In this document: piece after piece, positions 1-50,402 of the stretch
Numbering within the stretch: position 1 is the first letter of the stretch
Layout of the letters: each line of letters starts with the position of its first letter
Source: a virus
DNA: 50,402 nucleotides
Strand: one strand, 5' to 3'
Virus record (IMG/VR): IMGVR_UViG_3300008116_003048
Span: 1-50,402 of that record
The notes under the pieces: generated by a model
The model's database searches: none
Told to the model about the DNA's origin: nothing
Seen by the model: the letters and a program-made list of their open reading frames with translations, nothing else
Program-made: the position numbers and the translations under genes

Positions 1-221
1 ATTAGCTTAGCTCCATTTTCAACACATAAATTTCCAAAGCAATCAGTATAGACACTACAACCATCTTCTATATTGACTAATGCTAGAGTCAATTCTGAAG
101 GATCAAATGAAGTATTACTAAAATTGTCTTTTAGTTCATCGAACTTAACTAGTGCTCTACCAACACTTGTAAAATAATCTTGTGTGAAATAATCTGGGGT
201 GTTGAAATAAACTAGATACAT
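1..221 (-). CDS. Hypothetical protein, C-terminus beyond the window
   Basis: An open frame begins at 221 with ATG and runs off the left edge, giving 73 visible residues starting MYLVYFNTPDYFTQDYFTSV. The start follows the A-rich context AAATAAAAGTT-ATG that precedes many genes here, which supports the start and that the gene is real. No domain is recognised. A tRNA lies just upstream of it. Confidence 0.7.
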   Translation of the reverse strand, partial: MYLVYFNTPDYFTQDYFTSVGRALVKFDELKDNFSNTSFDPSELTLALVNIEDGCSVYTDCFGNLCVENGAKL

Positions 222-242
222 AACTTTTATTTTTTTGTTTAG

Positions 243-314
243 AAGTCAGAGCAGGATTCGAACCTACATCTCTCACCTACTATAGTGAGGCGTTACCATT
301 TACGCTACCTGACT
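243..314 (-). tRNA. tRNA with an apparent 8-nt anticodon loop, anticodon unresolved
   Basis: The minus strand folds into a cloverleaf: acceptor AGTCAGG/TCTGACT, D-stem GCGT/ACGC with GG in the loop, and T-arm GTAGG-TTCGAAT-CCTGC. The anticodon stem CTCAC/GTGAG encloses eight bases (TATAGTAG) instead of seven. If the extra base is on the 5' side the anticodon could be AGU, but this cannot be decided by eye. It could be a degenerate tRNA or one with altered decoding. Confidence 0.75.
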
Positions 315-330
315 TAAGATAACCAAAATA

Positions 331-1263
331 TTAGCTCAACTTAGGAAGCCTAATACTAGTAGATCTTTTGCTAGCAAGCTCTTTCTCTTTAGCAATGCTT
401 TCTAAGATCTCATCGAATCTTTTTACAGCATAATCGCTTTTCTCTTGAGCATCTTTATTTTGCCAAGAAACAACTTTATCAATAAAGTCCTCGAACTGTT
501 TGGTAGTCACTTGGCAGGTTGTAGTTATGCCAGTATGATTGTCTATAGTAAGATCATATTTGTAACCAACTTTCTTGTTAACCGTGAACTCACGAACAAA
601 CACGTAGTCATATTTAGATCGACCAGTTTGAAGCTTGATCTCACCAGGATTATCTTGAAGCTCACGCTCATTAGAGGAATAATCTTCTGAACGAACCCAT
701 TCAATTGACTTATAACTCTTGAGCTTAAGTGAAAAACCAGGCTTCATGAAAGAAGTCTTTTGATCGTTTTCAATATCTGACTCAAGTTCACGGATACTAC
801 GATGAAGTGCATCGATAGGTGATTGTAATTGTCTTAACGCAATACTAATCTCTTTACAACGCTTTGACCAATTATTCAAGAATAGATCTTTGATAGTCTC
901 ATGATTCTCACATATACGACCAATCGTGATGCCATACTCGATATCACTAGGATCAGAATGTGTGTTACCACTAGACCAATTGAATTGAAATTCAGGAGCC
1001 TCTTTCTCACGCCACGTGTTTCTAATACTGAATTCTAGGCGATTTGCCCAACGATCTTTTTGAGTATGCATAGTAAGACTCTCACTACTAATGTCCGCCT
1101 TCAAAATGCTAAGACGAATGTTTTGATTGAACCACTCTAAGATCTCATCGTTAAGACTCTGTAAATTCACATTGAATACATTCGTAGTGTATTCACTAAC
1201 CTCGTTTTGTTTAACGAGCAATTGCGCTTGAAGCGCTTCCAACATAACTTGTTTGTTGTTCAT
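331..1263 (-). CDS. Hypothetical protein, 310 aa
   Basis: No recognised domain; a soluble, charged protein. An upstream in-frame ATG at 1302 exists, but the ATG at 1263 (MNNKQVMLEAL) is preferred because it follows the recurrent context ATAATAGTT-ATG. It lies directly downstream of the repeat-containing control region 1330-1492, so it is probably the first gene of a short transcript that continues through the tRNA to the partial gene at the left edge. Confidence 0.75.
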   Translation of the reverse strand: MNNKQVMLEALQAQLLVKQNEVSEYTTNVFNVNLQSLNDEILEWFNQNIRLSILKADISSESLTMHTQKDRWANRLEFSIRNTWREKEAPEFQFNWSSGNTHSDPSDIEYGITIGRICENHETIKDLFLNNWSKRCKEISIALRQLQSPIDALHRSIRELESDIENDQKTSFMKPGFSLKLKSYKSIEWVRSEDYSSNERELQDNPGEIKLQTGRSKYDYVFVREFTVNKKVGYKYDLTIDNHTGITTTCQVTTKQFEDFIDKVVSWQNKDAQEKSDYAVKRFDEILESIAKEKELASKRSTSIRLPKLS

Positions 1264-1329
1264 AACTATTATTGTTTTTTGGTTATCAATATACTGTGCC
1301 ATTTGGACTAGCCTAAAATGGGCTTAGAA

Positions 1330-1492
1330 TCTATGTAAATATACAACAATCCAGTGAGATAAAAAAATATCTAGTGAACTATTTTAAAAATTGTCGATTG
1401 ATTATCAATCAGTTGTGCAAGTTGTTGAAAGTGAATAAGTTATAAGTGGTTGATTACCAATAGGTTAACCCTAACTTATTGATTATCAATCC
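1330..1492 (-). promoter_or_regulatory. Control region with repeated palindromic sites
   Basis: The minus strand carries TATATTTACAT, close to the Bacteroidota -7 box, about 70 nt upstream of the start at 1263. Behind it lies the perfect palindrome GATTGATTATCAATC (1396-1410), a weaker copy near 1448-1462 and another at about 1477-1491 overlapping the end of the next gene. Bases 1372-1422 match 6185-6235 at 47 of 51 positions by eye. Repeated palindromes behind a promoter-like box suggest operators; iteron-like binding sites are an alternative. Confidence 0.6.
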
Positions 1493-1802
1493 CATACTTC
1501 TGGATAAGCTTGTCTATTATCTCTTTATCCATCTTATTGAACGTCTTTTGATCTTGTATTTTTCTGACGTAGTCAATATGTTTATTGATAGTGATTAATC
1601 TTAAAGCATATTGTTCGTGGTGGTGTGTATTTGTAGAACAGAACTTATACTCTTTAGTCAGTGTTTCTTTAAGTAACTTAACTCTGTTAATGTAAGGATC
1701 TGGTTCTGTCTTCTTAGGTCTATTCTCGAATAGCTCTTTAGCTTCCATAGCTTTGACAAGTTTATCACCCATCTTCGATATGGAGAAGCTATTGAATTTC
1801 AT
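1476..1802 (-). CDS. Hypothetical protein, 108 aa
   Basis: A small, basic, probably soluble protein rich in Lys and helix-forming residues; no family recognised. Its last codons (GIDNQ, stop) coincide with one copy of the ATTGATAATCAAT palindrome, so the coding end is embedded in the control region. Its start overlaps the stop of the upstream gene at 1802, indicating translational coupling. Confidence 0.7.
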   Translation of the reverse strand: MKFNSFSISKMGDKLVKAMEAKELFENRPKKTEPDPYINRVKLLKETLTKEYKFCSTNTHHHEQYALRLITINKHIDYVRKIQDQKTFNKMDKEIIDKLIQKYGIDNQ

Positions 1803-2095
1803 CAGTCCTTAGATCCCTTAACTATATATTTGAGAATAGTTTTCTGTAGCTCAGATAAGGCTTGTGTATTCTCTCTAATCAGTTCAGAGAGTCTGTCTCT
1901 CTCTTCTACAAGTAGTGCCATCATCTCTTCTTGTAGCTTATCTACTTTAGCTTCTAGCTCGTCGTTCTTTTTAACCAGTCTTTGATGCTGCATCCACGCA
2001 AAATATCCAAGGATAAATGCAACTAGACCTAGTACTCCGTATTGTAACAAATAATCTTTTGTGCTGTGAGTCGTGACGATTTGAAGTAAATACAT
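1802..2095 (-). CDS. Membrane-anchored coiled-coil protein (holin/UviB-like?)
   Basis: A 97-residue protein with one hydrophobic segment near residues 17-35 (YGVLGLVAFILGYFAW) followed by a long charged heptad region (about 45-90). This layout resembles small BhlA/UviB-type phage holin-like proteins and also other small membrane coiled-coil proteins, so the function is unproven. It is coupled to the downstream gene by a one-base overlap. Confidence 0.65.
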   Translation of the reverse strand: MYLLQIVTTHSTKDYLLQYGVLGLVAFILGYFAWMQHQRLVKKNDELEAKVDKLQEEMMALLVEERDRLSELIRENTQALSELQKTILKYIVKGSKD

Positions 2096-2103
2096 TGTTA
2101 ATG

Positions 2104-2319
2104 TTAATTTAATGGACTAATCTTTTTGTACAACATATATTCCCAATACTTGGCATATTCATACAAGTCTTCACGCTTCTCATCTATGATGCCCTTTTCA
2201 ATCATATCAATCATGATCTCTACCCACATATACCTAGGGTTAACATGGTAATAAGGATGGATCTCATTTGGTATACCTGACCCGTCTGCAATGTCGTCTA
2301 GCACGTCATAATATAACAT
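2104..2319 (-). CDS. Hypothetical protein, 71 aa
   Basis: A short, tyrosine-rich acidic protein with no recognised domain. The start at 2319 is preceded within a few bases by AATATTTATTGTT, one of the ATATTTATT motifs found upstream of several genes here. It is closely packed between neighbours, consistent with a real phage gene. Confidence 0.65.
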   Translation of the reverse strand: MLYYDVLDDIADGSGIPNEIHPYYHVNPRYMWVEIMIDMIEKGIIDEKREDLYEYAKYWEYMLYKKISPLN

Positions 2320-2348
2320 AACAATAAATATTAGTTTTACTTTAAGGA

Positions 2349-2726
2349 TTATTTACCGAATAGTTCTTTAATACATTTTTTGGCATCACGTTTGGCAATC
2401 TTGTATGCTTCTATCTCCATAGGGTGTTTACTATCTGGAAGATACATACTTAAGATCTGGTAATGCCTCATGTTTTGCCTGTAATGTGTATATTCATGGA
2501 TAATACTACAGGCTAGTTCATGTAGATCATGGTGCATACTTTTATCTATAAAGATGGTGGATTCTATCTCATCATAGAATGCCATACACCCTTCAGTATA
2601 GTAGTCACCATTCTTGAACTCTATGTAAGGAAGGTCTCGGTTGTATTTAGACATACCATATTTTGCAACACACCAATCAAAGATCTTGTTGGCATGTCGC
2701 TTGGTAAGCTTTGGTTGTTTGTCCAT
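2349..2726 (-). CDS. Putative zinc metalloprotease-like protein (HEYTH)
   Basis: The 125-residue protein has HEYTH at residues 77-81, matching the HExxH zinc-binding helix of zincins, and acidic residues in MEIEAY (about 103-108) that could supply the third ligand. Compact HExxH proteins of this size include SprT-like and ImmA/IrrE-like families, but membership cannot be settled by eye. The next gene upstream also encodes an HExxH protein. The start follows TCTAGTT-ATG. Confidence 0.65.
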   Translation of the reverse strand: MDKQPKLTKRHANKIFDWCVAKYGMSKYNRDLPYIEFKNGDYYTEGCMAFYDEIESTIFIDKSMHHDLHELACSIIHEYTHYRQNMRHYQILSMYLPDSKHPMEIEAYKIAKRDAKKCIKELFGK

Positions 2727-2728
2727 AA

Positions 2729-3322
2729 CTAGATTTGTTCTTCAATGAAGACCTGTTCGATCTTCTTGGGTAACTTATTATAGTTCATTCTAAAGTGGTT
2801 AGGCATCATTTTAACTAACCTCTTGTTTGAATACGGGCTATTGTTAGAGGTACACCATTTCCTGGTGGCCAACATTCTATTATAAAAATGAATGTAACAA
2901 TTAGCCTTCTTTATGTATTGATCAATGTCTATATCTAGACCGAACTTCTTTATGATCTTGACAGCTCTTTTCTCATTGTCTAGTTCTAGGTCTCTAGACA
3001 CAGCTAGATGCTTCTTAATGTCTCTAACTTCCTCACCCATCAACCAATCGTCTACTTTAGGGATCGATACATCTGCCTTCTTCCACAAGTCTATCTGATC
3101 TACCCATTGGGTCAAATGAGCAAACTCATGTGCCAAGATCTCTATGGAGTCTGGTCTATTCATAGAGCATACCAGCTCCTTATTATATTCGTCAAAATAC
3201 CCAGAACATTGTAACTTGCCTGGGAGCCTGACGTATTTGGTGCGTCTGAGATCACACTTGATCCCATACTTCTTGCACTCTTGTTTAACGTACTTTACGA
3301 ATTCTTTTGCTTTCTTATTCAT
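2729..3322 (-). CDS. Putative zinc metalloprotease-like protein (HEFAH)
   Basis: HEFAH sits at residues 65-69, followed about 45 residues later by LELDNEKRA, a plausible third-ligand helix as in gluzincins. The basic C-terminal half has no recognised domain. It is 2 bp upstream of the other HExxH gene, suggesting co-expression and a shared or sequential role. Possible roles include processing of a phage or host protein or an anti-repressor-like activity; none is shown by the sequence. Confidence 0.65.
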   Translation of the reverse strand: MNKKAKEFVKYVKQECKKYGIKCDLRRTKYVRLPGKLQCSGYFDEYNKELVCSMNRPDSIEILAHEFAHLTQWVDQIDLWKKADVSIPKVDDWLMGEEVRDIKKHLAVSRDLELDNEKRAVKIIKKFGLDIDIDQYIKKANCYIHFYNRMLATRKWCTSNNSPYSNKRLVKMMPNHFRMNYNKLPKKIEQVFIEEQI

Positions 3323-3350
3323 AGAATGTCTTTTTAAAGGTCAAAGAATC

Positions 3351-3674
3351 CTATGATAAATATTCCGTTTGGATTTGTTCTATATGTTTACAGGTTCCAG
3401 CCCTGCCACTAAATTTGAAGGCGTGGCAATTGCATGACCAGTTTTTATGGTCCAGCTTTACAGTATAAGAACGGCCTCCATTTCCTTCAACGTCCCAATC
3501 CAACCTCAACTTAAAGGCCTCATTTGTGCCTCCTACGTGAGGCTTACGGAACCACATAAGGTCGGCTTCCGTAGTCCCACTAGGAACATCGATCCTCTTA
3601 CCATCTACTTGGACATAAGTACCTTTGTCGTCTTGAGTAGGAAAAGGATATTGAAAGCTGTGTATTATTATCAT
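3351..3674 (-). CDS. SWIM zinc-finger protein, 107 aa
   Basis: The C-terminus has CNCHAFKF followed by GTCKH, giving C81, C83, C95 and H97 in the CxCx(n)CxH spacing of SWIM zinc fingers, which bind DNA or protein. The N-terminal 75 residues look like a small beta-rich domain. Its ATG overlaps the TGA of the upstream gene (ATGA), so translation is coupled. No catalytic domain accompanies the finger. Confidence 0.75.
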   Translation of the reverse strand: MIIIHSFQYPFPTQDDKGTYVQVDGKRIDVPSGTTEADLMWFRKPHVGGTNEAFKLRLDWDVEGNGGRSYTVKLDHKNWSCNCHAFKFSGRAGTCKHIEQIQTEYLS

Positions 3675-3883
3675 AGGGGTTTAAATTTAAATAAATTCCA
3701 GACTCTGGAAAAATCAAAGCCTGTAGTTTTTGGTCTTAGTTTACCGAAGTCATACTCGCTATGGAGATTATGTGCTTGAGGTTGAACGTTTCTGCAAGCA
3801 GAACCCACTCCAAACATATTCATCCACTCTTGTTGACTTACTTTCTCAGGATAAGTTGTACTCTTAATTTTAATGTTGCTCAT
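3671..3883 (-). CDS. Hypothetical protein, 70 aa
   Basis: No recognised family. The ATG at 3883 (MSNIKIKSTTYPEKV) is preferred over an upstream in-frame ATG at 3931, because the longer form would overlap the upstream gene and the inner start follows the A-rich AAATAAAATTAAT. It is coupled by ATGA to the downstream SWIM gene. Confidence 0.6.
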   Translation of the reverse strand: MSNIKIKSTTYPEKVSQQEWMNMFGVGSACRNVQPQAHNLHSEYDFGKLRPKTTGFDFSRVWNLFKFKPL

Positions 3884-3890
3884 ATTAATT

Positions 3891-4313
3891 TTATTTAGTG
3901 TAACCAAATATTTTTGAATCATTAATTTCACGATAAGAATAATCTACACGAACTACCTTAGTTAACTCCTTTTGCTTGATAGTGCCTGTCTTACGATCTT
4001 CAATCATAACAGTAGCAACACCTTCATAAGGATCAAGATCAATTGAATCATAGTACTCGTTAGCTTGCTCAAATGTATCAAACAAACGCGTCTCTGTATC
4101 TTTATCAGTATATCCATCTAACAACTCTGATTCAAAGTCGTCTTCATTTTCTACAGTAAAGTAAGGACTAACTGTAACAAAGAACTTTTTGTCTTGACCT
4201 GTATTTGAATCTTCATTAGGTTCACCTAATACCTGGATTAACTGATCAACGCTTGCAGTTACAATACTATCATGGAAGCTAGTTCCTGATACACGCTTAT
4301 TTGTCTTTTTCAT
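3891..4313 (-). CDS. Hypothetical acidic protein, 140 aa
   Basis: An acidic protein starting MKKTNKRVSGTSFHD with no recognised domain. The inner ATG at 4313 is chosen because it follows AAATAAAGGTTAT and avoids overlap with the upstream gene ending at 4336. It is part of the run of small genes between 6109 and 1476 that shares the A-rich start context. Confidence 0.65.
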   Translation of the reverse strand: MKKTNKRVSGTSFHDSIVTASVDQLIQVLGEPNEDSNTGQDKKFFVTVSPYFTVENEDDFESELLDGYTDKDTETRLFDTFEQANEYYDSIDLDPYEGVATVMIEDRKTGTIKQKELTKVVRVDYSYREINDSKIFGYTK

Positions 4314-4335
4314 ATAACCTTTATTTAGTTTTAAA

Positions 4336-4563
4336 TTATTGAATGTCTTCAAATTGTCCCCAAGGAAAATTCATATCAAACTTGATATTTGCACTTCTAC
4401 AAACACTACCAAGATCAACTACTACTCCGTAAGGAATGTTTGATAAAATAGTATTCTCTTGTAGAGTTTCTTCAAGGCGAATAGCCGTATTTGGATAATC
4501 TACTTTGAATGACGCAATAGCCTTCTTAAGCTCAGGCTTGGCTCTTTCTAATAATGTTTTCAT
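4336..4563 (-). CDS. Hypothetical protein, 75 aa
   Basis: A small protein of unknown function starting MKTLLERAKPELKK, preceded by AAATAAACAGTT-ATG. It sits in the short-gene array with a 6-bp gap to the small gene upstream. No motif is recognised. Confidence 0.65.
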   Translation of the reverse strand: MKTLLERAKPELKKAIASFKVDYPNTAIRLEETLQENTILSNIPYGVVVDLGSVCRSANIKFDMNFPWGQFEDIQ

Positions 4564-4569
4564 AACTGT

Positions 4570-4746
4570 TTATTTTAATTGTTTTTTAAATTCTTTAATC
4601 GGATCTTGTTTAGCAATTCGTTTAATGTAACTACTAACTCTATGCTTCTCATTTAATGAACGCATAAGTTCATCTCGTTCTAAGGTCTCTTTCAACCATT
4701 GTTCTCTGTTAGTCTCATATAGACTAAGTTTTTTATCTTTACTCAT
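4570..4746 (-). CDS. Small basic protein, 58 aa
   Basis: An uninterrupted frame from ATG at 4746 to TAA at 4570-4572 encodes 58 residues starting MSKDKKLSLYETNREQW and ending KKQLK. It fills the otherwise empty gap between neighbours. Its ATG overlaps the upstream gene's TGA (ATGA), the coupling used elsewhere here, which argues that it is real. It is highly charged and probably helical, with no recognised domain. Confidence 0.7.
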   Translation of the reverse strand: MSKDKKLSLYETNREQWLKETLERDELMRSLNEKHRVSSYIKRIAKQDPIKEFKKQLK

Positions 4747-5024
4747 AACTCATAATTTGGTTCATAATCTTCATCTGTATCGTAGCATCCTACCATACGT
4801 TCTAACTCAGCATCAATACGAAGTTGATGAGGTCTCCAACGTTCATAACGTTCTGCATTTGTTTCTTTATCTTCAGGCCAATGACTATCATTGTCCCAAC
4901 CTTTTGGAAACATAGGCTTAAGATCTTCACTACTTACATTAGGATTGATTGTTTGAATCTCACTATCAAACACATTTTTGTCTAGGCTAATAAGCCTCTC
5001 TAAATTTTCTTTCACACTTTTCAT
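4743..5024 (-). CDS. Hypothetical acidic protein, 93 aa
   Basis: An acidic protein of unknown function. The start at 5024 (MKSVKENLERL) follows GTGTGTT-ATG and is preferred to an ATG three codons upstream. It overlaps the downstream 58-residue gene by ATGA. Confidence 0.65.
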   Translation of the reverse strand: MKSVKENLERLISLDKNVFDSEIQTINPNVSSEDLKPMFPKGWDNDSHWPEDKETNAERYERWRPHQLRIDAELERMVGCYDTDEDYEPNYEL

Positions 5025-5041
5025 AACACACAATTTTATAA

Positions 5042-5353
5042 TTAATAATCAAATGAATCTCTCATATTGAAGTCCTCGTCTTCTAGAATGTCAATTTGCT
5101 CTTCGATCACACTATCAGGAACATGGCCATCCAAAAACATTTCAAGCTCAACCTCTTTTAGTATCTGATCAATTGGCATTGCTTTGTACTTTCTAATTTC
5201 TACTTTGATCTCTTGACCCAAATACTCGATAACTGCAATACCTTTAGTACCTTCTTTGTAGGTATACTCTCGTCCTTTTGGACTTACGAACGTCTTACCA
5301 ACTTTAGCACTATCCCAATCTCTCTTCTTACCAACTTCTTTTCTTTGCATCAT
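5042..5353 (-). CDS. Hypothetical protein, 103 aa
   Basis: The N-terminal part is basic (QRKEVGKKRDWDSAKVG) and the C-terminal part strongly acidic. No domain is recognised. The start follows AAATAAATGTT-ATG. It belongs to the short-gene array. Confidence 0.65.
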   Translation of the reverse strand: MMQRKEVGKKRDWDSAKVGKTFVSPKGREYTYKEGTKGIAVIEYLGQEIKVEIRKYKAMPIDQILKEVELEMFLDGHVPDSVIEEQIDILEDEDFNMRDSFDY

Positions 5354-5370
5354 AACATTTATTTTTTAGG

Positions 5371-5565
5371 TTATTCAAATAAACAATTCTCTTGCTCCCA
5401 TCGACCGTTTATAAGTCTCTCGATCGTATAGTCACCATTGTACTTACGATTCTCTGGGTGTGTTAGCCACACTTTCACATCGTCTTTCCAAATCTTGAGT
5501 TCGTCTCCGTCCCAAGCTTGCTCGATTGTATCGAGACTTTCTAGTTGTCTTTTTGTGTATTTCAT
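5371..5565 (-). CDS. Hypothetical protein, 64 aa
   Basis: A small protein beginning MKYTKRQLESLDTIEQAWDG, no recognised family. The start is preceded by CAAATAAAAGTT-ATG. It ends 17 bp before the next gene. Confidence 0.65.
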   Translation of the reverse strand: MKYTKRQLESLDTIEQAWDGDELKIWKDDVKVWLTHPENRKYNGDYTIERLINGRWEQENCLFE

Positions 5566-5612
5566 AACTTTTATTTGTAATTAAATATAATTATGGAGTC
5601 GCGGTCAATCAA

Positions 5613-5804
5613 TTAAAGTCCACATTCCATTCTGTATACTCTATCATGGTGTTCAGCCTCTGAATATACATCTAAATTCAAATATGTATTATTCCAAAAA
5701 TTATGAAATAAATACGTATCCGCCCATTTAAGGTCAGCTTTCATCACCACTTTAGCTTCATCAGCTGTTAATACTTCTTTTTGTTTTAATTCTTGTACGT
5801 TCAT
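5613..5804 (-). CDS. Hypothetical protein, 63 aa
   Basis: A small protein with no recognised domain, starting MNVQELKQKEVLTADEAK after AAATAATAGTT-ATG. The 47-bp gap to the next gene contains a TATATTT stretch that may act as a secondary promoter. Confidence 0.65.
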   Translation of the reverse strand: MNVQELKQKEVLTADEAKVVMKADLKWADTYLFHNFWNNTYLNLDVYSEAEHHDRVYRMECGL

Positions 5805-5818
5805 AACTATTATTTTTA

Positions 5819-6109
5819 TTAGCTTAAAGAACTTAATACCACACCTTTGTAACCAAGGCTATTAGCCTTCTCGATACCAACGAACTCGCTAAAGTCTTCA
5901 CCTGGTACCTCATACAAGTATACCTGGAAGTTCTCACAAAACTTCTTAATATGCTTGGACTGCTCGGCCCAATCCATATACATCGTATTGATGCCTAACG
6001 TATAGTCAAGCCAATCGTGAACATCACAAATATTCAATACAGGAAATTCGCTTTGTAGCTCAGCGATAACTCTGTTTCTACCTTCTAATACTAATTCATT
6101 CATATTCAT
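5819..6109 (-). CDS. Hypothetical protein, 96 aa, first gene of the small-gene array
   Basis: A soluble acidic protein of unknown function. It starts after AAAATAAAAGTT-ATG and is the promoter-proximal gene downstream of the control region 6150-6290, so it heads the array of short genes that runs left to about 1476. Confidence 0.65.
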   Translation of the reverse strand: MNMNELVLEGRNRVIAELQSEFPVLNICDVHDWLDYTLGINTMYMDWAEQSKHIKKFCENFQVYLYEVPGEDFSEFVGIEKANSLGYKGVVLSSLS

Positions 6110-6149
6110 AACTTTTATTTTAAGTGTCCTTTAATCAATCGAACAATGT

Positions 6150-6290
6150 AAATATACTACGAATTTTTGACACCAAAAAATTTTTAGTGAACTATTTTGA
6201 AAATTGTCGATTGATAATCAATTAGTTATGCAAGTGATTGGAAATCAATCAGTTACACACCTTGATAATCAATTAGTTACGTATGTAGGA
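6150..6290 (-). promoter_or_regulatory. Control region with repeated palindromic sites (second copy)
   Basis: A TATATTTACAT box on the minus strand lies about 45 nt upstream of the start at 6109. Behind it are GATTGATAATCAATT (6209-6223), GATTGGAAATCAATC (6236-6250) and TTGATAATCAATT (6262-6274), spaced about 25 bp and mostly followed by AGTTA. The 51 bp at 6185-6235 match 1372-1422 at all but four positions. The same factor probably binds both regions. Confidence 0.65.
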
Positions 6291-6311
6291 AAATTAATAT
6301 GTATAAGTGAC

Positions 6312-6899
6312 TCACTTCTTGTACCTGCACCTGTCAAAATGCCATTGTTTCATGGCGCTTCCTTTTCCTTTCTTTAAACAGTGCGGACACGTATACACGG
6401 GACGAATATCACCAGCATATTTAGGACATTTATCAAAATGATATTTTTTTGCATTATTAGATGCTGTTTTAATTCCACAATGAGGACATTCAATATGGCT
6501 GTATACTTTTCCTATGCTAGCTTCTTTTATTTTATTTTTATGTTCTTCAGACTTAGGTTTTCTCATTCTCATTTTTGTTTCCTCAGTCTTAGGTTTTTTC
6601 ATTCTACTCTTATGGTATTCTGATAAAGGCTTGCCTGTTTTAAATTCACTAATCTTTTTATTTATATGAGCTCTTTCTTCTGGTGTCATGTTTAATCTTT
6701 GACTTATTAAGTGGGCTGCGCAATATTCACCTTTATCATAATGAATTTGATAATGCTCTTTTAATGGAAGTGCAATAAGATTAAATATATTATTGTTATT
6801 TCTATCACCATCAATGTGATGGATATCATAAGTCACTCCATTTTCATCAACTGGTATCGGTCCGTAATAATCAGACCATATTTTTCTATAATCAGCCAT
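6312..6899 (-). CDS. HNH homing endonuclease with C-terminal zinc fingers
   Basis: The N-terminal part contains HHIDGDRNNNNIFNLI (from about residue 27) and a downstream EHYQIHY, the HNH nuclease signature with HH, N and H intact. Basic linkers follow, then two Cys2/His-Cys modules (CPHCG...HFDKCP and CPHCL...HFDRC). The start at 6899 (MADYRKIW) follows TATTTT; a longer form from 6953 would run into the structured leader. It is probably a free-standing mobile endonuclease, inserted between the small-gene array and the next operon. Confidence 0.85.
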   Translation of the reverse strand: MADYRKIWSDYYGPIPVDENGVTYDIHHIDGDRNNNNIFNLIALPLKEHYQIHYDKGEYCAAHLISQRLNMTPEERAHINKKISEFKTGKPLSEYHKSRMKKPKTEETKMRMRKPKSEEHKNKIKEASIGKVYSHIECPHCGIKTASNNAKKYHFDKCPKYAGDIRPVYTCPHCLKKGKGSAMKQWHFDRCRYKK

Positions 6900-6909
6900 A
6901 AAATAAAAA

Positions 6910-7002
6910 TGGACCCAGAGGAAGTAAAGGTCCCGGAATGACCGATACTCCATGAGTCCAATAAATTATTGTAGATAGTTGATTCCGGCAACTTTCTATC
7001 TA
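6910..7002 (-). ncRNA. Structured RNA leader with kissing loops, upstream of HNH gene (copy 1)
   Basis: On the minus strand three helices form. Hairpin A is GTTG-CCGGAAT-CAAC with a flanking TAGATA/TATCTA stem (6972-7002). Hairpin B is GGTC-ATTCCGG-GACC (6929-6943). A long-range helix pairs TGGACTC with GGGTCCA (6954-6960 with 6910-6916). The two 7-base loops are exact complements. A second copy at 46165-46262 keeps every helix and the loop-loop pairing with different bases. One outer pair is G-U only on the minus strand, which indicates the transcribed strand. Confidence 0.75.
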
Positions 7003-7013
7003 TAATAAATATC

Positions 7014-7763
7014 TTACTTTTTAAAATCTATAAATTCATTACCATCTTCTTGACTCAAATGATCTTCTTTAGACTTAAATAATACATCTCCAGATCCATC
7101 TAATCCGAGGTTTTTAAGATGTGTATAATAAAAATCATCGAGTTGGAATAACTCTTGTGCATCTTCTTTTATCTCTGGTGCATCTATAGGCATTGCTTCT
7201 AGACGTTGTAGCATTTTGTTTGAGAACGGATCTTCTATGAACAAGAAGTAACAATTGTAGCAAAGCCATCTTAGGTTCTCTATTCTCCAGTCACTACGTT
7301 TACCGTTAACAAAGTTAAGTAGTAAAGGTGCTTTCATATCTGTCAATCTCTTCTCACTGAACTTACATGTTGCACATTGGTAACCTAGTCTACCATCTTT
7401 CATTAGAAGTTCTTTCAACCTTATAATCTTCTTGGTATTGATAGGTTGATTCTCTACTAACATGTCGTCTAGATTCTTCTTCCACTGTCCACCTACCCAG
7501 TTCTTAGGCATACCTTTGCCTGCTTGATTCTTGTGTAGTTCGAACAAGCTTTTGCCTGTAGCTTCGTCTATATGTTTCTTTGCATACTTCTTGTATGTAA
7601 CATCTGTAATGCCAAGCCATCTAGCAGCTTCTTTATTGCTTCTAGTATTAGCCATGGCTTCTCTAATTCTTTCTGGAGATAATTGCAGGCCTCGGTTCCA
7701 CCAGGTTTCTGGTCTAACGCCTCTAGCCATATTTTCTTTCGTGAAGTTATATTGCTTGCTCAT
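7014..7763 (-). CDS. HNH-fold protein with degenerate active site, N-terminal HTH
   Basis: The N-terminal half holds a helix-turn-helix-like stretch (NKEAARWLGITDVTYKKYAK). The second half has CATC...LLLNFVNGKRSDW and ENLRWLCYNC, the zinc and core framework of HNH domains. However, the catalytic His before the NG turn is Asn and the final His is replaced by Tyr/Phe, so cleavage is doubtful. Similar proteins are, to my recollection, conserved in T4-like phages. A DNA-binding role is inferred. Confidence 0.6.
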   Translation of the reverse strand: MSKQYNFTKENMARGVRPETWWNRGLQLSPERIREAMANTRSNKEAARWLGITDVTYKKYAKKHIDEATGKSLFELHKNQAGKGMPKNWVGGQWKKNLDDMLVENQPINTKKIIRLKELLMKDGRLGYQCATCKFSEKRLTDMKAPLLLNFVNGKRSDWRIENLRWLCYNCYFLFIEDPFSNKMLQRLEAMPIDAPEIKEDAQELFQLDDFYYTHLKNLGLDGSGDVLFKSKEDHLSQEDGNEFIDFKK

Positions 7764-8163
7764 CTATTTTAGGGTTTACTTTACACATCAAGTTCCACAA
7801 ATCAGTTGGGTTGTTAAGTATTACCTCGTCTTTATCATTCACTATAATTGGGTTCATAGTCCCATCAGAGTTTACTCTATCGTATAAATAGAATCCTATT
7901 AGTTCCATACATTGCTTACCGAAGTTCATATACAACAACATGTCTATGATAGTAAAGAACTTCTCATCATAGTTAGTAAAGTCAAGGTTTAGATCTGCAT
8001 AGACTATATTCTGTCTAACAAAGATCTCTTCCATCATCACAATAACATTAAAGAATAGTTCACGCTTCTTGTCTATTACAGACTTCCTCTTCCTTCTAAT
8101 CAAGGTTTTGGTACCTAAGATCTCATCGACAGCTAACTGAACTTGCTTATATTCTTTTTCCAT
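7747..8163 (-). CDS. Conserved phage protein of unknown function, 138 aa
   Basis: A soluble mixed-charge protein with a distinctive C-terminal stretch (YDRVNSDGTMNPIIVND). No domain assigned. It overlaps both neighbours by about 17 bases, indicating a coupled operon 8506-7014. Confidence 0.55.
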   Translation of the reverse strand: MEKEYKQVQLAVDEILGTKTLIRRKRKSVIDKKRELFFNVIVMMEEIFVRQNIVYADLNLDFTNYDEKFFTIIDMLLYMNFGKQCMELIGFYLYDRVNSDGTMNPIIVNDKDEVILNNPTDLWNLMCKVNPKIDEQAI

Positions 8164-8506
8164 GCTTTCTCTTTTTAGGTACGTCTATCTTTCCAGACTT
8201 AGGTTTTTCTTGTATGGTGTGAATTAAGTTCTTAATGTGAGTGCACATCTCATAGTCTTCGTCTTCAACGTACCAGACTAAACAGGTCTCAAGTGCTTGG
8301 ATCCAGTTGTTCTTATGAACCTCTACATACTGACCTGAATCGTTTATTTCAAATAAAGATGCGTAGATCTTCTTATCAGCGACTGCTTCTTCTATAGCAA
8401 GTGGTACATGCTTCTTAACCAGATCTTTTAGAATATCTGACTTAGCAATTTGCTCTGGAGTTAAACTATCTAAACTATCAAATAGTGCTCTAACAGGTTT
8501 ACGCAT
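8147..8506 (-). CDS. Hypothetical protein, 119 aa
   Basis: The protein has an acidic helical body and a very basic tail (KPKSGKIDVPKKRKHGKRI) that could bind nucleic acid. It starts after AATTTAGTT-ATG. No family is recognised. Confidence 0.6.
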   Translation of the reverse strand: MRKPVRALFDSLDSLTPEQIAKSDILKDLVKKHVPLAIEEAVADKKIYASLFEINDSGQYVEVHKNNWIQALETCLVWYVEDEDYEMCTHIKNLIHTIQEKPKSGKIDVPKKRKHGKRI

Positions 8507-8523
8507 AACTAAATTAATCGTTT

Positions 8524-9183
8524 TTACTTGAATCTAGGGTTATGCAGTCTCATAAACTCTGCATGCTCTGGTCTTTTCTTGCCATAGAATGGATGGTTTT
8601 CTCCTCTCATCTTTTCTTTAAAGCTTTCTGATTGTGTGTTTCTAACTCCTGTATATGTAGGACAGTTGTCGAAGTGCCATCTATGCATAACATTCTCATT
8701 TCCTTTTTTACCACAGTGAGGACACTCAGCATCTCTCTTCTTCTTTCCTTTCTGAGCTATGCTAAGTTTAAGTTTAGTTTCCTCTGACTTGACTTTCCCT
8801 AAACCAGATTTGTTACCTTTAGAAGTAATAGTCAGCTTTTGTCTATGCTCTAACGTCTTCTTTCTACCAAACCAAGGATGGGCTTCTTTACTTCCGAATC
8901 CACCATCTCCGATTTCCTCTTTCATGTTAGCCCAGTTATCTGACTTAACTACATTGAATAAGTTAGAATAATACAATCCTAACTCTTTTACTTCATCTTC
9001 ATTAATTGTTTCGTGAAGTATCCAAGTCTGTAAGTCTGAGTTCTTGAGGTTGTGCAAGTTAAGGTGTCTTTTCCATCTTAGCCCACTACCTTCATACTTA
9101 TAAGGATCTTGAACTGTCTTACCTAGATACAATAACCCTTTAGGACTCTGCTTAACGTATATGTAAGTCTTCTTATTCTCCAC
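8524..9183 (-). CDS. GIY-YIG-type homing endonuclease with NUMOD3-like and zinc-finger modules
   Basis: The N-terminus (TYIYVKQSPKGLLYLGKT) resembles the GIY-YIG beta-hairpin, followed by GSG..WKRHL. The middle contains HPWFGRKKTLEHRQKLT and SGLGKVKSEETKLKLS, typical of NUMOD3 DNA-binding repeats, and a similar HPFYGKKRPEHAEFM repeat near the end. Between them is a CPHCGKKG...WHFDNCP module almost the same as in the HNH gene at 6312. Start overlaps the upstream gene by 11 bases. Confidence 0.7.
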   Translation of the reverse strand: MENKKTYIYVKQSPKGLLYLGKTVQDPYKYEGSGLRWKRHLNLHNLKNSDLQTWILHETINEDEVKELGLYYSNLFNVVKSDNWANMKEEIGDGGFGSKEAHPWFGRKKTLEHRQKLTITSKGNKSGLGKVKSEETKLKLSIAQKGKKKRDAECPHCGKKGNENVMHRWHFDNCPTYTGVRNTQSESFKEKMRGENHPFYGKKRPEHAEFMRLHNPRFK

Positions 9184-9487
9184 CTTTCATAGCTTTGATT
9201 ATCATCGTAGCTACTGAATTTAAAGGTACGATGAATCCTATAACGTTACGATATGGCGATCTATCATCAAAATCTACCATTACGCCAGCAGCTCCTAGGC
9301 GTTTCTGTAATGCTATACTTATTTGTTGAGCCAAAGCTTGCTTGTCTCTAGGATCTTGGAACTCTTGATCTAGAATGAACTGGAGTTTAACTCCTTTCTT
9401 GGTAGGATTATCGTTAACGTCGAACTGAAGCTTGTACTTCTTTCCTCCGACGGTTATATTGAATAGTGGATTAATAGCCTGCGCCAT
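9173..9487 (-). CDS. Hypothetical phage protein, 104 aa (possibly structural)
   Basis: A small beta-rich protein (FNITVGGKKYKLQFDVND) with no recognised motif. The sequence style fits a virion or neck/tail component but there is no firm evidence. An AGATATTTATTTA motif (9496-9508) precedes its start at 9487. Confidence 0.55.
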   Translation of the reverse strand: MAQAINPLFNITVGGKKYKLQFDVNDNPTKKGVKLQFILDQEFQDPRDKQALAQQISIALQKRLGAAGVMVDFDDRSPYRNVIGFIVPLNSVATMIIKAMKGGE

Positions 9488-9507
9488 CTTGTTTTTAAAT
9501 AAATATC

Positions 9508-10791
9508 TTACTCTATTGTTAATAGTGACATATCGAACGGTGGATTTTTAACCACGATTTGATCTGGGGCTAGGCTGACCACGTTCTTTACCTCTATTCT
9601 GGCTGATCCTAGTTCATATATTCCTGGTTCATAAGGTTCTATAATCGAGCTTATACGCGTCAGGTTTTGTAGAAAAGGATCTTGTTGAGGATCGACTTTA
9701 CCAAAGGACACTTCAATTTTAATGTTATAATCATCTGGCTGACCTACTTTGTAGATCGAATCGAAATCAACCTGATTGTAGAACTCTTTATCGTGTTCCC
9801 AATCCTCTAGTGAAAATCCTAATAGTTCGTTTGCTGGATCATGTTGGTTACTGAAGATAGATATGATCGCTTTCTTTTGATCTTCGTTTCCTAACCACAC
9901 TCTTGAAAAGAATGGTTCTATTTGTACTATGAACATCGGATTCAATTTGCCAGGTTCTGACAAAACTAGATCCATATCGATCTTATTTAGTTTGGGTTCA
10001 CCATGATTAAAGTTACCCCACTTCTGTAAGAATCTCCTAATCTCTATTCCGTCTGCTATTTTCTGAAGTTCAACACGTCTTTGTGCATCTTGATTGTTCT
10101 TATCAAACCAATTCTTTCCTCTTGAAGATACACATGTGAAATGATATACCACAGCAGAGAAAGTTTGTTTTAGACTTATTCCTGCATGTAAACATCTTTG
10201 GACAAAGTCAGAATCTTCTCTAGCTCTTCTAAACAAAGTATCATATCCTCCTATCTTCATCCACGTTTCTTTATGAAATGTATATGGTGCAAAGAAGTAG
10301 TCTACTATTTCACTTCTTTTAACTGTTTCTGAAAACTCTACAAACTCATCAAATTTAAATTCAAGAGGATCTAAACCAAAGTCTTTTGTTATAGTTTTAT
10401 CTGATGGTCCATGAAGTGGTGGTTCTATTCTAGTAGAACTTAATATTGTATTCTCTTCTAAAGCATTTATAACTTCCGTATCATAATGTTTAGACACAAC
10501 CATATCAGATTGTAGATAGCTTATAATGTCATACTTTGCTAGTTCAACTATCAAATTAGAGTTTCTTTGATAGCCTACTATTCCTTTTAGTTTATGAGTA
10601 ACTATCTTTAGATCAGTAAAGTCATTCTTTACAGACTTTAAATAGTCAACAGTTCCATCTGTGTCTTTATCTACAAATACTATTATTTCATGGTCTTTAT
10701 TATCTAGATTCTCTTTCAAAGACTTCAAGAGTAGTTTAGTATATTCTAAAGTACCAGCTCCTACATTAGTTGCAAATGTTATATTTCTCAT
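9508..10791 (-). CDS. Family 2 (GT-A) glycosyltransferase with C-terminal extension
   Basis: Residues 1-230 look like a GT2 nucleotide-sugar transferase: an N-terminal Rossmann-like strand, EIIVFVDKDTDGTVDYL, a DxD-like QSDM motif for metal-sugar binding, and GGYDTLFRRAREDSDF near the acceptor region. The last 180 residues form an extension of unknown role. No membrane segment is visible, so it acts in the cytoplasm. It is the last gene of the glycan operon and overlaps the upstream SDR gene by 4 bp. Confidence 0.8.
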   Translation of the reverse strand: MRNITFATNVGAGTLEYTKLLLKSLKENLDNKDHEIIVFVDKDTDGTVDYLKSVKNDFTDLKIVTHKLKGIVGYQRNSNLIVELAKYDIISYLQSDMVVSKHYDTEVINALEENTILSSTRIEPPLHGPSDKTITKDFGLDPLEFKFDEFVEFSETVKRSEIVDYFFAPYTFHKETWMKIGGYDTLFRRAREDSDFVQRCLHAGISLKQTFSAVVYHFTCVSSRGKNWFDKNNQDAQRRVELQKIADGIEIRRFLQKWGNFNHGEPKLNKIDMDLVLSEPGKLNPMFIVQIEPFFSRVWLGNEDQKKAIISIFSNQHDPANELLGFSLEDWEHDKEFYNQVDFDSIYKVGQPDDYNIKIEVSFGKVDPQQDPFLQNLTRISSIIEPYEPGIYELGSARIEVKNVVSLAPDQIVVKNPPFDMSLLTIE

Positions 10792-11564
10792 TTTAGTTTA
10801 TTGTATACTTGTCTAATACCTTCTTCTAGACCAATATAGTTAATTCCAATTGGTTTATAATCACCTATATAATTAGTGACGATATTATTGTTAGACGATA
10901 TAGCAACTTTATAATTGCTAAGATTATTTACCATCATTGCAATATCTAAAAGCGATTGCTTTCTTTCATAAACACAATCATATGTTTTAGGCAAGTTATT
11001 ATTGTTTATATAGTAGTCAACTACACTAACTAGATCTTGCATATAAAAGAAGTCCATGTATTTGTATTCATAAACCTGCATGTCTTCTTTATTTATGTAC
11101 TTATTGATGCAAGATTTGATAAACCTAGTGTCTAATTCATTCTCATCAAACACAGCAAACACTCTCAAATTATAAAAGTTATTTATCTCTTCTATTGATC
11201 TAGCTATAACTTTCTTACTCAATCCGTATGGTTCATCAGACATATATAGTTCAGCACCAGAACCAAAATGGATTAGTTTATCATAAGACAATTTATTCTG
11301 AAGTAGATTATAATACATAGACAAGTTAATGTCCATGTCTAGATAATTGTCTTTTCTAAGTCTACTACCTCCTGATACTGCGGTATGTATTATTACATCG
11401 AAGTGCTTATCTCTCATGTAAACTCTTGTGTCAATAGAGTTAGTAAGGTCTAATGTGTCTCTGCCAATACATGTTACATCATACTTGCTAGATAGTTCTC
11501 TGTAAAGACTCTTAGCAATATAGCCAGATTTACCTGTAATTAATATATTTTTTATTCTATCCAC
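10788..11564 (-). CDS. Extended SDR (NAD-dependent epimerase/dehydratase or reductase)
   Basis: The N-terminus has ILITGKSGYIAKSL, the GxxGxxA NAD(P)-binding loop, and YGLSKK supplies the catalytic YxxxK. At 258 residues it resembles RmlD/epimerase-type nucleotide-sugar enzymes. The substrate cannot be deduced. It overlaps its neighbours in the glycan operon and probably finishes a keto-sugar made upstream. Confidence 0.8.
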   Translation of the reverse strand: MDRIKNILITGKSGYIAKSLYRELSSKYDVTCIGRDTLDLTNSIDTRVYMRDKHFDVIIHTAVSGGSRLRKDNYLDMDINLSMYYNLLQNKLSYDKLIHFGSGAELYMSDEPYGLSKKVIARSIEEINNFYNLRVFAVFDENELDTRFIKSCINKYINKEDMQVYEYKYMDFFYMQDLVSVVDYYINNNNLPKTYDCVYERKQSLLDIAMMVNNLSNYKVAISSNNNIVTNYIGDYKPIGINYIGLEEGIRQVYNKLK

Positions 11565-13288
11565 TGTATATTTTTTAATTCTCCTGGTATGAACTTACCG
11601 TCTTCTCCTAACTTGGCTACTACTTTAGGTTCATGAAATTCATTAGGATCTGTGAACACTTCACATATTGCAGGACCTTCTTGACTAAAGAATTCTTTTA
11701 GCGTAGATTCAATATCACTATTGTTCTTTATAGAATAATAAGGTAAGTCGTATGCATTTATTAACTTCTTAAAGTCTGGAAAAGAAACTCCGCTTGACTT
11801 CTCAGAAGCTACATACTTCCCTTTAAAAAAGGTTTTCTGAGATATCTTTATAGACAGATACCCATCGTTGTTTAATAGAATGAGTTTTATAGGAAGGTTA
11901 TAATGTTTGATTGTTTGTAATTCATGTACGTTCAAATGTAAACTTCCATCTCCTTCAAGACAAACTATTTTGTGTTTAATAGCAGCTCCTATTGCTGCAG
12001 GCATTCCGTATCCCATCGGAGCACAACCAGTATTTGTAATTAGTCTTTGATCTTTCTTAAGATCTAAAACCTGCATAGTAACTACATTAGCAGATCCATC
12101 ACTTGTTATTACATGGTGGTCGGTTGGTATAACTTTACTGAGCTGCTCTATAAAATAATAGTTACTAACAAAGTCTTGATTGTCTCTGTGTCTTTGTAAA
12201 ACTTTAGGAGCTTTGTTTACTTCATTACAATGATCAATCCACTCTGTATTAGTTCTAGGTAACTCTTGAGCCAATAGCTGTTTTAAAAACTGTTTAGCAT
12301 CAGACTCAACTTTAAGATCAGTAAATAGTGTTGGTTTATTTAATTCATTAACATCTACGTCTACATGTACTTTATAAGCTTGTTTAGCAAAGCTATGAAA
12401 GTTGTATCCTGTTTGTCTAACATATAATCTGCTTCCTATAGTTAATAAGAAGTCACAATCACTGATTAAGTTGTTGGCACATATTTGTGCGTGTGTTCCA
12501 AATCTACCATAGTATTGTGGATATTCTGATGTGACTAGATCATTTCCGTTCACTGCAGTTATAACAGGAATATTGGTTGCTTCTAAAAGTTTATGTAGCT
12601 CATCAACACCACCACTTAATCTAATACCATTTCCAACTATTAGTAGTGGCTTCTTTGCCTCTTTCCATTTATTTAATATTGTTGATAGATCAATGTTGCT
12701 AGCATTTTTTATTTCTGTATTATCTTCAAAGCCTACTAATAATTCTGGTTCTATATTTGCTGATTGTACATTCAATGGTATATCTATCCAAACAGGACCA
12801 GGTCTACCTGTAGTTGCTAACTTACAAGCCTTTTCTAAATGATACTTTATTTGATCTGGTTCATTTACCTGTACTGCATATTTAGTCATGCTTTTTACAG
12901 ACTCAACTATATTAAACTCTTGGTCTCCTAATTGTCTTAAAGGTAGGTTTGTATACTCAGTAGTCATTTCTTTATTGACTTGACCACTTATAACAATAAC
13001 AGGAATAGAGTCTAACCAACTACATAAAGTACCAGTAATAGCATTAGTTCCACCAGGTCCACTAGTAACAACACAAGCGCCTAACTTGTTATTAATTCTA
13101 GCATATCCTTCTGCAGCGATAGACGCAGCTTGTTCGTGGTGCGTTGCTACATATTGAACTCCTTCGGTACTTCCTAATGAATCAACTAAGAATATGCAAC
13201 CTCCACCAGATACTGTAAAAATTGTATCAACTCCATAGTTATCCCTTAAGTATTGAATCACAAAGTCAGATACTCTCATACGTTTCAT
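11552..13288 (-). CDS. Thiamine-pyrophosphate enzyme, acetolactate-synthase-like
   Basis: At 578 residues it has the full three-domain TPP architecture: an N-terminal domain with the activating Glu (HHEQAA, E52) and SGPGGTNAITG, a central domain, and a C-terminal GDGS...LLNNDGY cofactor motif. Such enzymes cleave or join carbon-carbon bonds next to a carbonyl. It sits beside a sugar-phosphate cyclase, an SDR and an aldolase rather than branched-chain amino acid genes, so a role in making an unusual sugar or cyclitol is more likely than acetolactate synthesis. Confidence 0.85.
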   Translation of the reverse strand: MKRMRVSDFVIQYLRDNYGVDTIFTVSGGGCIFLVDSLGSTEGVQYVATHHEQAASIAAEGYARINNKLGACVVTSGPGGTNAITGTLCSWLDSIPVIVISGQVNKEMTTEYTNLPLRQLGDQEFNIVESVKSMTKYAVQVNEPDQIKYHLEKACKLATTGRPGPVWIDIPLNVQSANIEPELLVGFEDNTEIKNASNIDLSTILNKWKEAKKPLLIVGNGIRLSGGVDELHKLLEATNIPVITAVNGNDLVTSEYPQYYGRFGTHAQICANNLISDCDFLLTIGSRLYVRQTGYNFHSFAKQAYKVHVDVDVNELNKPTLFTDLKVESDAKQFLKQLLAQELPRTNTEWIDHCNEVNKAPKVLQRHRDNQDFVSNYYFIEQLSKVIPTDHHVITSDGSANVVTMQVLDLKKDQRLITNTGCAPMGYGMPAAIGAAIKHKIVCLEGDGSLHLNVHELQTIKHYNLPIKLILLNNDGYLSIKISQKTFFKGKYVASEKSSGVSFPDFKKLINAYDLPYYSIKNNSDIESTLKEFFSQEGPAICEVFTDPNEFHEPKVVAKLGEDGKFIPGELKNIQWIE

Positions 13289-14276
13289 TTAAAACTTTTC
13301 TAATGACTTCAATGTCTTCTATATTTTTTAGAAAAGGTTCTTTATCAATAAGCACCATAGTCAGTTGACCTGTACTCTTTTTATCAGACTTTACAATCTC
13401 TAAAAGTCTATCTAAGTTAAACCAATCTCTTTCTAATTCTAGTTCACTGTCTTTTATCAATTTGATTCCTTTGTCTAGAATGATCTCATAGTTGTGAACA
13501 TCATAGCCAAGATACTTTGAAACTCTAGCCGCTATCATAGATCCTAATATAACAGCAAGTCCATGAGGTATCTTGTTGTTAGACGTAGTTTCTATTGCAT
13601 GGCCAAATGTATGTCCATAATTTAGAAAGCGTCTTTCCTTTTTATCAAACTCATCTTTCTTTAAAATACTAATTTTATATGAAAGACCTTCATGAATCAT
13701 TTCTAGTATATCTCTAGAAAGATTAAAGTTCTTAATGTCGTTTTGTAATATGCTAAATTTATAAATCTCTCCTAAACCACTAATATAATCTTTTCTAGTG
13801 AGCGTATTTAGAAACTCTTTATTAATTAATATCTTAGTTGGTGGATAGAAAGTTCCTACTAAATTCTTCTTACTACGTAGATTAATAGATGTTTTTCCTC
13901 CTACACAACTATCAGCTTGTGCCAAAAGAGTTGTTGGTATTAAAATGTATTCTATTCCTCTGGCATAAACAGATGCACAAAATCCTGCTAGGTCTTGTAT
14001 TATACCTCCACCTATAACAATTAACTTGGTTTTTACATTAGCTCTTCTTTCAGATAGCTGGCTTAATAAGTCCTCAGCTCCTTCAAGAGTCTTTGCTTTC
14101 TCAGTTGCTTCTACTATTATACCACTATTTAATTCAGGATATAGGTTAGCGACATTACTATCTACAATAGATACGGTATTAGGTTCTTTCATAAGATCCT
14201 GAATCACTTGCATCGTGTCTATGAATTCAATAGTATAACTATGAATTGAAGACTCTATAGTTAATTTGCTGTGCAT
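13266..14276 (-). CDS. Dehydroquinate-synthase-like sugar-phosphate cyclase
   Basis: The 336-residue protein has the NAD-binding GGGIIQDLAGF, the PTTLLAQADSCVGGKTSIN block, KKNLVGTFYPP, a metal-binding GEIYKF and NYGHTFGHAIE. The late HGEAV motif of true dehydroquinate synthases is HGLAV here. The family includes AroB and cyclases for 2-deoxy-scyllo-inosose and related cyclitols. Without other shikimate genes and inside a glycan operon, a cyclitol or carbocyclic sugar product is inferred. Confidence 0.85.
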   Translation of the reverse strand: MHSKLTIESSIHSYTIEFIDTMQVIQDLMKEPNTVSIVDSNVANLYPELNSGIIVEATEKAKTLEGAEDLLSQLSERRANVKTKLIVIGGGIIQDLAGFCASVYARGIEYILIPTTLLAQADSCVGGKTSINLRSKKNLVGTFYPPTKILINKEFLNTLTRKDYISGLGEIYKFSILQNDIKNFNLSRDILEMIHEGLSYKISILKKDEFDKKERRFLNYGHTFGHAIETTSNNKIPHGLAVILGSMIAARVSKYLGYDVHNYEIILDKGIKLIKDSELELERDWFNLDRLLEIVKSDKKSTGQLTMVLIDKEPFLKNIEDIEVIRKVLNETYESI

Positions 14277-14896
14277 GTATAACCTCCGTCTATTATAATG
14301 TTTTGTCCTGATATGAACGTATTCTCTATTGACATTTGGTATACTAGCTTAGCAACCTCTTCTGGTTTTCCAAGTCTTTTAGCCGGAACCTTCTTTACAA
14401 GTTCTTGTAGTTCTAATTCAGTATTATTCTGATACGTCAAATCTGTTCCTATAAAACCTGGTGATATAGTATTGGCTAAAATCCCTTGGCTTGTATACTC
14501 TGCTGCTATTGCTTTAGTTAATGCGTGTAATGCATTTTTGCTTGCACTATAAGCAAGTCTATTAGGTTTTGCTATATTAATCCAAATGCTTCCTATGTTT
14601 ACTATTCTACCGTATCCTTTTGATATCATATAAGGTAAACACTGTTGTACAATTTGCAGAGCAGAGTTATAATTAACCTGCATCACATCATTATCAGATA
14701 TGTCTACAATACTTTTTAAAGGGTTAATACCTGCATTGTTAATAACAATATCGTACTCTATATCTTCTAATAGAACATCTGATCTCAAGTCTAATTGATC
14801 TCTCGTAGGACTAATCACATAATGACCATTACTTTTAAAGTATTCTGTGATTGCTTTACCTATGCCTCTAGAACCTCCTGTGACTAATACTTTCAT
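14261..14896 (-). CDS. Classical SDR oxidoreductase
   Basis: A 211-residue classical short-chain dehydrogenase: VTGGSRGIGKAI cofactor loop, NNAGINP, and YSASKNALHALTKA with the YxxxK pair, ending with the usual SGQNIIIDGGY. It probably oxidises or reduces a carbonyl on the product of the neighbouring cyclase or TPP enzyme. It overlaps the cyclase gene by 16 bases. Confidence 0.9.
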   Translation of the reverse strand: MKVLVTGGSRGIGKAITEYFKSNGHYVISPTRDQLDLRSDVLLEDIEYDIVINNAGINPLKSIVDISDNDVMQVNYNSALQIVQQCLPYMISKGYGRIVNIGSIWINIAKPNRLAYSASKNALHALTKAIAAEYTSQGILANTISPGFIGTDLTYQNNTELELQELVKKVPAKRLGKPEEVAKLVYQMSIENTFISGQNIIIDGGYTCTAN

Positions 14897-14898
14897 GA

Positions 14899-15609
14899 TT
14901 ATTTAACAAATGTACTATTTCCAAATATTCTTACAATTTCACATTTAGAATTAGAAATAGAAACTGGTATTTTATTATCTCCTATTAAGTATTCTTTAAG
15001 TGCACTTTCATAAAATATTTCATTGTAATTTTTCTTATACCAATAATCATCTATAAAATAATAGTATTTTGTTTTTACATCCATGTAATTTTCTGGGCCT
15101 GCCATCCATATATCATATATACCATCAGGTCTTGAATTTGAACATAAAATATGATCTTTAGATAATTCTTCCACTTTAAATTTTTCTGTATAATTTATAT
15201 CCATTCTAGTTGAAAAATATATATCATATTTTTTATAATTTCTTGCTATTTCAAAAATCTTTCTGGATCCTTCAAGCATATTTTTAACTCCTAAATTTGC
15301 TCTAGAAAAATGATGGTCTTTAATATACTCTATTGGAACATTAGGATCTTTATCTTGTTCTATATATAATATCTTAGGATTATAGGATGCATGTATTCCA
15401 GATATGTCTGCTAGCTTTGAAGACTCTTCTAAATTTTTTCCAGTTAAATCATCCCAGCCATTCCAATAAGATCCTCTATTTGTATTAACTGTATTCCATG
15501 TATGAATAAAGATATCACCTGGTATTTGTGAATACACGTTATCAAAAAAATTTCTATAACATGATTTCCATGATCTTGAATGCCCGTGAAATAAATAAGC
15601 AATTTCCAT
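14899..15609 (-). CDS. Putative glycosyltransferase, 236 aa
   Basis: The N-terminus AYLFHGHSRSWKSCYRNFF and the internal DIYFSTRMDINY (a possible acidic metal motif) resemble a family of small LPS-type transferases seen in polysaccharide loci. Family membership is uncertain. It lies between the SDR and the aldolase with gaps of only 2-3 bp. Confidence 0.55.
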   Translation of the reverse strand: MEIAYLFHGHSRSWKSCYRNFFDNVYSQIPGDIFIHTWNTVNTNRGSYWNGWDDLTGKNLEESSKLADISGIHASYNPKILYIEQDKDPNVPIEYIKDHHFSRANLGVKNMLEGSRKIFEIARNYKKYDIYFSTRMDINYTEKFKVEELSKDHILCSNSRPDGIYDIWMAGPENYMDVKTKYYYFIDDYWYKKNYNEIFYESALKEYLIGDNKIPVSISNSKCEIVRIFGNSTFVK

Positions 15610-15612
15610 TAT

Positions 15613-16413
15613 TTAAATTGTATTTATTGATTGATTAATTCTATCTTGAATCATTTTAATTCTAGATAAATCATAGTTGGCATTCATATTATAATACTCG
15701 TGTTTACTCATTAACCATTCGTATTCAAACATCTGCGCTTTTGATAATGCTCTAGATAAATTTTTAAGACTTATAGATGGATCAAATATAGCATATCTAG
15801 TTTCAAACTTATCTAACAACCCTTCCGAATTAAGCTTCTTAAGAAAGTTGAGTGAGTCTACTGATACTGCGCCTCCTAAACAGGCTTTTAATCCCTTCTC
15901 TTTTACTTTACTAAATACAGATTTTGTCATTTTAAATATTTCGTCACTATTAACATAGGATCTATCTTTTCCCATTGAAGAAACTAGATCTACTCTACCA
16001 ACTGTAATAGCATATAAGCTGTCTGCTTCTTTTATTGAAAGTATAGAATCTATATTGGATACCGCTTGTTGGGTTTCTATATTAACTAAAAGCTGTAATG
16101 ATGATACTACGTCTTCTGGAAGGGTTTTGTTTATAGAGTCTATAAACTTTTTTAATCCAAATGCTGATTCTACCATCGGAGCCACTACTCCTTTAACTCC
16201 TATGATAGATAAGTCTTTCATATCTCTTATTGCTTCAGGGCCACCAATCTTTAAATTAAGTTTTACTTTAGATTGATTACAAACTTCTTTTAATCTAATT
16301 GTCTCATTAAAAGTTGCTCCTTCATCTTCAAAGCTTGTTTTTATTCCTATAAGCCCGTCATTCTCTACCAAGTCGGTTAATATCTTTGAACACTTAAATT
16401 CTCTTATATTCAT
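15613..16413 (-). CDS. HpcH/HpaI-type aldolase/lyase
   Basis: The protein shows GVVAPMVESAFGLKKFID, LLVNIETQQAVSNIDSIL and ITVGRVDLVSSMG, matching the metal-binding Glu and barrel motifs of the HpcH/HpaI (citrate-lyase-like) aldolases, which cleave or form C-C bonds using pyruvate or similar donors. In this operon it may lengthen or cut the carbon skeleton of a sugar acid. The C-terminal 60 residues are an uncharacterised extension. Confidence 0.75.
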   Translation of the reverse strand: MNIREFKCSKILTDLVENDGLIGIKTSFEDEGATFNETIRLKEVCNQSKVKLNLKIGGPEAIRDMKDLSIIGVKGVVAPMVESAFGLKKFIDSINKTLPEDVVSSLQLLVNIETQQAVSNIDSILSIKEADSLYAITVGRVDLVSSMGKDRSYVNSDEIFKMTKSVFSKVKEKGLKACLGGAVSVDSLNFLKKLNSEGLLDKFETRYAIFDPSISLKNLSRALSKAQMFEYEWLMSKHEYYNMNANYDLSRIKMIQDRINQSINTI

Positions 16414-16437
16414 ACTATTTGTTTTTATTTTTTTAAT

Positions 16438-17400
16438 TTACCAAATAAATTTATACTTATAATATTCTACGATAGCTTCAATCTCTTTACTAAATACTCT
16501 ATTAGGTTCCCAACCTAAAGATCTAAGTTTAGAATCATCTAAAGCATATCTAATGTCTTGACCAGGTCTACTGATAGAAAAATCAATAAAGTCTTCAGGT
16601 ATTATTGACTCTTCTTTAAAATAAGACTTAACTATAGATTCTACAGTATCTATGTTTCTTTGTTCAAATCCACCGGCTACATTGTATATTTCTCCAATAG
16701 ATCCTTTTTCAATTATAGTCATAACGGCTTCTGCTGTATCTGCTGCGTGTAACCAATTACGATACGGCATTCCATTGTCGTGTAGTGGTATCTTCTTGCC
16801 TATTCTTAAATGCTTAACAGATTTAGGAATTAGCTTCTCTACATATTGACCTATCCCATAATTGTTTGTAGGTCTTATAATCATATAAGGAACTTTATGA
16901 GTTCTACCCCAAGCCATGACTAACATATCAGCGGCAGCTTTGGTTGCGGAGTAAGGATTGGATGGTTTTAGTATATCCTTTTCTGTATGATCTCCTGATT
17001 CGATATCTCCATATACTTCGTCTGTACTAAAATGGATTAGAACAGGCTTCTCTGTATTCTCTCCTCTGTGATTCTTAATTAGTTCTAATAGGTTGTGAAC
17101 ACCGTCTACATTTGATTTAACAAACTCTTTACTACTAACTATACTATTACCTACGTGCGTTTCAGCGGCAGTATTAATTACATAATCACAATCATATAAG
17201 AACTGAACGTCGTTAATGTCTTGTCTTTCAAATGTGAATCTATCTCCGTATTTTTCTGTAAACTCAAATAATAGATCTTCATTAGAAGCGTAAGTACATT
17301 TATCTATTCCTCTAACATACCAACCCTTTTCTAAACAAGCTCGAGTTACGTAAGATCCTATAAACCCAAAGCATCCTGTAACGTAAACAACTTTTATCAT
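16438..17400 (-). CDS. NDP-glucose 4,6-dehydratase (RmlB-like)
   Basis: An extended SDR with VYVTGCFGFIGSYV for NAD binding, STDEVYGD containing the Asp-Glu pair of 4,6-dehydratases, YSATKAAAD as YxxxK, and a C-terminal RPGQDIRYALD, characteristic of RmlB. It would convert a dTDP- or similar NDP-glucose into the 4-keto-6-deoxy sugar, feeding the downstream SDRs or the RfbH-like enzyme. The nucleotide preference cannot be read from sequence. Confidence 0.85.
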   Translation of the reverse strand: MIKVVYVTGCFGFIGSYVTRACLEKGWYVRGIDKCTYASNEDLLFEFTEKYGDRFTFERQDINDVQFLYDCDYVINTAAETHVGNSIVSSKEFVKSNVDGVHNLLELIKNHRGENTEKPVLIHFSTDEVYGDIESGDHTEKDILKPSNPYSATKAAADMLVMAWGRTHKVPYMIIRPTNNYGIGQYVEKLIPKSVKHLRIGKKIPLHDNGMPYRNWLHAADTAEAVMTIIEKGSIGEIYNVAGGFEQRNIDTVESIVKSYFKEESIIPEDFIDFSISRPGQDIRYALDDSKLRSLGWEPNRVFSKEIEAIVEYYKYKFIW

Positions 17401-18251
17401 TTGTCTATTTTTTTATAATGTGATACTAATTTTTTTACTACTTCTTCTATACTATATTTAGTTTTAAAACCATAAGAGTTTAACTTGGCTACGTCTAAAT
17501 ATGAATGTTCTACCTGTACAATTTTATGAAAAAAAGGTATACTTATTTCAACGATCTTAGAAGTGGAGCTAGATTCTTTCATTGCTATGTCTACAACATC
17601 AGCTAATTTACTTGGCTTACCACTTCCTATATTGATTATCTCGTTTACGGGTGCATTATCTAAACAACACATTATTGCACTACAAACATCATCTACATAA
17701 ATATAGTCTCTTAATGCCGTTCCTCCGTTGTATAGATTAACATCTTCACCTTTAACAGCTTGCCTGATCAGGTGTTGCGCAGCATTTTTCTTTTTAGATA
17801 TCTTATTGTCTCCTTCTCCAAGTACATTGGCCAGTCTAAAGATTCTATACTTAATATCAAATGTTTCACAAAAGCTTATTAGCATTTGCTCAGCGCATCT
17901 TTTTGTAATTGAATAAAACCCCGTAGGATTACAAATAGACTTCTCTTCATTGAATGGCACTACTTCATTTTTACCATAGACAAACCAAGAACTTACAAAG
18001 TTAAATACAAAATCTTTATTGTTCCTGTCTATATTATCTAACACATTCATTAAGACAGTTAGATTAGTATCAATGTCCTTATGTAGATCTACGTGTACGT
18101 TGTAGTTGTCAATAGTACTAATTAAATACAATACCTGATTTGACTTAGGTACGTAGTCCTCTCTTTCAAGCTTAATTACTTGGTCTGGATACATTTCACA
18201 GAATCTTCCTCCTATGAATCCACTAGCTCCAAATACAGATATATTATTCAT
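17397..18251 (-). CDS. Extended SDR nucleotide-sugar epimerase/reductase
   Basis: VFGASGFIGGRF at the N-terminus is the NAD(P) loop and YSITKRCAEQM gives YxxxK; 284 residues, typical of WcaG/GalE-type enzymes. It overlaps the RmlB-like gene by 4 bp and probably acts on its keto product. Epimerase and reductase activities are both possible. Confidence 0.8.
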   Translation of the reverse strand: MNNISVFGASGFIGGRFCEMYPDQVIKLEREDYVPKSNQVLYLISTIDNYNVHVDLHKDIDTNLTVLMNVLDNIDRNNKDFVFNFVSSWFVYGKNEVVPFNEEKSICNPTGFYSITKRCAEQMLISFCETFDIKYRIFRLANVLGEGDNKISKKKNAAQHLIRQAVKGEDVNLYNGGTALRDYIYVDDVCSAIMCCLDNAPVNEIINIGSGKPSKLADVVDIAMKESSSTSKIVEISIPFFHKIVQVEHSYLDVAKLNSYGFKTKYSIEEVVKKLVSHYKKIDK

Positions 18252-19029
18252 CTAATATTACTTTTTGAAATTTAGATATGTTATGTTTATTATTTCTAAC
18301 AAATTGTTCGTAAGGGTATTGTTGATAATCGTCTAAAACTTTTACCAATGGAACAGGTGACATACCTCTTATTCCACTAGGATCTTGTTTATATTTGAAG
18401 CCAGCAAACTCTCTATTGAATCTAGGTTTATTATCTATATGCGTTTCTATGTTATCGTTTCTTAGTTCATAAGAAGCTTTATTATACAATCCTGGTATTT
18501 CTATGTCTGGCATTCTTTGTCCAAACATTTCAATATATCTATGAACTATATCTCCGTCTTCTTCTCCAAAACCACAAAGTCTTTCATCAAAGTATCCTAA
18601 TTTATGCATGATACTCTTTGTTAGAACAAAATGAGAAAATTGGTTATTGATAGTAAAGAATTGACTTTCTGTATTTTTAATAAAAGATTCTACAATAGGA
18701 AGTGTTTTAGGATTATCGTAAACCACATCGTCGCAGATCATGAAAATATATTCAGTTTTACTAAATATGATCAACGTATTCCATAGTTTGCACAAACTCT
18801 TAAACTCTGGGCATATGATAGGATATATGCTTTTATACTGCTTAGATAGATCTAGCATCTCTTGCCTATATTCTTCTGGCATCTCCTCTTCATTATTTCC
18901 ATTCACTGCTATCATAATATCAACCGTATCTGGGACGTGTTGCCTGATTTGGTGCACTAGTTGCTTAACTAGCTCTGCTCTTTGCTTAAATGTGACTATT
19001 GCTATTGTTATATTAGTATTCACTTTCAA
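18244..19029 (-). CDS. Family 2 glycosyltransferase
   Basis: The sequence TIAIVTFKQRAELV followed by IAVNGN, FMICDDVVYD (metal-binding DxD-like) and FGEEDGD gives a compact GT-A fold transferase of 261 residues without membrane segments. Acceptor and sugar are unknown. Coupled on both sides by overlaps. Confidence 0.8.
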   Translation of the reverse strand: MKVNTNITIAIVTFKQRAELVKQLVHQIRQHVPDTVDIMIAVNGNNEEEMPEEYRQEMLDLSKQYKSIYPIICPEFKSLCKLWNTLIIFSKTEYIFMICDDVVYDNPKTLPIVESFIKNTESQFFTINNQFSHFVLTKSIMHKLGYFDERLCGFGEEDGDIVHRYIEMFGQRMPDIEIPGLYNKASYELRNDNIETHIDNKPRFNREFAGFKYKQDPSGIRGMSPVPLVKVLDDYQQYPYEQFVRNNKHNISKFQKVILDE

Positions 19030-20587
19030 ATGCTTTATATAGTTTAACCTTTTGTTGCTCTAATTTATCTTCAGACTCTTTACTAACTGTATTAGGATGG
19101 TCTAAATATATAGCCAAGACTTCTGGTATCAGTTTAAACTTAGCTCCAGCTTTAGCAAACCTTGCCCACATTTCCCAGTCTCCAATGATACTATATTCTT
19201 CTTGATTAAAATAACCTGCCTTGTCATGTAACTCTTTCTTCCATACAGGATCTGGTCCTATCAGACAAGCTACTTTATAATGATTCTCATAGTTATCTGG
19301 AAACTGCAAAATGTTTTTCTTACTGAGATCTAGATTGTTGAAGTTTTCATTTGGATCAATAGTAGCTGCGTAATAGTTATAAGCTACATCAAAGTCGTTG
19401 TTCTCAAGAAGATCATATTTTATTTTGGTATTGATAGGATGCCTTAAGTCGTCTACATTCCAATTAGTAAGGTATTTAGTGGTAGCTGCTTTAACTCCTA
19501 GATTCCACGCATGATACATTCCGGCTTTCTTATCTTCTTGTATTAATTTAAAGTTAGGATATTTTTTAAACACATCAAATTGATCAGACCATTCTGAGTA
19601 AACTATAATGTGCTCTGTTTCTAAAAAGAAGTGTTGTTCAATTGCATTATTAAAGTATCTTAGAATATAATCTGAGTATCTGTTCAGAGGTCCTATTGCT
19701 GTTATTACACTGAGTTTGTAAGGGTTTAGGTTTACTGTCGCTTCATTGTTCATACTCATGAAGTCATAACCCCAGTTACCTAGGTTTGGTATGTTGTGCT
19801 TTTCTGTTTTACTTTTAATGTAGTCTAACTTGTAGTTATTTAACTGGGCAGTTTTAGATATAGTATAAGGAGATATTTTTAATGGAATAAAAGTATATTC
19901 TTCTTCCCATTTAAAATCATTGACTGACTCATCATAGGCCTTATTTCCTACTATCTGCACATTGTGCACAAGATTGTTAACATAGTCATAAACTTTCCAA
20001 TAGTATTGTTTGATAGCTACATGGGTTTTATCTAACCATTGAAGGTGTGCTATAAACAAACTTTCCGGGTCTAAAGCTTTTTGATTCTTAGGCATTGGTA
20101 AATGAGTAGAGTGGTTTTGTTTCTCTTCAAATTTACAAGCTTCACTATAACAACCTATACGATCTTTAAAATTATTCTTCCAAGGTCCATCTACTCTTAG
20201 AGTATTGCAAGATGTATATTGTTTCCACTGCAAATGAAACACTGTATCTGGGTTGTCATCTAGGAACTGTTCTAATTGTTGTTTAGACATTTGACCATCC
20301 AGATATTCGTCTGAATCTAAACAGATAATCTTGTTTGAATATTTGTATGCTGTATCAAATAATCTTTGTCTTATATTAGTTTCTATGATAAGACTACCAT
20401 CTTCACCAGTATTAGTTATGATCTCTAGTATGTTGTATGTTTCTTTTACTTCGTTCAAATACTCAAAGCTACCATCATTGCATCTGTCCAACATAAAAAC
20501 AAATCCATCAGTATGTTGGCTCCAAATAGGAAGTAACTCTTTAATTAGAGCTAGTTCATTTCTGGCCATTGTTATTTGTACAATCAT
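19013..20587 (-). CDS. Two-domain glycosyltransferase, 524 aa
   Basis: The first half (MARNELALIKELLPIW, LDRCNDGSFEYL, CLDSDEYLDG) resembles GT92/GT2-like transferases. The second half (from about residue 290, LSVITAIGPLNRYSDY, TNWNVDDLRH, IIGDWEMWARF) is a second GT-A domain. A bifunctional enzyme adding two sugars in succession is the simplest reading. No membrane segment. Confidence 0.75.
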   Translation of the reverse strand: MIVQITMARNELALIKELLPIWSQHTDGFVFMLDRCNDGSFEYLNEVKETYNILEIITNTGEDGSLIIETNIRQRLFDTAYKYSNKIICLDSDEYLDGQMSKQQLEQFLDDNPDTVFHLQWKQYTSCNTLRVDGPWKNNFKDRIGCYSEACKFEEKQNHSTHLPMPKNQKALDPESLFIAHLQWLDKTHVAIKQYYWKVYDYVNNLVHNVQIVGNKAYDESVNDFKWEEEYTFIPLKISPYTISKTAQLNNYKLDYIKSKTEKHNIPNLGNWGYDFMSMNNEATVNLNPYKLSVITAIGPLNRYSDYILRYFNNAIEQHFFLETEHIIVYSEWSDQFDVFKKYPNFKLIQEDKKAGMYHAWNLGVKAATTKYLTNWNVDDLRHPINTKIKYDLLENNDFDVAYNYYAATIDPNENFNNLDLSKKNILQFPDNYENHYKVACLIGPDPVWKKELHDKAGYFNQEEYSIIGDWEMWARFAKAGAKFKLIPEVLAIYLDHPNTVSKESEDKLEQQKVKLYKAFESEY

Positions 20588-21570
20588 TTTGAAAGTAGTT
20601 TAAACATTCTATGTTTCCAATCGTCTACTGAATAAAATAGTTGGTAGTTCTTTTTAGCTTGATAAGAACACTCTTCATAGAACAGTTTATCTTCTTTAAG
20701 TTGTTTAGCCAGTTCAACTGCTCTTTGTACATCATTAACATCTACAGACAAATTAGAGTGGCAAAGCTTTTGAGTATCTACTTCACGGTTACCGATACAA
20801 GGAATTCCTAGATAAGCGCAGTTAAGTGCAAATGTGCCTGCTGCAATGGTAGGCATCATATGAACTGCATACTTGAATGTAGATAGATTCTTCATCCAAT
20901 CTAACCATGACATTCTAGGTAGGTGGTTAATGCCTCCTATTAGATTCTCATTCTCTCTTTTAGCGTGACTATCTTGAACAAATATAGGATTGTTAAACTC
21001 TGAGGCCACTATATAACTTTCGAATCCTCCATACCATCTTGCCATGTTTCCTCCAATGATAGTCTTGTCTTCTTTGTTTGGAGTAATGTCTTTGATCAAG
21101 TCGTGGATCATTAGAGTATGTATGGCGTTCACAGGTTTGTTTTGGAACATTCCTTTGTAATATACAGTATCATGTTCATTGTGACAGAAGATCGAATCAC
21201 ACGCGGCTATCATGTTATAGTAATAGACCTGGTCATATATCTCATAATCATTCCACAACCAATGTGGACCTTCTTGAATAAAGTGTATTTTCTTGTTGTT
21301 CTTTTTTAAAGTATCTATAAAATTACTTCGAAGAATACCAGATGTAGGATTTTGTTCATCACTTAATTTAGTTCCTATTGAGTTAAGGTAGACCGCTCCT
21401 TTAGGAAAAATAATGAATACATGATCATAATCATTTATTTTATTAAAAAGAGTTATGTTGAAGTGGTCTGCGTCTAGCGCATACATCCATGCAAACTCTG
21501 TCCTCATATTAGGATATGTAGGAAGTGTTTTTCCATTGAATGGTAATTCTGTTAAAAATGCTATTTTCAT
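20584..21570 (-). CDS. Putative glycosyltransferase (GT-B-like)
   Basis: A 328-residue protein beginning MKIAFLTELPFNGKTLP. The C-terminal half has MPTIAAGTFALNCAYLGIPCIGNREVDTQ, like the nucleotide-sugar binding region of GT-B enzymes, though divergent. Its position between other transferases and GDP-mannose dehydratase supports the role. Alternative: a regulatory or adaptor protein of the pathway. Confidence 0.6.
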   Translation of the reverse strand: MKIAFLTELPFNGKTLPTYPNMRTEFAWMYALDADHFNITLFNKINDYDHVFIIFPKGAVYLNSIGTKLSDEQNPTSGILRSNFIDTLKKNNKKIHFIQEGPHWLWNDYEIYDQVYYYNMIAACDSIFCHNEHDTVYYKGMFQNKPVNAIHTLMIHDLIKDITPNKEDKTIIGGNMARWYGGFESYIVASEFNNPIFVQDSHAKRENENLIGGINHLPRMSWLDWMKNLSTFKYAVHMMPTIAAGTFALNCAYLGIPCIGNREVDTQKLCHSNLSVDVNDVQRAVELAKQLKEDKLFYEECSYQAKKNYQLFYSVDDWKHRMFKLLSK

Positions 21571-22541
21571 TTATATTCGTTTTTCCAGTATTCAATCATT
21601 TCGTCTAGCATAGTTTCGAAAGTATATTTAGGCTGCCAACCAGTAACTTGCTTTAACTTAGTGCAATCGCCTTTCAATACATCTAGCTCTTCTGGTCTAA
21701 GATACTTCTGATCTTGCTTTACCCACTGTCTCCAGTTTAAACCAAGTTTATCAAACACATACTCACACAACTCTCTTACAGTGTGTGATATACCAGTTGA
21801 ACAAACAAAGTCATCTGATTTATCTTGCTGAAGTATTAACCACATTGCTTCAACAAAATCTTTGGCATGACCCCAATCTCTTGAAGCATCTAAGTTACCA
21901 AGTCTTAACTCATTAGACAGACCATAGTATATCTTTACAGCTTCTTTAACAACTTTGTTAGTTACGAAGTTAGTACCACGCCTTGGTGATTCATGATTGA
22001 AAAGTATACCATTTGAAACAAATAAATTATAAGAATGTCTGTAGTTCCTTGAAATATTATAACCAAATACTTTAGCACAACCATAAGGAGATACTGGATT
22101 CAAAGGAGTTGTTTCTCTTTGGAACCCATCTTCATCTATTGAATTACCAAACATTTCTGATGAAGACGCTTGATACACCTTTGTGGTTGGGCAAACTTCT
22201 TTTACTACCTCTAATAGATTCAATACTCCAATACCTGTTGCATTAGCTGTGTATATAGGTTGATCAAATGATATTCTAACGTGTGATTGTGCAGCTAGAT
22301 TATAGATCTCATTAGGCTTTACTTTGTTAATCACTCTATAAAGAGAAGAAATGTCTGTCATATCAGCGTAGTCCAGATTGTCTCTTATGCTTTGGAATAT
22401 ATCATTAAGTCTTGCTGTTTGGTTCTCTGATACAGAGTTTCTCTTGAGTATACCATGAACTTCATAACCTTTATCTAATAAGAAACTGGTTAAATAAGAT
22501 CCATCTTGGCCATTGATACCTGTAATTAAAGCCTTTTTCAT
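21567..22541 (-). CDS. gmd: GDP-mannose 4,6-dehydratase
   Basis: The N-terminus ALITGINGQDGSYLTSFLLDKGYEVHG is the hallmark of Gmd, with YQASSSEMFGN, YGCAKVFGYN (YxxxK) and LFNHESPRRGTNFVTNK further on. It makes GDP-4-keto-6-deoxymannose from GDP-mannose. The next gene encodes GDP-fucose synthase, completing GDP-L-fucose. At 324 residues it is slightly shorter than many Gmd proteins but all core motifs are present. Confidence 0.93.
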   Translation of the reverse strand: MKKALITGINGQDGSYLTSFLLDKGYEVHGILKRNSVSENQTARLNDIFQSIRDNLDYADMTDISSLYRVINKVKPNEIYNLAAQSHVRISFDQPIYTANATGIGVLNLLEVVKEVCPTTKVYQASSSEMFGNSIDEDGFQRETTPLNPVSPYGCAKVFGYNISRNYRHSYNLFVSNGILFNHESPRRGTNFVTNKVVKEAVKIYYGLSNELRLGNLDASRDWGHAKDFVEAMWLILQQDKSDDFVCSTGISHTVRELCEYVFDKLGLNWRQWVKQDQKYLRPEELDVLKGDCTKLKQVTGWQPKYTFETMLDEMIEYWKNEYK

Positions 22542-23440
22542 TTCCTTATTGTCTCGTAGTTTTCATTGAACCAATCAATTGTTTCTTTTAATCCTATCTC
22601 AAGTGGAATAAAATTATAATTGCCTATGATATCTATAAGTCTTTGATTAGAAGACGGCTTTCTAAACTGTCCATCTGGTTTATCTGTAAGCCATTTGACT
22701 TCACCTTTAAATTCCATGTACTGAACAATCAGATCAACCACTTCTTTAATAGAGTATTCTTTTGGATTAGAGATTATAACAGGATCAGTTCCATCATAAT
22801 TTTCTAGTAGTAGATCAATTATGTTTGCTACATCTTCTGAGAAGACAAACTCTCTTAAAGGTTTACCAGATCCCCATACTTCAAAAGCTGTATTATTCTT
22901 TTTAGCTAGATAGCATTTATGAATAAGCATTGGAATAACGTGACCATTCTCAAGGTCAAAGTTATCATTAGGACCATAAATGTTTGTTGGTATTACACAG
23001 AAGTATTTTGTGCCGTATTGTTTATTGTATGCTTGTATTTGAACGTCTGCCATTCTCTTTGCATATGCGTATGGTGCATTAGAGAAGTGAGGTTCACCTT
23101 TATGTATCTTAGTTTCATCTAATGGATATTCTACATTGTCTGGAAATACACACGTAGATAGAAAACAAACAAGCTTCTTAACTCCAAATATGTAGGCTTC
23201 ATTTATAACATTTGTATTCATCATAATGTTGTTATAAAAGAAGTCAGCGGGATAATTCATATTAGCCCCAACACCACCTACTGTAGCAGCTGTATGGACC
23301 ACTACACCTGGCTTATGATCCATAAACATCTTTCTAGTTTGCACTTCTGATATTAGGTTGTAGTGCTTAGAAGATAATTTAGTGCCATCTTTAAAAGCAG
23401 AACCAACCAAACCAGTTCCTCCAGTTATGATCTTCTTCAT
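22538..23440 (-). CDS. fcl: GDP-L-fucose synthase
   Basis: An SDR with IITGGTGLVGSAF, VVHTAATVGGVGANM, FLSTCVFPD and PYAYAKRMADVQIQAY (YxxxK), which follow the GDP-fucose synthase pattern, including the later IPTNIYGPNDNF. It epimerises at C3 and C5 and reduces C4 of the Gmd product. ATGA overlap with gmd supports balanced expression. Confidence 0.9.
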   Translation of the reverse strand: MKKIITGGTGLVGSAFKDGTKLSSKHYNLISEVQTRKMFMDHKPGVVVHTAATVGGVGANMNYPADFFYNNIMMNTNVINEAYIFGVKKLVCFLSTCVFPDNVEYPLDETKIHKGEPHFSNAPYAYAKRMADVQIQAYNKQYGTKYFCVIPTNIYGPNDNFDLENGHVIPMLIHKCYLAKKNNTAFEVWGSGKPLREFVFSEDVANIIDLLLENYDGTDPVIISNPKEYSIKEVVDLIVQYMEFKGEVKWLTDKPDGQFRKPSSNQRLIDIIGNYNFIPLEIGLKETIDWFNENYETIRK

Positions 23441-24750
23441 AGCTTACTTACAAATTGATCTAAAATAGTTTCAATATAGTCAGTCTTTTCTTTATCAATA
23501 ACAGGACTTGTGCCTAAGAAGAATGTGTCTGTTGTAACTTTACGAGCAACAGGAAAATTCTCTATCACATCTTTAGGATCCATAAGTCCTTTGTATGCTG
23601 GTTGAAGCATAATGTTGCCAGCAAAGTAAGGTCTAGTTTGAATCATATTCGCTTCAAAGAACTTACAGATATCAGACCTTTTGAAAGGAGCATCATCTTT
23701 TACGGTAACAGGAAATGCAAACCAATCTGGATCAGATCCTGGTTGTGCTTTATGTAAGTGGAAGTACTGTTCATATTTAGAGAATGCATTAAACAAGTTA
23801 GTATAGTTCTCACGACGTTTAACTCCTATCTCTTGTAGCTTATTCATTTGAACAAGACCAATAGACGCTTGTAGTTCAATTGGTTTTAGATTATAACCAA
23901 TCTCTTCATAAACGTATTTGTGATCAAAGATATCGTTCGGTAGTGCTGGTAGCCAATTGCTAAATCTACAACCACACGTTCCGTTCTCTAATAGGTTTTG
24001 TTTACCAATACAGTAGCAACCACGACCCCACTCTCTAAAGCTACGGATAATAGTTTCAAGTTGTGGATCATTCATAGCAACAAAACCACCTTCACCCATT
24101 GTCATATGGTGTGCAGGATAGAACGAACAACTTGCCATCATACCAAATGAACCTAAAGGCTTTCCTTCGAATGTAGAGCCTAAAGCATCACAACAATCTT
24201 CTAACAAGATTAGTTTATACTTTTCTACAATTTCCATTAGCCTGTTCATATTAGGAGGATTTCCTAGTACGTGAGCAAATGTAATGATCTTACAATCAGG
24301 GTATTTAATGCAGGCCTCTTCTACTTGATCAAGGTTTAGGTTTAATGTATCTAGTTCAATATCTACAAAGATAGGTGAGAATCCTACTTGAAGTATTGGA
24401 TTGATAGTAGTTGGAAAACCTGCAATAGGTGTAATTACTTTTGTACCTTTAGGAAAAGCCAAACCTCTTTTAGACGTCATTGCTAACATCATAACTAAGT
24501 TAGCACTAGAACCACTATTAAGTAGTAGTCCATATTCTTTTCCAAATAGTTTAGGAAACTTTCTCTCAAACTTGTTAGCCTCTGCTCCTAATACTAACCA
24601 CTCTCCTAATAGAGTTTTAACTGCTGCTATATACTCTTCAGAAGAAAAATAAGGTCCAGCATACTGAACCCAATCTTTTCCAGCAGTCCAGGTTTTCTTA
24701 CTATGTTTTTCTTTAATGTACTGATCTACTAAGTCTAATATTTCTTTCAT
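23437..24750 (-). CDS. NDP-4-keto-6-deoxyhexose 3-dehydrase (RfbH-like)
   Basis: A 437-residue DegT/DnrJ-fold protein. The PLP site reads FYPAHHMTMGEGG (His 214-215), where ordinary aminotransferases carry Lys, as in RfbH/E1 and ColD sugar 3-dehydrases. Cysteines C245, C247, C259 and C261 fit the [2Fe-2S] region of RfbH/E1 rather than ColD. The enzyme should remove the C3 hydroxyl of a 4-keto-6-deoxy sugar, giving a 3,6-dideoxyhexose, and needs an electron-donating reductase that is not seen here. Confidence 0.85.
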   Translation of the reverse strand: MKEILDLVDQYIKEKHSKKTWTAGKDWVQYAGPYFSSEEYIAAVKTLLGEWLVLGAEANKFERKFPKLFGKEYGLLLNSGSSANLVMMLAMTSKRGLAFPKGTKVITPIAGFPTTINPILQVGFSPIFVDIELDTLNLNLDQVEEACIKYPDCKIITFAHVLGNPPNMNRLMEIVEKYKLILLEDCCDALGSTFEGKPLGSFGMMASCSFYPAHHMTMGEGGFVAMNDPQLETIIRSFREWGRGCYCIGKQNLLENGTCGCRFSNWLPALPNDIFDHKYVYEEIGYNLKPIELQASIGLVQMNKLQEIGVKRRENYTNLFNAFSKYEQYFHLHKAQPGSDPDWFAFPVTVKDDAPFKRSDICKFFEANMIQTRPYFAGNIMLQPAYKGLMDPKDVIENFPVARKVTTDTFFLGTSPVIDKEKTDYIETILDQFVSKL

Positions 24751-25364
24751 AACACTGCGTATAACGTATTTTGTTTTTCTTGTCTCTCGATTGTTTTAGG
24801 ATGAATCAGGCAATAGAATTCCTCAGGTGGCATCATAGCATACGTATTATGCCCTGTCAAAACCTCATGAACCTTGTTGACCCAATTGATCTTAGGTGAG
24901 TTCTGTAAGATCCTTGTTTGATAGTCTGGAAAGTTTACCCAACCTTTATCGTCAACTCTCCATCTCCAGATATCAATATGTTTTTGAGCCAGTCCTTCTA
25001 CTGTGTTAATCCTAGGTAATAAAAATAAATCAATTGTTGGATTATCTTGCAGAATTTCTGGCAAGTGTTGTATAAATTCTTCTTTTAAGTATTCATCAGC
25101 GTCTATTTGAAAGATCCACTCTCCAGAACAATTTGCTTTAAGGTTATTCTTGAAAGCGCCGAAGTTGCCTTTAAGTGCAAACTCTACTAATCTAATTTGA
25201 TTCTTATATTTATCAACCACTTGATAAACTTCTCCAGTAGTGTTACCAAGATCTGCTTGAACCACAATTTCATCTTCAGGTCTTTTATTCTTAATTAGTA
25301 GATCTAACAGTCTATCTAATTCTTTATGTTCATTACAAACTGGTATGGCGTAACTGATTCTCAT
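24747..25364 (-). CDS. Small family 2 glycosyltransferase
   Basis: A 205-residue GT-A protein: ISYAIPVCNEHKELDRLL at the N-terminus, EIVVQAD, and WIFQIDADEYL containing the metal-binding DxD. The C-terminal YQTRILQNSPKINWVNKVHE is typical of the WaaE/KdtX type (heptose-region) transferases. It is soluble and ATGA-coupled to the RfbH-like gene. Confidence 0.85.
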   Translation of the reverse strand: MRISYAIPVCNEHKELDRLLDLLIKNKRPEDEIVVQADLGNTTGEVYQVVDKYKNQIRLVEFALKGNFGAFKNNLKANCSGEWIFQIDADEYLKEEFIQHLPEILQDNPTIDLFLLPRINTVEGLAQKHIDIWRWRVDDKGWVNFPDYQTRILQNSPKINWVNKVHEVLTGHNTYAMMPPEEFYCLIHPKTIERQEKQNTLYAVL

Positions 25365-25816
25365 TATTGTTGTATATCAAATAAACCAATATAGTCACAG
25401 GCTTCAAAGTATCCGTCTTGTCCAAAGTTTTGTAGCGTTTTAGAATCTGACTTGTGTGTCTTTCCTTTAAACCTTGGATTATCTTTCTCTTCTTCTGTTA
25501 AAGGTACAGACTTAATACCACTCCACTGCCATTCATCTTTTGAAGGACCGTTTGCAAAAACTGTTCCTAGTCCATCAACATTAACAACATTAGGGTACCA
25601 CACGCGGCCTTCTTCATCTACATGCTTAATATCTTTGAAGAGTTCAGGCATCTCGGCTTCGTATGTTTCAACATCGTATTCACCCTCTCTGATAAGGTCA
25701 GATGTATTATATCCACAGCTCAAACAAGAATATGCACTATGAAACTCGTTAATAGGAGTTTTATAACAAGCTAATGATTCTTTACATTTAGGGCAAGTAA
25801 TTAAATTATCAGTCAT
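25364..25816 (-). CDS. Conserved T4-like phage zinc-ribbon protein
   Basis: CPKCKESLACY and SCLSCGYNTSDL form a Cys4 zinc ribbon (residues about 8-37), followed by VWYPNVVNVDGLGTVFANG and DEWQWSGIKSVPL. From memory this arrangement recurs in T4-like phages of cyanobacteria and marine bacteria, supporting a myovirus relationship. Function unknown. Its presence inside the glycan operon shows that the sugar genes are interleaved with core phage genes. Confidence 0.6.
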   Translation of the reverse strand: MTDNLITCPKCKESLACYKTPINEFHSAYSCLSCGYNTSDLIREGEYDVETYEAEMPELFKDIKHVDEEGRVWYPNVVNVDGLGTVFANGPSKDEWQWSGIKSVPLTEEEKDNPRFKGKTHKSDSKTLQNFGQDGYFEACDYIGLFDIQQ

Positions 25817-26051
25817 TTAATTGTTGTTTTTTCTTTTGACTATTAGTATAGTTGATTGTAGTTCCTTCAGGATATGAATATGTAGTTGACGTGTTTATAA
25901 ATCCTGTTCCACCTATTCCGATTGAAATTCCACCATCATTAACTTTTGATAACTCTTCCTGTATTTCATCCCATTGTGCAGGTGTAACATTGTATGGATT
26001 AGCAGCTTTAGAGAATCCTTTTAACCATATAACAAATTCTTTCGACGTCAT
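25809..26051 (-). CDS. Small conserved phage protein, 80 aa
   Basis: The N-terminal FVIWLKGFSKAANPYNVTPAQWDEIQEEL resembles a short helical protein repeatedly seen in T4-like phages; the C-terminal half is a glycine/serine/threonine-rich stretch. Function unknown. Overlaps both neighbours by a few bases. Confidence 0.6.
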   Translation of the reverse strand: MTSKEFVIWLKGFSKAANPYNVTPAQWDEIQEELSKVNDGGISIGIGGTGFINTSTTYSYPEGTTINYTNSQKKKQQLND

Positions 26052-27358
26052 ATTTTATTTAATTTAGGAAGTTCTATTTTCTTTAACTTAGGTAGTTGTA
26101 ATTGAGGTTGAGTTGACTTAGGAACTTTGTCAAAATAAGTTTTAATCAGCTCTTTCATTTTATCAAAGCTAAATTCTTCTCTTGACTTCTTAGCTTGCCT
26201 CTTTGCCAACTCTTGATACTTGTTATACTTCTCATAAACGTCTTTAAGATAATGTTTAGCTTGAGATATATCAGGGCTGAACCATTGTGCATCTGGAAGA
26301 ATAATTCCTGGAACATGTGTTGATGGATGCGTTGGTTTTAATTCTCCTCCTATTTGACAAGTAAACTCACGATCTAAAAAGTCTGTTTGTCCTGACCAGC
26401 CAGAAACAATAATAGGCTTTTTAGCCAAAGAGAATTCAAGAAGAGGTCTACCGAACCCTTCACCTTTAGTTAGATTGAACATCGCTTTAACTTTACCGTG
26501 ATTATAAAGGTAGTTAATGTCTTTGTCGTCTAATTCTCCATGAAGTAGATATACATTAGGAAGTTTTCCTTTAACTGATTCTCTGATAGCATCTATCTTT
26601 TTTAGTAGCGCATCTCGATCCATAATACTAGAACCAGCGCCAGATACTTTCATAATCAAAGCAGGTTTATTCTTTTTATCTTTGAATGTCTCTAAGAATG
26701 TTTTAAGCATTAGGCTTACATTCTTTCTGTCTTCGCCAATTTCACCTTGAAGCCAGTGACCAACAAATAAAAAGCAAAAGTCTTCTTCAATTTGATCTAA
26801 CTCTTGAACTAATTCTGTTTCTTCAATATCATTATCTTCTAAAAAGAAGTATTTGTTTAGATCAACTCCTTCAAATAGAACATCAACAGGTTTTTGTAGT
26901 TTAATATCTTGAATAAGTTGATTAGTGTTTTTGTCTCTCTTCTGATATGCGGTTTGCTCAAATACAGTTTTAGCGTGTTTAGAAGACACTAGGGTAACAT
27001 TCATTCTATTTATTCCTTCTATCCACGCAGGATCGCAAGCAGTAGTTTCTATACCAGCAGTTATACCAATATTATAAACTCCTATTGGTTGAAATTCATT
27101 TGGTACAGTTATTTGAATCCACACATCTGGCTTTTTTGGAAGTTCTGGTGTGTGATGAATCATAGGAAGTATCCAACCCCACTCTTCCATATTATCTTGA
27201 ATATAACCCCAAGGAGTAGCTCCCCATCTTTGACTTAAGATTTTAAAGTCATATTCACTTTTCTTAGTTTGATATAAAGCTCTAAAGAAATCTCTAGCTC
27301 TAGCACCGTAACCGGAGTAAGTATCAATAGGACATGATACAATACACAACTGTTTCAT
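26048..27358 (-). CDS. Family 4-like (GT-B) glycosyltransferase
   Basis: A 436-residue GT-B enzyme: the C-terminal domain shows FLFVGHWLQGEIGEDRKN and TKGEGFGRPLLEFSLAKKP, the GEGFG...E nucleotide-sugar contact, followed by IIVSGWSGQTDFL. The N-terminus (YSGYGARARDFF) fits the acceptor domain. No membrane helix. Probably one of the first enzymes acting in the operon order. Confidence 0.85.
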   Translation of the reverse strand: MKQLCIVSCPIDTYSGYGARARDFFRALYQTKKSEYDFKILSQRWGATPWGYIQDNMEEWGWILPMIHHTPELPKKPDVWIQITVPNEFQPIGVYNIGITAGIETTACDPAWIEGINRMNVTLVSSKHAKTVFEQTAYQKRDKNTNQLIQDIKLQKPVDVLFEGVDLNKYFFLEDNDIEETELVQELDQIEEDFCFLFVGHWLQGEIGEDRKNVSLMLKTFLETFKDKKNKPALIMKVSGAGSSIMDRDALLKKIDAIRESVKGKLPNVYLLHGELDDKDINYLYNHGKVKAMFNLTKGEGFGRPLLEFSLAKKPIIVSGWSGQTDFLDREFTCQIGGELKPTHPSTHVPGIILPDAQWFSPDISQAKHYLKDVYEKYNKYQELAKRQAKKSREEFSFDKMKELIKTYFDKVPKSTQPQLQLPKLKKIELPKLNKI

Positions 27359-27359
27359 A

Positions 27360-28802
27360 TTAGTATATTAATTTGTGTGTAATTTTATTTTTAGGTAACT
27401 TTTCTATTTTAAGTAGTTCAAACTTCTTTCTAGGTTTAAACTTAACAAATGTTTCATCTACTGATTCAATGATATTGTCGCACATGTGTTTTGCACTCAT
27501 CATAGATTCTTCAGATAGAACCCATTTACGTCCAGCCATACCTCGTCTTTGTCTTTCTTCTATTGGCATATTATAAACCTGTTCTAGCTTTTCTGCTGCA
27601 TCAATGAAGCTACAGCGATCATCTATAATATAAGGTGTAGGTATTGAACCAACTATACTTTGATTTGTTGGAAATAAAGGTATTGCCCACTCTCCACATT
27701 CTTTATATGTACCGTAATGATTAGAACAGAATTTATCATCGAAGTCAATCCACTTACCATTCTCATCAACAAACCTCATTTGATCTTGCATACCACCAGT
27801 TACATTTGCCATGATCATTTTACCGCACATCATACCTTCAGTTAAGCTAAGACCCCAACCTTCATTGGAAGACATTAACATAACAATGTCGCTTAAGTTA
27901 TAGAGTAGATTAACTTCTTCAGCTGGTACACGTGAATCAGAGAAGTATACCTTTTGATATTCTGGGTCGCAAAGGAGTTCTATTACGGCTTCTAAGTCTG
28001 TACCGTTTTCGTCTTGTCTTTGTGTGTGAAGTACAAGCGCACATTTAGAAGCCTTTTCTTTACCTATTCTATCACAAAATACAGAATACGCTGCAATAGT
28101 GTCTGCTGTACATTTACGTCTAATATTTCTTGAATTGTAGAACACAATAAACTCTGGTTCAAAATCACCAAAAATTTGCTTTCTTTTTGCTTCTAACTTG
28201 TCATTTTCGGGATTCATGAATTCTGTGATAGGATAGAATATCTTCTCATTAATTCCATGAGGTACATACTTAATGATCTTGTCTTTAGCTTTATCTCCTA
28301 GAACAAGTCTATTAATATTTTGAGTTTGTTTAGAGATTGCCATTAAAGTATCACAAGACTCATAGTATGATTTGTTATATAATGGAGCTGGCATATCGTC
28401 CCAAATATTCAAATAGATCATTGGAACTTTTTTACGTATCTCATTCTCCATCTGGAATAACCATATCCAGTATCTAGGATCAGTAAAGAACATGATAGCG
28501 TCTGGCTTTTCTATTTCCATTAATTGCCTAATCAACTCTACCGTACCATATCCAGATATTGGGTACATATAAACACTTGCATCAGGAATATCAGCAACAC
28601 GATTAGTATCTTGAGAAATGTCTAGACGTTTGCCTTGATCTGGGTGATTAATAGCAGCTCCTAAATTAACCCAATTGTATCTGTGTGCTGTACCTACAAC
28701 TATCTCTCTAGCCATGGTAGAGATTCCAGAAGTCATGCGTATGTCATCACATAAGAACAGAATTTTCTTTCTCTGTTCTCTAGGAATGTAACCTTCTTTC
28801 AT
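27360..28802 (-). CDS. Family 4-like (GT-B) glycosyltransferase
   Basis: The 480-residue protein begins with a basic stretch, then ILFLCDDIRMTSGISTMARE (glycine-rich acceptor loop) and contains SSNEGWGLSLTEGMMCGK, the conserved E-x7-E region of GT4. It is the first enzyme gene of the operon, 7 bp downstream of the ribbon-helix-helix gene. A paralogue-like partner lies next to it. Confidence 0.85.
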   Translation of the reverse strand: MKEGYIPREQRKKILFLCDDIRMTSGISTMAREIVVGTAHRYNWVNLGAAINHPDQGKRLDISQDTNRVADIPDASVYMYPISGYGTVELIRQLMEIEKPDAIMFFTDPRYWIWLFQMENEIRKKVPMIYLNIWDDMPAPLYNKSYYESCDTLMAISKQTQNINRLVLGDKAKDKIIKYVPHGINEKIFYPITEFMNPENDKLEAKRKQIFGDFEPEFIVFYNSRNIRRKCTADTIAAYSVFCDRIGKEKASKCALVLHTQRQDENGTDLEAVIELLCDPEYQKVYFSDSRVPAEEVNLLYNLSDIVMLMSSNEGWGLSLTEGMMCGKMIMANVTGGMQDQMRFVDENGKWIDFDDKFCSNHYGTYKECGEWAIPLFPTNQSIVGSIPTPYIIDDRCSFIDAAEKLEQVYNMPIEERQRRGMAGRKWVLSEESMMSAKHMCDNIIESVDETFVKFKPRKKFELLKIEKLPKNKITHKLIY

Positions 28803-28809
28803 TTAAAAC

Positions 28810-29028
28810 TTATTTTATTGCGTCAATTAAAGTAGATCCTGTGTAGTATGTGTTATACTGTTCGTGAACAGATTGTCTGAAGCCTGAGTCAGTTAGATAC
28901 ATGAACATAGCTCTTTCAACTATGTCTTGTAAGCTCATCTTTGTTTTTACTGATGTAACTTTAAAGTCTTCGTATAAAGTCTGTGGGATCTTTACAGACG
29001 TTATGACTCTTTTTGATTTGTTTACCAT
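28810..29028 (-). CDS. Ribbon-helix-helix DNA-binding protein
   Basis: Residues 8-45 (VITSVKIPQTLYEDFKVTSV, then MSLQDIVERAMFMYL) match the Arc/MetJ/CopG beta-strand plus two-helix fold, which acts as a dimeric DNA-binding regulator. It is the promoter-proximal gene of the long glycan operon, so control of that operon or of itself is the obvious inference. The 60 bp upstream are almost pure AT with ATATTTATTAG close to the start. Confidence 0.75.
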   Translation of the reverse strand: MVNKSKRVITSVKIPQTLYEDFKVTSVKTKMSLQDIVERAMFMYLTDSGFRQSVHEQYNTYYTGSTLIDAIK

Positions 29029-29088
29029 ATTCCTTTTCTAATAAATATACTAGAATATACAAATAAATATGTAAATAAAAAAATATTT

Positions 29089-29994
29089 TTAGGCTTTTTT
29101 ATCACAAAGTTCTGGCTTGTTAGTATAAGGACAGAACTTACAACTGTTTAAATTCTTAGGGTATAATCTATCTTTGTTGTACTTTGCATCAACTGTGAAA
29201 CACTCTCTTATAAACAGAGATAAATCTTTGATAGCATCTTCTACTTTCTTTTTACCATTTGGAGGTACGAACTCTTGTACTCTATAGATTGGATAGTCTG
29301 GATTCTGATATACTTTTCTCTTTACTATAAAGAACTTAACGTCTATCTTTTCCTCAGGCACATTCATTACCTTTGAGTAGAACCTCTTGTACAACAGTAT
29401 TTGATTGATTTTAGTCTGGTCTTTCTTTTCGTAGTCTGACCAACCTTTTGTGCTGGTTTTGATATCGTAGATGGTGTAGGACTCTGTGTTTTTTTCATAG
29501 ATAATAAAGTCAATTGATCCATTCATTAATACGTTTGGTATGTCTTCTAGAACAGGCTGAAGGATAGGGATCTCTATACCAACTAATTCAGTGTTACGAA
29601 TAGAAAAGTACTTCTTCCTATTCTTCTTAAGCCAGTCTAGTGTTGATTGACCGTCAGCCAAAAACTCTTTTAACTCTTCTTTAGTAGTAAAGTGTTCGTT
29701 TTTATTTTCTTGTAAGCTTATCCTATAGTTTTCAACAAGCCTGTCTTCTAGCATTTTATTCAGATCTAATTCATCTGCAGCTTTACCAGACTTCTCATAC
29801 ATTGTCTGTAAGTAACTCTGAATGGTTTCATGCATGGCAGTTCCATATACTAGGTATATAGAAGGCTTGAAGCTAGACTCTTTCTTAATATACGTTAAGT
29901 ACCATTGGTATTGACACTGCTTATATATAGAATACTGAGAGTAGCTTACTGCCTTTTGATAGGCAAAGTTTATGTCTATTTTTGGCTTAGGCAT
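29089..29994 (-). CDS. PD-(D/E)XK exonuclease, Cas4/RecB-like with Fe-S cysteines
   Basis: GSIDFIIYE...YTIYDIKTS gives the acidic and D-x-K catalytic pattern of RecB/Cas4 nucleases. An early Cys (SIYKQCQYQWYLTYI) and the C-terminal CKFCPYTNKPELC match the four-cysteine iron-sulphur arrangement of Cas4/AddB. Such nucleases process DNA ends; T4-like phages often carry one. There is no CRISPR array or cas1/cas2 nearby, so a phage recombination role is more likely. Confidence 0.82.
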   Translation of the reverse strand: MPKPKIDINFAYQKAVSYSQYSIYKQCQYQWYLTYIKKESSFKPSIYLVYGTAMHETIQSYLQTMYEKSGKAADELDLNKMLEDRLVENYRISLQENKNEHFTTKEELKEFLADGQSTLDWLKKNRKKYFSIRNTELVGIEIPILQPVLEDIPNVLMNGSIDFIIYEKNTESYTIYDIKTSTKGWSDYEKKDQTKINQILLYKRFYSKVMNVPEEKIDVKFFIVKRKVYQNPDYPIYRVQEFVPPNGKKKVEDAIKDLSLFIRECFTVDAKYNKDRLYPKNLNSCKFCPYTNKPELCDKKA

Positions 29995-30263
29995 TATTTC
30001 TTTTTACCTACAATAATCGTTTTGATCTTTTGTAGATATAGAATGTTATCCATTTGTTCTTCAATGGCTGCATCTATCCACTGTTCTAAAGACCAATCTT
30101 CACGATCTAATGTAGTACCATATTTAGCTTTGCCTACGTTTGACCTACTGATAAACTTATCAACAATAGCATCAACAACAGAGTCAGCTTTAGGAACTTC
30201 TCTTTTTTGTATAGGAACATTATCATGAATTGTGATAGTTCCCAGATCTCTATTCATTGTCAT
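29994..30263 (-). CDS. Conserved phage protein, possible MazG-like hydrolase fragment
   Basis: The C-terminal half, KYGTTLDREDWSLEQWIDAAIEEQMDNILYLQ, resembles the helical EEXXD-type region of short phage MazG-like/dNTP-hydrolase-related families. The N-terminal part is not recognised. At 89 residues it would hold only part of such a domain, so enzymatic activity is uncertain. Coupled to neighbours by 1- and 14-base overlaps. Confidence 0.5.
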   Translation of the reverse strand: MTMNRDLGTITIHDNVPIQKREVPKADSVVDAIVDKFISRSNVGKAKYGTTLDREDWSLEQWIDAAIEEQMDNILYLQKIKTIIVGKKK

Positions 30264-30486
30264 TTTGCTTCAATTCTTTAGGGTAAAAGTCATCGTTTAC
30301 ATGTCCACATTTAGTACACACAAAAGTAGGAATTGGAAGAACTCCATCTTGTGCTTGACCAGTTAAGAACTTACTAACTTTACGAAGCATTAGTGCTTCT
30401 TGAAATGTTTCGTTACCACACGATTCACATTTGATCCCTACAGTTTTGTCTAGAGATACGTTTACTTTTAATCTTTGATCTTGCAT
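30250..30486 (-). CDS. Zinc-ribbon protein, 78 aa
   Basis: CESCG near residue 20 and CTKCG near residue 57 form a Cys4 zinc ribbon with a long insertion. Small zinc ribbons of this type occur in T4-like phages. Role unknown; nucleic acid or transcription-apparatus binding is possible. Confidence 0.65.
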   Translation of the reverse strand: MQDQRLKVNVSLDKTVGIKCESCGNETFQEALMLRKVSKFLTGQAQDGVLPIPTFVCTKCGHVNDDFYPKELKQNDNE

Positions 30487-30530
30487 GTTGTTTTATTTAA
30501 AAATGTTGCTACTGTTCTTTAACTTATTTT

Positions 30531-30800
30531 TTATTTCTTTTTAGTTAATTTATTTTCTAATTTATCGAAGCGTGAATCTGTATAGCTATAGTTCTCATCA
30601 ATTCTACGTTCTACTAAATCTATTGCTTGATCTAGTTTACGTTCTATTGAATCATATTTATCTTGAATTTCTCTCCATAGAGATTGATTTTGTTGTTCTA
30701 GTGACTTGACCTTCTTTAACATTTTAACAATATTGATGATAAGCCAAACCAATATCCCGACTAACACTGTAGCCGAAACACCTAATAAAAATGTATTCAT
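30531..30800 (-). CDS. Membrane-anchored coiled-coil protein, 89 aa
   Basis: One transmembrane segment at residues 4-28 (FLLGVSATVLVGILVWLIINI) is followed by a charged coiled coil to the C-terminus. The layout is that of small phage membrane proteins such as holin-like or i-spanin-like proteins; position upstream of the lysis region fits, but no function is proven. Confidence 0.6.
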   Translation of the reverse strand: MNTFLLGVSATVLVGILVWLIINIVKMLKKVKSLEQQNQSLWREIQDKYDSIERKLDQAIDLVERRIDENYSYTDSRFDKLENKLTKKK

Positions 30801-30838
30801 AATTTATATCTCCTTATATGTCAAAGAACAGTAGCTTG

Positions 30839-30920
30839 TGCCCCAAGAGAGACTCGAACTCTCACATCTTTCGATACTAGATCCTAAGTCTAGCGCGGCT
30901 GCCAATTACGCCATCGGGGC
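30839..30920 (-). tRNA. tRNA-Leu (anticodon UAG)
   Basis: A complete cloverleaf with acceptor GCCCCGA/TTGGGGC, discriminator A, a long variable arm (TATCGAAAGATG) as in class II tRNAs, and T-arm GAGAG-TTCGAGT-CTCTC. The anticodon loop CTTAGGA reads UAG, decoding CUA/CUN leucine. CCA is not encoded. Confidence 0.95.
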
Positions 30921-30921
30921 A

Positions 30922-30980
30922 GGTGTTAGTCTTTTGATCTACCATAGAGATCTACAGGTACTCCGAAGAGCGCTAACACC
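30922..30980 (-). ncRNA. Possible small three-way-junction RNA next to tRNA-Leu
   Basis: The minus strand has a perfect 8-bp closing helix (GGTGTTAG with CTAACACC) enclosing a GCTC-TTCG-GAGT hairpin with a UUCG tetraloop, stable only on this strand, and GATCT-CTATGGT-AGATC, a 5-bp stem with a 7-base loop. The order looks like a tRNA with D-like and anticodon-like arms but no T-arm. It may be a pseudo-tRNA, a processing element or an unknown RNA. Confidence 0.4.
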
Positions 30981-31037
30981 CCTGCTACAGATAATTTGAA
31001 TATAACTATTTACGTTAATAAAGAACTATTGATCTTA

Positions 31038-31313
31038 TTAGTGTCCATGAATAAATAAGCTGATCTCGATCCCTAATAAAGATCCTGCAACTCCACCCAT
31101 TGCATAACCAAACCACAAGTGCCAACTATCATCTGACTTGGCGATCTTCTTAATAACAAAGAAGCTAAATGTTGCTAATAGAAAATCTGATGTAGCAGAC
31201 CAAAAGTAATTTGCTTGCGCAACTGCCCGATAGTTAACAACCATCATACCATAGTTTAGAGTTTGTATTCCAAACATAATAGCTGCGTCACCAATATCTT
31301 TCCAGGTTTTCAT
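31038..31313 (-). CDS. Multi-pass membrane protein, 91 aa
   Basis: Two or three hydrophobic segments (about residues 10-30, 38-54 and 67-86) make this a small integral membrane protein. It lies directly upstream of nothing but the tRNA-Leu and directly downstream of the GH73-like gene, so a holin-type role is possible. No family is recognised. The start follows AAAACAAAGTT-ATG. Confidence 0.6.
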   Translation of the reverse strand: MKTWKDIGDAAIMFGIQTLNYGMMVVNYRAVAQANYFWSATSDFLLATFSFFVIKKIAKSDDSWHLWFGYAMGGVAGSLLGIEISLFIHGH

Positions 31314-31322
31314 AACTTTGTT

Positions 31323-31781
31323 TTAAATTGATAAAATGTCTTGGTGTCTTTTTATGATGTCTCTAAGTTTTTTAGCATAGCCTCTTGACTCAGAGTATTT
31401 TCTATCGATAAAGTTTATATATTGTGATCTAGTCATTTTTCTCTTTCTCATCATGAACTCTTGATAGAGTGCATAGTCTTGAACAGAATGCATCCATGTT
31501 TCATAGACAGCAAATCCACGTTCATTCTTTCTGATGGCAACAGTCTCTCTTACATTAGGCATCATCATACCAAATAAGTTGTTTGCTTCTTTACAGGTCT
31601 GGCTTTTGAAGTGACCTGTTTCAAGAATGGCTTGAGCAAATGCAATCTCTGGGTACATGATGTCCATTGCTTTAATGGTCAACCATAGATTTTCTTTAGT
31701 TAATAGACCAAGATCATTCTTAGCTTTTGTGTGAGGCATAAAGCTCGATAACACCAACAATAAAATGATTAGCTTTTTCAT
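31323..31781 (-). CDS. Exported glucosaminidase-like peptidoglycan hydrolase (GH73 type)
   Basis: A signal peptide (residues 1-20, MKKLIILLLVLSSFMPHTKA) is followed by IAFAQAILETGHFKSQTCKEANNLFGM, the catalytic-Glu block of FlgJ/GH73 N-acetylglucosaminidases (E54), and later QDYALYQEFMM. It would cleave the glycan strand of peptidoglycan in the periplasm, needing Sec but no holin. A second, cytoplasmic lysozyme of the GH19 type lies at 35924. Confidence 0.8.
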   Translation of the reverse strand: MKKLIILLLVLSSFMPHTKAKNDLGLLTKENLWLTIKAMDIMYPEIAFAQAILETGHFKSQTCKEANNLFGMMMPNVRETVAIRKNERGFAVYETWMHSVQDYALYQEFMMRKRKMTRSQYINFIDRKYSESRGYAKKLRDIIKRHQDILSI

Positions 31782-31796
31782 GTTTATTATTTTTAG

Positions 31797-31867
31797 ATGT
31801 CCCTCTAGGATTCGAACCTAGACTAAGTGGACCAAAACCACTTGTGCTACCGTTACACCAAAGGACA
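31797..31867 (-). tRNA. tRNA-Gln (anticodon UUG)
   Basis: Acceptor TGTCCTT/AGGGACA with a U1-A72 pair typical of tRNA-Gln, anticodon arm AGTGG-TTTTGGT-CCACT (UUG), and T-arm CTAGG-TTCGAAT-CCTAG. The discriminator position reads T. CCA is not encoded. Confidence 0.93.
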
Positions 31868-31925
31868 ATGTAAGCCGACTTTCGTCGACCTACGTGGCGT
31901 CAATGCTTATCGCACCGTCTTCAGG
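31868..31925 (-). ncRNA. Structured spacer RNA between tRNA-Gln and tRNA-Glu
   Basis: A TAAGC/GCTTA helix (31871-31875 with 31905-31909) encloses CGAC-GAAA-GTCG, a GNRA tetraloop hairpin on the minus strand, and a short ACG-CCA-CGT hairpin. It may be a processing signal of the tRNA transcript or a small RNA. It is not a canonical tRNA. Confidence 0.35.
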
Positions 31926-31997
31926 TACTCGGTACGAGAATCGAACTCGTATCACCACCGTGAAAGGGTGGTGTCCTAACCGTTAGACGAACCGAGC
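31926..31997 (-). tRNA. tRNA-Glu (anticodon UUC)
   Basis: Acceptor GCTCGGT/ACCGAGT, anticodon arm CCACC-CTTTCAC-GGTGG reading UUC, T-arm ACGAG-TTCGATT-CTCGT, discriminator A. A clear canonical tRNA, 6 bp from tRNA-Pro. Confidence 0.95.
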
Positions 31998-32003
31998 AAG
32001 GAG

Positions 32004-32080
32004 TCGGGTTGGCTGGATTCGAACCAGCGAGTTCTCCACATCCCAAATGTGGCGGGGTAACCGGACTCCCCAACAACCCG
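32004..32080 (-). tRNA. tRNA-Pro (anticodon UGG)
   Basis: Acceptor CGGGTTG/CAACCCG, anticodon arm CCACA-TTTGGGA-TGTGG reading UGG, T-arm GCTGG-TTCGAAT-CCAGC, discriminator A. It is the promoter-proximal tRNA of the Pro-Glu-Gln group. Confidence 0.95.
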
Positions 32081-32152
32081 TTCTAATAATCAAATTACAA
32101 AAATCTTTATTAATTTAAATATTAAATTAGCTAGTATTGTAAGTTTATACTA

Positions 32153-32200
32153 TATAGTGTAGCCACTATAAAAAAAATTGGGACAACATAGTTGCCCCAA
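32153..32200 (-). terminator. Intrinsic terminator of the lysis operon
   Basis: On the minus strand TTGGGGCAAC-TAT-GTTGTCCCAA forms a 10-bp stem (32178-32200) followed by eight T residues, a classic Rho-independent terminator for transcripts ending at the gene 32227. A second hairpin, TATAGTG-GCTA-CACTATA (32153-32170), follows immediately. The tRNA genes downstream therefore probably have their own promoter in the AT-rich stretch 32090-32150. Confidence 0.85.
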
Positions 32201-32226
32201 CTCTTTATAATAATAAACTAAGTAAA

Positions 32227-32499
32227 TTACTCTTCGTTGTTTTCTGCTTCGATTTTTTCTTTTTCAACTTCTGTTTTACGGTTTGTCCATTTGTCAACAG
32301 AAGCGATACCAAAAGCACCAAGGGTAATTACCATGAATCCATCAAAAATGAACTCATTGATAAGAAGTTCTTTGCCTAACCAACCTGTGATTAGATCAAC
32401 TCCTAATGCAATTATCATACAAATAAATGACATAAAACCTACAACACTCTTTTCATTGATGTCGTTATTGTCTCTGAATAGATCTTTCCAGAAGCTCAT
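32227..32499 (-). CDS. Two-segment membrane protein, holin-like
   Basis: Starting at 32499 (MSFWKDLFRDNNDINEKSVVGF) it has two hydrophobic segments (about residues 18-38 and 48-68) and a charged Lys/Glu-rich tail. This topology is usual for small phage holins. It is the last gene before the terminator and sits beside spanin-like genes, which supports a lysis role, though unproven. An upstream in-frame ATG at 32523 is less likely. Confidence 0.6.
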   Translation of the reverse strand: MSFWKDLFRDNNDINEKSVVGFMSFICMIIALGVDLITGWLGKELLINEFIFDGFMVITLGAFGIASVDKWTNRKTEVEKEKIEAENNEE

Positions 32500-32524
32500 A
32501 GTTTTGAGTTTTGTTGTGAACAAT

Positions 32525-32944
32525 TTAATTTAATGCCGCAACTACAACAGTCGTAACTATTGAGAAGAACATCCAAACAGCCCACATCCTCTTTTCTCTC
32601 CAATGTTGTTTATCTTCATCTTTAACAAGAGTATCTAATGTTTCTATTTTTTTATCTGATACTACAAGTTTTTCAGACGCATATACAAAATTAGAATCTA
32701 GTTTTTGCTTCTCAACCTTTAGAGAATCTATTTCTACTTTATTTACATTGACAGTTTTGTCTAATGCACTTATACTATCTCTTAAGTCAAGGAATTTTTT
32801 ATTGATCTCATCAGCCTGTTTAACTGTCATTATTACAACAGTGTCCTTACCTATCGTTTTTACCACCGGATACTGGCAGTAACTTGAAAGGCTTGCCAAG
32901 ATCATCAGCACTGTCAAGCATAATCTTAAGTTCATTGTTTTCAC
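32525..32944 (-). CDS. Signal-peptide coiled-coil protein with C-terminal membrane segment (spanin-like)
   Basis: An N-terminal hydrophobic signal (LRLCLTVLMILASLSSYCQ) is followed by a long coiled coil (about residues 40-110) and a C-terminal hydrophobic segment (MWAVWMFFSIVTTVVVAAL). Its first 98 bases overlap the end of the upstream lipoprotein gene in another frame, as in overlapping spanin pairs. A role in linking inner and outer membranes during lysis is inferred. Confidence 0.65.
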   Translation of the reverse strand: MKTMNLRLCLTVLMILASLSSYCQYPVVKTIGKDTVVIMTVKQADEINKKFLDLRDSISALDKTVNVNKVEIDSLKVEKQKLDSNFVYASEKLVVSDKKIETLDTLVKDEDKQHWREKRMWAVWMFFSIVTTVVVAALN

Positions 32945-33182
32945 TTTTTAACTGTTTATTTTCTTGTTTCAAAACAGTAATTTGTTTAACAACGGTTTCT
33001 ACTTTTTGGTTAATTGTGCTATCACTTTTTGCACTTGCTGCACTAGAGGTTGCAAAAGTTTGCTCACTGTGGATAATGATTGAATCAATTTTGTCAATGC
33101 TTTCATTTGTTTCGATTTTTGCGTCTATTTTAGGCTGACAACCTATTAACATGACTATTGCTAGAAAGTATAACGTTTTCAT
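32847..33182 (-). CDS. Coiled-coil lipoprotein (o-spanin-like)
   Basis: From the ATG at 33182 (MKTLYFLAIVMLIGCQPK) there is a signal peptide with lipobox LIGC, so the mature protein is lipidated, then a coiled coil (KQITVLKQENKQLKSENNELK). Lipoproteins of this size overlapping a coiled-coil membrane protein are the hallmark of two-component spanins. Bacteroidota spanins are poorly described, so the call is tentative. Confidence 0.65.
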   Translation of the reverse strand: MKTLYFLAIVMLIGCQPKIDAKIETNESIDKIDSIIIHSEQTFATSSAASAKSDSTINQKVETVVKQITVLKQENKQLKSENNELKIMLDSADDLGKPFKLLPVSGGKNDR

Positions 33183-33186
33183 AGTA

Positions 33187-33492
33187 TTATTGTATTTTAC
33201 CAAGTTGTTGTAATACTGCGATCTTAGATGCCAATGCAGATGAAGTGCTATCTGACTTACGTAGTTGCTCAGACATTTGTGATAGTTTTGTTTCTAACTG
33301 CTCTATCTTGGCGTTCTGCCTATCTTGAATGGCAGTGTTAGACATTTTGATATCTACATAAAGATATCCTACTGCCACAATACAAATAAACATAAGACCT
33401 TTTACAGGATCTTTAGAGAACTCCTTAAAGGTAATAGGAGGCTTTATAGTGCCTGCTACTGATTCTGCTACGGATGCAGCTTTTCTTGCCAT
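33187..33492 (-). CDS. Membrane-anchored coiled-coil protein, 101 aa
   Basis: From the ATG at 33492 (MARKAASVAESVAGTIKPP) one transmembrane segment (GLMFICIVAVGYLYVDI) is followed by a coiled coil (KIEQLETKLSQMSEQL). It could be an additional lysis or tail-associated membrane protein. The start is chosen at the inner ATG because the longer form reads through the terminator hairpin. Confidence 0.6.
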   Translation of the reverse strand: MARKAASVAESVAGTIKPPITFKEFSKDPVKGLMFICIVAVGYLYVDIKMSNTAIQDRQNAKIEQLETKLSQMSEQLRKSDSTSSALASKIAVLQQLGKIQ

Positions 33493-33513
33493 TTTATTTA
33501 ATTTTATATAAAT

Positions 33514-33548
33514 AAAAAAAGGGCTGTATATACCGATATACAACCCTT
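33514..33548 (-). terminator. Intrinsic terminator between 33635 gene and 33187 gene
   Basis: Minus strand AAGGGTTGTATAT-CGGT-ATATACAGCCCTT forms a long hairpin followed by seven T residues. It should stop transcripts coming from the upstream gene, so the lysis genes below it probably rely on their own promoter or on read-through. On the plus strand no comparable T-run follows. Confidence 0.8.
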
Positions 33549-33634
33549 CAATTACTTTTCAGTAATAAATATGTCTAAATAGAAAAGTTCAATCAAGAAC
33601 TTTCCTCTAAACAATAAATTCTAGTATGTAATTG

Positions 33635-33934
33635 TTAGAATTTTTTAAACCTACGGGCTTGAGGTCTATTCATTGGAATCATGCAGCACTGTACGTTTGG
33701 ACGACGTCCTGGTACATTTCTTCTCATTTGCATGCGTCTACGTTGCATAGCCCTAAACTGCTGTTCAGTCATGGTTATAATAACTTGACCATCTTTACGA
33801 ACTACATTAGGCCTTCGCCAATTCTGTTGGTGATCAACAAAGTCTCTAAACTGGTTAGGTAAAGGGCGTTGAGGTGGCTGGGCAATAGCTACTGTACTTA
33901 GTAGAATAGCTACGATTGTTAATAGTGTTTTCAT
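33635..33934 (-). CDS. Small exported Arg/Pro-rich protein, 99 aa
   Basis: A signal peptide (MKTLLTIVAILLSTVAIA) precedes a proline- and arginine-rich mature part (FRAMQRRRMQMRRNVPGRR) with a Cys-Cys pair. It is exported but not lipidated. A cationic periplasmic protein might act on membranes or peptidoglycan; no homologue recognised. Confidence 0.65.
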   Translation of the reverse strand: MKTLLTIVAILLSTVAIAQPPQRPLPNQFRDFVDHQQNWRRPNVVRKDGQVIITMTEQQFRAMQRRRMQMRRNVPGRRPNVQCCMIPMNRPQARRFKKF

Positions 33935-33953
33935 AATGGTTAGAACCTTTTTA

Positions 33954-34511
33954 TTAGTAAAGGTTTAATTTGTGGAGGAGGCTAATAAATTCCTGGACCT
34001 CTCCACTGCTCATATTAGATTTAAGATTGTTCATAGTGTAACTAATAAATTGTATATTACCTATTTCATATCCTTTAGTGGAATCTATCCTATCTATTGA
34101 AGCTTTATAGTTGTAACTGGTCGATTTATAGTTTTTATATGAAGGAAGAATTAGCGGTACTTTTGTATAGGCACATAGTCCGTTTTGATTGTTCCACACT
34201 TTTACCAGATAGTTTGAATCTATATTGTGGTCACCGAACTTTTCTTTTGCTTTTTTTCTACCTCTTACTCTTCTTATAAACTCATTCATAGATGATCTGA
34301 TAAAGTCATCTTCTGTAACAAGCTTATTTTCTCCACCTACAAACTTCTTACTGACTCTCTTTAAATGAGTTAGATTAGATGGTCTCTTACTAGAGCAAGA
34401 AAGAGAGCAGTAAAATTGATCTCTACCTCTTTTTGTTTGCCTGTTATACTCGCTTTTGTAATAATCAAAATTGTTTCCACAAGTAGCACAGACTAGTTTT
34501 ATATTAGACAT
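33954..34511 (-). CDS. HNH-type nuclease with N-terminal zinc finger
   Basis: The N-terminus CATCGNNF...FYCSLSCSSK is a treble-clef-like zinc finger. The C-terminal half, GLCAYTKVPL...ASIDRIDSTKGYEIGNIQFI...MNNLKSN, follows a common phage HNH variant where the ordinary first His region is SIDRID. It is probably a free-standing homing-type endonuclease placed just downstream of the tmRNA. Confidence 0.7.
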   Translation of the reverse strand: MSNIKLVCATCGNNFDYYKSEYNRQTKRGRDQFYCSLSCSSKRPSNLTHLKRVSKKFVGGENKLVTEDDFIRSSMNEFIRRVRGRKKAKEKFGDHNIDSNYLVKVWNNQNGLCAYTKVPLILPSYKNYKSTSYNYKASIDRIDSTKGYEIGNIQFISYTMNNLKSNMSSGEVQEFISLLHKLNLY

Positions 34512-34550
34512 GATCTACATTTATAATAAATATGTAGGCCATGGGTTTTT

Positions 34551-34987
34551 TGGTGGAGGAGACGGAGAATCGAACTCCGTGTATCCATAAGGAACAATAA
34601 CACTAACGTATCACATGCTTAGTACTGAATTGTAAGAGACGTGGGTAGTAGCTTTTATCTCTTCTTTGCTCCATCAGTCTTGCGACCAACTCTGTACTGT
34701 AATTTGGGGACGTCGGTTTTGGTCGACGTCGCTTCCACCACCTAATTTTTTAGCGGAAACTAGGAAAACCAGAGTGCTGTTCTGTTGCAAGGCTATCAGC
34801 TGCCCCTGCGAGGATTAGGCTGCTAGAGCGAACTCCTCATTGAAGATAGAAGCTAAAATAGCTTCACCTTCAGCAATACGTTCTTGACGTGTTGCATTTA
34901 TTTGTTGATTGTTTGTTTAAAGACGACACGACCAACCGTCTGCATGTAGTGGTACCTTCACATTACGGAGCAATACCTGGCTCCCCC
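34551..34987 (-). ncRNA. ssrA: Transfer-messenger RNA (tmRNA)
   Basis: The 3' end has a T-arm (CGGAG-TTCGATT-CTCCG), an acceptor pairing GGGGGAG at 34981-34987 with CTCCTCC, and an encoded ACCA. Internal CTAAGCATGTGATAC closely matches the conserved 3' part of bacterial tmRNA, and GGTTGG lies in a PK1-like region. A resume codon GCA at 34895-34893 opens a 26-codon frame ending FNEEFALAA then TAA at 34815-34817, the ALAA protease tag. It rescues stalled ribosomes with SmpB; no smpB is in this window. Confidence 0.92.
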
Positions 34988-34994
34988 ATATATA

Positions 34995-35231
34995 TTAAGC
35001 GCCTGTGTAAGAAACAGGCTGTTCAGCCCAATATTCCTTTTCTAACTCTTCTGTCCAATCTGAGAAAGAATCTTCTTCTAGTTCAAACCTGGACTGATCA
35101 AAACAATTAAACCCTTCTGGAGGCGTTACTCCTTCTAGGTGGTAATTACCTCGTCTTGTAAAATGAATTACATTATAAAGTTCACCTTCGATTAAGATAT
35201 TACCATCACCTTTAATACAACGAACTAGCAT
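34995..35231 (-). CDS. Hypothetical protein, 78 aa
   Basis: A small beta-rich start (MLVRCIKGDGNILIEGELYNVIHF) suggests an SH3-like barrel; the C-terminal part is acidic. Its stop lies only 7 bases from the tmRNA 5' end, so both may share a transcript. Function unknown. Confidence 0.65.
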   Translation of the reverse strand: MLVRCIKGDGNILIEGELYNVIHFTRRGNYHLEGVTPPEGFNCFDQSRFELEEDSFSDWTEELEKEYWAEQPVSYTGA

Positions 35232-35310
35232 ATATAAAGATTATTTTTTATAAGAAAAGACGTTTCAACGGTAGTCTTGCCCGAGCGTTTCCCTCGACAA
35301 CCTTGATTGA
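35232..35310 (-). other. Structured intergenic leader/terminator-like region
   Basis: The minus strand carries CGAG-GGAAACG-CTCG followed by an imperfect hairpin AAGA-CTAC-CGTT-GA-AACG-TCTT running into T-rich sequence. It may be a weak terminator for the lipoprotein gene or a structured leader of the next gene. No tRNA can be folded from it. Confidence 0.35.
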
Positions 35311-35490
35311 TTACTGGGCAGTAGCAGTACTAGTGCCAGCAATTGTTGCTGAATCAGCTACAACAGTAGTGTCAGCAGTTACAACTGTAGAATCAACAGC
35401 TGTAGAGTCTTGAGTAGGTTTAGATTCACCAACTCCGTTGCAAGCAGCAAGGGTAAGAGCTGCGGCAAACACGATCATGATTTTTTTCAT
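35311..35490 (-). CDS. Small lipoprotein, 59 aa
   Basis: From the ATG at 35490 (MKKIMIVFAAALTLAACNG) there is a signal peptide with lipobox LAAC; Cys17 becomes the lipidated N-terminus. The mature part is a low-complexity Thr/Ala/Val/Asp/Ser stretch. It has its own promoter-like TATATTTG box. A surface-exposed phage lipoprotein could act in superinfection exclusion, though nothing in the sequence proves this. Confidence 0.75.
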   Translation of the reverse strand: MKKIMIVFAAALTLAACNGVGESKPTQDSTAVDSTVVTADTTVVADSATIAGTSTATAQ

Positions 35491-35513
35491 GGGTATTTTG
35501 TTTTTAATTAATA

Positions 35514-35546
35514 CAAATATAACCAATTTAGTTGATCTTTATACAA
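35514..35546 (-). promoter_or_regulatory. Bacteroidota-type promoter for the lipoprotein gene
   Basis: TATATTTG at 35514-35521 (minus strand) is a perfect match to the TAnnTTTG -7 box, with a TTG 22 bases upstream (35544-35546) as a -33 element. The lipoprotein ATG lies about 24 bases downstream. This fits recognition by the host primary sigma factor. Confidence 0.65.
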
Positions 35547-35568
35547 TCAATCTTATTAGTTGACCACT

Positions 35569-35922
35569 TTATTTTTGGGTCTCTCTACTTTTGATGATGA
35601 GTTCACCGATTACTTCTAACTTTCCAACTAGGCGTTGAAATTCGGTTTGAGTCATTTCCACATCTTCGGATGCTTTAACTAATTTATCTAGTAGATCTTT
35701 ATACTCTGTCTTTCCTTTCTCAGGATCAAATTTACCTTTCTTAGCTTTGTCATAATAAGGAAGCTTAACTATAAAGTGGTTATAGGTTAGCATAGAAATA
35801 CCACCTTTCTCTTTGGCATTGTTTGCTATCTTTTCTGCACCATCACGACGCTTGGTAGAAAACTCTTCAAACTTCTCTGATTCGTTTACTGCCTCGTTTA
35901 GTAGGTCAATTAGTTTTGTCAT
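35569..35922 (-). CDS. Hypothetical helical protein, 117 aa
   Basis: A soluble, Lys/Glu-rich, mainly helical protein with no recognised domain. It is 1 bp downstream of the GH19 endolysin gene, so the two are probably co-translated. Function unknown. Confidence 0.65.
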   Translation of the reverse strand: MTKLIDLLNEAVNESEKFEEFSTKRRDGAEKIANNAKEKGGISMLTYNHFIVKLPYYDKAKKGKFDPEKGKTEYKDLLDKLVKASEDVEMTQTEFQRLVGKLEVIGELIIKSRETQK

Positions 35923-35923
35923 A

Positions 35924-36523
35924 TTATTTTAATAGATCGTAATACTCTTTAAAGTGCTTGATGCGATCAGGAAGTCCAATCGTTCCGCCATTTACGCGCT
36001 TTGTAACAGAAGTTACTACGGCATCAGTTGCACCTTGGTCAGCAATCTTGTGTAGTCCATTCTTATTAAAGAACCAAGCTGCAGAAAGAAGAGGGTATTT
36101 TGTAGCAACTACATCTGGATTGGCTGCAACATCTTCATTGATAGCCTTTCCAAAAGCTGTGTAGTTGTCTTTACCTGTCAATTGAATGTAGCCACGGCCA
36201 CGAAATTTGTAACCATCTCCAGATGATTCTGGACCGTTACCCATCCTTGATCCGTAAACCAAGTTAGCAATCTTTTCAGGCTTTCTTTCATACAACTTTG
36301 CTTTTTCTTCAGTTGGAAAATACTTCTTGAATATACCAAGAAGCCCTTTAGCTCCGTAGTTCAAATTCTCGTTGACTACTTTAAACCCGCCAGACTCATG
36401 GCCACATTGTGCCAAGAAGTGAGCAAGTCTAAGTGGAGTATTGATTTCAAATTTAGCTAGAGTGTCTGGGATCTGTGCTATCACAGAGTCAGGAACGTGT
36501 CCTTTTAGTTTACTTATATCCAT
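35924..36523 (-). CDS. GH19-type endolysin
   Basis: The catalytic Glu block LAQCGHESGGF (E43) and RGRGYIQLTGKDNY identify the lysozyme/chitinase fold of GH19 phage endolysins. The protein has 199 residues, a single domain and no signal peptide, so it needs a holin to reach peptidoglycan. This contrasts with the exported GH73-like enzyme at 31323. Confidence 0.9.
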   Translation of the reverse strand: MDISKLKGHVPDSVIAQIPDTLAKFEINTPLRLAHFLAQCGHESGGFKVVNENLNYGAKGLLGIFKKYFPTEEKAKLYERKPEKIANLVYGSRMGNGPESSGDGYKFRGRGYIQLTGKDNYTAFGKAINEDVAANPDVVATKYPLLSAAWFFNKNGLHKIADQGATDAVVTSVTKRVNGGTIGLPDRIKHFKEYYDLLK

Positions 36524-36557
36524 GATTATGTTTTATGGATATAAATATCTAGTAAGC

Positions 36558-36815
36558 TTATTTGAAGTTGTTAAAAGCCGCTTCTAATTGACCTTTAGAC
36601 ATTGCTCCGGTATGTCTGTAGACAGTGTTTCCTTGATAGTCTACAAGGATAATCGTAGGAATTGAGGTCACCTCATATTTCTGAGACATGCTTGGATCAT
36701 AATCTACATTGATATCTGTCCATCTTATATTCATTTCTCTTACAGTCTGTTCTACTAGAGGTTTGAATGACTTACAAGGGCCACACCATGGGGCTCCAAA
36801 ATACAATACTTGCAT
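36558..36815 (-). CDS. Thioredoxin-like protein
   Basis: YFGAPWCGPCKSFKPL carries the WCGPC redox motif (Cys11, Cys14), and SIPT supplies the cis-proline. At 85 residues it is a short but complete thioredoxin fold, without signal peptide, so cytoplasmic. Phage thioredoxins can support ribonucleotide reductase or act as replication cofactors. Confidence 0.92.
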   Translation of the reverse strand: MQVLYFGAPWCGPCKSFKPLVEQTVREMNIRWTDINVDYDPSMSQKYEVTSIPTIILVDYQGNTVYRHTGAMSKGQLEAAFNNFK

Positions 36816-36818
36816 AAT

Positions 36819-37010
36819 TTACTTTTGATATTTAAATTTAGGTTGTCTAAATACGTCGTGAGTTCTAACAGCTCTGAGAGGCTTGAAGGTATATCCTTGT
36901 TTAGGCTTATTCTTCTTTAGCCACTCTTCATAAATATCCTCTCTAGCCCAGTTGTCGGACTGCCTTCTCATTTGCTTTAGTAAGAGATTCCTTCTTTGTT
37001 CGTAACTCAT
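36819..37010 (-). CDS. Small basic protein, 63 aa
   Basis: A highly basic 63-residue protein (KNKPKQGYTFKPLRAVRTHD) 3 bp upstream of thioredoxin. A TATATTTG promoter box lies only a few bases before its ATG, so its mRNA may have almost no leader. Function unknown. Confidence 0.6.
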   Translation of the reverse strand: MSYEQRRNLLLKQMRRQSDNWAREDIYEEWLKKNKPKQGYTFKPLRAVRTHDVFRQPKFKYQK

Positions 37011-37014
37011 AGAT

Positions 37015-37047
37015 CAAATATACAAAACCTGATCTAAACGTAATCAA
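37015..37047 (-). promoter_or_regulatory. Bacteroidota-type promoter at the divergent junction
   Basis: TATATTTG at 37015-37022 on the minus strand with a TTG 22 bases upstream (37045-37047) fits the -7/-33 pattern for the gene at 37010. The plus-strand gene at 37061 is preceded by ATATTTATTAGAGT in the same 50-bp gap, so two back-to-back control elements overlap here. Confidence 0.55.
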
Positions 37048-37060
37048 TATTTATTAGAGT

Positions 37061-37318
37061 ATGGTAATAGTTGAACAAATGCCTTGGTTACACTTTGTAA
37101 AACTATCTCATATAAGTAAGCTCCCTTTAGAAGAACAAGTTAGGAAATATAGGCTTTACTTATGCGAGCTAGAAACTATCAGAGTCGGTATAGAGTGTGG
37201 TGGTAAATCTGCTACTAAAAAAATAGTGAATGAAGGATTTTTGCAACAAGAAGACCTATACTATATCTTACAAGAAGATGGATCAAAGATTTACATAACA
37301 GTAGAAAAAATGATATAA
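37061..37318 (+). CDS. Hypothetical protein, 85 aa (plus-strand unit)
   Basis: A small protein starting MVIVEQMPWLHFVKLSHISK, 1 bp upstream of the fibre-like gene and in the same direction. It may be a tail or head accessory protein or a chaperone for the fibre protein; no domain recognised. The start is preceded by AATATTTATTAGAGT, closely matching the sequence before the TonB receptor transcript. Confidence 0.65.
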   Translation: MVIVEQMPWLHFVKLSHISKLPLEEQVRKYRLYLCELETIRVGIECGGKSATKKIVNEGFLQQEDLYYILQEDGSKIYITVEKMI

Positions 37319-37319
37319 C

Positions 37320-37943
37320 ATGCCAGATTTACCGATATCAGGGCTTCCTGAACACGACAATTTAACAGGGTCAGAATTATTTGCTATAGTCCAAGGAGGA
37401 ATTACTAAATACGCAGATCTAGTAGACATTAAAAATTATATGACATCATCAACTCCTGGTTTAGGAGGTTCTGGTTTGGGGTGGGCTCGTTATGATGATA
37501 CACAATATACTACATCATCATTTCTAACTGTGACTGATGGCACAAATGTAGTTATACCTAATAATGCCGGATCTAGTGTTACTACTTATATAAATTCCTC
37601 TGTGGCATTTTATAATGGAACTACTAAAAAAGTACAAACAGAAAATGAAGCTGACGTTTATACTATGATTGTCACTTTCAAAGCTAAAGCTCCGAATGCA
37701 AATCAAACTCATATAGATATCTCCTTATCATCAACAGGAGCCACTCCTTATGATAGAGTTTCTAAAAGTTTAACATTCGCTAAAGGTAATAACCAATGGC
37801 AAAACTTCTATGAAAGCTTCAGCTTTTACGCAGATGCGGATTTTGTTACCAATGGCAATCAATGGAAAATATATGCAATTGGAGGAGACGTTCATGTTGC
37901 ATCATGTATATATTTTATTCAGCGAACATTTAATGCAGGATAG
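37320..37943 (+). CDS. Fibre-like virion protein
   Basis: The N-terminus PISGLPEHDNLTGSELFAIVQGGITKYADLVDI is a motif common at the start of phage fibre or tail-attachment proteins. The rest is glycine/serine/threonine-rich beta structure that could form a jelly-roll or trimeric domain. 207 residues; no signal peptide. A host-binding or decoration role is inferred. Confidence 0.65.
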   Translation: MPDLPISGLPEHDNLTGSELFAIVQGGITKYADLVDIKNYMTSSTPGLGGSGLGWARYDDTQYTTSSFLTVTDGTNVVIPNNAGSSVTTYINSSVAFYNGTTKKVQTENEADVYTMIVTFKAKAPNANQTHIDISLSSTGATPYDRVSKSLTFAKGNNQWQNFYESFSFYADADFVTNGNQWKIYAIGGDVHVASCIYFIQRTFNAG

Positions 37944-37970
37944 TTTATCATAAGCAAAAGATAAATAAAA

Positions 37971-38000
37971 AAGCCCCTTATTCAGGGGCTTCTTTTTTAT
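37971..38000. terminator. Bidirectional intrinsic terminator
   Basis: AAGCCCC...GGGGCTT forms a strong hairpin (about 37972-37992). It is flanked by T-runs in both directions: CTTTTTTAT on the plus strand and TTTTTTATTTATC on the minus strand. It ends the plus-strand unit and the convergent TonB receptor gene, isolating both from neighbours. Confidence 0.9.
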
Positions 38001-38015
38001 GCTAGAGTAAGAATA

Positions 38016-41000
38016 TTACTTACCGAAAGTGTAACGAAGGCCTAGCTGAGCTGTCCACACATCAAACACAGATGAGTTGAATTGATATGTATCACGAGCC
38101 AAGAAAGAACCTGTTGCATCTCTCTGTGTAGATAGTCTATATGTTGGAACACCTGCAGCATCACGGCTTACGAAGTTTAGCAATTGAGGTGCACCTGCAC
38201 GTTGAGATACGCCCCATTTGTTACTCAACATATTACCGAAGTTCAAGATATCTGCACGGATCTGGAAAGCATTACGCTTACCTTTGATCTTTACAAAGAA
38301 GTCTTGAGCGGCAGAAAGATCAAAACGGTGTAGGAATGGTAGATCTAACGCATTTCTTTCTGCGTATTGACCCCTACGTGTTTTCAAATATGGATCTTGA
38401 TTAATGAAAGCATCGAATGCCGCCTGCTGTTGGGCTTCAGTATAAACTGTAGTTCCAACTGTTAATGGAGCAAAGCGAATATCAGATGCTTTATGTGGTA
38501 CAAATATCAAATCATTATTGCTTACACGGTCACCATTTAAATCACCAGCAACAATATATGAGAATGGATTGTTTTGTGATCCTACATAACCTAAGGTTAA
38601 TGTAGTAGCAGTACCATATTTCTTATCACCTTCAATACGGTATCCTAATAAACCAACAATACGATTTCTAACTACGAAATCTGAAGTTGTTAAATTAAGA
38701 GTATTATTACCGAATACAGATTGAGCTGATTGCCAAGAACCAGAAGCAATAGAACCAGCACTCATGAAGTCTTCAGCTTGAGCATTTGTGTATGCTACAT
38801 AGCCCCAAATACCTTTAGATACTGGCTTTTCTAATTTGTAAGTGATTGAACGGTTATAGGCACCATTTCTGTTTGTTAAAACAGCAGCCATTGAAACGTT
38901 ATCATTTACACGAACACCATTGTCATTACCGGCATACAATGGTCTTGTATCAACACCTAATAGATTGCCTACTGGTTTGTCTAGGTTAGCATTGTAATAA
39001 TGAACAGCATTAAGTGTTTGATTGTATAATACTTCAACACTTGCTACTAAACCTAACCAAGGCAATTTATGCTCTACTGCCAAGTTATTCTTCCATACTT
39101 GTGGAAACTTGTAATTAGGATCTGTCAATGCTAGATCAAATGTAGAAGGTAGAGTTGGTGTTGAAGGAATGAAGTACTGGTTTGGATTAGCAGTAAAGCC
39201 ATAAGCGGCTGCAGCTGCACCAGATACATCAATAAACCCTGACAATACACCATTGTTACCGATCTGGTTAGATAAGAATACAAGAGGAGGGCGGCCAGTA
39301 AAAATACCACTACCACCACGTACTTGTGTTTTACCTTTACCTTTTACGTTCCAGTTAAAACCAAAGCGAGGTTCAAATAACAATTGCATTTCTGGCATTA
39401 CACCTGTATTCCACTTCTCACCATCGGCAAAAGTCATTGCTGTAATGGCTTTGTTCTCTAGAGCTGTGTTATTGATTCCAATAATGTTTGCTCTGATACC
39501 AACAGTTAGCTTTAGGTTTTTAACACCATTATATTCATCTTGTAGATAAACATCTGTTCTAGTTGATTCTAAAGTCTGCATTGGTGCAATTCCACCTGGT
39601 AAAGCAGAGTAGCGAAGTTGGAAACGTGCAGGTGCAAAAGTTGAAGGACGACCATTATTTGCTAATGATTGATTAGCAGCAGTATAGAAGTCATTCAAAC
39701 TATTAAAGATATAAACACCATTAGAGGCTGGGAAGAACAAATTGTTTGACTGATATTGTTGGAAGTTAAAACCACCAACTACAGTATGTTTACCAAGATA
39801 CTTAGTTAAGTTGTTAGTAACGTTAAATGTCCAATAGTCCAATTTGTTATCTGGTGTAAATGGATCAAACCCTACTGAAGTGTAAGTTGCTGAACCTTCA
39901 CGAATATCAATGGTTGGAAACATTTGACTCATGTAAGCCCTGTTCTCAATTTGCTTGTCGTAAGACACGATCAAGTTATTGTGAAGTGTGTTAGAGATCT
40001 TTGAGTTAAGTTCCAATACTGCTGAACGGGTGTTATCCATAATAATGTAACCACTATTTTGGAAACTCATAGCATTAAACTGAGTTGTACGGTTACCAGC
40101 ACCTGCCGACTGAGAGTTTGAAATATTTATTTCAGCCGATGAGTTATGGTGAACATAACGAGCAGTAAGTTTGTTTTTAGCATTGATGTTCCAATCAACA
40201 CGAACGAGAAATTTGTTAGACTCATTAGTGTTGGAATACCCTTCCCATGGTCCGGTTGTATAGTTAAACTTCTCTTTCATGAACTTAGAAAGTGAGTCCA
40301 TTGCAGAGTATCTAACACGAGATACTTGACTTCCTGTTAAAGGAGATCCGGCTGAGATCCAAGTTGTTCCTGGTTCTGTGCGTTCAATCTGCTCATAGTT
40401 ACCAAATACGAACAATTTGTTCTTGATAATAGGAAGACCTAAACGGAAGCCTTGTACTTTCTCATCAAACTTCTGTGCTGTGACAGTTGTACCACGAGCA
40501 TTATTACCTACATAACGAGATGAATTATCACGTTGTGTTTGATAAACTGATCCTTCGATATCGTTTGTACCAGAGCGAGTTACAGCATTGATACCAGCAC
40601 CAGTGAATCCAGATTGACGAATATCAAATGGAGCAATGTTAACTTGCAATTGATCGATAGCGTCAAGAGAGATAGCAGAAGCTCCTGTACGACCACCGGC
40701 TTGTGCTGAAGATCCTAGACCGAAGTTGTTGTTGAATTGTGAACCGTCAATAGTGAAGTTGTTCATACGAGAGTCTTGAGCTCCGAATGAAGTACCATTA
40801 CCAAATGGATTGTACTTAGTAATACCATCGATTGTTCTGGCTCCTGTGATAGGAATAGAAGTTAATTCACGACGACCGAACTGCTGAGCAGCCCCTGTTT
40901 TTTGTCTTGAAAAGGCACTATTGCCACTAACAACTACTTCTTTGAGAGCCTTTACCTCATCAATCAAAACGAAGTCAACGTTAGATGTTAAACCTAACTG

Positions 41001-41282
41001 TGTGTTGACGTCTACAACTTCTCCTTTCTTGAATCCTACGAAAGAAGCGTGGATTGTGTAAGGACCTCCTACTCGAACAGCAGGAAGCACATACATACCT
41101 GATTTGTTTGTGGTAGCAGTGTACTCTGTACCTGTTGGAAGGTGGATTGCATGGATTGTTGCACCTACCAACTGATCGTTCTTGTCATTTTTTACTACTC
41201 CAGAGATTGCAGATGTTGTAATTTGACCGAACCCTGCAAAGGCACTAAGTAGAAAAAACAACGATAGAATCGCATTTTTCAT
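38016..41282 (-). CDS. TonB-dependent outer-membrane receptor (Oar-like, carboxypeptidase-regulatory domain)
   Basis: Starting at 41282 the protein (1088 aa) has a signal peptide (MKNAILSLFFLLSAFAGFGQ), a carboxypeptidase-D-regulatory-like beta domain (about residues 25-115: ISGVVKNDKNDQLVGATIHA), a plug (RRELTSIPITGARTIDG, DGSQFNNNFG) and a long barrel ending LGLRYTFGK, the usual aromatic outer-membrane C-terminus. All parts of a Bacteroidota TonB-dependent transporter are intact. It is flanked by its own terminator and leader, like a phage moron. An upstream in-frame ATG at 41381 lacks a signal peptide. Confidence 0.9.
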   Translation of the reverse strand: MKNAILSLFFLLSAFAGFGQITTSAISGVVKNDKNDQLVGATIHAIHLPTGTEYTATTNKSGMYVLPAVRVGGPYTIHASFVGFKKGEVVDVNTQLGLTSNVDFVLIDEVKALKEVVVSGNSAFSRQKTGAAQQFGRRELTSIPITGARTIDGITKYNPFGNGTSFGAQDSRMNNFTIDGSQFNNNFGLGSSAQAGGRTGASAISLDAIDQLQVNIAPFDIRQSGFTGAGINAVTRSGTNDIEGSVYQTQRDNSSRYVGNNARGTTVTAQKFDEKVQGFRLGLPIIKNKLFVFGNYEQIERTEPGTTWISAGSPLTGSQVSRVRYSAMDSLSKFMKEKFNYTTGPWEGYSNTNESNKFLVRVDWNINAKNKLTARYVHHNSSAEINISNSQSAGAGNRTTQFNAMSFQNSGYIIMDNTRSAVLELNSKISNTLHNNLIVSYDKQIENRAYMSQMFPTIDIREGSATYTSVGFDPFTPDNKLDYWTFNVTNNLTKYLGKHTVVGGFNFQQYQSNNLFFPASNGVYIFNSLNDFYTAANQSLANNGRPSTFAPARFQLRYSALPGGIAPMQTLESTRTDVYLQDEYNGVKNLKLTVGIRANIIGINNTALENKAITAMTFADGEKWNTGVMPEMQLLFEPRFGFNWNVKGKGKTQVRGGSGIFTGRPPLVFLSNQIGNNGVLSGFIDVSGAAAAAYGFTANPNQYFIPSTPTLPSTFDLALTDPNYKFPQVWKNNLAVEHKLPWLGLVASVEVLYNQTLNAVHYYNANLDKPVGNLLGVDTRPLYAGNDNGVRVNDNVSMAAVLTNRNGAYNRSITYKLEKPVSKGIWGYVAYTNAQAEDFMSAGSIASGSWQSAQSVFGNNTLNLTTSDFVVRNRIVGLLGYRIEGDKKYGTATTLTLGYVGSQNNPFSYIVAGDLNGDRVSNNDLIFVPHKASDIRFAPLTVGTTVYTEAQQQAAFDAFINQDPYLKTRRGQYAERNALDLPFLHRFDLSAAQDFFVKIKGKRNAFQIRADILNFGNMLSNKWGVSQRAGAPQLLNFVSRDAAGVPTYRLSTQRDATGSFLARDTYQFNSSVFDVWTAQLGLRYTFGK

Positions 41283-41385
41283 ACGTGTTTTGTTTTGGTT
41301 AAAAAATAAAGAGTGAAAAATAATACCCTGGTAAGAACTACCAGAATATAAAGATTTATGTATATAAAACGAAACGTCCATTCTC

Positions 41386-41461
41386 TAATAAATATTTCCA
41401 AGGCCTCCAGGTTCCGTACCAAGTATTAACAGAATATTATCAATTTGATAACGGAGCCTTG
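41386..41461 (-). promoter_or_regulatory. Leader region of the TonB receptor gene with extended secondary structure
   Basis: ATATTTATTA occurs at 41386-41395, in the same context (ATATTTATTAGAG-x-ATGG) as before the plus-strand gene at 37061. Further upstream CAAGGC and TCCGT pair with GCCTTG and ACGGA, enclosing the palindrome TATCAATTTGATA (41438-41450); this overlaps the end of thyA. It may be thyA's terminator-like end plus the receptor's promoter. Confidence 0.45.
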
Positions 41462-42525
41462 ATAGAAGGGTGTGATTTGTAGTTCTCCAAAGTAAGGTGT
41501 TCTACAGAATATTCAGGTAAATTCCCCTCATGTCTTATCACTTCATTTGAAATTTTTAATGTAGGCAATTCAAATGGCTCTCTACTGATCTGCTCTTTTG
41601 CTTGATCTACATGGTTCAGATATAAATGGGTATCCCCTAGACTACCTACCAATTGATCAGGAACCATGTTCACTTCTTTGGCTATAATTTCAAGTAGCAG
41701 TGCATAACTTGCAATGTTGAATGGTAAACCTAAGAACGTATCTACTGAACGTTGATTCCACATTAGTGAGATTGCTCGTTTAGGTATATTATGTGATTGT
41801 AATTCCTCACTTAATCCACCGCCGAATGGAACAATATCATCAACCATTGATTTGAATCTATCATCACCAACTTTCTTTTTTAATAAATTCCATCTCTCTC
41901 CGATGATCAATTCTCTTGTATAAACTTGAAAACCGTAATGACAAGGTGGTAAAACCATTTGGTCTAATTCACCTACATTCCAAGCATTGACCATCATGCG
42001 TCTACTATCTGGGTTTGTTTTGAGTTGCTCGATTAGGTTTGTGATTTGGTCTATATAATCTATAATATGGAGTGTTTCTTTATGTTCTGTATCTTCTACT
42101 TTCCTATATCGTTTCCAACTTCTCCATTGCTTACCGTAAATTGGACCTAAGTCGCCCCATTGCTTAGCAAACTCATCATCGGTTTTGATCTTGTTAATGA
42201 ACTCTTCTTTTGTTAAATAATGTTCATGTCCTACTGGAGCGTTATGTAAATGTACTTTATATGCATCTCCATCCCAAATATGACATCTATTATCAACAAG
42301 ATATTTGATATTAGTATCACCTCGTAAGAACCACAATAACTCTGTTACCATAGTTTTCCAAGCCATCTTCTTTGTTGTTAACAAAGGAAAGCCTTCTTTC
42401 ATATTATGTCTGATAGTATAGCCAAAGATTGACTTGGTGCCAGTTCCTGTACGATCTTTCTTTTCTACGCCATAGTCAAGTATGTCTTGAAGTAGTTGTT
42501 GATACTGCTTATCTATATTGTTCAT
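41440..42525 (-). CDS. thyA: Thymidylate synthase
   Basis: All ThyA hallmarks are present: DRTGTGTKSIFGY, the catalytic Cys in LPPCHYGFQVY (C195), RSVDTFLGLPFNIASYALL with the dUMP-selecting Asn, and GDTHLYLNHVDQ. The protein is 361 aa, longer than the usual 264, mainly because of inserts around residues 90-115 and after the catalytic loop. It methylates dUMP to dTMP. Its 5' end overlaps the upstream gene by 4 bp. Confidence 0.97.
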   Translation of the reverse strand: MNNIDKQYQQLLQDILDYGVEKKDRTGTGTKSIFGYTIRHNMKEGFPLLTTKKMAWKTMVTELLWFLRGDTNIKYLVDNRCHIWDGDAYKVHLHNAPVGHEHYLTKEEFINKIKTDDEFAKQWGDLGPIYGKQWRSWKRYRKVEDTEHKETLHIIDYIDQITNLIEQLKTNPDSRRMMVNAWNVGELDQMVLPPCHYGFQVYTRELIIGERWNLLKKKVGDDRFKSMVDDIVPFGGGLSEELQSHNIPKRAISLMWNQRSVDTFLGLPFNIASYALLLEIIAKEVNMVPDQLVGSLGDTHLYLNHVDQAKEQISREPFELPTLKISNEVIRHEGNLPEYSVEHLTLENYKSHPSIKAPLSN

Positions 42526-42863
42526 AGTTTGTACTTTCTTCCTTTCTCTGTTAGACCGTATACAATTTCACCTGATTCGTTGATTAGTGCTTCTATGACA
42601 CCTTTGTCAATCATGCCATTTAAAAGGTCTTGGGTGTATTTAAGGCCAGCATCATCATAACACTTTTCTATCTCTTCCATAGTCAACATAAATGTGTCCT
42701 TATTTCCAATTATGTATTCGTTATAACTTTCTACAGCTGTCTGATATATATTTTCATACCAATACTTTAATAACTGGGCTGGTGTTTCATCGTTAGGTGT
42801 TTCTTTAAGAGTGTTGACTAGCAACTTACCATACTCTTCACCTGATTGTATATTATCTAGCAT
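42522..42863 (-). CDS. Hypothetical protein with C-terminal winged-helix-like region
   Basis: A 113-residue protein; EEIEKCYDDAGLKYTQDLLN and YGLTEKGRKYKL resemble a winged helix with its wing. It may bind DNA. Coupled to thyA by ATGA. Confidence 0.55.
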   Translation of the reverse strand: MLDNIQSGEEYGKLLVNTLKETPNDETPAQLLKYWYENIYQTAVESYNEYIIGNKDTFMLTMEEIEKCYDDAGLKYTQDLLNGMIDKGVIEALINESGEIVYGLTEKGRKYKL

Positions 42864-42866
42864 AGT

Positions 42867-43130
42867 TTACTCTTTTATTTTTAGGCCGTAGTTCATATCA
42901 AACATAGCCATTTCAGACTCTGCTTGTGTTTTTAGCACGTTTAAATGACGCTTTATGAACTTTGTACCCCAGTCTACCCACTGTTTGTTTTCTTTTTCAG
43001 TCATTGTCCATTCTTGGTACCATTCATCTTTTCTACCAACAATGTCTTCATACTTAACATCGTGGCCAGCAATTTTGAACATTTCATTGATCAACGCTTT
43101 CGTGATCTGTTGTTTGTCTAATCTTCCCAT
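42867..43130 (-). CDS. Hypothetical protein, 87 aa
   Basis: Starting at 43130 (MGRLDKQQITKALINEMFKI) after AAATAAATGTT-ATG; a small, helical, charged protein, no domain recognised. A longer form from 43160 would overlap the upstream gene. Confidence 0.65.
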   Translation of the reverse strand: MGRLDKQQITKALINEMFKIAGHDVKYEDIVGRKDEWYQEWTMTEKENKQWVDWGTKFIKRHLNVLKTQAESEMAMFDMNYGLKIKE

Positions 43131-43140
43131 AACATTTATT

Positions 43141-43503
43141 TTAATCCCACCACCTCTCAATATATTGATCGAGAAGTTTAAATAGAATACGTTTTGCTTT
43201 ATCGTGTTTTTTTACACCTTTATCTATTTGCTCTCTAGTGATCTCATCATCACCAATAAATTCAAATAGATATTCTTCATCTTGCACTTTCTTCATTAGT
43301 CTAGCACACAGCATCATTCTATCAGCATCATAATCTGCCATAGTATGATTGCCTGTTTTACGAATTGTCTCAGACATTATAATCAACTTGTGCCTAAGTA
43401 TCTCAAATATATAGTAGTGATCCCACTGTTCGTCTTTCCATATAATAGGAATCCAACGAAGTAGGTTCTTAGTGCGTCTTATGATTCTTCTGATCCTCCA
43501 CAT
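43141..43503 (-). CDS. Conserved phage protein, 120 aa
   Basis: The stretch WKDEQWDHYYIFEILRHKL followed by HTMADYDADRMMLCARLM resembles a small protein widespread in large phages and of unknown function. A TATATTTG box (43510-43517) sits just before the ATG at 43503, so the message may be nearly leaderless. Confidence 0.6.
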   Translation of the reverse strand: MWRIRRIIRRTKNLLRWIPIIWKDEQWDHYYIFEILRHKLIIMSETIRKTGNHTMADYDADRMMLCARLMKKVQDEEYLFEFIGDDEITREQIDKGVKKHDKAKRILFKLLDQYIERWWD

Positions 43504-43539
43504 ACATAACAAATATACAAAAGGGTTTTGACAAAAGGA

Positions 43540-44004
43540 TCACAATCTTATAAGTGGTACGTCTAATTTGGTATGGAGTACATGTCTAGGTTGGCCTGAC
43601 TTTGTAAAACCTATACTATAGGCTTTGTGCTTAATGATAGGAGTCACTTCTATTATTCTAGACTCTTCAGGATTATTTCCCCAGATACACAAGATCTTCT
43701 TACAAGTGATAGTCATTCTTTGAATCCACTTATCATTTTCTTCAAGTACAGGATTCTCTACTTCTTTTAGTAGTTTAGGATCTGGACTAATGTAACTATA
43801 TAGATTAGTTATAAAGAGGCTATCAAAACCTTCACGCTTTGCAATTTTTGATAATGCTGACACTGTTAAGTTCTTACCGTCTTTTGTTATAGACGGGTTT
43901 AACCCAACTACACCTAAAGGGTTTTGCATAGACTGTTCATAGAACCAACTAGCAAACTGGTGTTTACCGCAATGACTCTTGAACTTTTCTATATTTAGCA
44001 TCAC
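43540..44004 (-). CDS. DUF1643-like protein
   Basis: GVVGLNPSITKDGKNLTVSALSKIAKREGF, FITNLYSY and CIWGNNP...KHKAYSIGFTKSGQPRHVLH follow the layout of the DUF1643 family, common in phages and mobile elements; biochemical role unknown. It overlaps the upstream gene by 41 bases. Confidence 0.75.
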   Translation of the reverse strand: MMLNIEKFKSHCGKHQFASWFYEQSMQNPLGVVGLNPSITKDGKNLTVSALSKIAKREGFDSLFITNLYSYISPDPKLLKEVENPVLEENDKWIQRMTITCKKILCIWGNNPEESRIIEVTPIIKHKAYSIGFTKSGQPRHVLHTKLDVPLIRL

Positions 44005-44461
44005 GACGTTCTTTCATTAAGTCTCTAACATGTACAAATAGTTCATGAGTAGTACCGTCAAATGTTTCCATGATCTGGTCTAACTCATCGTATGTAATTC
44101 CTGTAACTACTCTAATCTCTTTACGAAGGTCTTTGATAATTTGCTTCTCATCTTTCTCGTAGTCGTCCATCAATCGCTTGTACCTTGTTCTAAACAAGCT
44201 AACATCATCTAGCATATCTTCGTAATACTTCTTGCCTTTGATCTTGTCTTCAAGAAGATAGTTCTCATGCATTGCTTGATAGTAATAATCAGAGTGCTCG
44301 AAGTCACCATTGAGTATTCTCTCTTCTAGTGGCTTTTTGTTGTGTAGTGTTTTTCTGTAGAGGTACCTACGCCACCATTGAAATTGGTTGTAGGTTTTCT
44401 TTTGCAGTTTAGACAACTCGGCCTCTAGAAACTCTCTAGATTGTAATACAGGAAATAGCAT
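43964..44461 (-). CDS. Hypothetical helical protein, 165 aa
   Basis: A highly charged, coiled-coil-rich protein with no recognised domain. The start follows AAAATAAAAGTT-ATG. It overlaps the start of the DUF1643-like gene. Confidence 0.6.
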   Translation of the reverse strand: MLFPVLQSREFLEAELSKLQKKTYNQFQWWRRYLYRKTLHNKKPLEERILNGDFEHSDYYYQAMHENYLLEDKIKGKKYYEDMLDDVSLFRTRYKRLMDDYEKDEKQIIKDLRKEIRVVTGITYDELDQIMETFDGTTHELFVHVRDLMKERRDAKYRKVQESLR

Positions 44462-44466
44462 AACTT

Positions 44467-44571
44467 TTATTTTAGTAAACTAATAACAATAACTGTTGAT
44501 TGCAATATAATAACAAATAATGCAAATACGAGAGTTAAAAAGTAAGTAGCCTCTTCAATTTTGTGTTTCAT
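44467..44571 (-). CDS. Micro-protein with one membrane segment, 34 aa
   Basis: ATG at 44571 to TAA at 44467-44469 encodes MKHKIEEATYFLTLVFALFV followed by more hydrophobic residues and a final LLK. It has the AAATAAAGGTT-ATG start context and fills the gap between two genes. A single transmembrane helix is clear; the function is unknown. Confidence 0.6.
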   Translation of the reverse strand: MKHKIEEATYFLTLVFALFVIILQSTVIVISLLK

Positions 44572-44576
44572 AACCT

Positions 44577-45215
44577 TTATTTAAGCATGTTGTAATGTCT
44601 TGGATAGATATGTAGATTAGTAATGAACCAATGCATATCACCTACTTCATAGCCAGTCTTTTCAGATACTAGCTCCATTAGTTTAGCAAAAGTGTATTGA
44701 TCATTACAGAATCCGTAAACTAGGTCAATTGATCTAGCAAATACAGTTAGTTGTAACTTATCATCTTGAATATAGAAGTTAAGTATATCATTACAAGGTG
44801 TGTCGTATTTGTATCGATCTAACTCGTCTAGATTATAATGTACTACAATAGCTCTACGTGTTTCTTTGTTAGTCTTAAGATCTTCAATGATACGGTTTAG
44901 TTGATCGTTGTAATTCCAGAAGTAGCCATAGTTAGAGTTTACTTCTGTTGTACCTGGTACCATCATTTGTTTCCAGATCTTGGCACGTTCAGATATTTCT
45001 GAAGCATCACGATCACCTTTGAGATACCAATCCCATTCGTAGTCAGCGTAGTCTTTGTTGAACTTACGCTCAGGTGTTGTTACAACTTTATCTTTAGGAT
45101 TATCGATAGTAAAAGATACATTGAACATTGCTTTTGTGCCAGCAAAGTCTTGACCATTTGCCATGATATCACGAAACAAAATCTCGAATGCGTCGGTTGC
45201 GTTATTGTACCTCAT
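44577..45215 (-). CDS. Thymidylate-synthase-family pyrimidine hydroxymethylase (dCMP hydroxymethylase-like)
   Basis: The 212-residue protein is a shortened TS-fold enzyme: RRAIVVHYNLDELD, the catalytic Cys in DTPCNDILNFYIQ (C141), RSIDLVYGFCNDQYTFAKLM and DMHWFITNLHIYPRH. By eye-alignment Asp172 takes the place of the Asn that selects dUMP in ThyA, as in phage T4 dCMP hydroxymethylase. It therefore probably converts dCMP to 5-hydroxymethyl-dCMP or a related product. A separate ThyA is present, so this paralogue is not for dTMP. Confidence 0.75.
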   Translation of the reverse strand: MRYNNATDAFEILFRDIMANGQDFAGTKAMFNVSFTIDNPKDKVVTTPERKFNKDYADYEWDWYLKGDRDASEISERAKIWKQMMVPGTTEVNSNYGYFWNYNDQLNRIIEDLKTNKETRRAIVVHYNLDELDRYKYDTPCNDILNFYIQDDKLQLTVFARSIDLVYGFCNDQYTFAKLMELVSEKTGYEVGDMHWFITNLHIYPRHYNMLK

Positions 45216-45615
45216 ACTTCTCTACTTGTATAAATTGTTTAAGAAAGTTAATACCTTCAGTGCTTCTGTATTCATTCAAATATACAACACGTTTGATTCC
45301 GGATTGCAGTATAAGTTTAGAGCAATCTAAACATGGGCTAAGTGTTAAGTACAAAGTAGACCCATCTACAGAGTTGCCTGTTTTGGCAGCTTTTAAGATT
45401 GCTCCCATTTCCGCATGAACAACATATGGTAAAGTAACATTGTCTTTTTCACAACAATTATCCATTCCTGGAGGTGTGCCATTGTATGACATGCTTATAA
45501 TATTACCGTCTTTAACTAATATTGCACCTACTTTAGATCTATTACATTTAGACATAGTAGATATCTCTTTAGCTATGTTTAAAAAAATAGTATCTAGTTG
45601 TTTTTGGCTTGGCAT
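45202..45615 (-). CDS. dCMP deaminase
   Basis: The zinc-binding deaminase motifs are intact: HAEMGAI (His67, Glu69) and LSPCLDCSKLI (Cys95, Cys98). It turns dCMP into dUMP for ThyA, competing with the neighbouring dCMP-directed enzyme for substrate. At 137 residues it is the usual length. Overlaps both neighbours. Confidence 0.93.
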   Translation of the reverse strand: MPSQKQLDTIFLNIAKEISTMSKCNRSKVGAILVKDGNIISMSYNGTPPGMDNCCEKDNVTLPYVVHAEMGAILKAAKTGNSVDGSTLYLTLSPCLDCSKLILQSGIKRVVYLNEYRSTEGINFLKQFIQVEKYEVQ

Positions 45616-46154
45616 ACTCTTCCTTTTTTATATCCTTCTGGTATTTCTTTACCTTCTTTGATTAATATGTTGTTGACTCCGTTTGTATACCAATGCTTGG
45701 GGTGGTACTTTCTTGGTAATAAGCTAATTCTTTTGAGATGTCCTGATTCTACATTGTTCTTTCCTTGCATTGCTCCACCTTTTATACAAACTTCTCTTCT
45801 AAGTTCTTCATTAAAAAAACAGTTTAGTTTGTTTTCTCTACATACTTTAGCTGCAATTTGTCCAGCCAGTTTGTTATCAGACATGGATTGTATTTTTTTC
45901 ATGAAGCCAGAATCTGCATTTATTTTCCCTTGTCTTTTTCCATTCATTGATCTTATTTCATTAATCAACTCTTCTTTTGATATTTGCCCAGATAAACATC
46001 TCCAAGCAATAAAGTCTTCTTGCATACCATATTTTTCCCATAATAGTCTATGCTCTTCTGCATGTTCTTCTAATGTTACTAGTTTTATATTTGAGGGATC
46101 ATCAGATCCTCCTGCGTGTTTAGGTACTATATGGTGTTTGTACAATTTATTCAT
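45594..46154 (-). CDS. HNH homing endonuclease
   Basis: The N-terminus KLYKHHIVPKHAGGSDDPSNIKLVTLEEHAEEHRLL is a canonical HNH nuclease core with HH, N and H residues intact. The rest contains repeated GKxNxxSGxxxKI-like units that resemble NUMOD-type DNA-binding repeats. The start at 46154 (MNKLYKHH) follows the conserved structured leader. Its end overlaps the dCMP deaminase start by 22 bases. Confidence 0.8.
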   Translation of the reverse strand: MNKLYKHHIVPKHAGGSDDPSNIKLVTLEEHAEEHRLLWEKYGMQEDFIAWRCLSGQISKEELINEIRSMNGKRQGKINADSGFMKKIQSMSDNKLAGQIAAKVCRENKLNCFFNEELRREVCIKGGAMQGKNNVESGHLKRISLLPRKYHPKHWYTNGVNNILIKEGKEIPEGYKKGRVCQAKNN

Positions 46155-46164
46155 AAAAATAAAA

Positions 46165-46262
46165 GGTCCCAAAAAACAGAGGAGCTACTACCTTCCTAAG
46201 TCTTAGGGGACCAATAAGTTTATTATAGATTGTTGGTAGTAGCAACATTCTATCTATAATAA
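46165..46262 (-). ncRNA. Structured RNA leader with kissing loops, upstream of HNH gene (copy 2)
   Basis: Hairpin A is GTTG-CTACTAC-CAAC (46232-46246) inside a perfect 11-bp TTATTATAGAT/ATCTATAATAA stem. Hairpin B is AGGaAG-GTAGTAG-CTCCT (46180-46197). The long-range helix is GGTCCC/GGGACC (46165-46170 with 46207-46212). Loops A and B are exact 7-base complements but differ in sequence from copy 1 at 6910-7002, so the loop pairing is conserved by compensatory change. Confidence 0.75.
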
Positions 46263-46273
46263 ATATCTACAAC

Positions 46274-46696
46274 TTACAATCCTGTTGAACCAAAACCGCC
46301 CTTTCTCTCAGTATTGTTCTCTATATTATCAACCTCTTCTACGTCAAAGTAGCATACTGGAATAAGAACAAATTGTATCAACTTTTGACCTGTTGCTACT
46401 GTTTGATCTTTGTCAGATATGTTGATAACATGGAGATGTATCTCCAACCTATAGTCTTCATCAACTACACATGCACCAACTTGTAGACCTTGCTTAGTAG
46501 CAACGCCTGATTTGTTGAATGCAATTAGTGCATAGCCTCTTGGCACTTGTGCTTTGATTCCTGAAGGAATTAATACTGATTGGCCTGGTTTTAGGACAAC
46601 GGTTTCAAAGTCTTCAGGCACATAGAAGTCAATACCTGCTGATACAGAGGTACCTCTACTTGGTGTTTTTACGTTTCGTAACTTTTGTACTTTCAT
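46274..46696 (-). CDS. dut: dUTP diphosphatase
   Basis: The trimeric dUTPase motifs are present: SAGIDFYVP, NKSGVATKQGL, VGACVVDEDYRLEI and ERKGGFGSTG at the C-terminus. It removes dUTP and supplies dUMP to ThyA. The start at 46696 is fixed by an ATGA overlap with the small gene upstream. 140 residues, normal length. Confidence 0.95.
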   Translation of the reverse strand: MKVQKLRNVKTPSRGTSVSAGIDFYVPEDFETVVLKPGQSVLIPSGIKAQVPRGYALIAFNKSGVATKQGLQVGACVVDEDYRLEIHLHVINISDKDQTVATGQKLIQFVLIPVCYFDVEEVDNIENNTERKGGFGSTGL

Positions 46697-46803
46697 CGTG
46701 AATAGCATTTTGATAGCATACCTTCTTGCATTGGCCCATATTGACGGGCTTTCTCTTCGGATCTCTTGTAGATGATCTCGTTAGCTTGTTCTAGTATATT
46801 CAT
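46693..46803 (-). CDS. Small protein, 36 aa, possibly a truncated phage family member
   Basis: ATG at 46803 to TGA at 46693-46695 encodes MNILEQANEIIYKRSEEKAR followed by QYGPMQEGM and a short tail. This N-terminal block resembles the beginning of a phage protein family in which a longer helical domain follows (from memory, the DUF6378/MazG-like type). Here it stops early, so it may be a truncated remnant. ATGA overlaps on both sides suggest it is still translated. Confidence 0.55.
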   Translation of the reverse strand: MNILEQANEIIYKRSEEKARQYGPMQEGMLSKCYSR

Positions 46804-47327
46804 AACTTTGTTTTATATATAACAAAACCAGAGAAGTCAGATCCTCCAACCTCAACGTCTTTTAGCTTCCAATTTGGTCCTAATTGAGATAGTCTTTTTA
46901 CAACTATCGTTTTATACAATGCGCTCTTTTGTGGATCTGTTTTAGTCAATAAATTCTGAGGATCTTTATTAGCTGCAAAGAATACAAGTGCTTCTGTTTT
47001 TGGATTGTCTTTCACATACTGTAACACTATATCAGTTACTGTTTTAAGTATTTTGATTAGTTCTTTGTATGTCGCCTTTTTATATTGTGATTGTTCTCCT
47101 TCTATTGTATATTCTACATTAATGGTATTAGGCCTTTTAGTAGGTATATTTAAAAGCTGGAACTCTCCAAAAGGTATTACAGATAATTCTACAGTTACTT
47201 GCCAACCTTGATCTGTAGTAAATGTATTGTTAGAATACGAGTAAGCTTCTACACCTTCTAGATCTCCAACTTCGTTGAGTATATTCAACAAACTAGTTCT
47301 CATCTCTAGTAGGCTAAGTTTATTCAT
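46800..47327 (-). CDS. Hypothetical protein, 175 aa
   Basis: Starting at 47327 (MNKLSLLEMRTSLLNILNEV) after ATATTTATCCAAT; a soluble alpha/beta protein with YSNNTFTTDQGWQVTVELSV, no family recognised. It is ATGA-coupled to the 36-residue gene. A longer in-frame ATG at 47369 is less likely because it precedes the leader motif. Confidence 0.6.
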   Translation of the reverse strand: MNKLSLLEMRTSLLNILNEVGDLEGVEAYSYSNNTFTTDQGWQVTVELSVIPFGEFQLLNIPTKRPNTINVEYTIEGEQSQYKKATYKELIKILKTVTDIVLQYVKDNPKTEALVFFAANKDPQNLLTKTDPQKSALYKTIVVKRLSQLGPNWKLKDVEVGGSDFSGFVIYKTKL

Positions 47328-47365
47328 ATTGGATAAATATAAAACAGATTGGTGAAATGATAAAA

Positions 47366-48253
47366 TCATTCTCCTAAGTACCTAGTGATATCACTCTTAT
47401 CACCCCACTCTCGTTGAGAGTCTACGTCACTTGGCTTGATTGTTGGCTTAGGCATGTTTCTTGCAACATTCCAGAACCAATCTCCTAAGTTGCCGTAACG
47501 TTTCATATAGTCCCAACCTTTTGCGTCATAGGTCTTGATACAATCAAATGGAGTATCGATGTCTGCTTCTTTTAGAAACTCTTTATGGTATGTATAGAAT
47601 TTAGCTCTACCAAGTTCACCTGGTTGTACATTTCTTGCAACAGCAACTGCGTTAAAGTTTACATGAGGAAGTGCTATCTGTAAAGTTCTTGATAGAACAC
47701 CTGTAGAAAATACACTCCACATTGTTTCTACACGCTTGTCTTTAAACGCTTCATGAAATATCTTGACTCCTCCTGCTACTACTTGTTCATGCTTAAGACC
47801 AAAAGGTAGATATTTTGCGCCTATCTTTTGAGCAAACTCTTTTGCCCAACCGTTAATAGTTGGCATTGCAGGTGTTTTTAAGAAGATAGGTGTTGCTCCA
47901 TCTTCAATTACACGTAGTTGATGTTCAGATGCTTCTTTAGATGCCGGCATAAACAACACTAACTTCTTGTTATACTTCTTAGCAAGGTAAGTTAATGAAT
48001 AAGGAGCATAGCCTGTTCTAGGTGCAACATAAACTAATGTGTCTTCTTTGACTTGACTGATCATAAAGTCACCCATCTTAGCTTTAGTCCCGTATTGAAA
48101 CTCGCCGTCGTCTACAATAGTAAACCCTTCTACTTGTTTTAACTTAAAGTCAAAGTCTGGTGTGTAGTCCTTTGTCATTTCAAGATAGTAGTTTAAGTCT
48201 CTACCATCTGACATGTCTAGATTAGACTGATCTATCGCTTTGTTTATAAACAT
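47366..48253 (-). CDS. PLP-dependent fold-type-II enzyme-like protein
   Basis: The sequence FQYGTKAKMGDFM, TLVYVAPRTGYAPYSLTYLAKKYNKKLVLFMP and EHQLRVIEDGATPIFL resembles the ACC-deaminase/threonine-synthase type of PLP enzymes, with Lys57 or Lys59 as candidate Schiff-base residue and FSTGVLSRTL as a possible phosphate-binding loop. Such enzymes eliminate or replace groups on amino acids. Beside nucleotide-modifying genes it may supply or attach an amino-acid-derived group; this is inference. Confidence 0.6.
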   Translation of the reverse strand: MFINKAIDQSNLDMSDGRDLNYYLEMTKDYTPDFDFKLKQVEGFTIVDDGEFQYGTKAKMGDFMISQVKEDTLVYVAPRTGYAPYSLTYLAKKYNKKLVLFMPASKEASEHQLRVIEDGATPIFLKTPAMPTINGWAKEFAQKIGAKYLPFGLKHEQVVAGGVKIFHEAFKDKRVETMWSVFSTGVLSRTLQIALPHVNFNAVAVARNVQPGELGRAKFYTYHKEFLKEADIDTPFDCIKTYDAKGWDYMKRYGNLGDWFWNVARNMPKPTIKPSDVDSQREWGDKSDITRYLGE

Positions 48254-48256
48254 TAA

Positions 48257-48910
48257 TTACTGTTTTTTATCTTGAAGGTCCTTACTCAATTGACTAATAG
48301 GTACAGGAGTTCCTACAGGATAAGGAAAGCCTTCTTTAGCAGCAGTGATAGATGTCATTCCTGATTTAACAGGAATTGCTTTGCGAAGTGGAACTGCCGC
48401 TTCATTAAGAGGTCCATATACTTTTGCTAATACGATACCTGAAGATGTTGTATCGAAGATAATACCTGGCATTGCAAACATGTTACTCTCACTTGTACTT
48501 GCTGAATCAAGGTTTATAACAAATGCACGATTTACAGGCGGTAATAATTCCCACTCATTTGTTGATGGATTAAATTGAGGTATCAATTTTGTTGAATCAT
48601 AGTACCAAAATAAGGACCATACAGTTTTATCTGTCCCATCAGGTGTTTGGAAGTTTTCGCTTACATTAAATTGTCCATAAGTTCCACTGATTCCTTGCAT
48701 TGCTAAATTGGAAATAGATGGTCCATCTAGTACAGGACATATTGCGCACTCGAGAGTTTCTTCAGTTGATTCATATTCGAACCATCCATCATTAATTCCT
48801 TTTTTTATTTCAGAATAGCTTGAGAGTATTCCTAAAATAATAACAATTGTCAATATTGCTTTCCAATTGTCTTTGATTAGTTTTGATAAGTCTTGAAATA
48901 GTTTTTTCAT
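48257..48910 (-). CDS. Membrane-anchored extracytoplasmic protein, 217 aa
   Basis: One transmembrane segment (about residues 17-32, WKAILTIVIILGILSSY) is followed by a long domain with a CAIC motif and beta-rich sequence. It would be anchored in the inner membrane facing the periplasm. Function unknown. It sits between the PLP-like and helical hypermodification-like genes. Confidence 0.65.
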   Translation of the reverse strand: MKKLFQDLSKLIKDNWKAILTIVIILGILSSYSEIKKGINDGWFEYESTEETLECAICPVLDGPSISNLAMQGISGTYGQFNVSENFQTPDGTDKTVWSLFWYYDSTKLIPQFNPSTNEWELLPPVNRAFVINLDSASTSESNMFAMPGIIFDTTSSGIVLAKVYGPLNEAAVPLRKAIPVKSGMTSITAAKEGFPYPVGTPVPISQLSKDLQDKKQ

Positions 48911-48922
48911 GATTTTTATTTT

Positions 48923-49966
48923 TTATTTTAGTCTTTTAGCGAAGTCATAGTATGTGTCTAGACCCCAGGTCTGTTTCAATATAGAGTTATTGTGCATTCT
49001 ACGACCATTGTTCTTAATGATGTGATCGTCTGATTGATACTCTTGGAAGTAACGTACAACGTCACATGCTCGACTATCTTCACAATCAATAGGGTTTAGA
49101 TTATACCTCTTCGACAAGAATTGTAGAACCTCATTGATATATTCAAACTCTTTTACTCTAGAGCTAACCTTAGGAAAGATTGCATTGATACAACGAATAG
49201 CATTAGTTCCAGCATACACCCAACCTTTTGGGTTAACATAGTTAGGAAAGTACTCACTTATATCAGCTGCGAATGCAGTTAGTACGAAGTTTTGCCTCTT
49301 GAATCCAAGGTCTTTTAAGTAGTCGTTTCCTAGATCAGTTAATTGATAGATGTCGTATCTCTTAGTTTGCACTGCTTCAAACAGATGCCTAACTAATCCT
49401 TCAGAGTAGTCTAGAATAAACTTTCTTAAGTGACCACGAGTCTCACCTTCAAATGTGAACTGAGGAAGTAAGTAGCCTTTATTATCTGTGAATGGTGTAA
49501 TACGATTCCTGAGGTCTTCTTTCCATTCTGGCCATGTATACCTGTTCTTCAATATAGAATCCACGATCCAGAAGTTACCGAAGCCATGCGTTCCTAATAT
49601 GTCCTTGATATGGTCCTTCTTGTATCTTGGTACATAGTTAATACCAGATCCACATAGTCTAAACAAATAGAACAACATGAACCAGTCAAAGTCGTCTTTG
49701 ATATCATGATGAGAAAAGTGATGGCCCATGCCTCTCAAGTCTTTCTCTTTATACCATACTGCTTCAGTAAAAGCACAGAATGCAGCGAACCTACGATGAG
49801 CTGTGTCATAAATAGGTACATGATAGATTAGATCGTCGTTTACATCTTCGTACAAATTACCTTCGTAAGGTAGACCTAAGCTACCATGTTGTTGCATTAA
49901 TAGACTACGCTTATCGTATTCGTCTAATGCTTCTAACAGCTTTTCGTTGATTATGAATTTCTGCAT
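48923..49966 (-). CDS. Large helical protein, tentatively of the thymine-hypermodification helical superfamily
   Basis: A 347-residue soluble, mainly helical protein. Blocks such as NFVLTAFAADISEYFPNYVNPKGWVYAG, GTNAIRCINAIF and CEDSRACDVVRYFQEY recall, from memory, the helical DNA-glycosylase-like families (alpha-glutamyl/putrescinyl thymine pyrophosphorylase and 5-hmdU kinase helical domain) found in phages with hypermodified bases. The resemblance is weak and unverified. Neighbourhood with nucleotide enzymes supports a DNA-modification role. Confidence 0.4.
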   Translation of the reverse strand: MQKFIINEKLLEALDEYDKRSLLMQQHGSLGLPYEGNLYEDVNDDLIYHVPIYDTAHRRFAAFCAFTEAVWYKEKDLRGMGHHFSHHDIKDDFDWFMLFYLFRLCGSGINYVPRYKKDHIKDILGTHGFGNFWIVDSILKNRYTWPEWKEDLRNRITPFTDNKGYLLPQFTFEGETRGHLRKFILDYSEGLVRHLFEAVQTKRYDIYQLTDLGNDYLKDLGFKRQNFVLTAFAADISEYFPNYVNPKGWVYAGTNAIRCINAIFPKVSSRVKEFEYINEVLQFLSKRYNLNPIDCEDSRACDVVRYFQEYQSDDHIIKNNGRRMHNNSILKQTWGLDTYYDFAKRLK

Positions 49967-50402
49967 TATTTAAAAATTACAGTTGTAGTGAACATATAAT
50001 ATCGAGGCTTCAAGTGTACAGATTGTTTAGGTTCCATATACTCAAACATCTTCATACCATCTCCATCTACCCACTCCTCTGGCCATTGTAGTGTATTAAT
50101 ATCTGAGTTGTTCATGATCCTATTAGCAATGTCTCTTAAGTGCATACGTTCTGATCTTGTACCAAAGAAAGGTTGTTTAAGATATAAACCTGTACCAGGT
50201 AATTTACGACTTTCGTGCTCAACAGGTAAAAGATTCACTAGAGTAGCGTTGTTTAGTTTCTTAGCAAAATCAACATAACGTCTAAATAGATCTCCTGTCG
50301 CAGCTTCAGGGTTGTCTTGCCTCATCAAGTGAAAACGTAGATCAATGTTACCAAAGTATAAAACGATCTCATCATACTTACTGTTCCACTCTTCGATTAA
50401 TT
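49966..50402 (-). CDS. Putative SGNH-like protein, 5' end beyond the window
   Basis: The open frame continues to the right edge: reading in frame upstream gives WNSKYDEIVLYFGNIDLRFH before MRQDNPEAATGDLFRRY. The FGNIDLRFH stretch and later LLPVE, LPGTG and SERMHLRDI resemble SGNH/GDSL-like proteins in phage loci. The true start lies outside the window; the TTG/ATG near 50328 is internal. It overlaps the helical gene by one base. Confidence 0.5.
   Translation of the reverse strand, partial: LIEEWNSKYDEIVLYFGNIDLRFHLMRQDNPEAATGDLFRRYVDFAKKLNNATLVNLLPVEHESRKLPGTGLYLKQPFFGTRSERMHLRDIANRIMNNSDINTLQWPEEWVDGDGMKMFEYMEPKQSVHLKPRYYMFTTTVIFK

Follow-up and report, generated by a model that had tools for sequence, protein, structure and literature searches.

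A conserved gene block of aquatic phages with a predicted role in cytosine hypermodification

The gene group and its conservation

The window analysed here is a 50,402-nucleotide stretch of viral DNA (IMG/VR record IMGVR_UViG_3300008116_003048, positions 1-50,402), and the gene group of interest occupies positions 44577-50402. A preliminary description had placed close together a thymidylate synthase (TS)-like enzyme, ThyA, dCMP deaminase, dUTPase, a PLP enzyme-like protein, a helical protein and an SGNH-like protein. All of these proved to be present, encoded on the minus strand within the interval, with the exception of ThyA, which lies nearby but outside it. The features are as follows.

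41440-42525, minus strand: canonical thymidylate synthase ThyA, 361 aa, supplying dTMP (PF00303, 1e-96; NCBIfam NF002496, over cut-off)
43540-44004, minus strand: DUF1643 protein, an accessory neighbour (PF07799, 4e-23)
44577-45215, minus strand: TS-family pyrimidine hydroxymethylase, predicted dCMP-specific, 212 aa (PF00303, 8e-30); C141 nucleophile, D138 water-activating, D172 base-selecting (roles according to PMC6400193)
45202-45615, minus strand: dCMP deaminase, 137 aa (PF00383, 1e-24; PHROG 174, 8e-57)
45594-46172, minus strand: HNH-endonuclease-like ORF (PF01844, 4e-4, just under cut-off)
46274-46708, minus strand: dUTPase, 144 aa (PF00692, 7e-22)
46800-47369, minus strand: 189-aa protein with no significant family, in the place of the DUF6378 protein of relatives
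47366-48253, minus strand: fold-type II PLP enzyme of the M6 gp52 family, 295 aa (PHROG 7093)
48257-48910, minus strand: membrane-anchored-looking accessory protein, no family match, seen in window-like relatives only
48923-49966, minus strand: helical protein, 347 aa, predicted amino acid:DNA transferase (ADDT)/HMUDK-helical fold (AF2 and Foldseek)
49966-50402, minus strand: SGNH-like protein, C-terminal 144 aa, the N-terminus lying past the window end (motifs; PHROG 13881 and 17781)

The core of this cassette, comprising the SGNH-like, helical, PLP-type and TS-like genes, recurs in 81 distinct IMG/VR sequences, and the gene order is the same across some 80 related phage fragments. The PLP gene adjoins in all 75 loci long enough to show it, the SGNH gene is present in 68 of 69 and the TS-like gene in 47 of 49. 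Such synteny over about 80 distinct phage contigs excludes a chance grouping: the gene group is real. The helical family was not found in 84,980 cellular genomes, searched with exact-pattern seeds, or in the annotated phage records searched.

The component enzymes and the identity of the target base

The closest PDB match of the TS-like enzyme is T4 dCMP hydroxymethylase (PDB code 1b49, 1e-20). As the preliminary description had proposed, an Asp occupies the base-selecting position: D172 aligns with T4 D179. In our alignment both this residue and D138 (T4 Asp145) are found in 73 of 73 readable copies, while the catalytic Cys, C141, is present in 82 of 82 readable sequences. In dCMP hydroxymethylases the position of T4 D145, three residues ahead of the Cys, is as a rule Asp or Glu; TS has Leu there (PMC6400193). 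At these two diagnostic positions the ThyA copies nearby have Asn and Leu, and Asn is the base-selecting residue in M6, PaMx11, SPO1-like, LysYB1 and nACB2, among which M6, PaMx11 and the SPO1-like phages hypermodify thymine. The enzyme is strongly predicted to be a dCMP hydroxymethylase of the T4 gp42 type, turning over dCMP. Its closeness to the T4 enzyme and the two diagnostic Asp residues in every readable copy point to cytosine rather than thymine as the most likely target of modification.

The PLP enzyme belongs with M6 gp52 in PHROG 7093, which is matched at 1e-28 by the window copy, at 3e-37 by a relative (L087) and at 2e-159 by M6 gp52 itself. Its K57 aligns with the Lys in the 'SKIRG' motif of gp52, and divergent homologues match Pfam PALP below cut-off; a PDB sequence search with the PLP profile returned nothing. 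M6 gp52 is presumably a decarboxylase.

The helical protein is highly divergent. A profile search of the kind proposed in the preliminary description, which placed the TS-like protein in PF00303, gave no Pfam, PHROG or NCBIfam match for the window copy of the helical protein. PF18724 and PF18723 (ADDT and HMUDK_hel) matched neither this copy nor 12 divergent members, with 0 of 36 records over cut-off, although one homologue (L083) yields a weak HMUDK_hel HMM match (12.7 bits, E 0.001). Profile-profile comparison with the HMUDK_hel and ADDT alignments scored no higher than controls made by reversing or shuffling, and the use of 81 sequences did not change this; the hhalign probability was 1-2%, about equal to that of the reversed control. 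When forced, the alignment is co-linear at several motifs. Once members of 57-65% identity had joined the alignment, AF2 produced a model with pLDDT 82 and pTM 0.84 (15 close sequences alone gave pLDDT 47), and a Foldseek search of BFVD with it found A0A6J5L8T5, an ADDT, at E 4e-10 and TM 0.74/0.68, every named top match being ADDT or HMUDK_hel. To our knowledge this fold has no solved structures, so the lack of any match in a PDB fold search was to be expected. The helical protein is therefore predicted, on its model, to share the ADDT/5-hmdU-kinase-helical fold, in keeping with the tentative likeness to hypermodification families noticed earlier, and is likely to be the base-acting component.

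The SGNH-like protein matches PHROG 13881 and 17781, both of unknown function, and gave no Pfam, NCBIfam or PDB profile match. The motifs GDSH...GNID...QSVH are invariant or almost so among its homologues and may be compared to SGNH blocks I, III and V (GDS, GxND and His); it is on these motifs that we call it SGNH-like. In one phage (L187) it is fused to the helical protein. A sliding-clamp-like C-terminal motif, for instance QLTLF, occurs in 24 of 72 SGNH proteins, against 0 of 2481 background ORFs, and is absent from the window's own subgroup.

Kinase searches and comparison with known systems

Known hypermodifying phages, as the preliminary description pointed out, pair a hydroxymethylase with a kinase or pyrophosphorylase and PLP-type enzymes. 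Here a hydroxymethyl kinase or pyrophosphorylation step was looked for in the cassette records and not found. The gene group itself (44577-50402) contains no kinase gene, and the 5-hmdU DNA kinase (HMUDK_HMUD1) was found in 0 of 17 records, among them ones of 136-183 kb. A DNA kinase located elsewhere in the genome was likewise not supported by the search of large records, one of which (G003) encodes, across 180 kb, no small P-loop protein resembling a kinase. Another, G002, has a Zeta-toxin-like P-loop protein. In a distant relative (L290) genes for NUDIX, thymidylate-kinase-like and dCMP-hydroxymethylase-like proteins form an operon. The pathway apparently lacks the DNA kinase used by known thymine-decorating phages.

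Pseudomonas phage M6 encodes an ADDT (gp51), a PLP enzyme (gp52), a radical SAM protein (gp53), the 5-hmdU DNA kinase (gp54), HMUDK_hel (gp55) and a hydroxymethylase (gp58). The cassette resembles it in combining a TS-family hydroxymethylase with a helical protein of ADDT/HMUDK_hel fold, and in the PHROG 7093 PLP enzyme adjoining the helical/ADDT gene. It differs in the Asp-type (dCMP) hydroxymethylase, that of M6 having Asn, in the missing HMUDK_HMUD1 kinase, in the lack of a radical-SAM relative in G002 or G003, in its SGNH-like partner and in a helical protein too divergent for an HMM match over cut-off. T4, with gp42 dCMP hydroxymethylase and glucosyltransferases, shares the conserved D179/D145/C148 signature and the proximity of dCMP deaminase, TS and pool-cleaning enzymes; however, T4 places glucose on 5-hmC, whereas here the hydroxymethylase gene is linked to those of a PLP enzyme and of two proteins, one of the ADDT fold and one SGNH-like. 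Microbacterium phage Golden (gp47, gp54 and gp55) also has an Asp-type hydroxymethylase together with an HMUDK_hel protein and may set a precedent for cytosine as a target of the helical family, but there a P-loop kinase (Ploopntkinase3) adjoins the helical gene, and no PLP or SGNH gene was identified nearby. Other phage cytosine hypermodifications include 5-carbamoyloxymethylcytosine, made by a carbamoyltransferase (PMC8670742), and 5-carboxymethylcytosine-glycine, in which an amino acid is placed on cytosine via a Cx-SAM carboxymethyltransferase and an ATP-dependent ligase (PMC12783734); unlike the cassette, neither system, in the published accounts as drawn on here, includes an ADDT-fold protein or a PLP enzyme (PMC8670742; PMC12783734).

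A candidate pathway and its alternatives

We lean, with modest confidence, towards a kinase-less variant of known hypermodification in which the cassette swaps cytosine for an amino-acid-type hypermodified 5-hydroxymethylcytosine, the final base and the part played by the SGNH protein being our extrapolation. The TS-like enzyme is strongly predicted to convert dCMP to 5-hm-dCMP. Host or phage kinases would then raise this to the triphosphate and the phage polymerase would put 5-hmC into DNA, while MazG-, DUF6378- and dUTPase-type proteins would trim the unmodified pools and ThyA with dCMP deaminase would keep up the normal dTTP supply. On DNA, the helical and SGNH-like proteins, the latter predicted in some branches of the family to dock on the sliding clamp, would couple the hydroxymethyl carbon to a group derived from an amino acid, with no DNA kinase of the 5-hmdU type taking part. 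The M6 gp52-like PLP enzyme would tailor the adduct, most simply by decarboxylation, yielding an aminoalkyl-type cytosine that would block restriction; the decoration probably hides phage DNA from bacterial defences.

Arguing for this kinase-less cytosine pathway are the dCMP signature, the PHROG 7093 PLP enzyme, the helical fold, the weak L083 match, the retention of the block in about 80 contigs, the L187 fusion, the clamp-like tails and the L290 operon. Against it we count the helical protein's standing outside ADDT/HMUDK_hel at sequence level, the recognition of the SGNH protein by motif only, the missing clamp motif in the window's own subgroup and a PLP reaction that is only presumed to be decarboxylation. 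The earlier proposal of pyrimidine or thymine hypermodification is upheld as regards base hypermodification, through the helical fold, the M6 gp52 PHROG and a hydroxymethylase in a conserved block, and not as regards thymine.

A thymine pathway as in M6, ViI and PaMx11, with the TS-like enzyme making 5-hm-dUMP and the helical and PLP proteins acting on 5-hmdU, could appeal to the shared PHROG of M6 gp52 and to the characterised PLP- and helical-family relatives, which all act on 5-hmdU (PMC6449724). The base-selecting Asp of all 73 readable copies where M6, PaMx11 and others have Asn, the failure to find the 5-hmdU DNA kinase in 17 records and the ThyA gene still carried by the window make this the least probable reading. 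Decoration might instead follow T4, 5-hmC being glycosylated by glycosyltransferases of the sugar operon (9508-28802), with minor or separate roles for the SGNH, helical and PLP proteins. The dCMP-type hydroxymethylase would suit this, and the large relatives G002 and G003 retain part of the operon along with its two GT4-like genes, which in G003 directly follow the TS-like gene. The glycosylated bases suggested earlier are conceivable, but GT4 genes were seen in just 4 of the 27 records that carry the cassette, most of these records being fragments; GMD, FCL, DegT and several glycosyltransferases resemble a polysaccharide pathway, perhaps for virion or surface glycans; and the constant companions of the hydroxymethylase are the SGNH, helical and PLP genes. 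We consider glycosylation of this kind unlikely.

It is more doubtful still that the group serves nucleotide metabolism and 5-hmC formation only, its SGNH, helical and PLP proteins acting in another process, such as small-molecule or protein modification, and being neighbours for regulation. SGNH and PLP folds are indeed frequent in small-molecule metabolism, and the helical protein has no sequence-level match to DNA modification; yet the linkage with the dCMP hydroxymethylase is near perfect despite large divergence, and the predicted ADDT fold, the PLP enzyme's DNA-hypermodification PHROG and the clamp-like tails all speak against such a reading.

Should the kinase-less cytosine pathway be correct, amino-acid/PLP chemistry, known only in thymine-modifying phages, would extend to cytosine, and activation of hydroxymethyl groups in DNA could dispense with phosphorylation, a step regarded as common to such pathways. 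One more natural base would be added, an abundant unnamed gene block of aquatic metagenomes explained, and the combination of a dCMP-type hydroxymethylase with SGNH, helical and PLP genes would offer a genetic handle for such phages. We entertain, as a tentative and rather less probable extension, that these phages form a widespread undescribed aquatic family in which the SGNH protein, clamp-tethered in part, activates or esterifies 5-hmC for a divergent amino acid:DNA transferase before PLP tailoring, giving both a new base and a new activation chemistry.

The remaining genes vary more among relatives. The dCMP deaminase gene is common in the conserved block, not universal; the DUF1643 gene occurs in 9 of 81 representative loci, and the 189-aa protein has a 50% identical relative (L074). 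The HNH-endonuclease-like ORF, which lies inside the group and went unmentioned in the preliminary description, recurs at one other locus only (L020). Its DNA is similar to phage homing endonucleases, and it was set aside as probably a mobile intruder.

Conservation and composition of the cassette

The cassette is real and strongly conserved, and is most likely a cytosine hypermodification cassette, its central protein being placed by predicted fold only. All the genes named in the preliminary description were located in the window by gene calling and family searches. The window, a phage fragment, is a complete virus record of 50,402 bases. The cassette genes are all on the minus strand and run up to the window edge, so that the SGNH-like gene is cut. 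The nearest homologues come from aquatic-metagenome phage contigs in IMG/VR, up to 183 kb in length; the helical protein was found in none of the annotated phage records searched.

Linkage was counted from 81 distinct helical-protein sequences, the denominators being loci with enough flanking DNA. The PLP gene lies downstream of the helical gene in 75/75 loci with sufficient downstream sequence, the SGNH gene upstream in 68/69, and the TS-like gene downstream, within the DNA examined, in 47/49, figures that exclude a chance neighbourhood. One TS-like exception (L190) has the gene farther along the same contig, as does a near-identical relative, G014; the other (L194) is a short fragment. Among the exceptions is also L076, whose record has an SGNH relative 70 kb distant. 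Gene order is kept although identity drops (48-57% for helical, around 40% for SGNH and PLP proteins), and in locus L187 one 713-residue reading frame covers both the SGNH and the helical protein. Genes for dCMP deaminase, dUTPase, MazG-like and DUF6378 proteins are variably present around the core.

The TS-like enzyme and the predicted modified base

The top match of the TS-like profile against the PDB was T4 dCMP hydroxymethylase (1b49, E 1e-20), all thymidylate synthases ranking lower. D172 aligns with T4 D179, the residue that chiefly decides between dCMP and dUMP, and D138 with the water-activating T4 D145, three residues before the catalytic Cys and replaced by Leu in thymidylate synthases (PMC6400193). 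Throughout the cassette loci these positions are D/D in TS-like copies and N/L in ThyA copies, with no exception among readable sequences. By contrast, Asn occupies the first position in the hydroxymethylases of M6, PaMx11, a SPO1-like phage, LysYB1 and nACB2, which are thymine-modifying types or carriers of 5-hmdU-kinase-family genes. On these grounds, 5-hydroxymethyl-dCMP is the predicted product. The preliminary description's title had included thymine, which this prediction corrects; its remark on the Asp of the TS-family enzyme, here D172, had already pointed to dCMP.

Microbacterium phage Golden (L126, 1353-5750) offers a second candidate for a cytosine system that uses the helical family: its Asp-type, dCMP-like hydroxymethylase is encoded close to both an HMUDK_hel protein and a P-loop kinase. 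A distant relative (L290:319-2295) encodes in one operon a NUDIX hydrolase, a thymidylate-kinase-like protein and an Asp-type dCMP-hydroxymethylase-like protein, which fits the nucleotide-level first half of the mechanism proposed below.

The helical, PLP-type and SGNH-like proteins

Family library searches gave zero sequence matches for the helical protein. An AlphaFold prediction based on 19 homologues reached pLDDT 82 and pTM 0.84 and was compared with predicted viral structures. A close homologue and an unnamed protein ranked first and second; the best named match was an amino acid:DNA transferase (ADDT; E 4e-10, TM 0.74/0.68), followed by another ADDT and an unnamed protein. Next came an alpha-glutamyl/putrescinyl thymine pyrophosphorylase clade 1 protein. 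Two 5-hmdU-kinase helical (HMUDK_hel) domains, one of them from phage phiW-14, followed it; each of these last three hits has E > 0.1. The helical homologue in locus L083 has a weak HMUDK_hel HMM match within that same gene (12.7 bits). The predicted model shows an ADDT/HMUDK_hel fold, a claim confined to fold rather than Pfam family membership since profile-profile scores of the helical family against ADDT and HMUDK_hel were no higher than controls.

The window's PLP enzyme falls in PHROG 7093 (1e-28; distant member 3e-37), which M6 gp52 itself matches at 2e-159. Around the presumed PLP lysine, T-K-A-K of the window aligns with S-K-I-R of gp52. As gp52 lies immediately downstream of the ADDT gene gp51 in M6, so the window's PLP gene follows the helical gene. 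We take gp52 to decarboxylate an amino-acid adduct on the base, a lead only. An Erythrobacter phage (KY006853.1 gp1, L090) and a Microcystis phage (PP438422.1, L091:8968-9678) encode distant homologues of the PLP family, annotated as DNA modification methylase; in the Microcystis phage the gene adjoins ParB/methylase-type genes.

The SGNH-like protein received no name from any library searched; its GDSH, GNID and QSVH motifs are kept in nearly all copies. A C-terminal Q(L/M/V)xLF, resembling the sliding-clamp-binding motif of bacterial clamp partners, ends 24/72 distinct copies (L081:7096-7989, L087:781-1680 and 22 others) versus 0/2,481 other long ORFs of the same loci, which suggests that the protein acts at the replication fork. 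This tail is absent from the window's subgroup, so the mechanism does not depend on it. Relatives of the window encode, immediately upstream of the SGNH gene:

L035:7425-9041, GroEL homologue
L032:6799-7089, GroES homologue
L076:4697-5134, Hsp20 homologue
L028:4054-6372, family A DNA polymerase

In known thymine pathways a P-loop kinase phosphorylates 5-hmdU in DNA, after which an alkylamine is added (PMC6449724), whereas here the helical gene has the SGNH-like gene for a neighbour where the kinase would be. The 5-hmdU DNA kinase family HMUDK_HMUD1 had zero matches in 17 records, contigs of 136, 162 and 183 kb included, and no small kinase-like P-loop protein was found in the 180 kb examined of the 183-kb relative. 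In the 162-kb relative a remote gene cluster encodes a Zeta-toxin-like P-loop protein. Cassette phages thus apparently lack a 5-hmdU-type DNA kinase, an absence not taken as proven because the PaMx11 kinase also appears partly Zeta-like.

Proposed mechanism, the glycosylation alternative and neighbouring genes

The elements supported by sequence are the dCMP-type hydroxymethylase, ThyA, dCMP deaminase, dUTPase, the PHROG 7093 PLP enzyme and their strict linkage. The TS-like enzyme is predicted to convert dCMP to 5-hydroxymethyl-dCMP; 5-hydroxymethylcytosine (5-hmC) would be incorporated into phage DNA, the helical and SGNH proteins would attach an amino-acid-derived group, the PLP enzyme may tailor it, and the modified DNA would be protected from restriction.

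The main rival to an amino-acid-derived group is glycosylation of 5-hmC by enzymes of a large polysaccharide-type operon carried by this phage:

9508-28802, minus strand, sugar operon: GMD, FCL-like, DegT aminotransferase, GT4 pair, TPP enzyme, dehydroquinate-synthase-like, HpcH-aldolase-like

Glycosylation keeps that standing because the operon is partly syntenic in the large relatives G002 (162 kb) and G003 (183 kb), in the latter immediately after the TS-like gene; against it, GT4 genes occur in only 4/27 cassette records, many being fragments.

Two further genes lie outside the core:

38016-41381, minus strand, outer-membrane beta-barrel protein with carboxypeptidase-regulatory-like domain, 1121 aa (PF13620, PF25183)
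43540-44004, minus strand, DUF1643 protein

The beta-barrel gene adjoins thyA, and since in phage loci L036 and L037 homologues of 78% identity come after thyA, it is phage-borne and no assembly artefact. The DUF1643 gene adjoins the TS-like gene in 9/81 representative loci.
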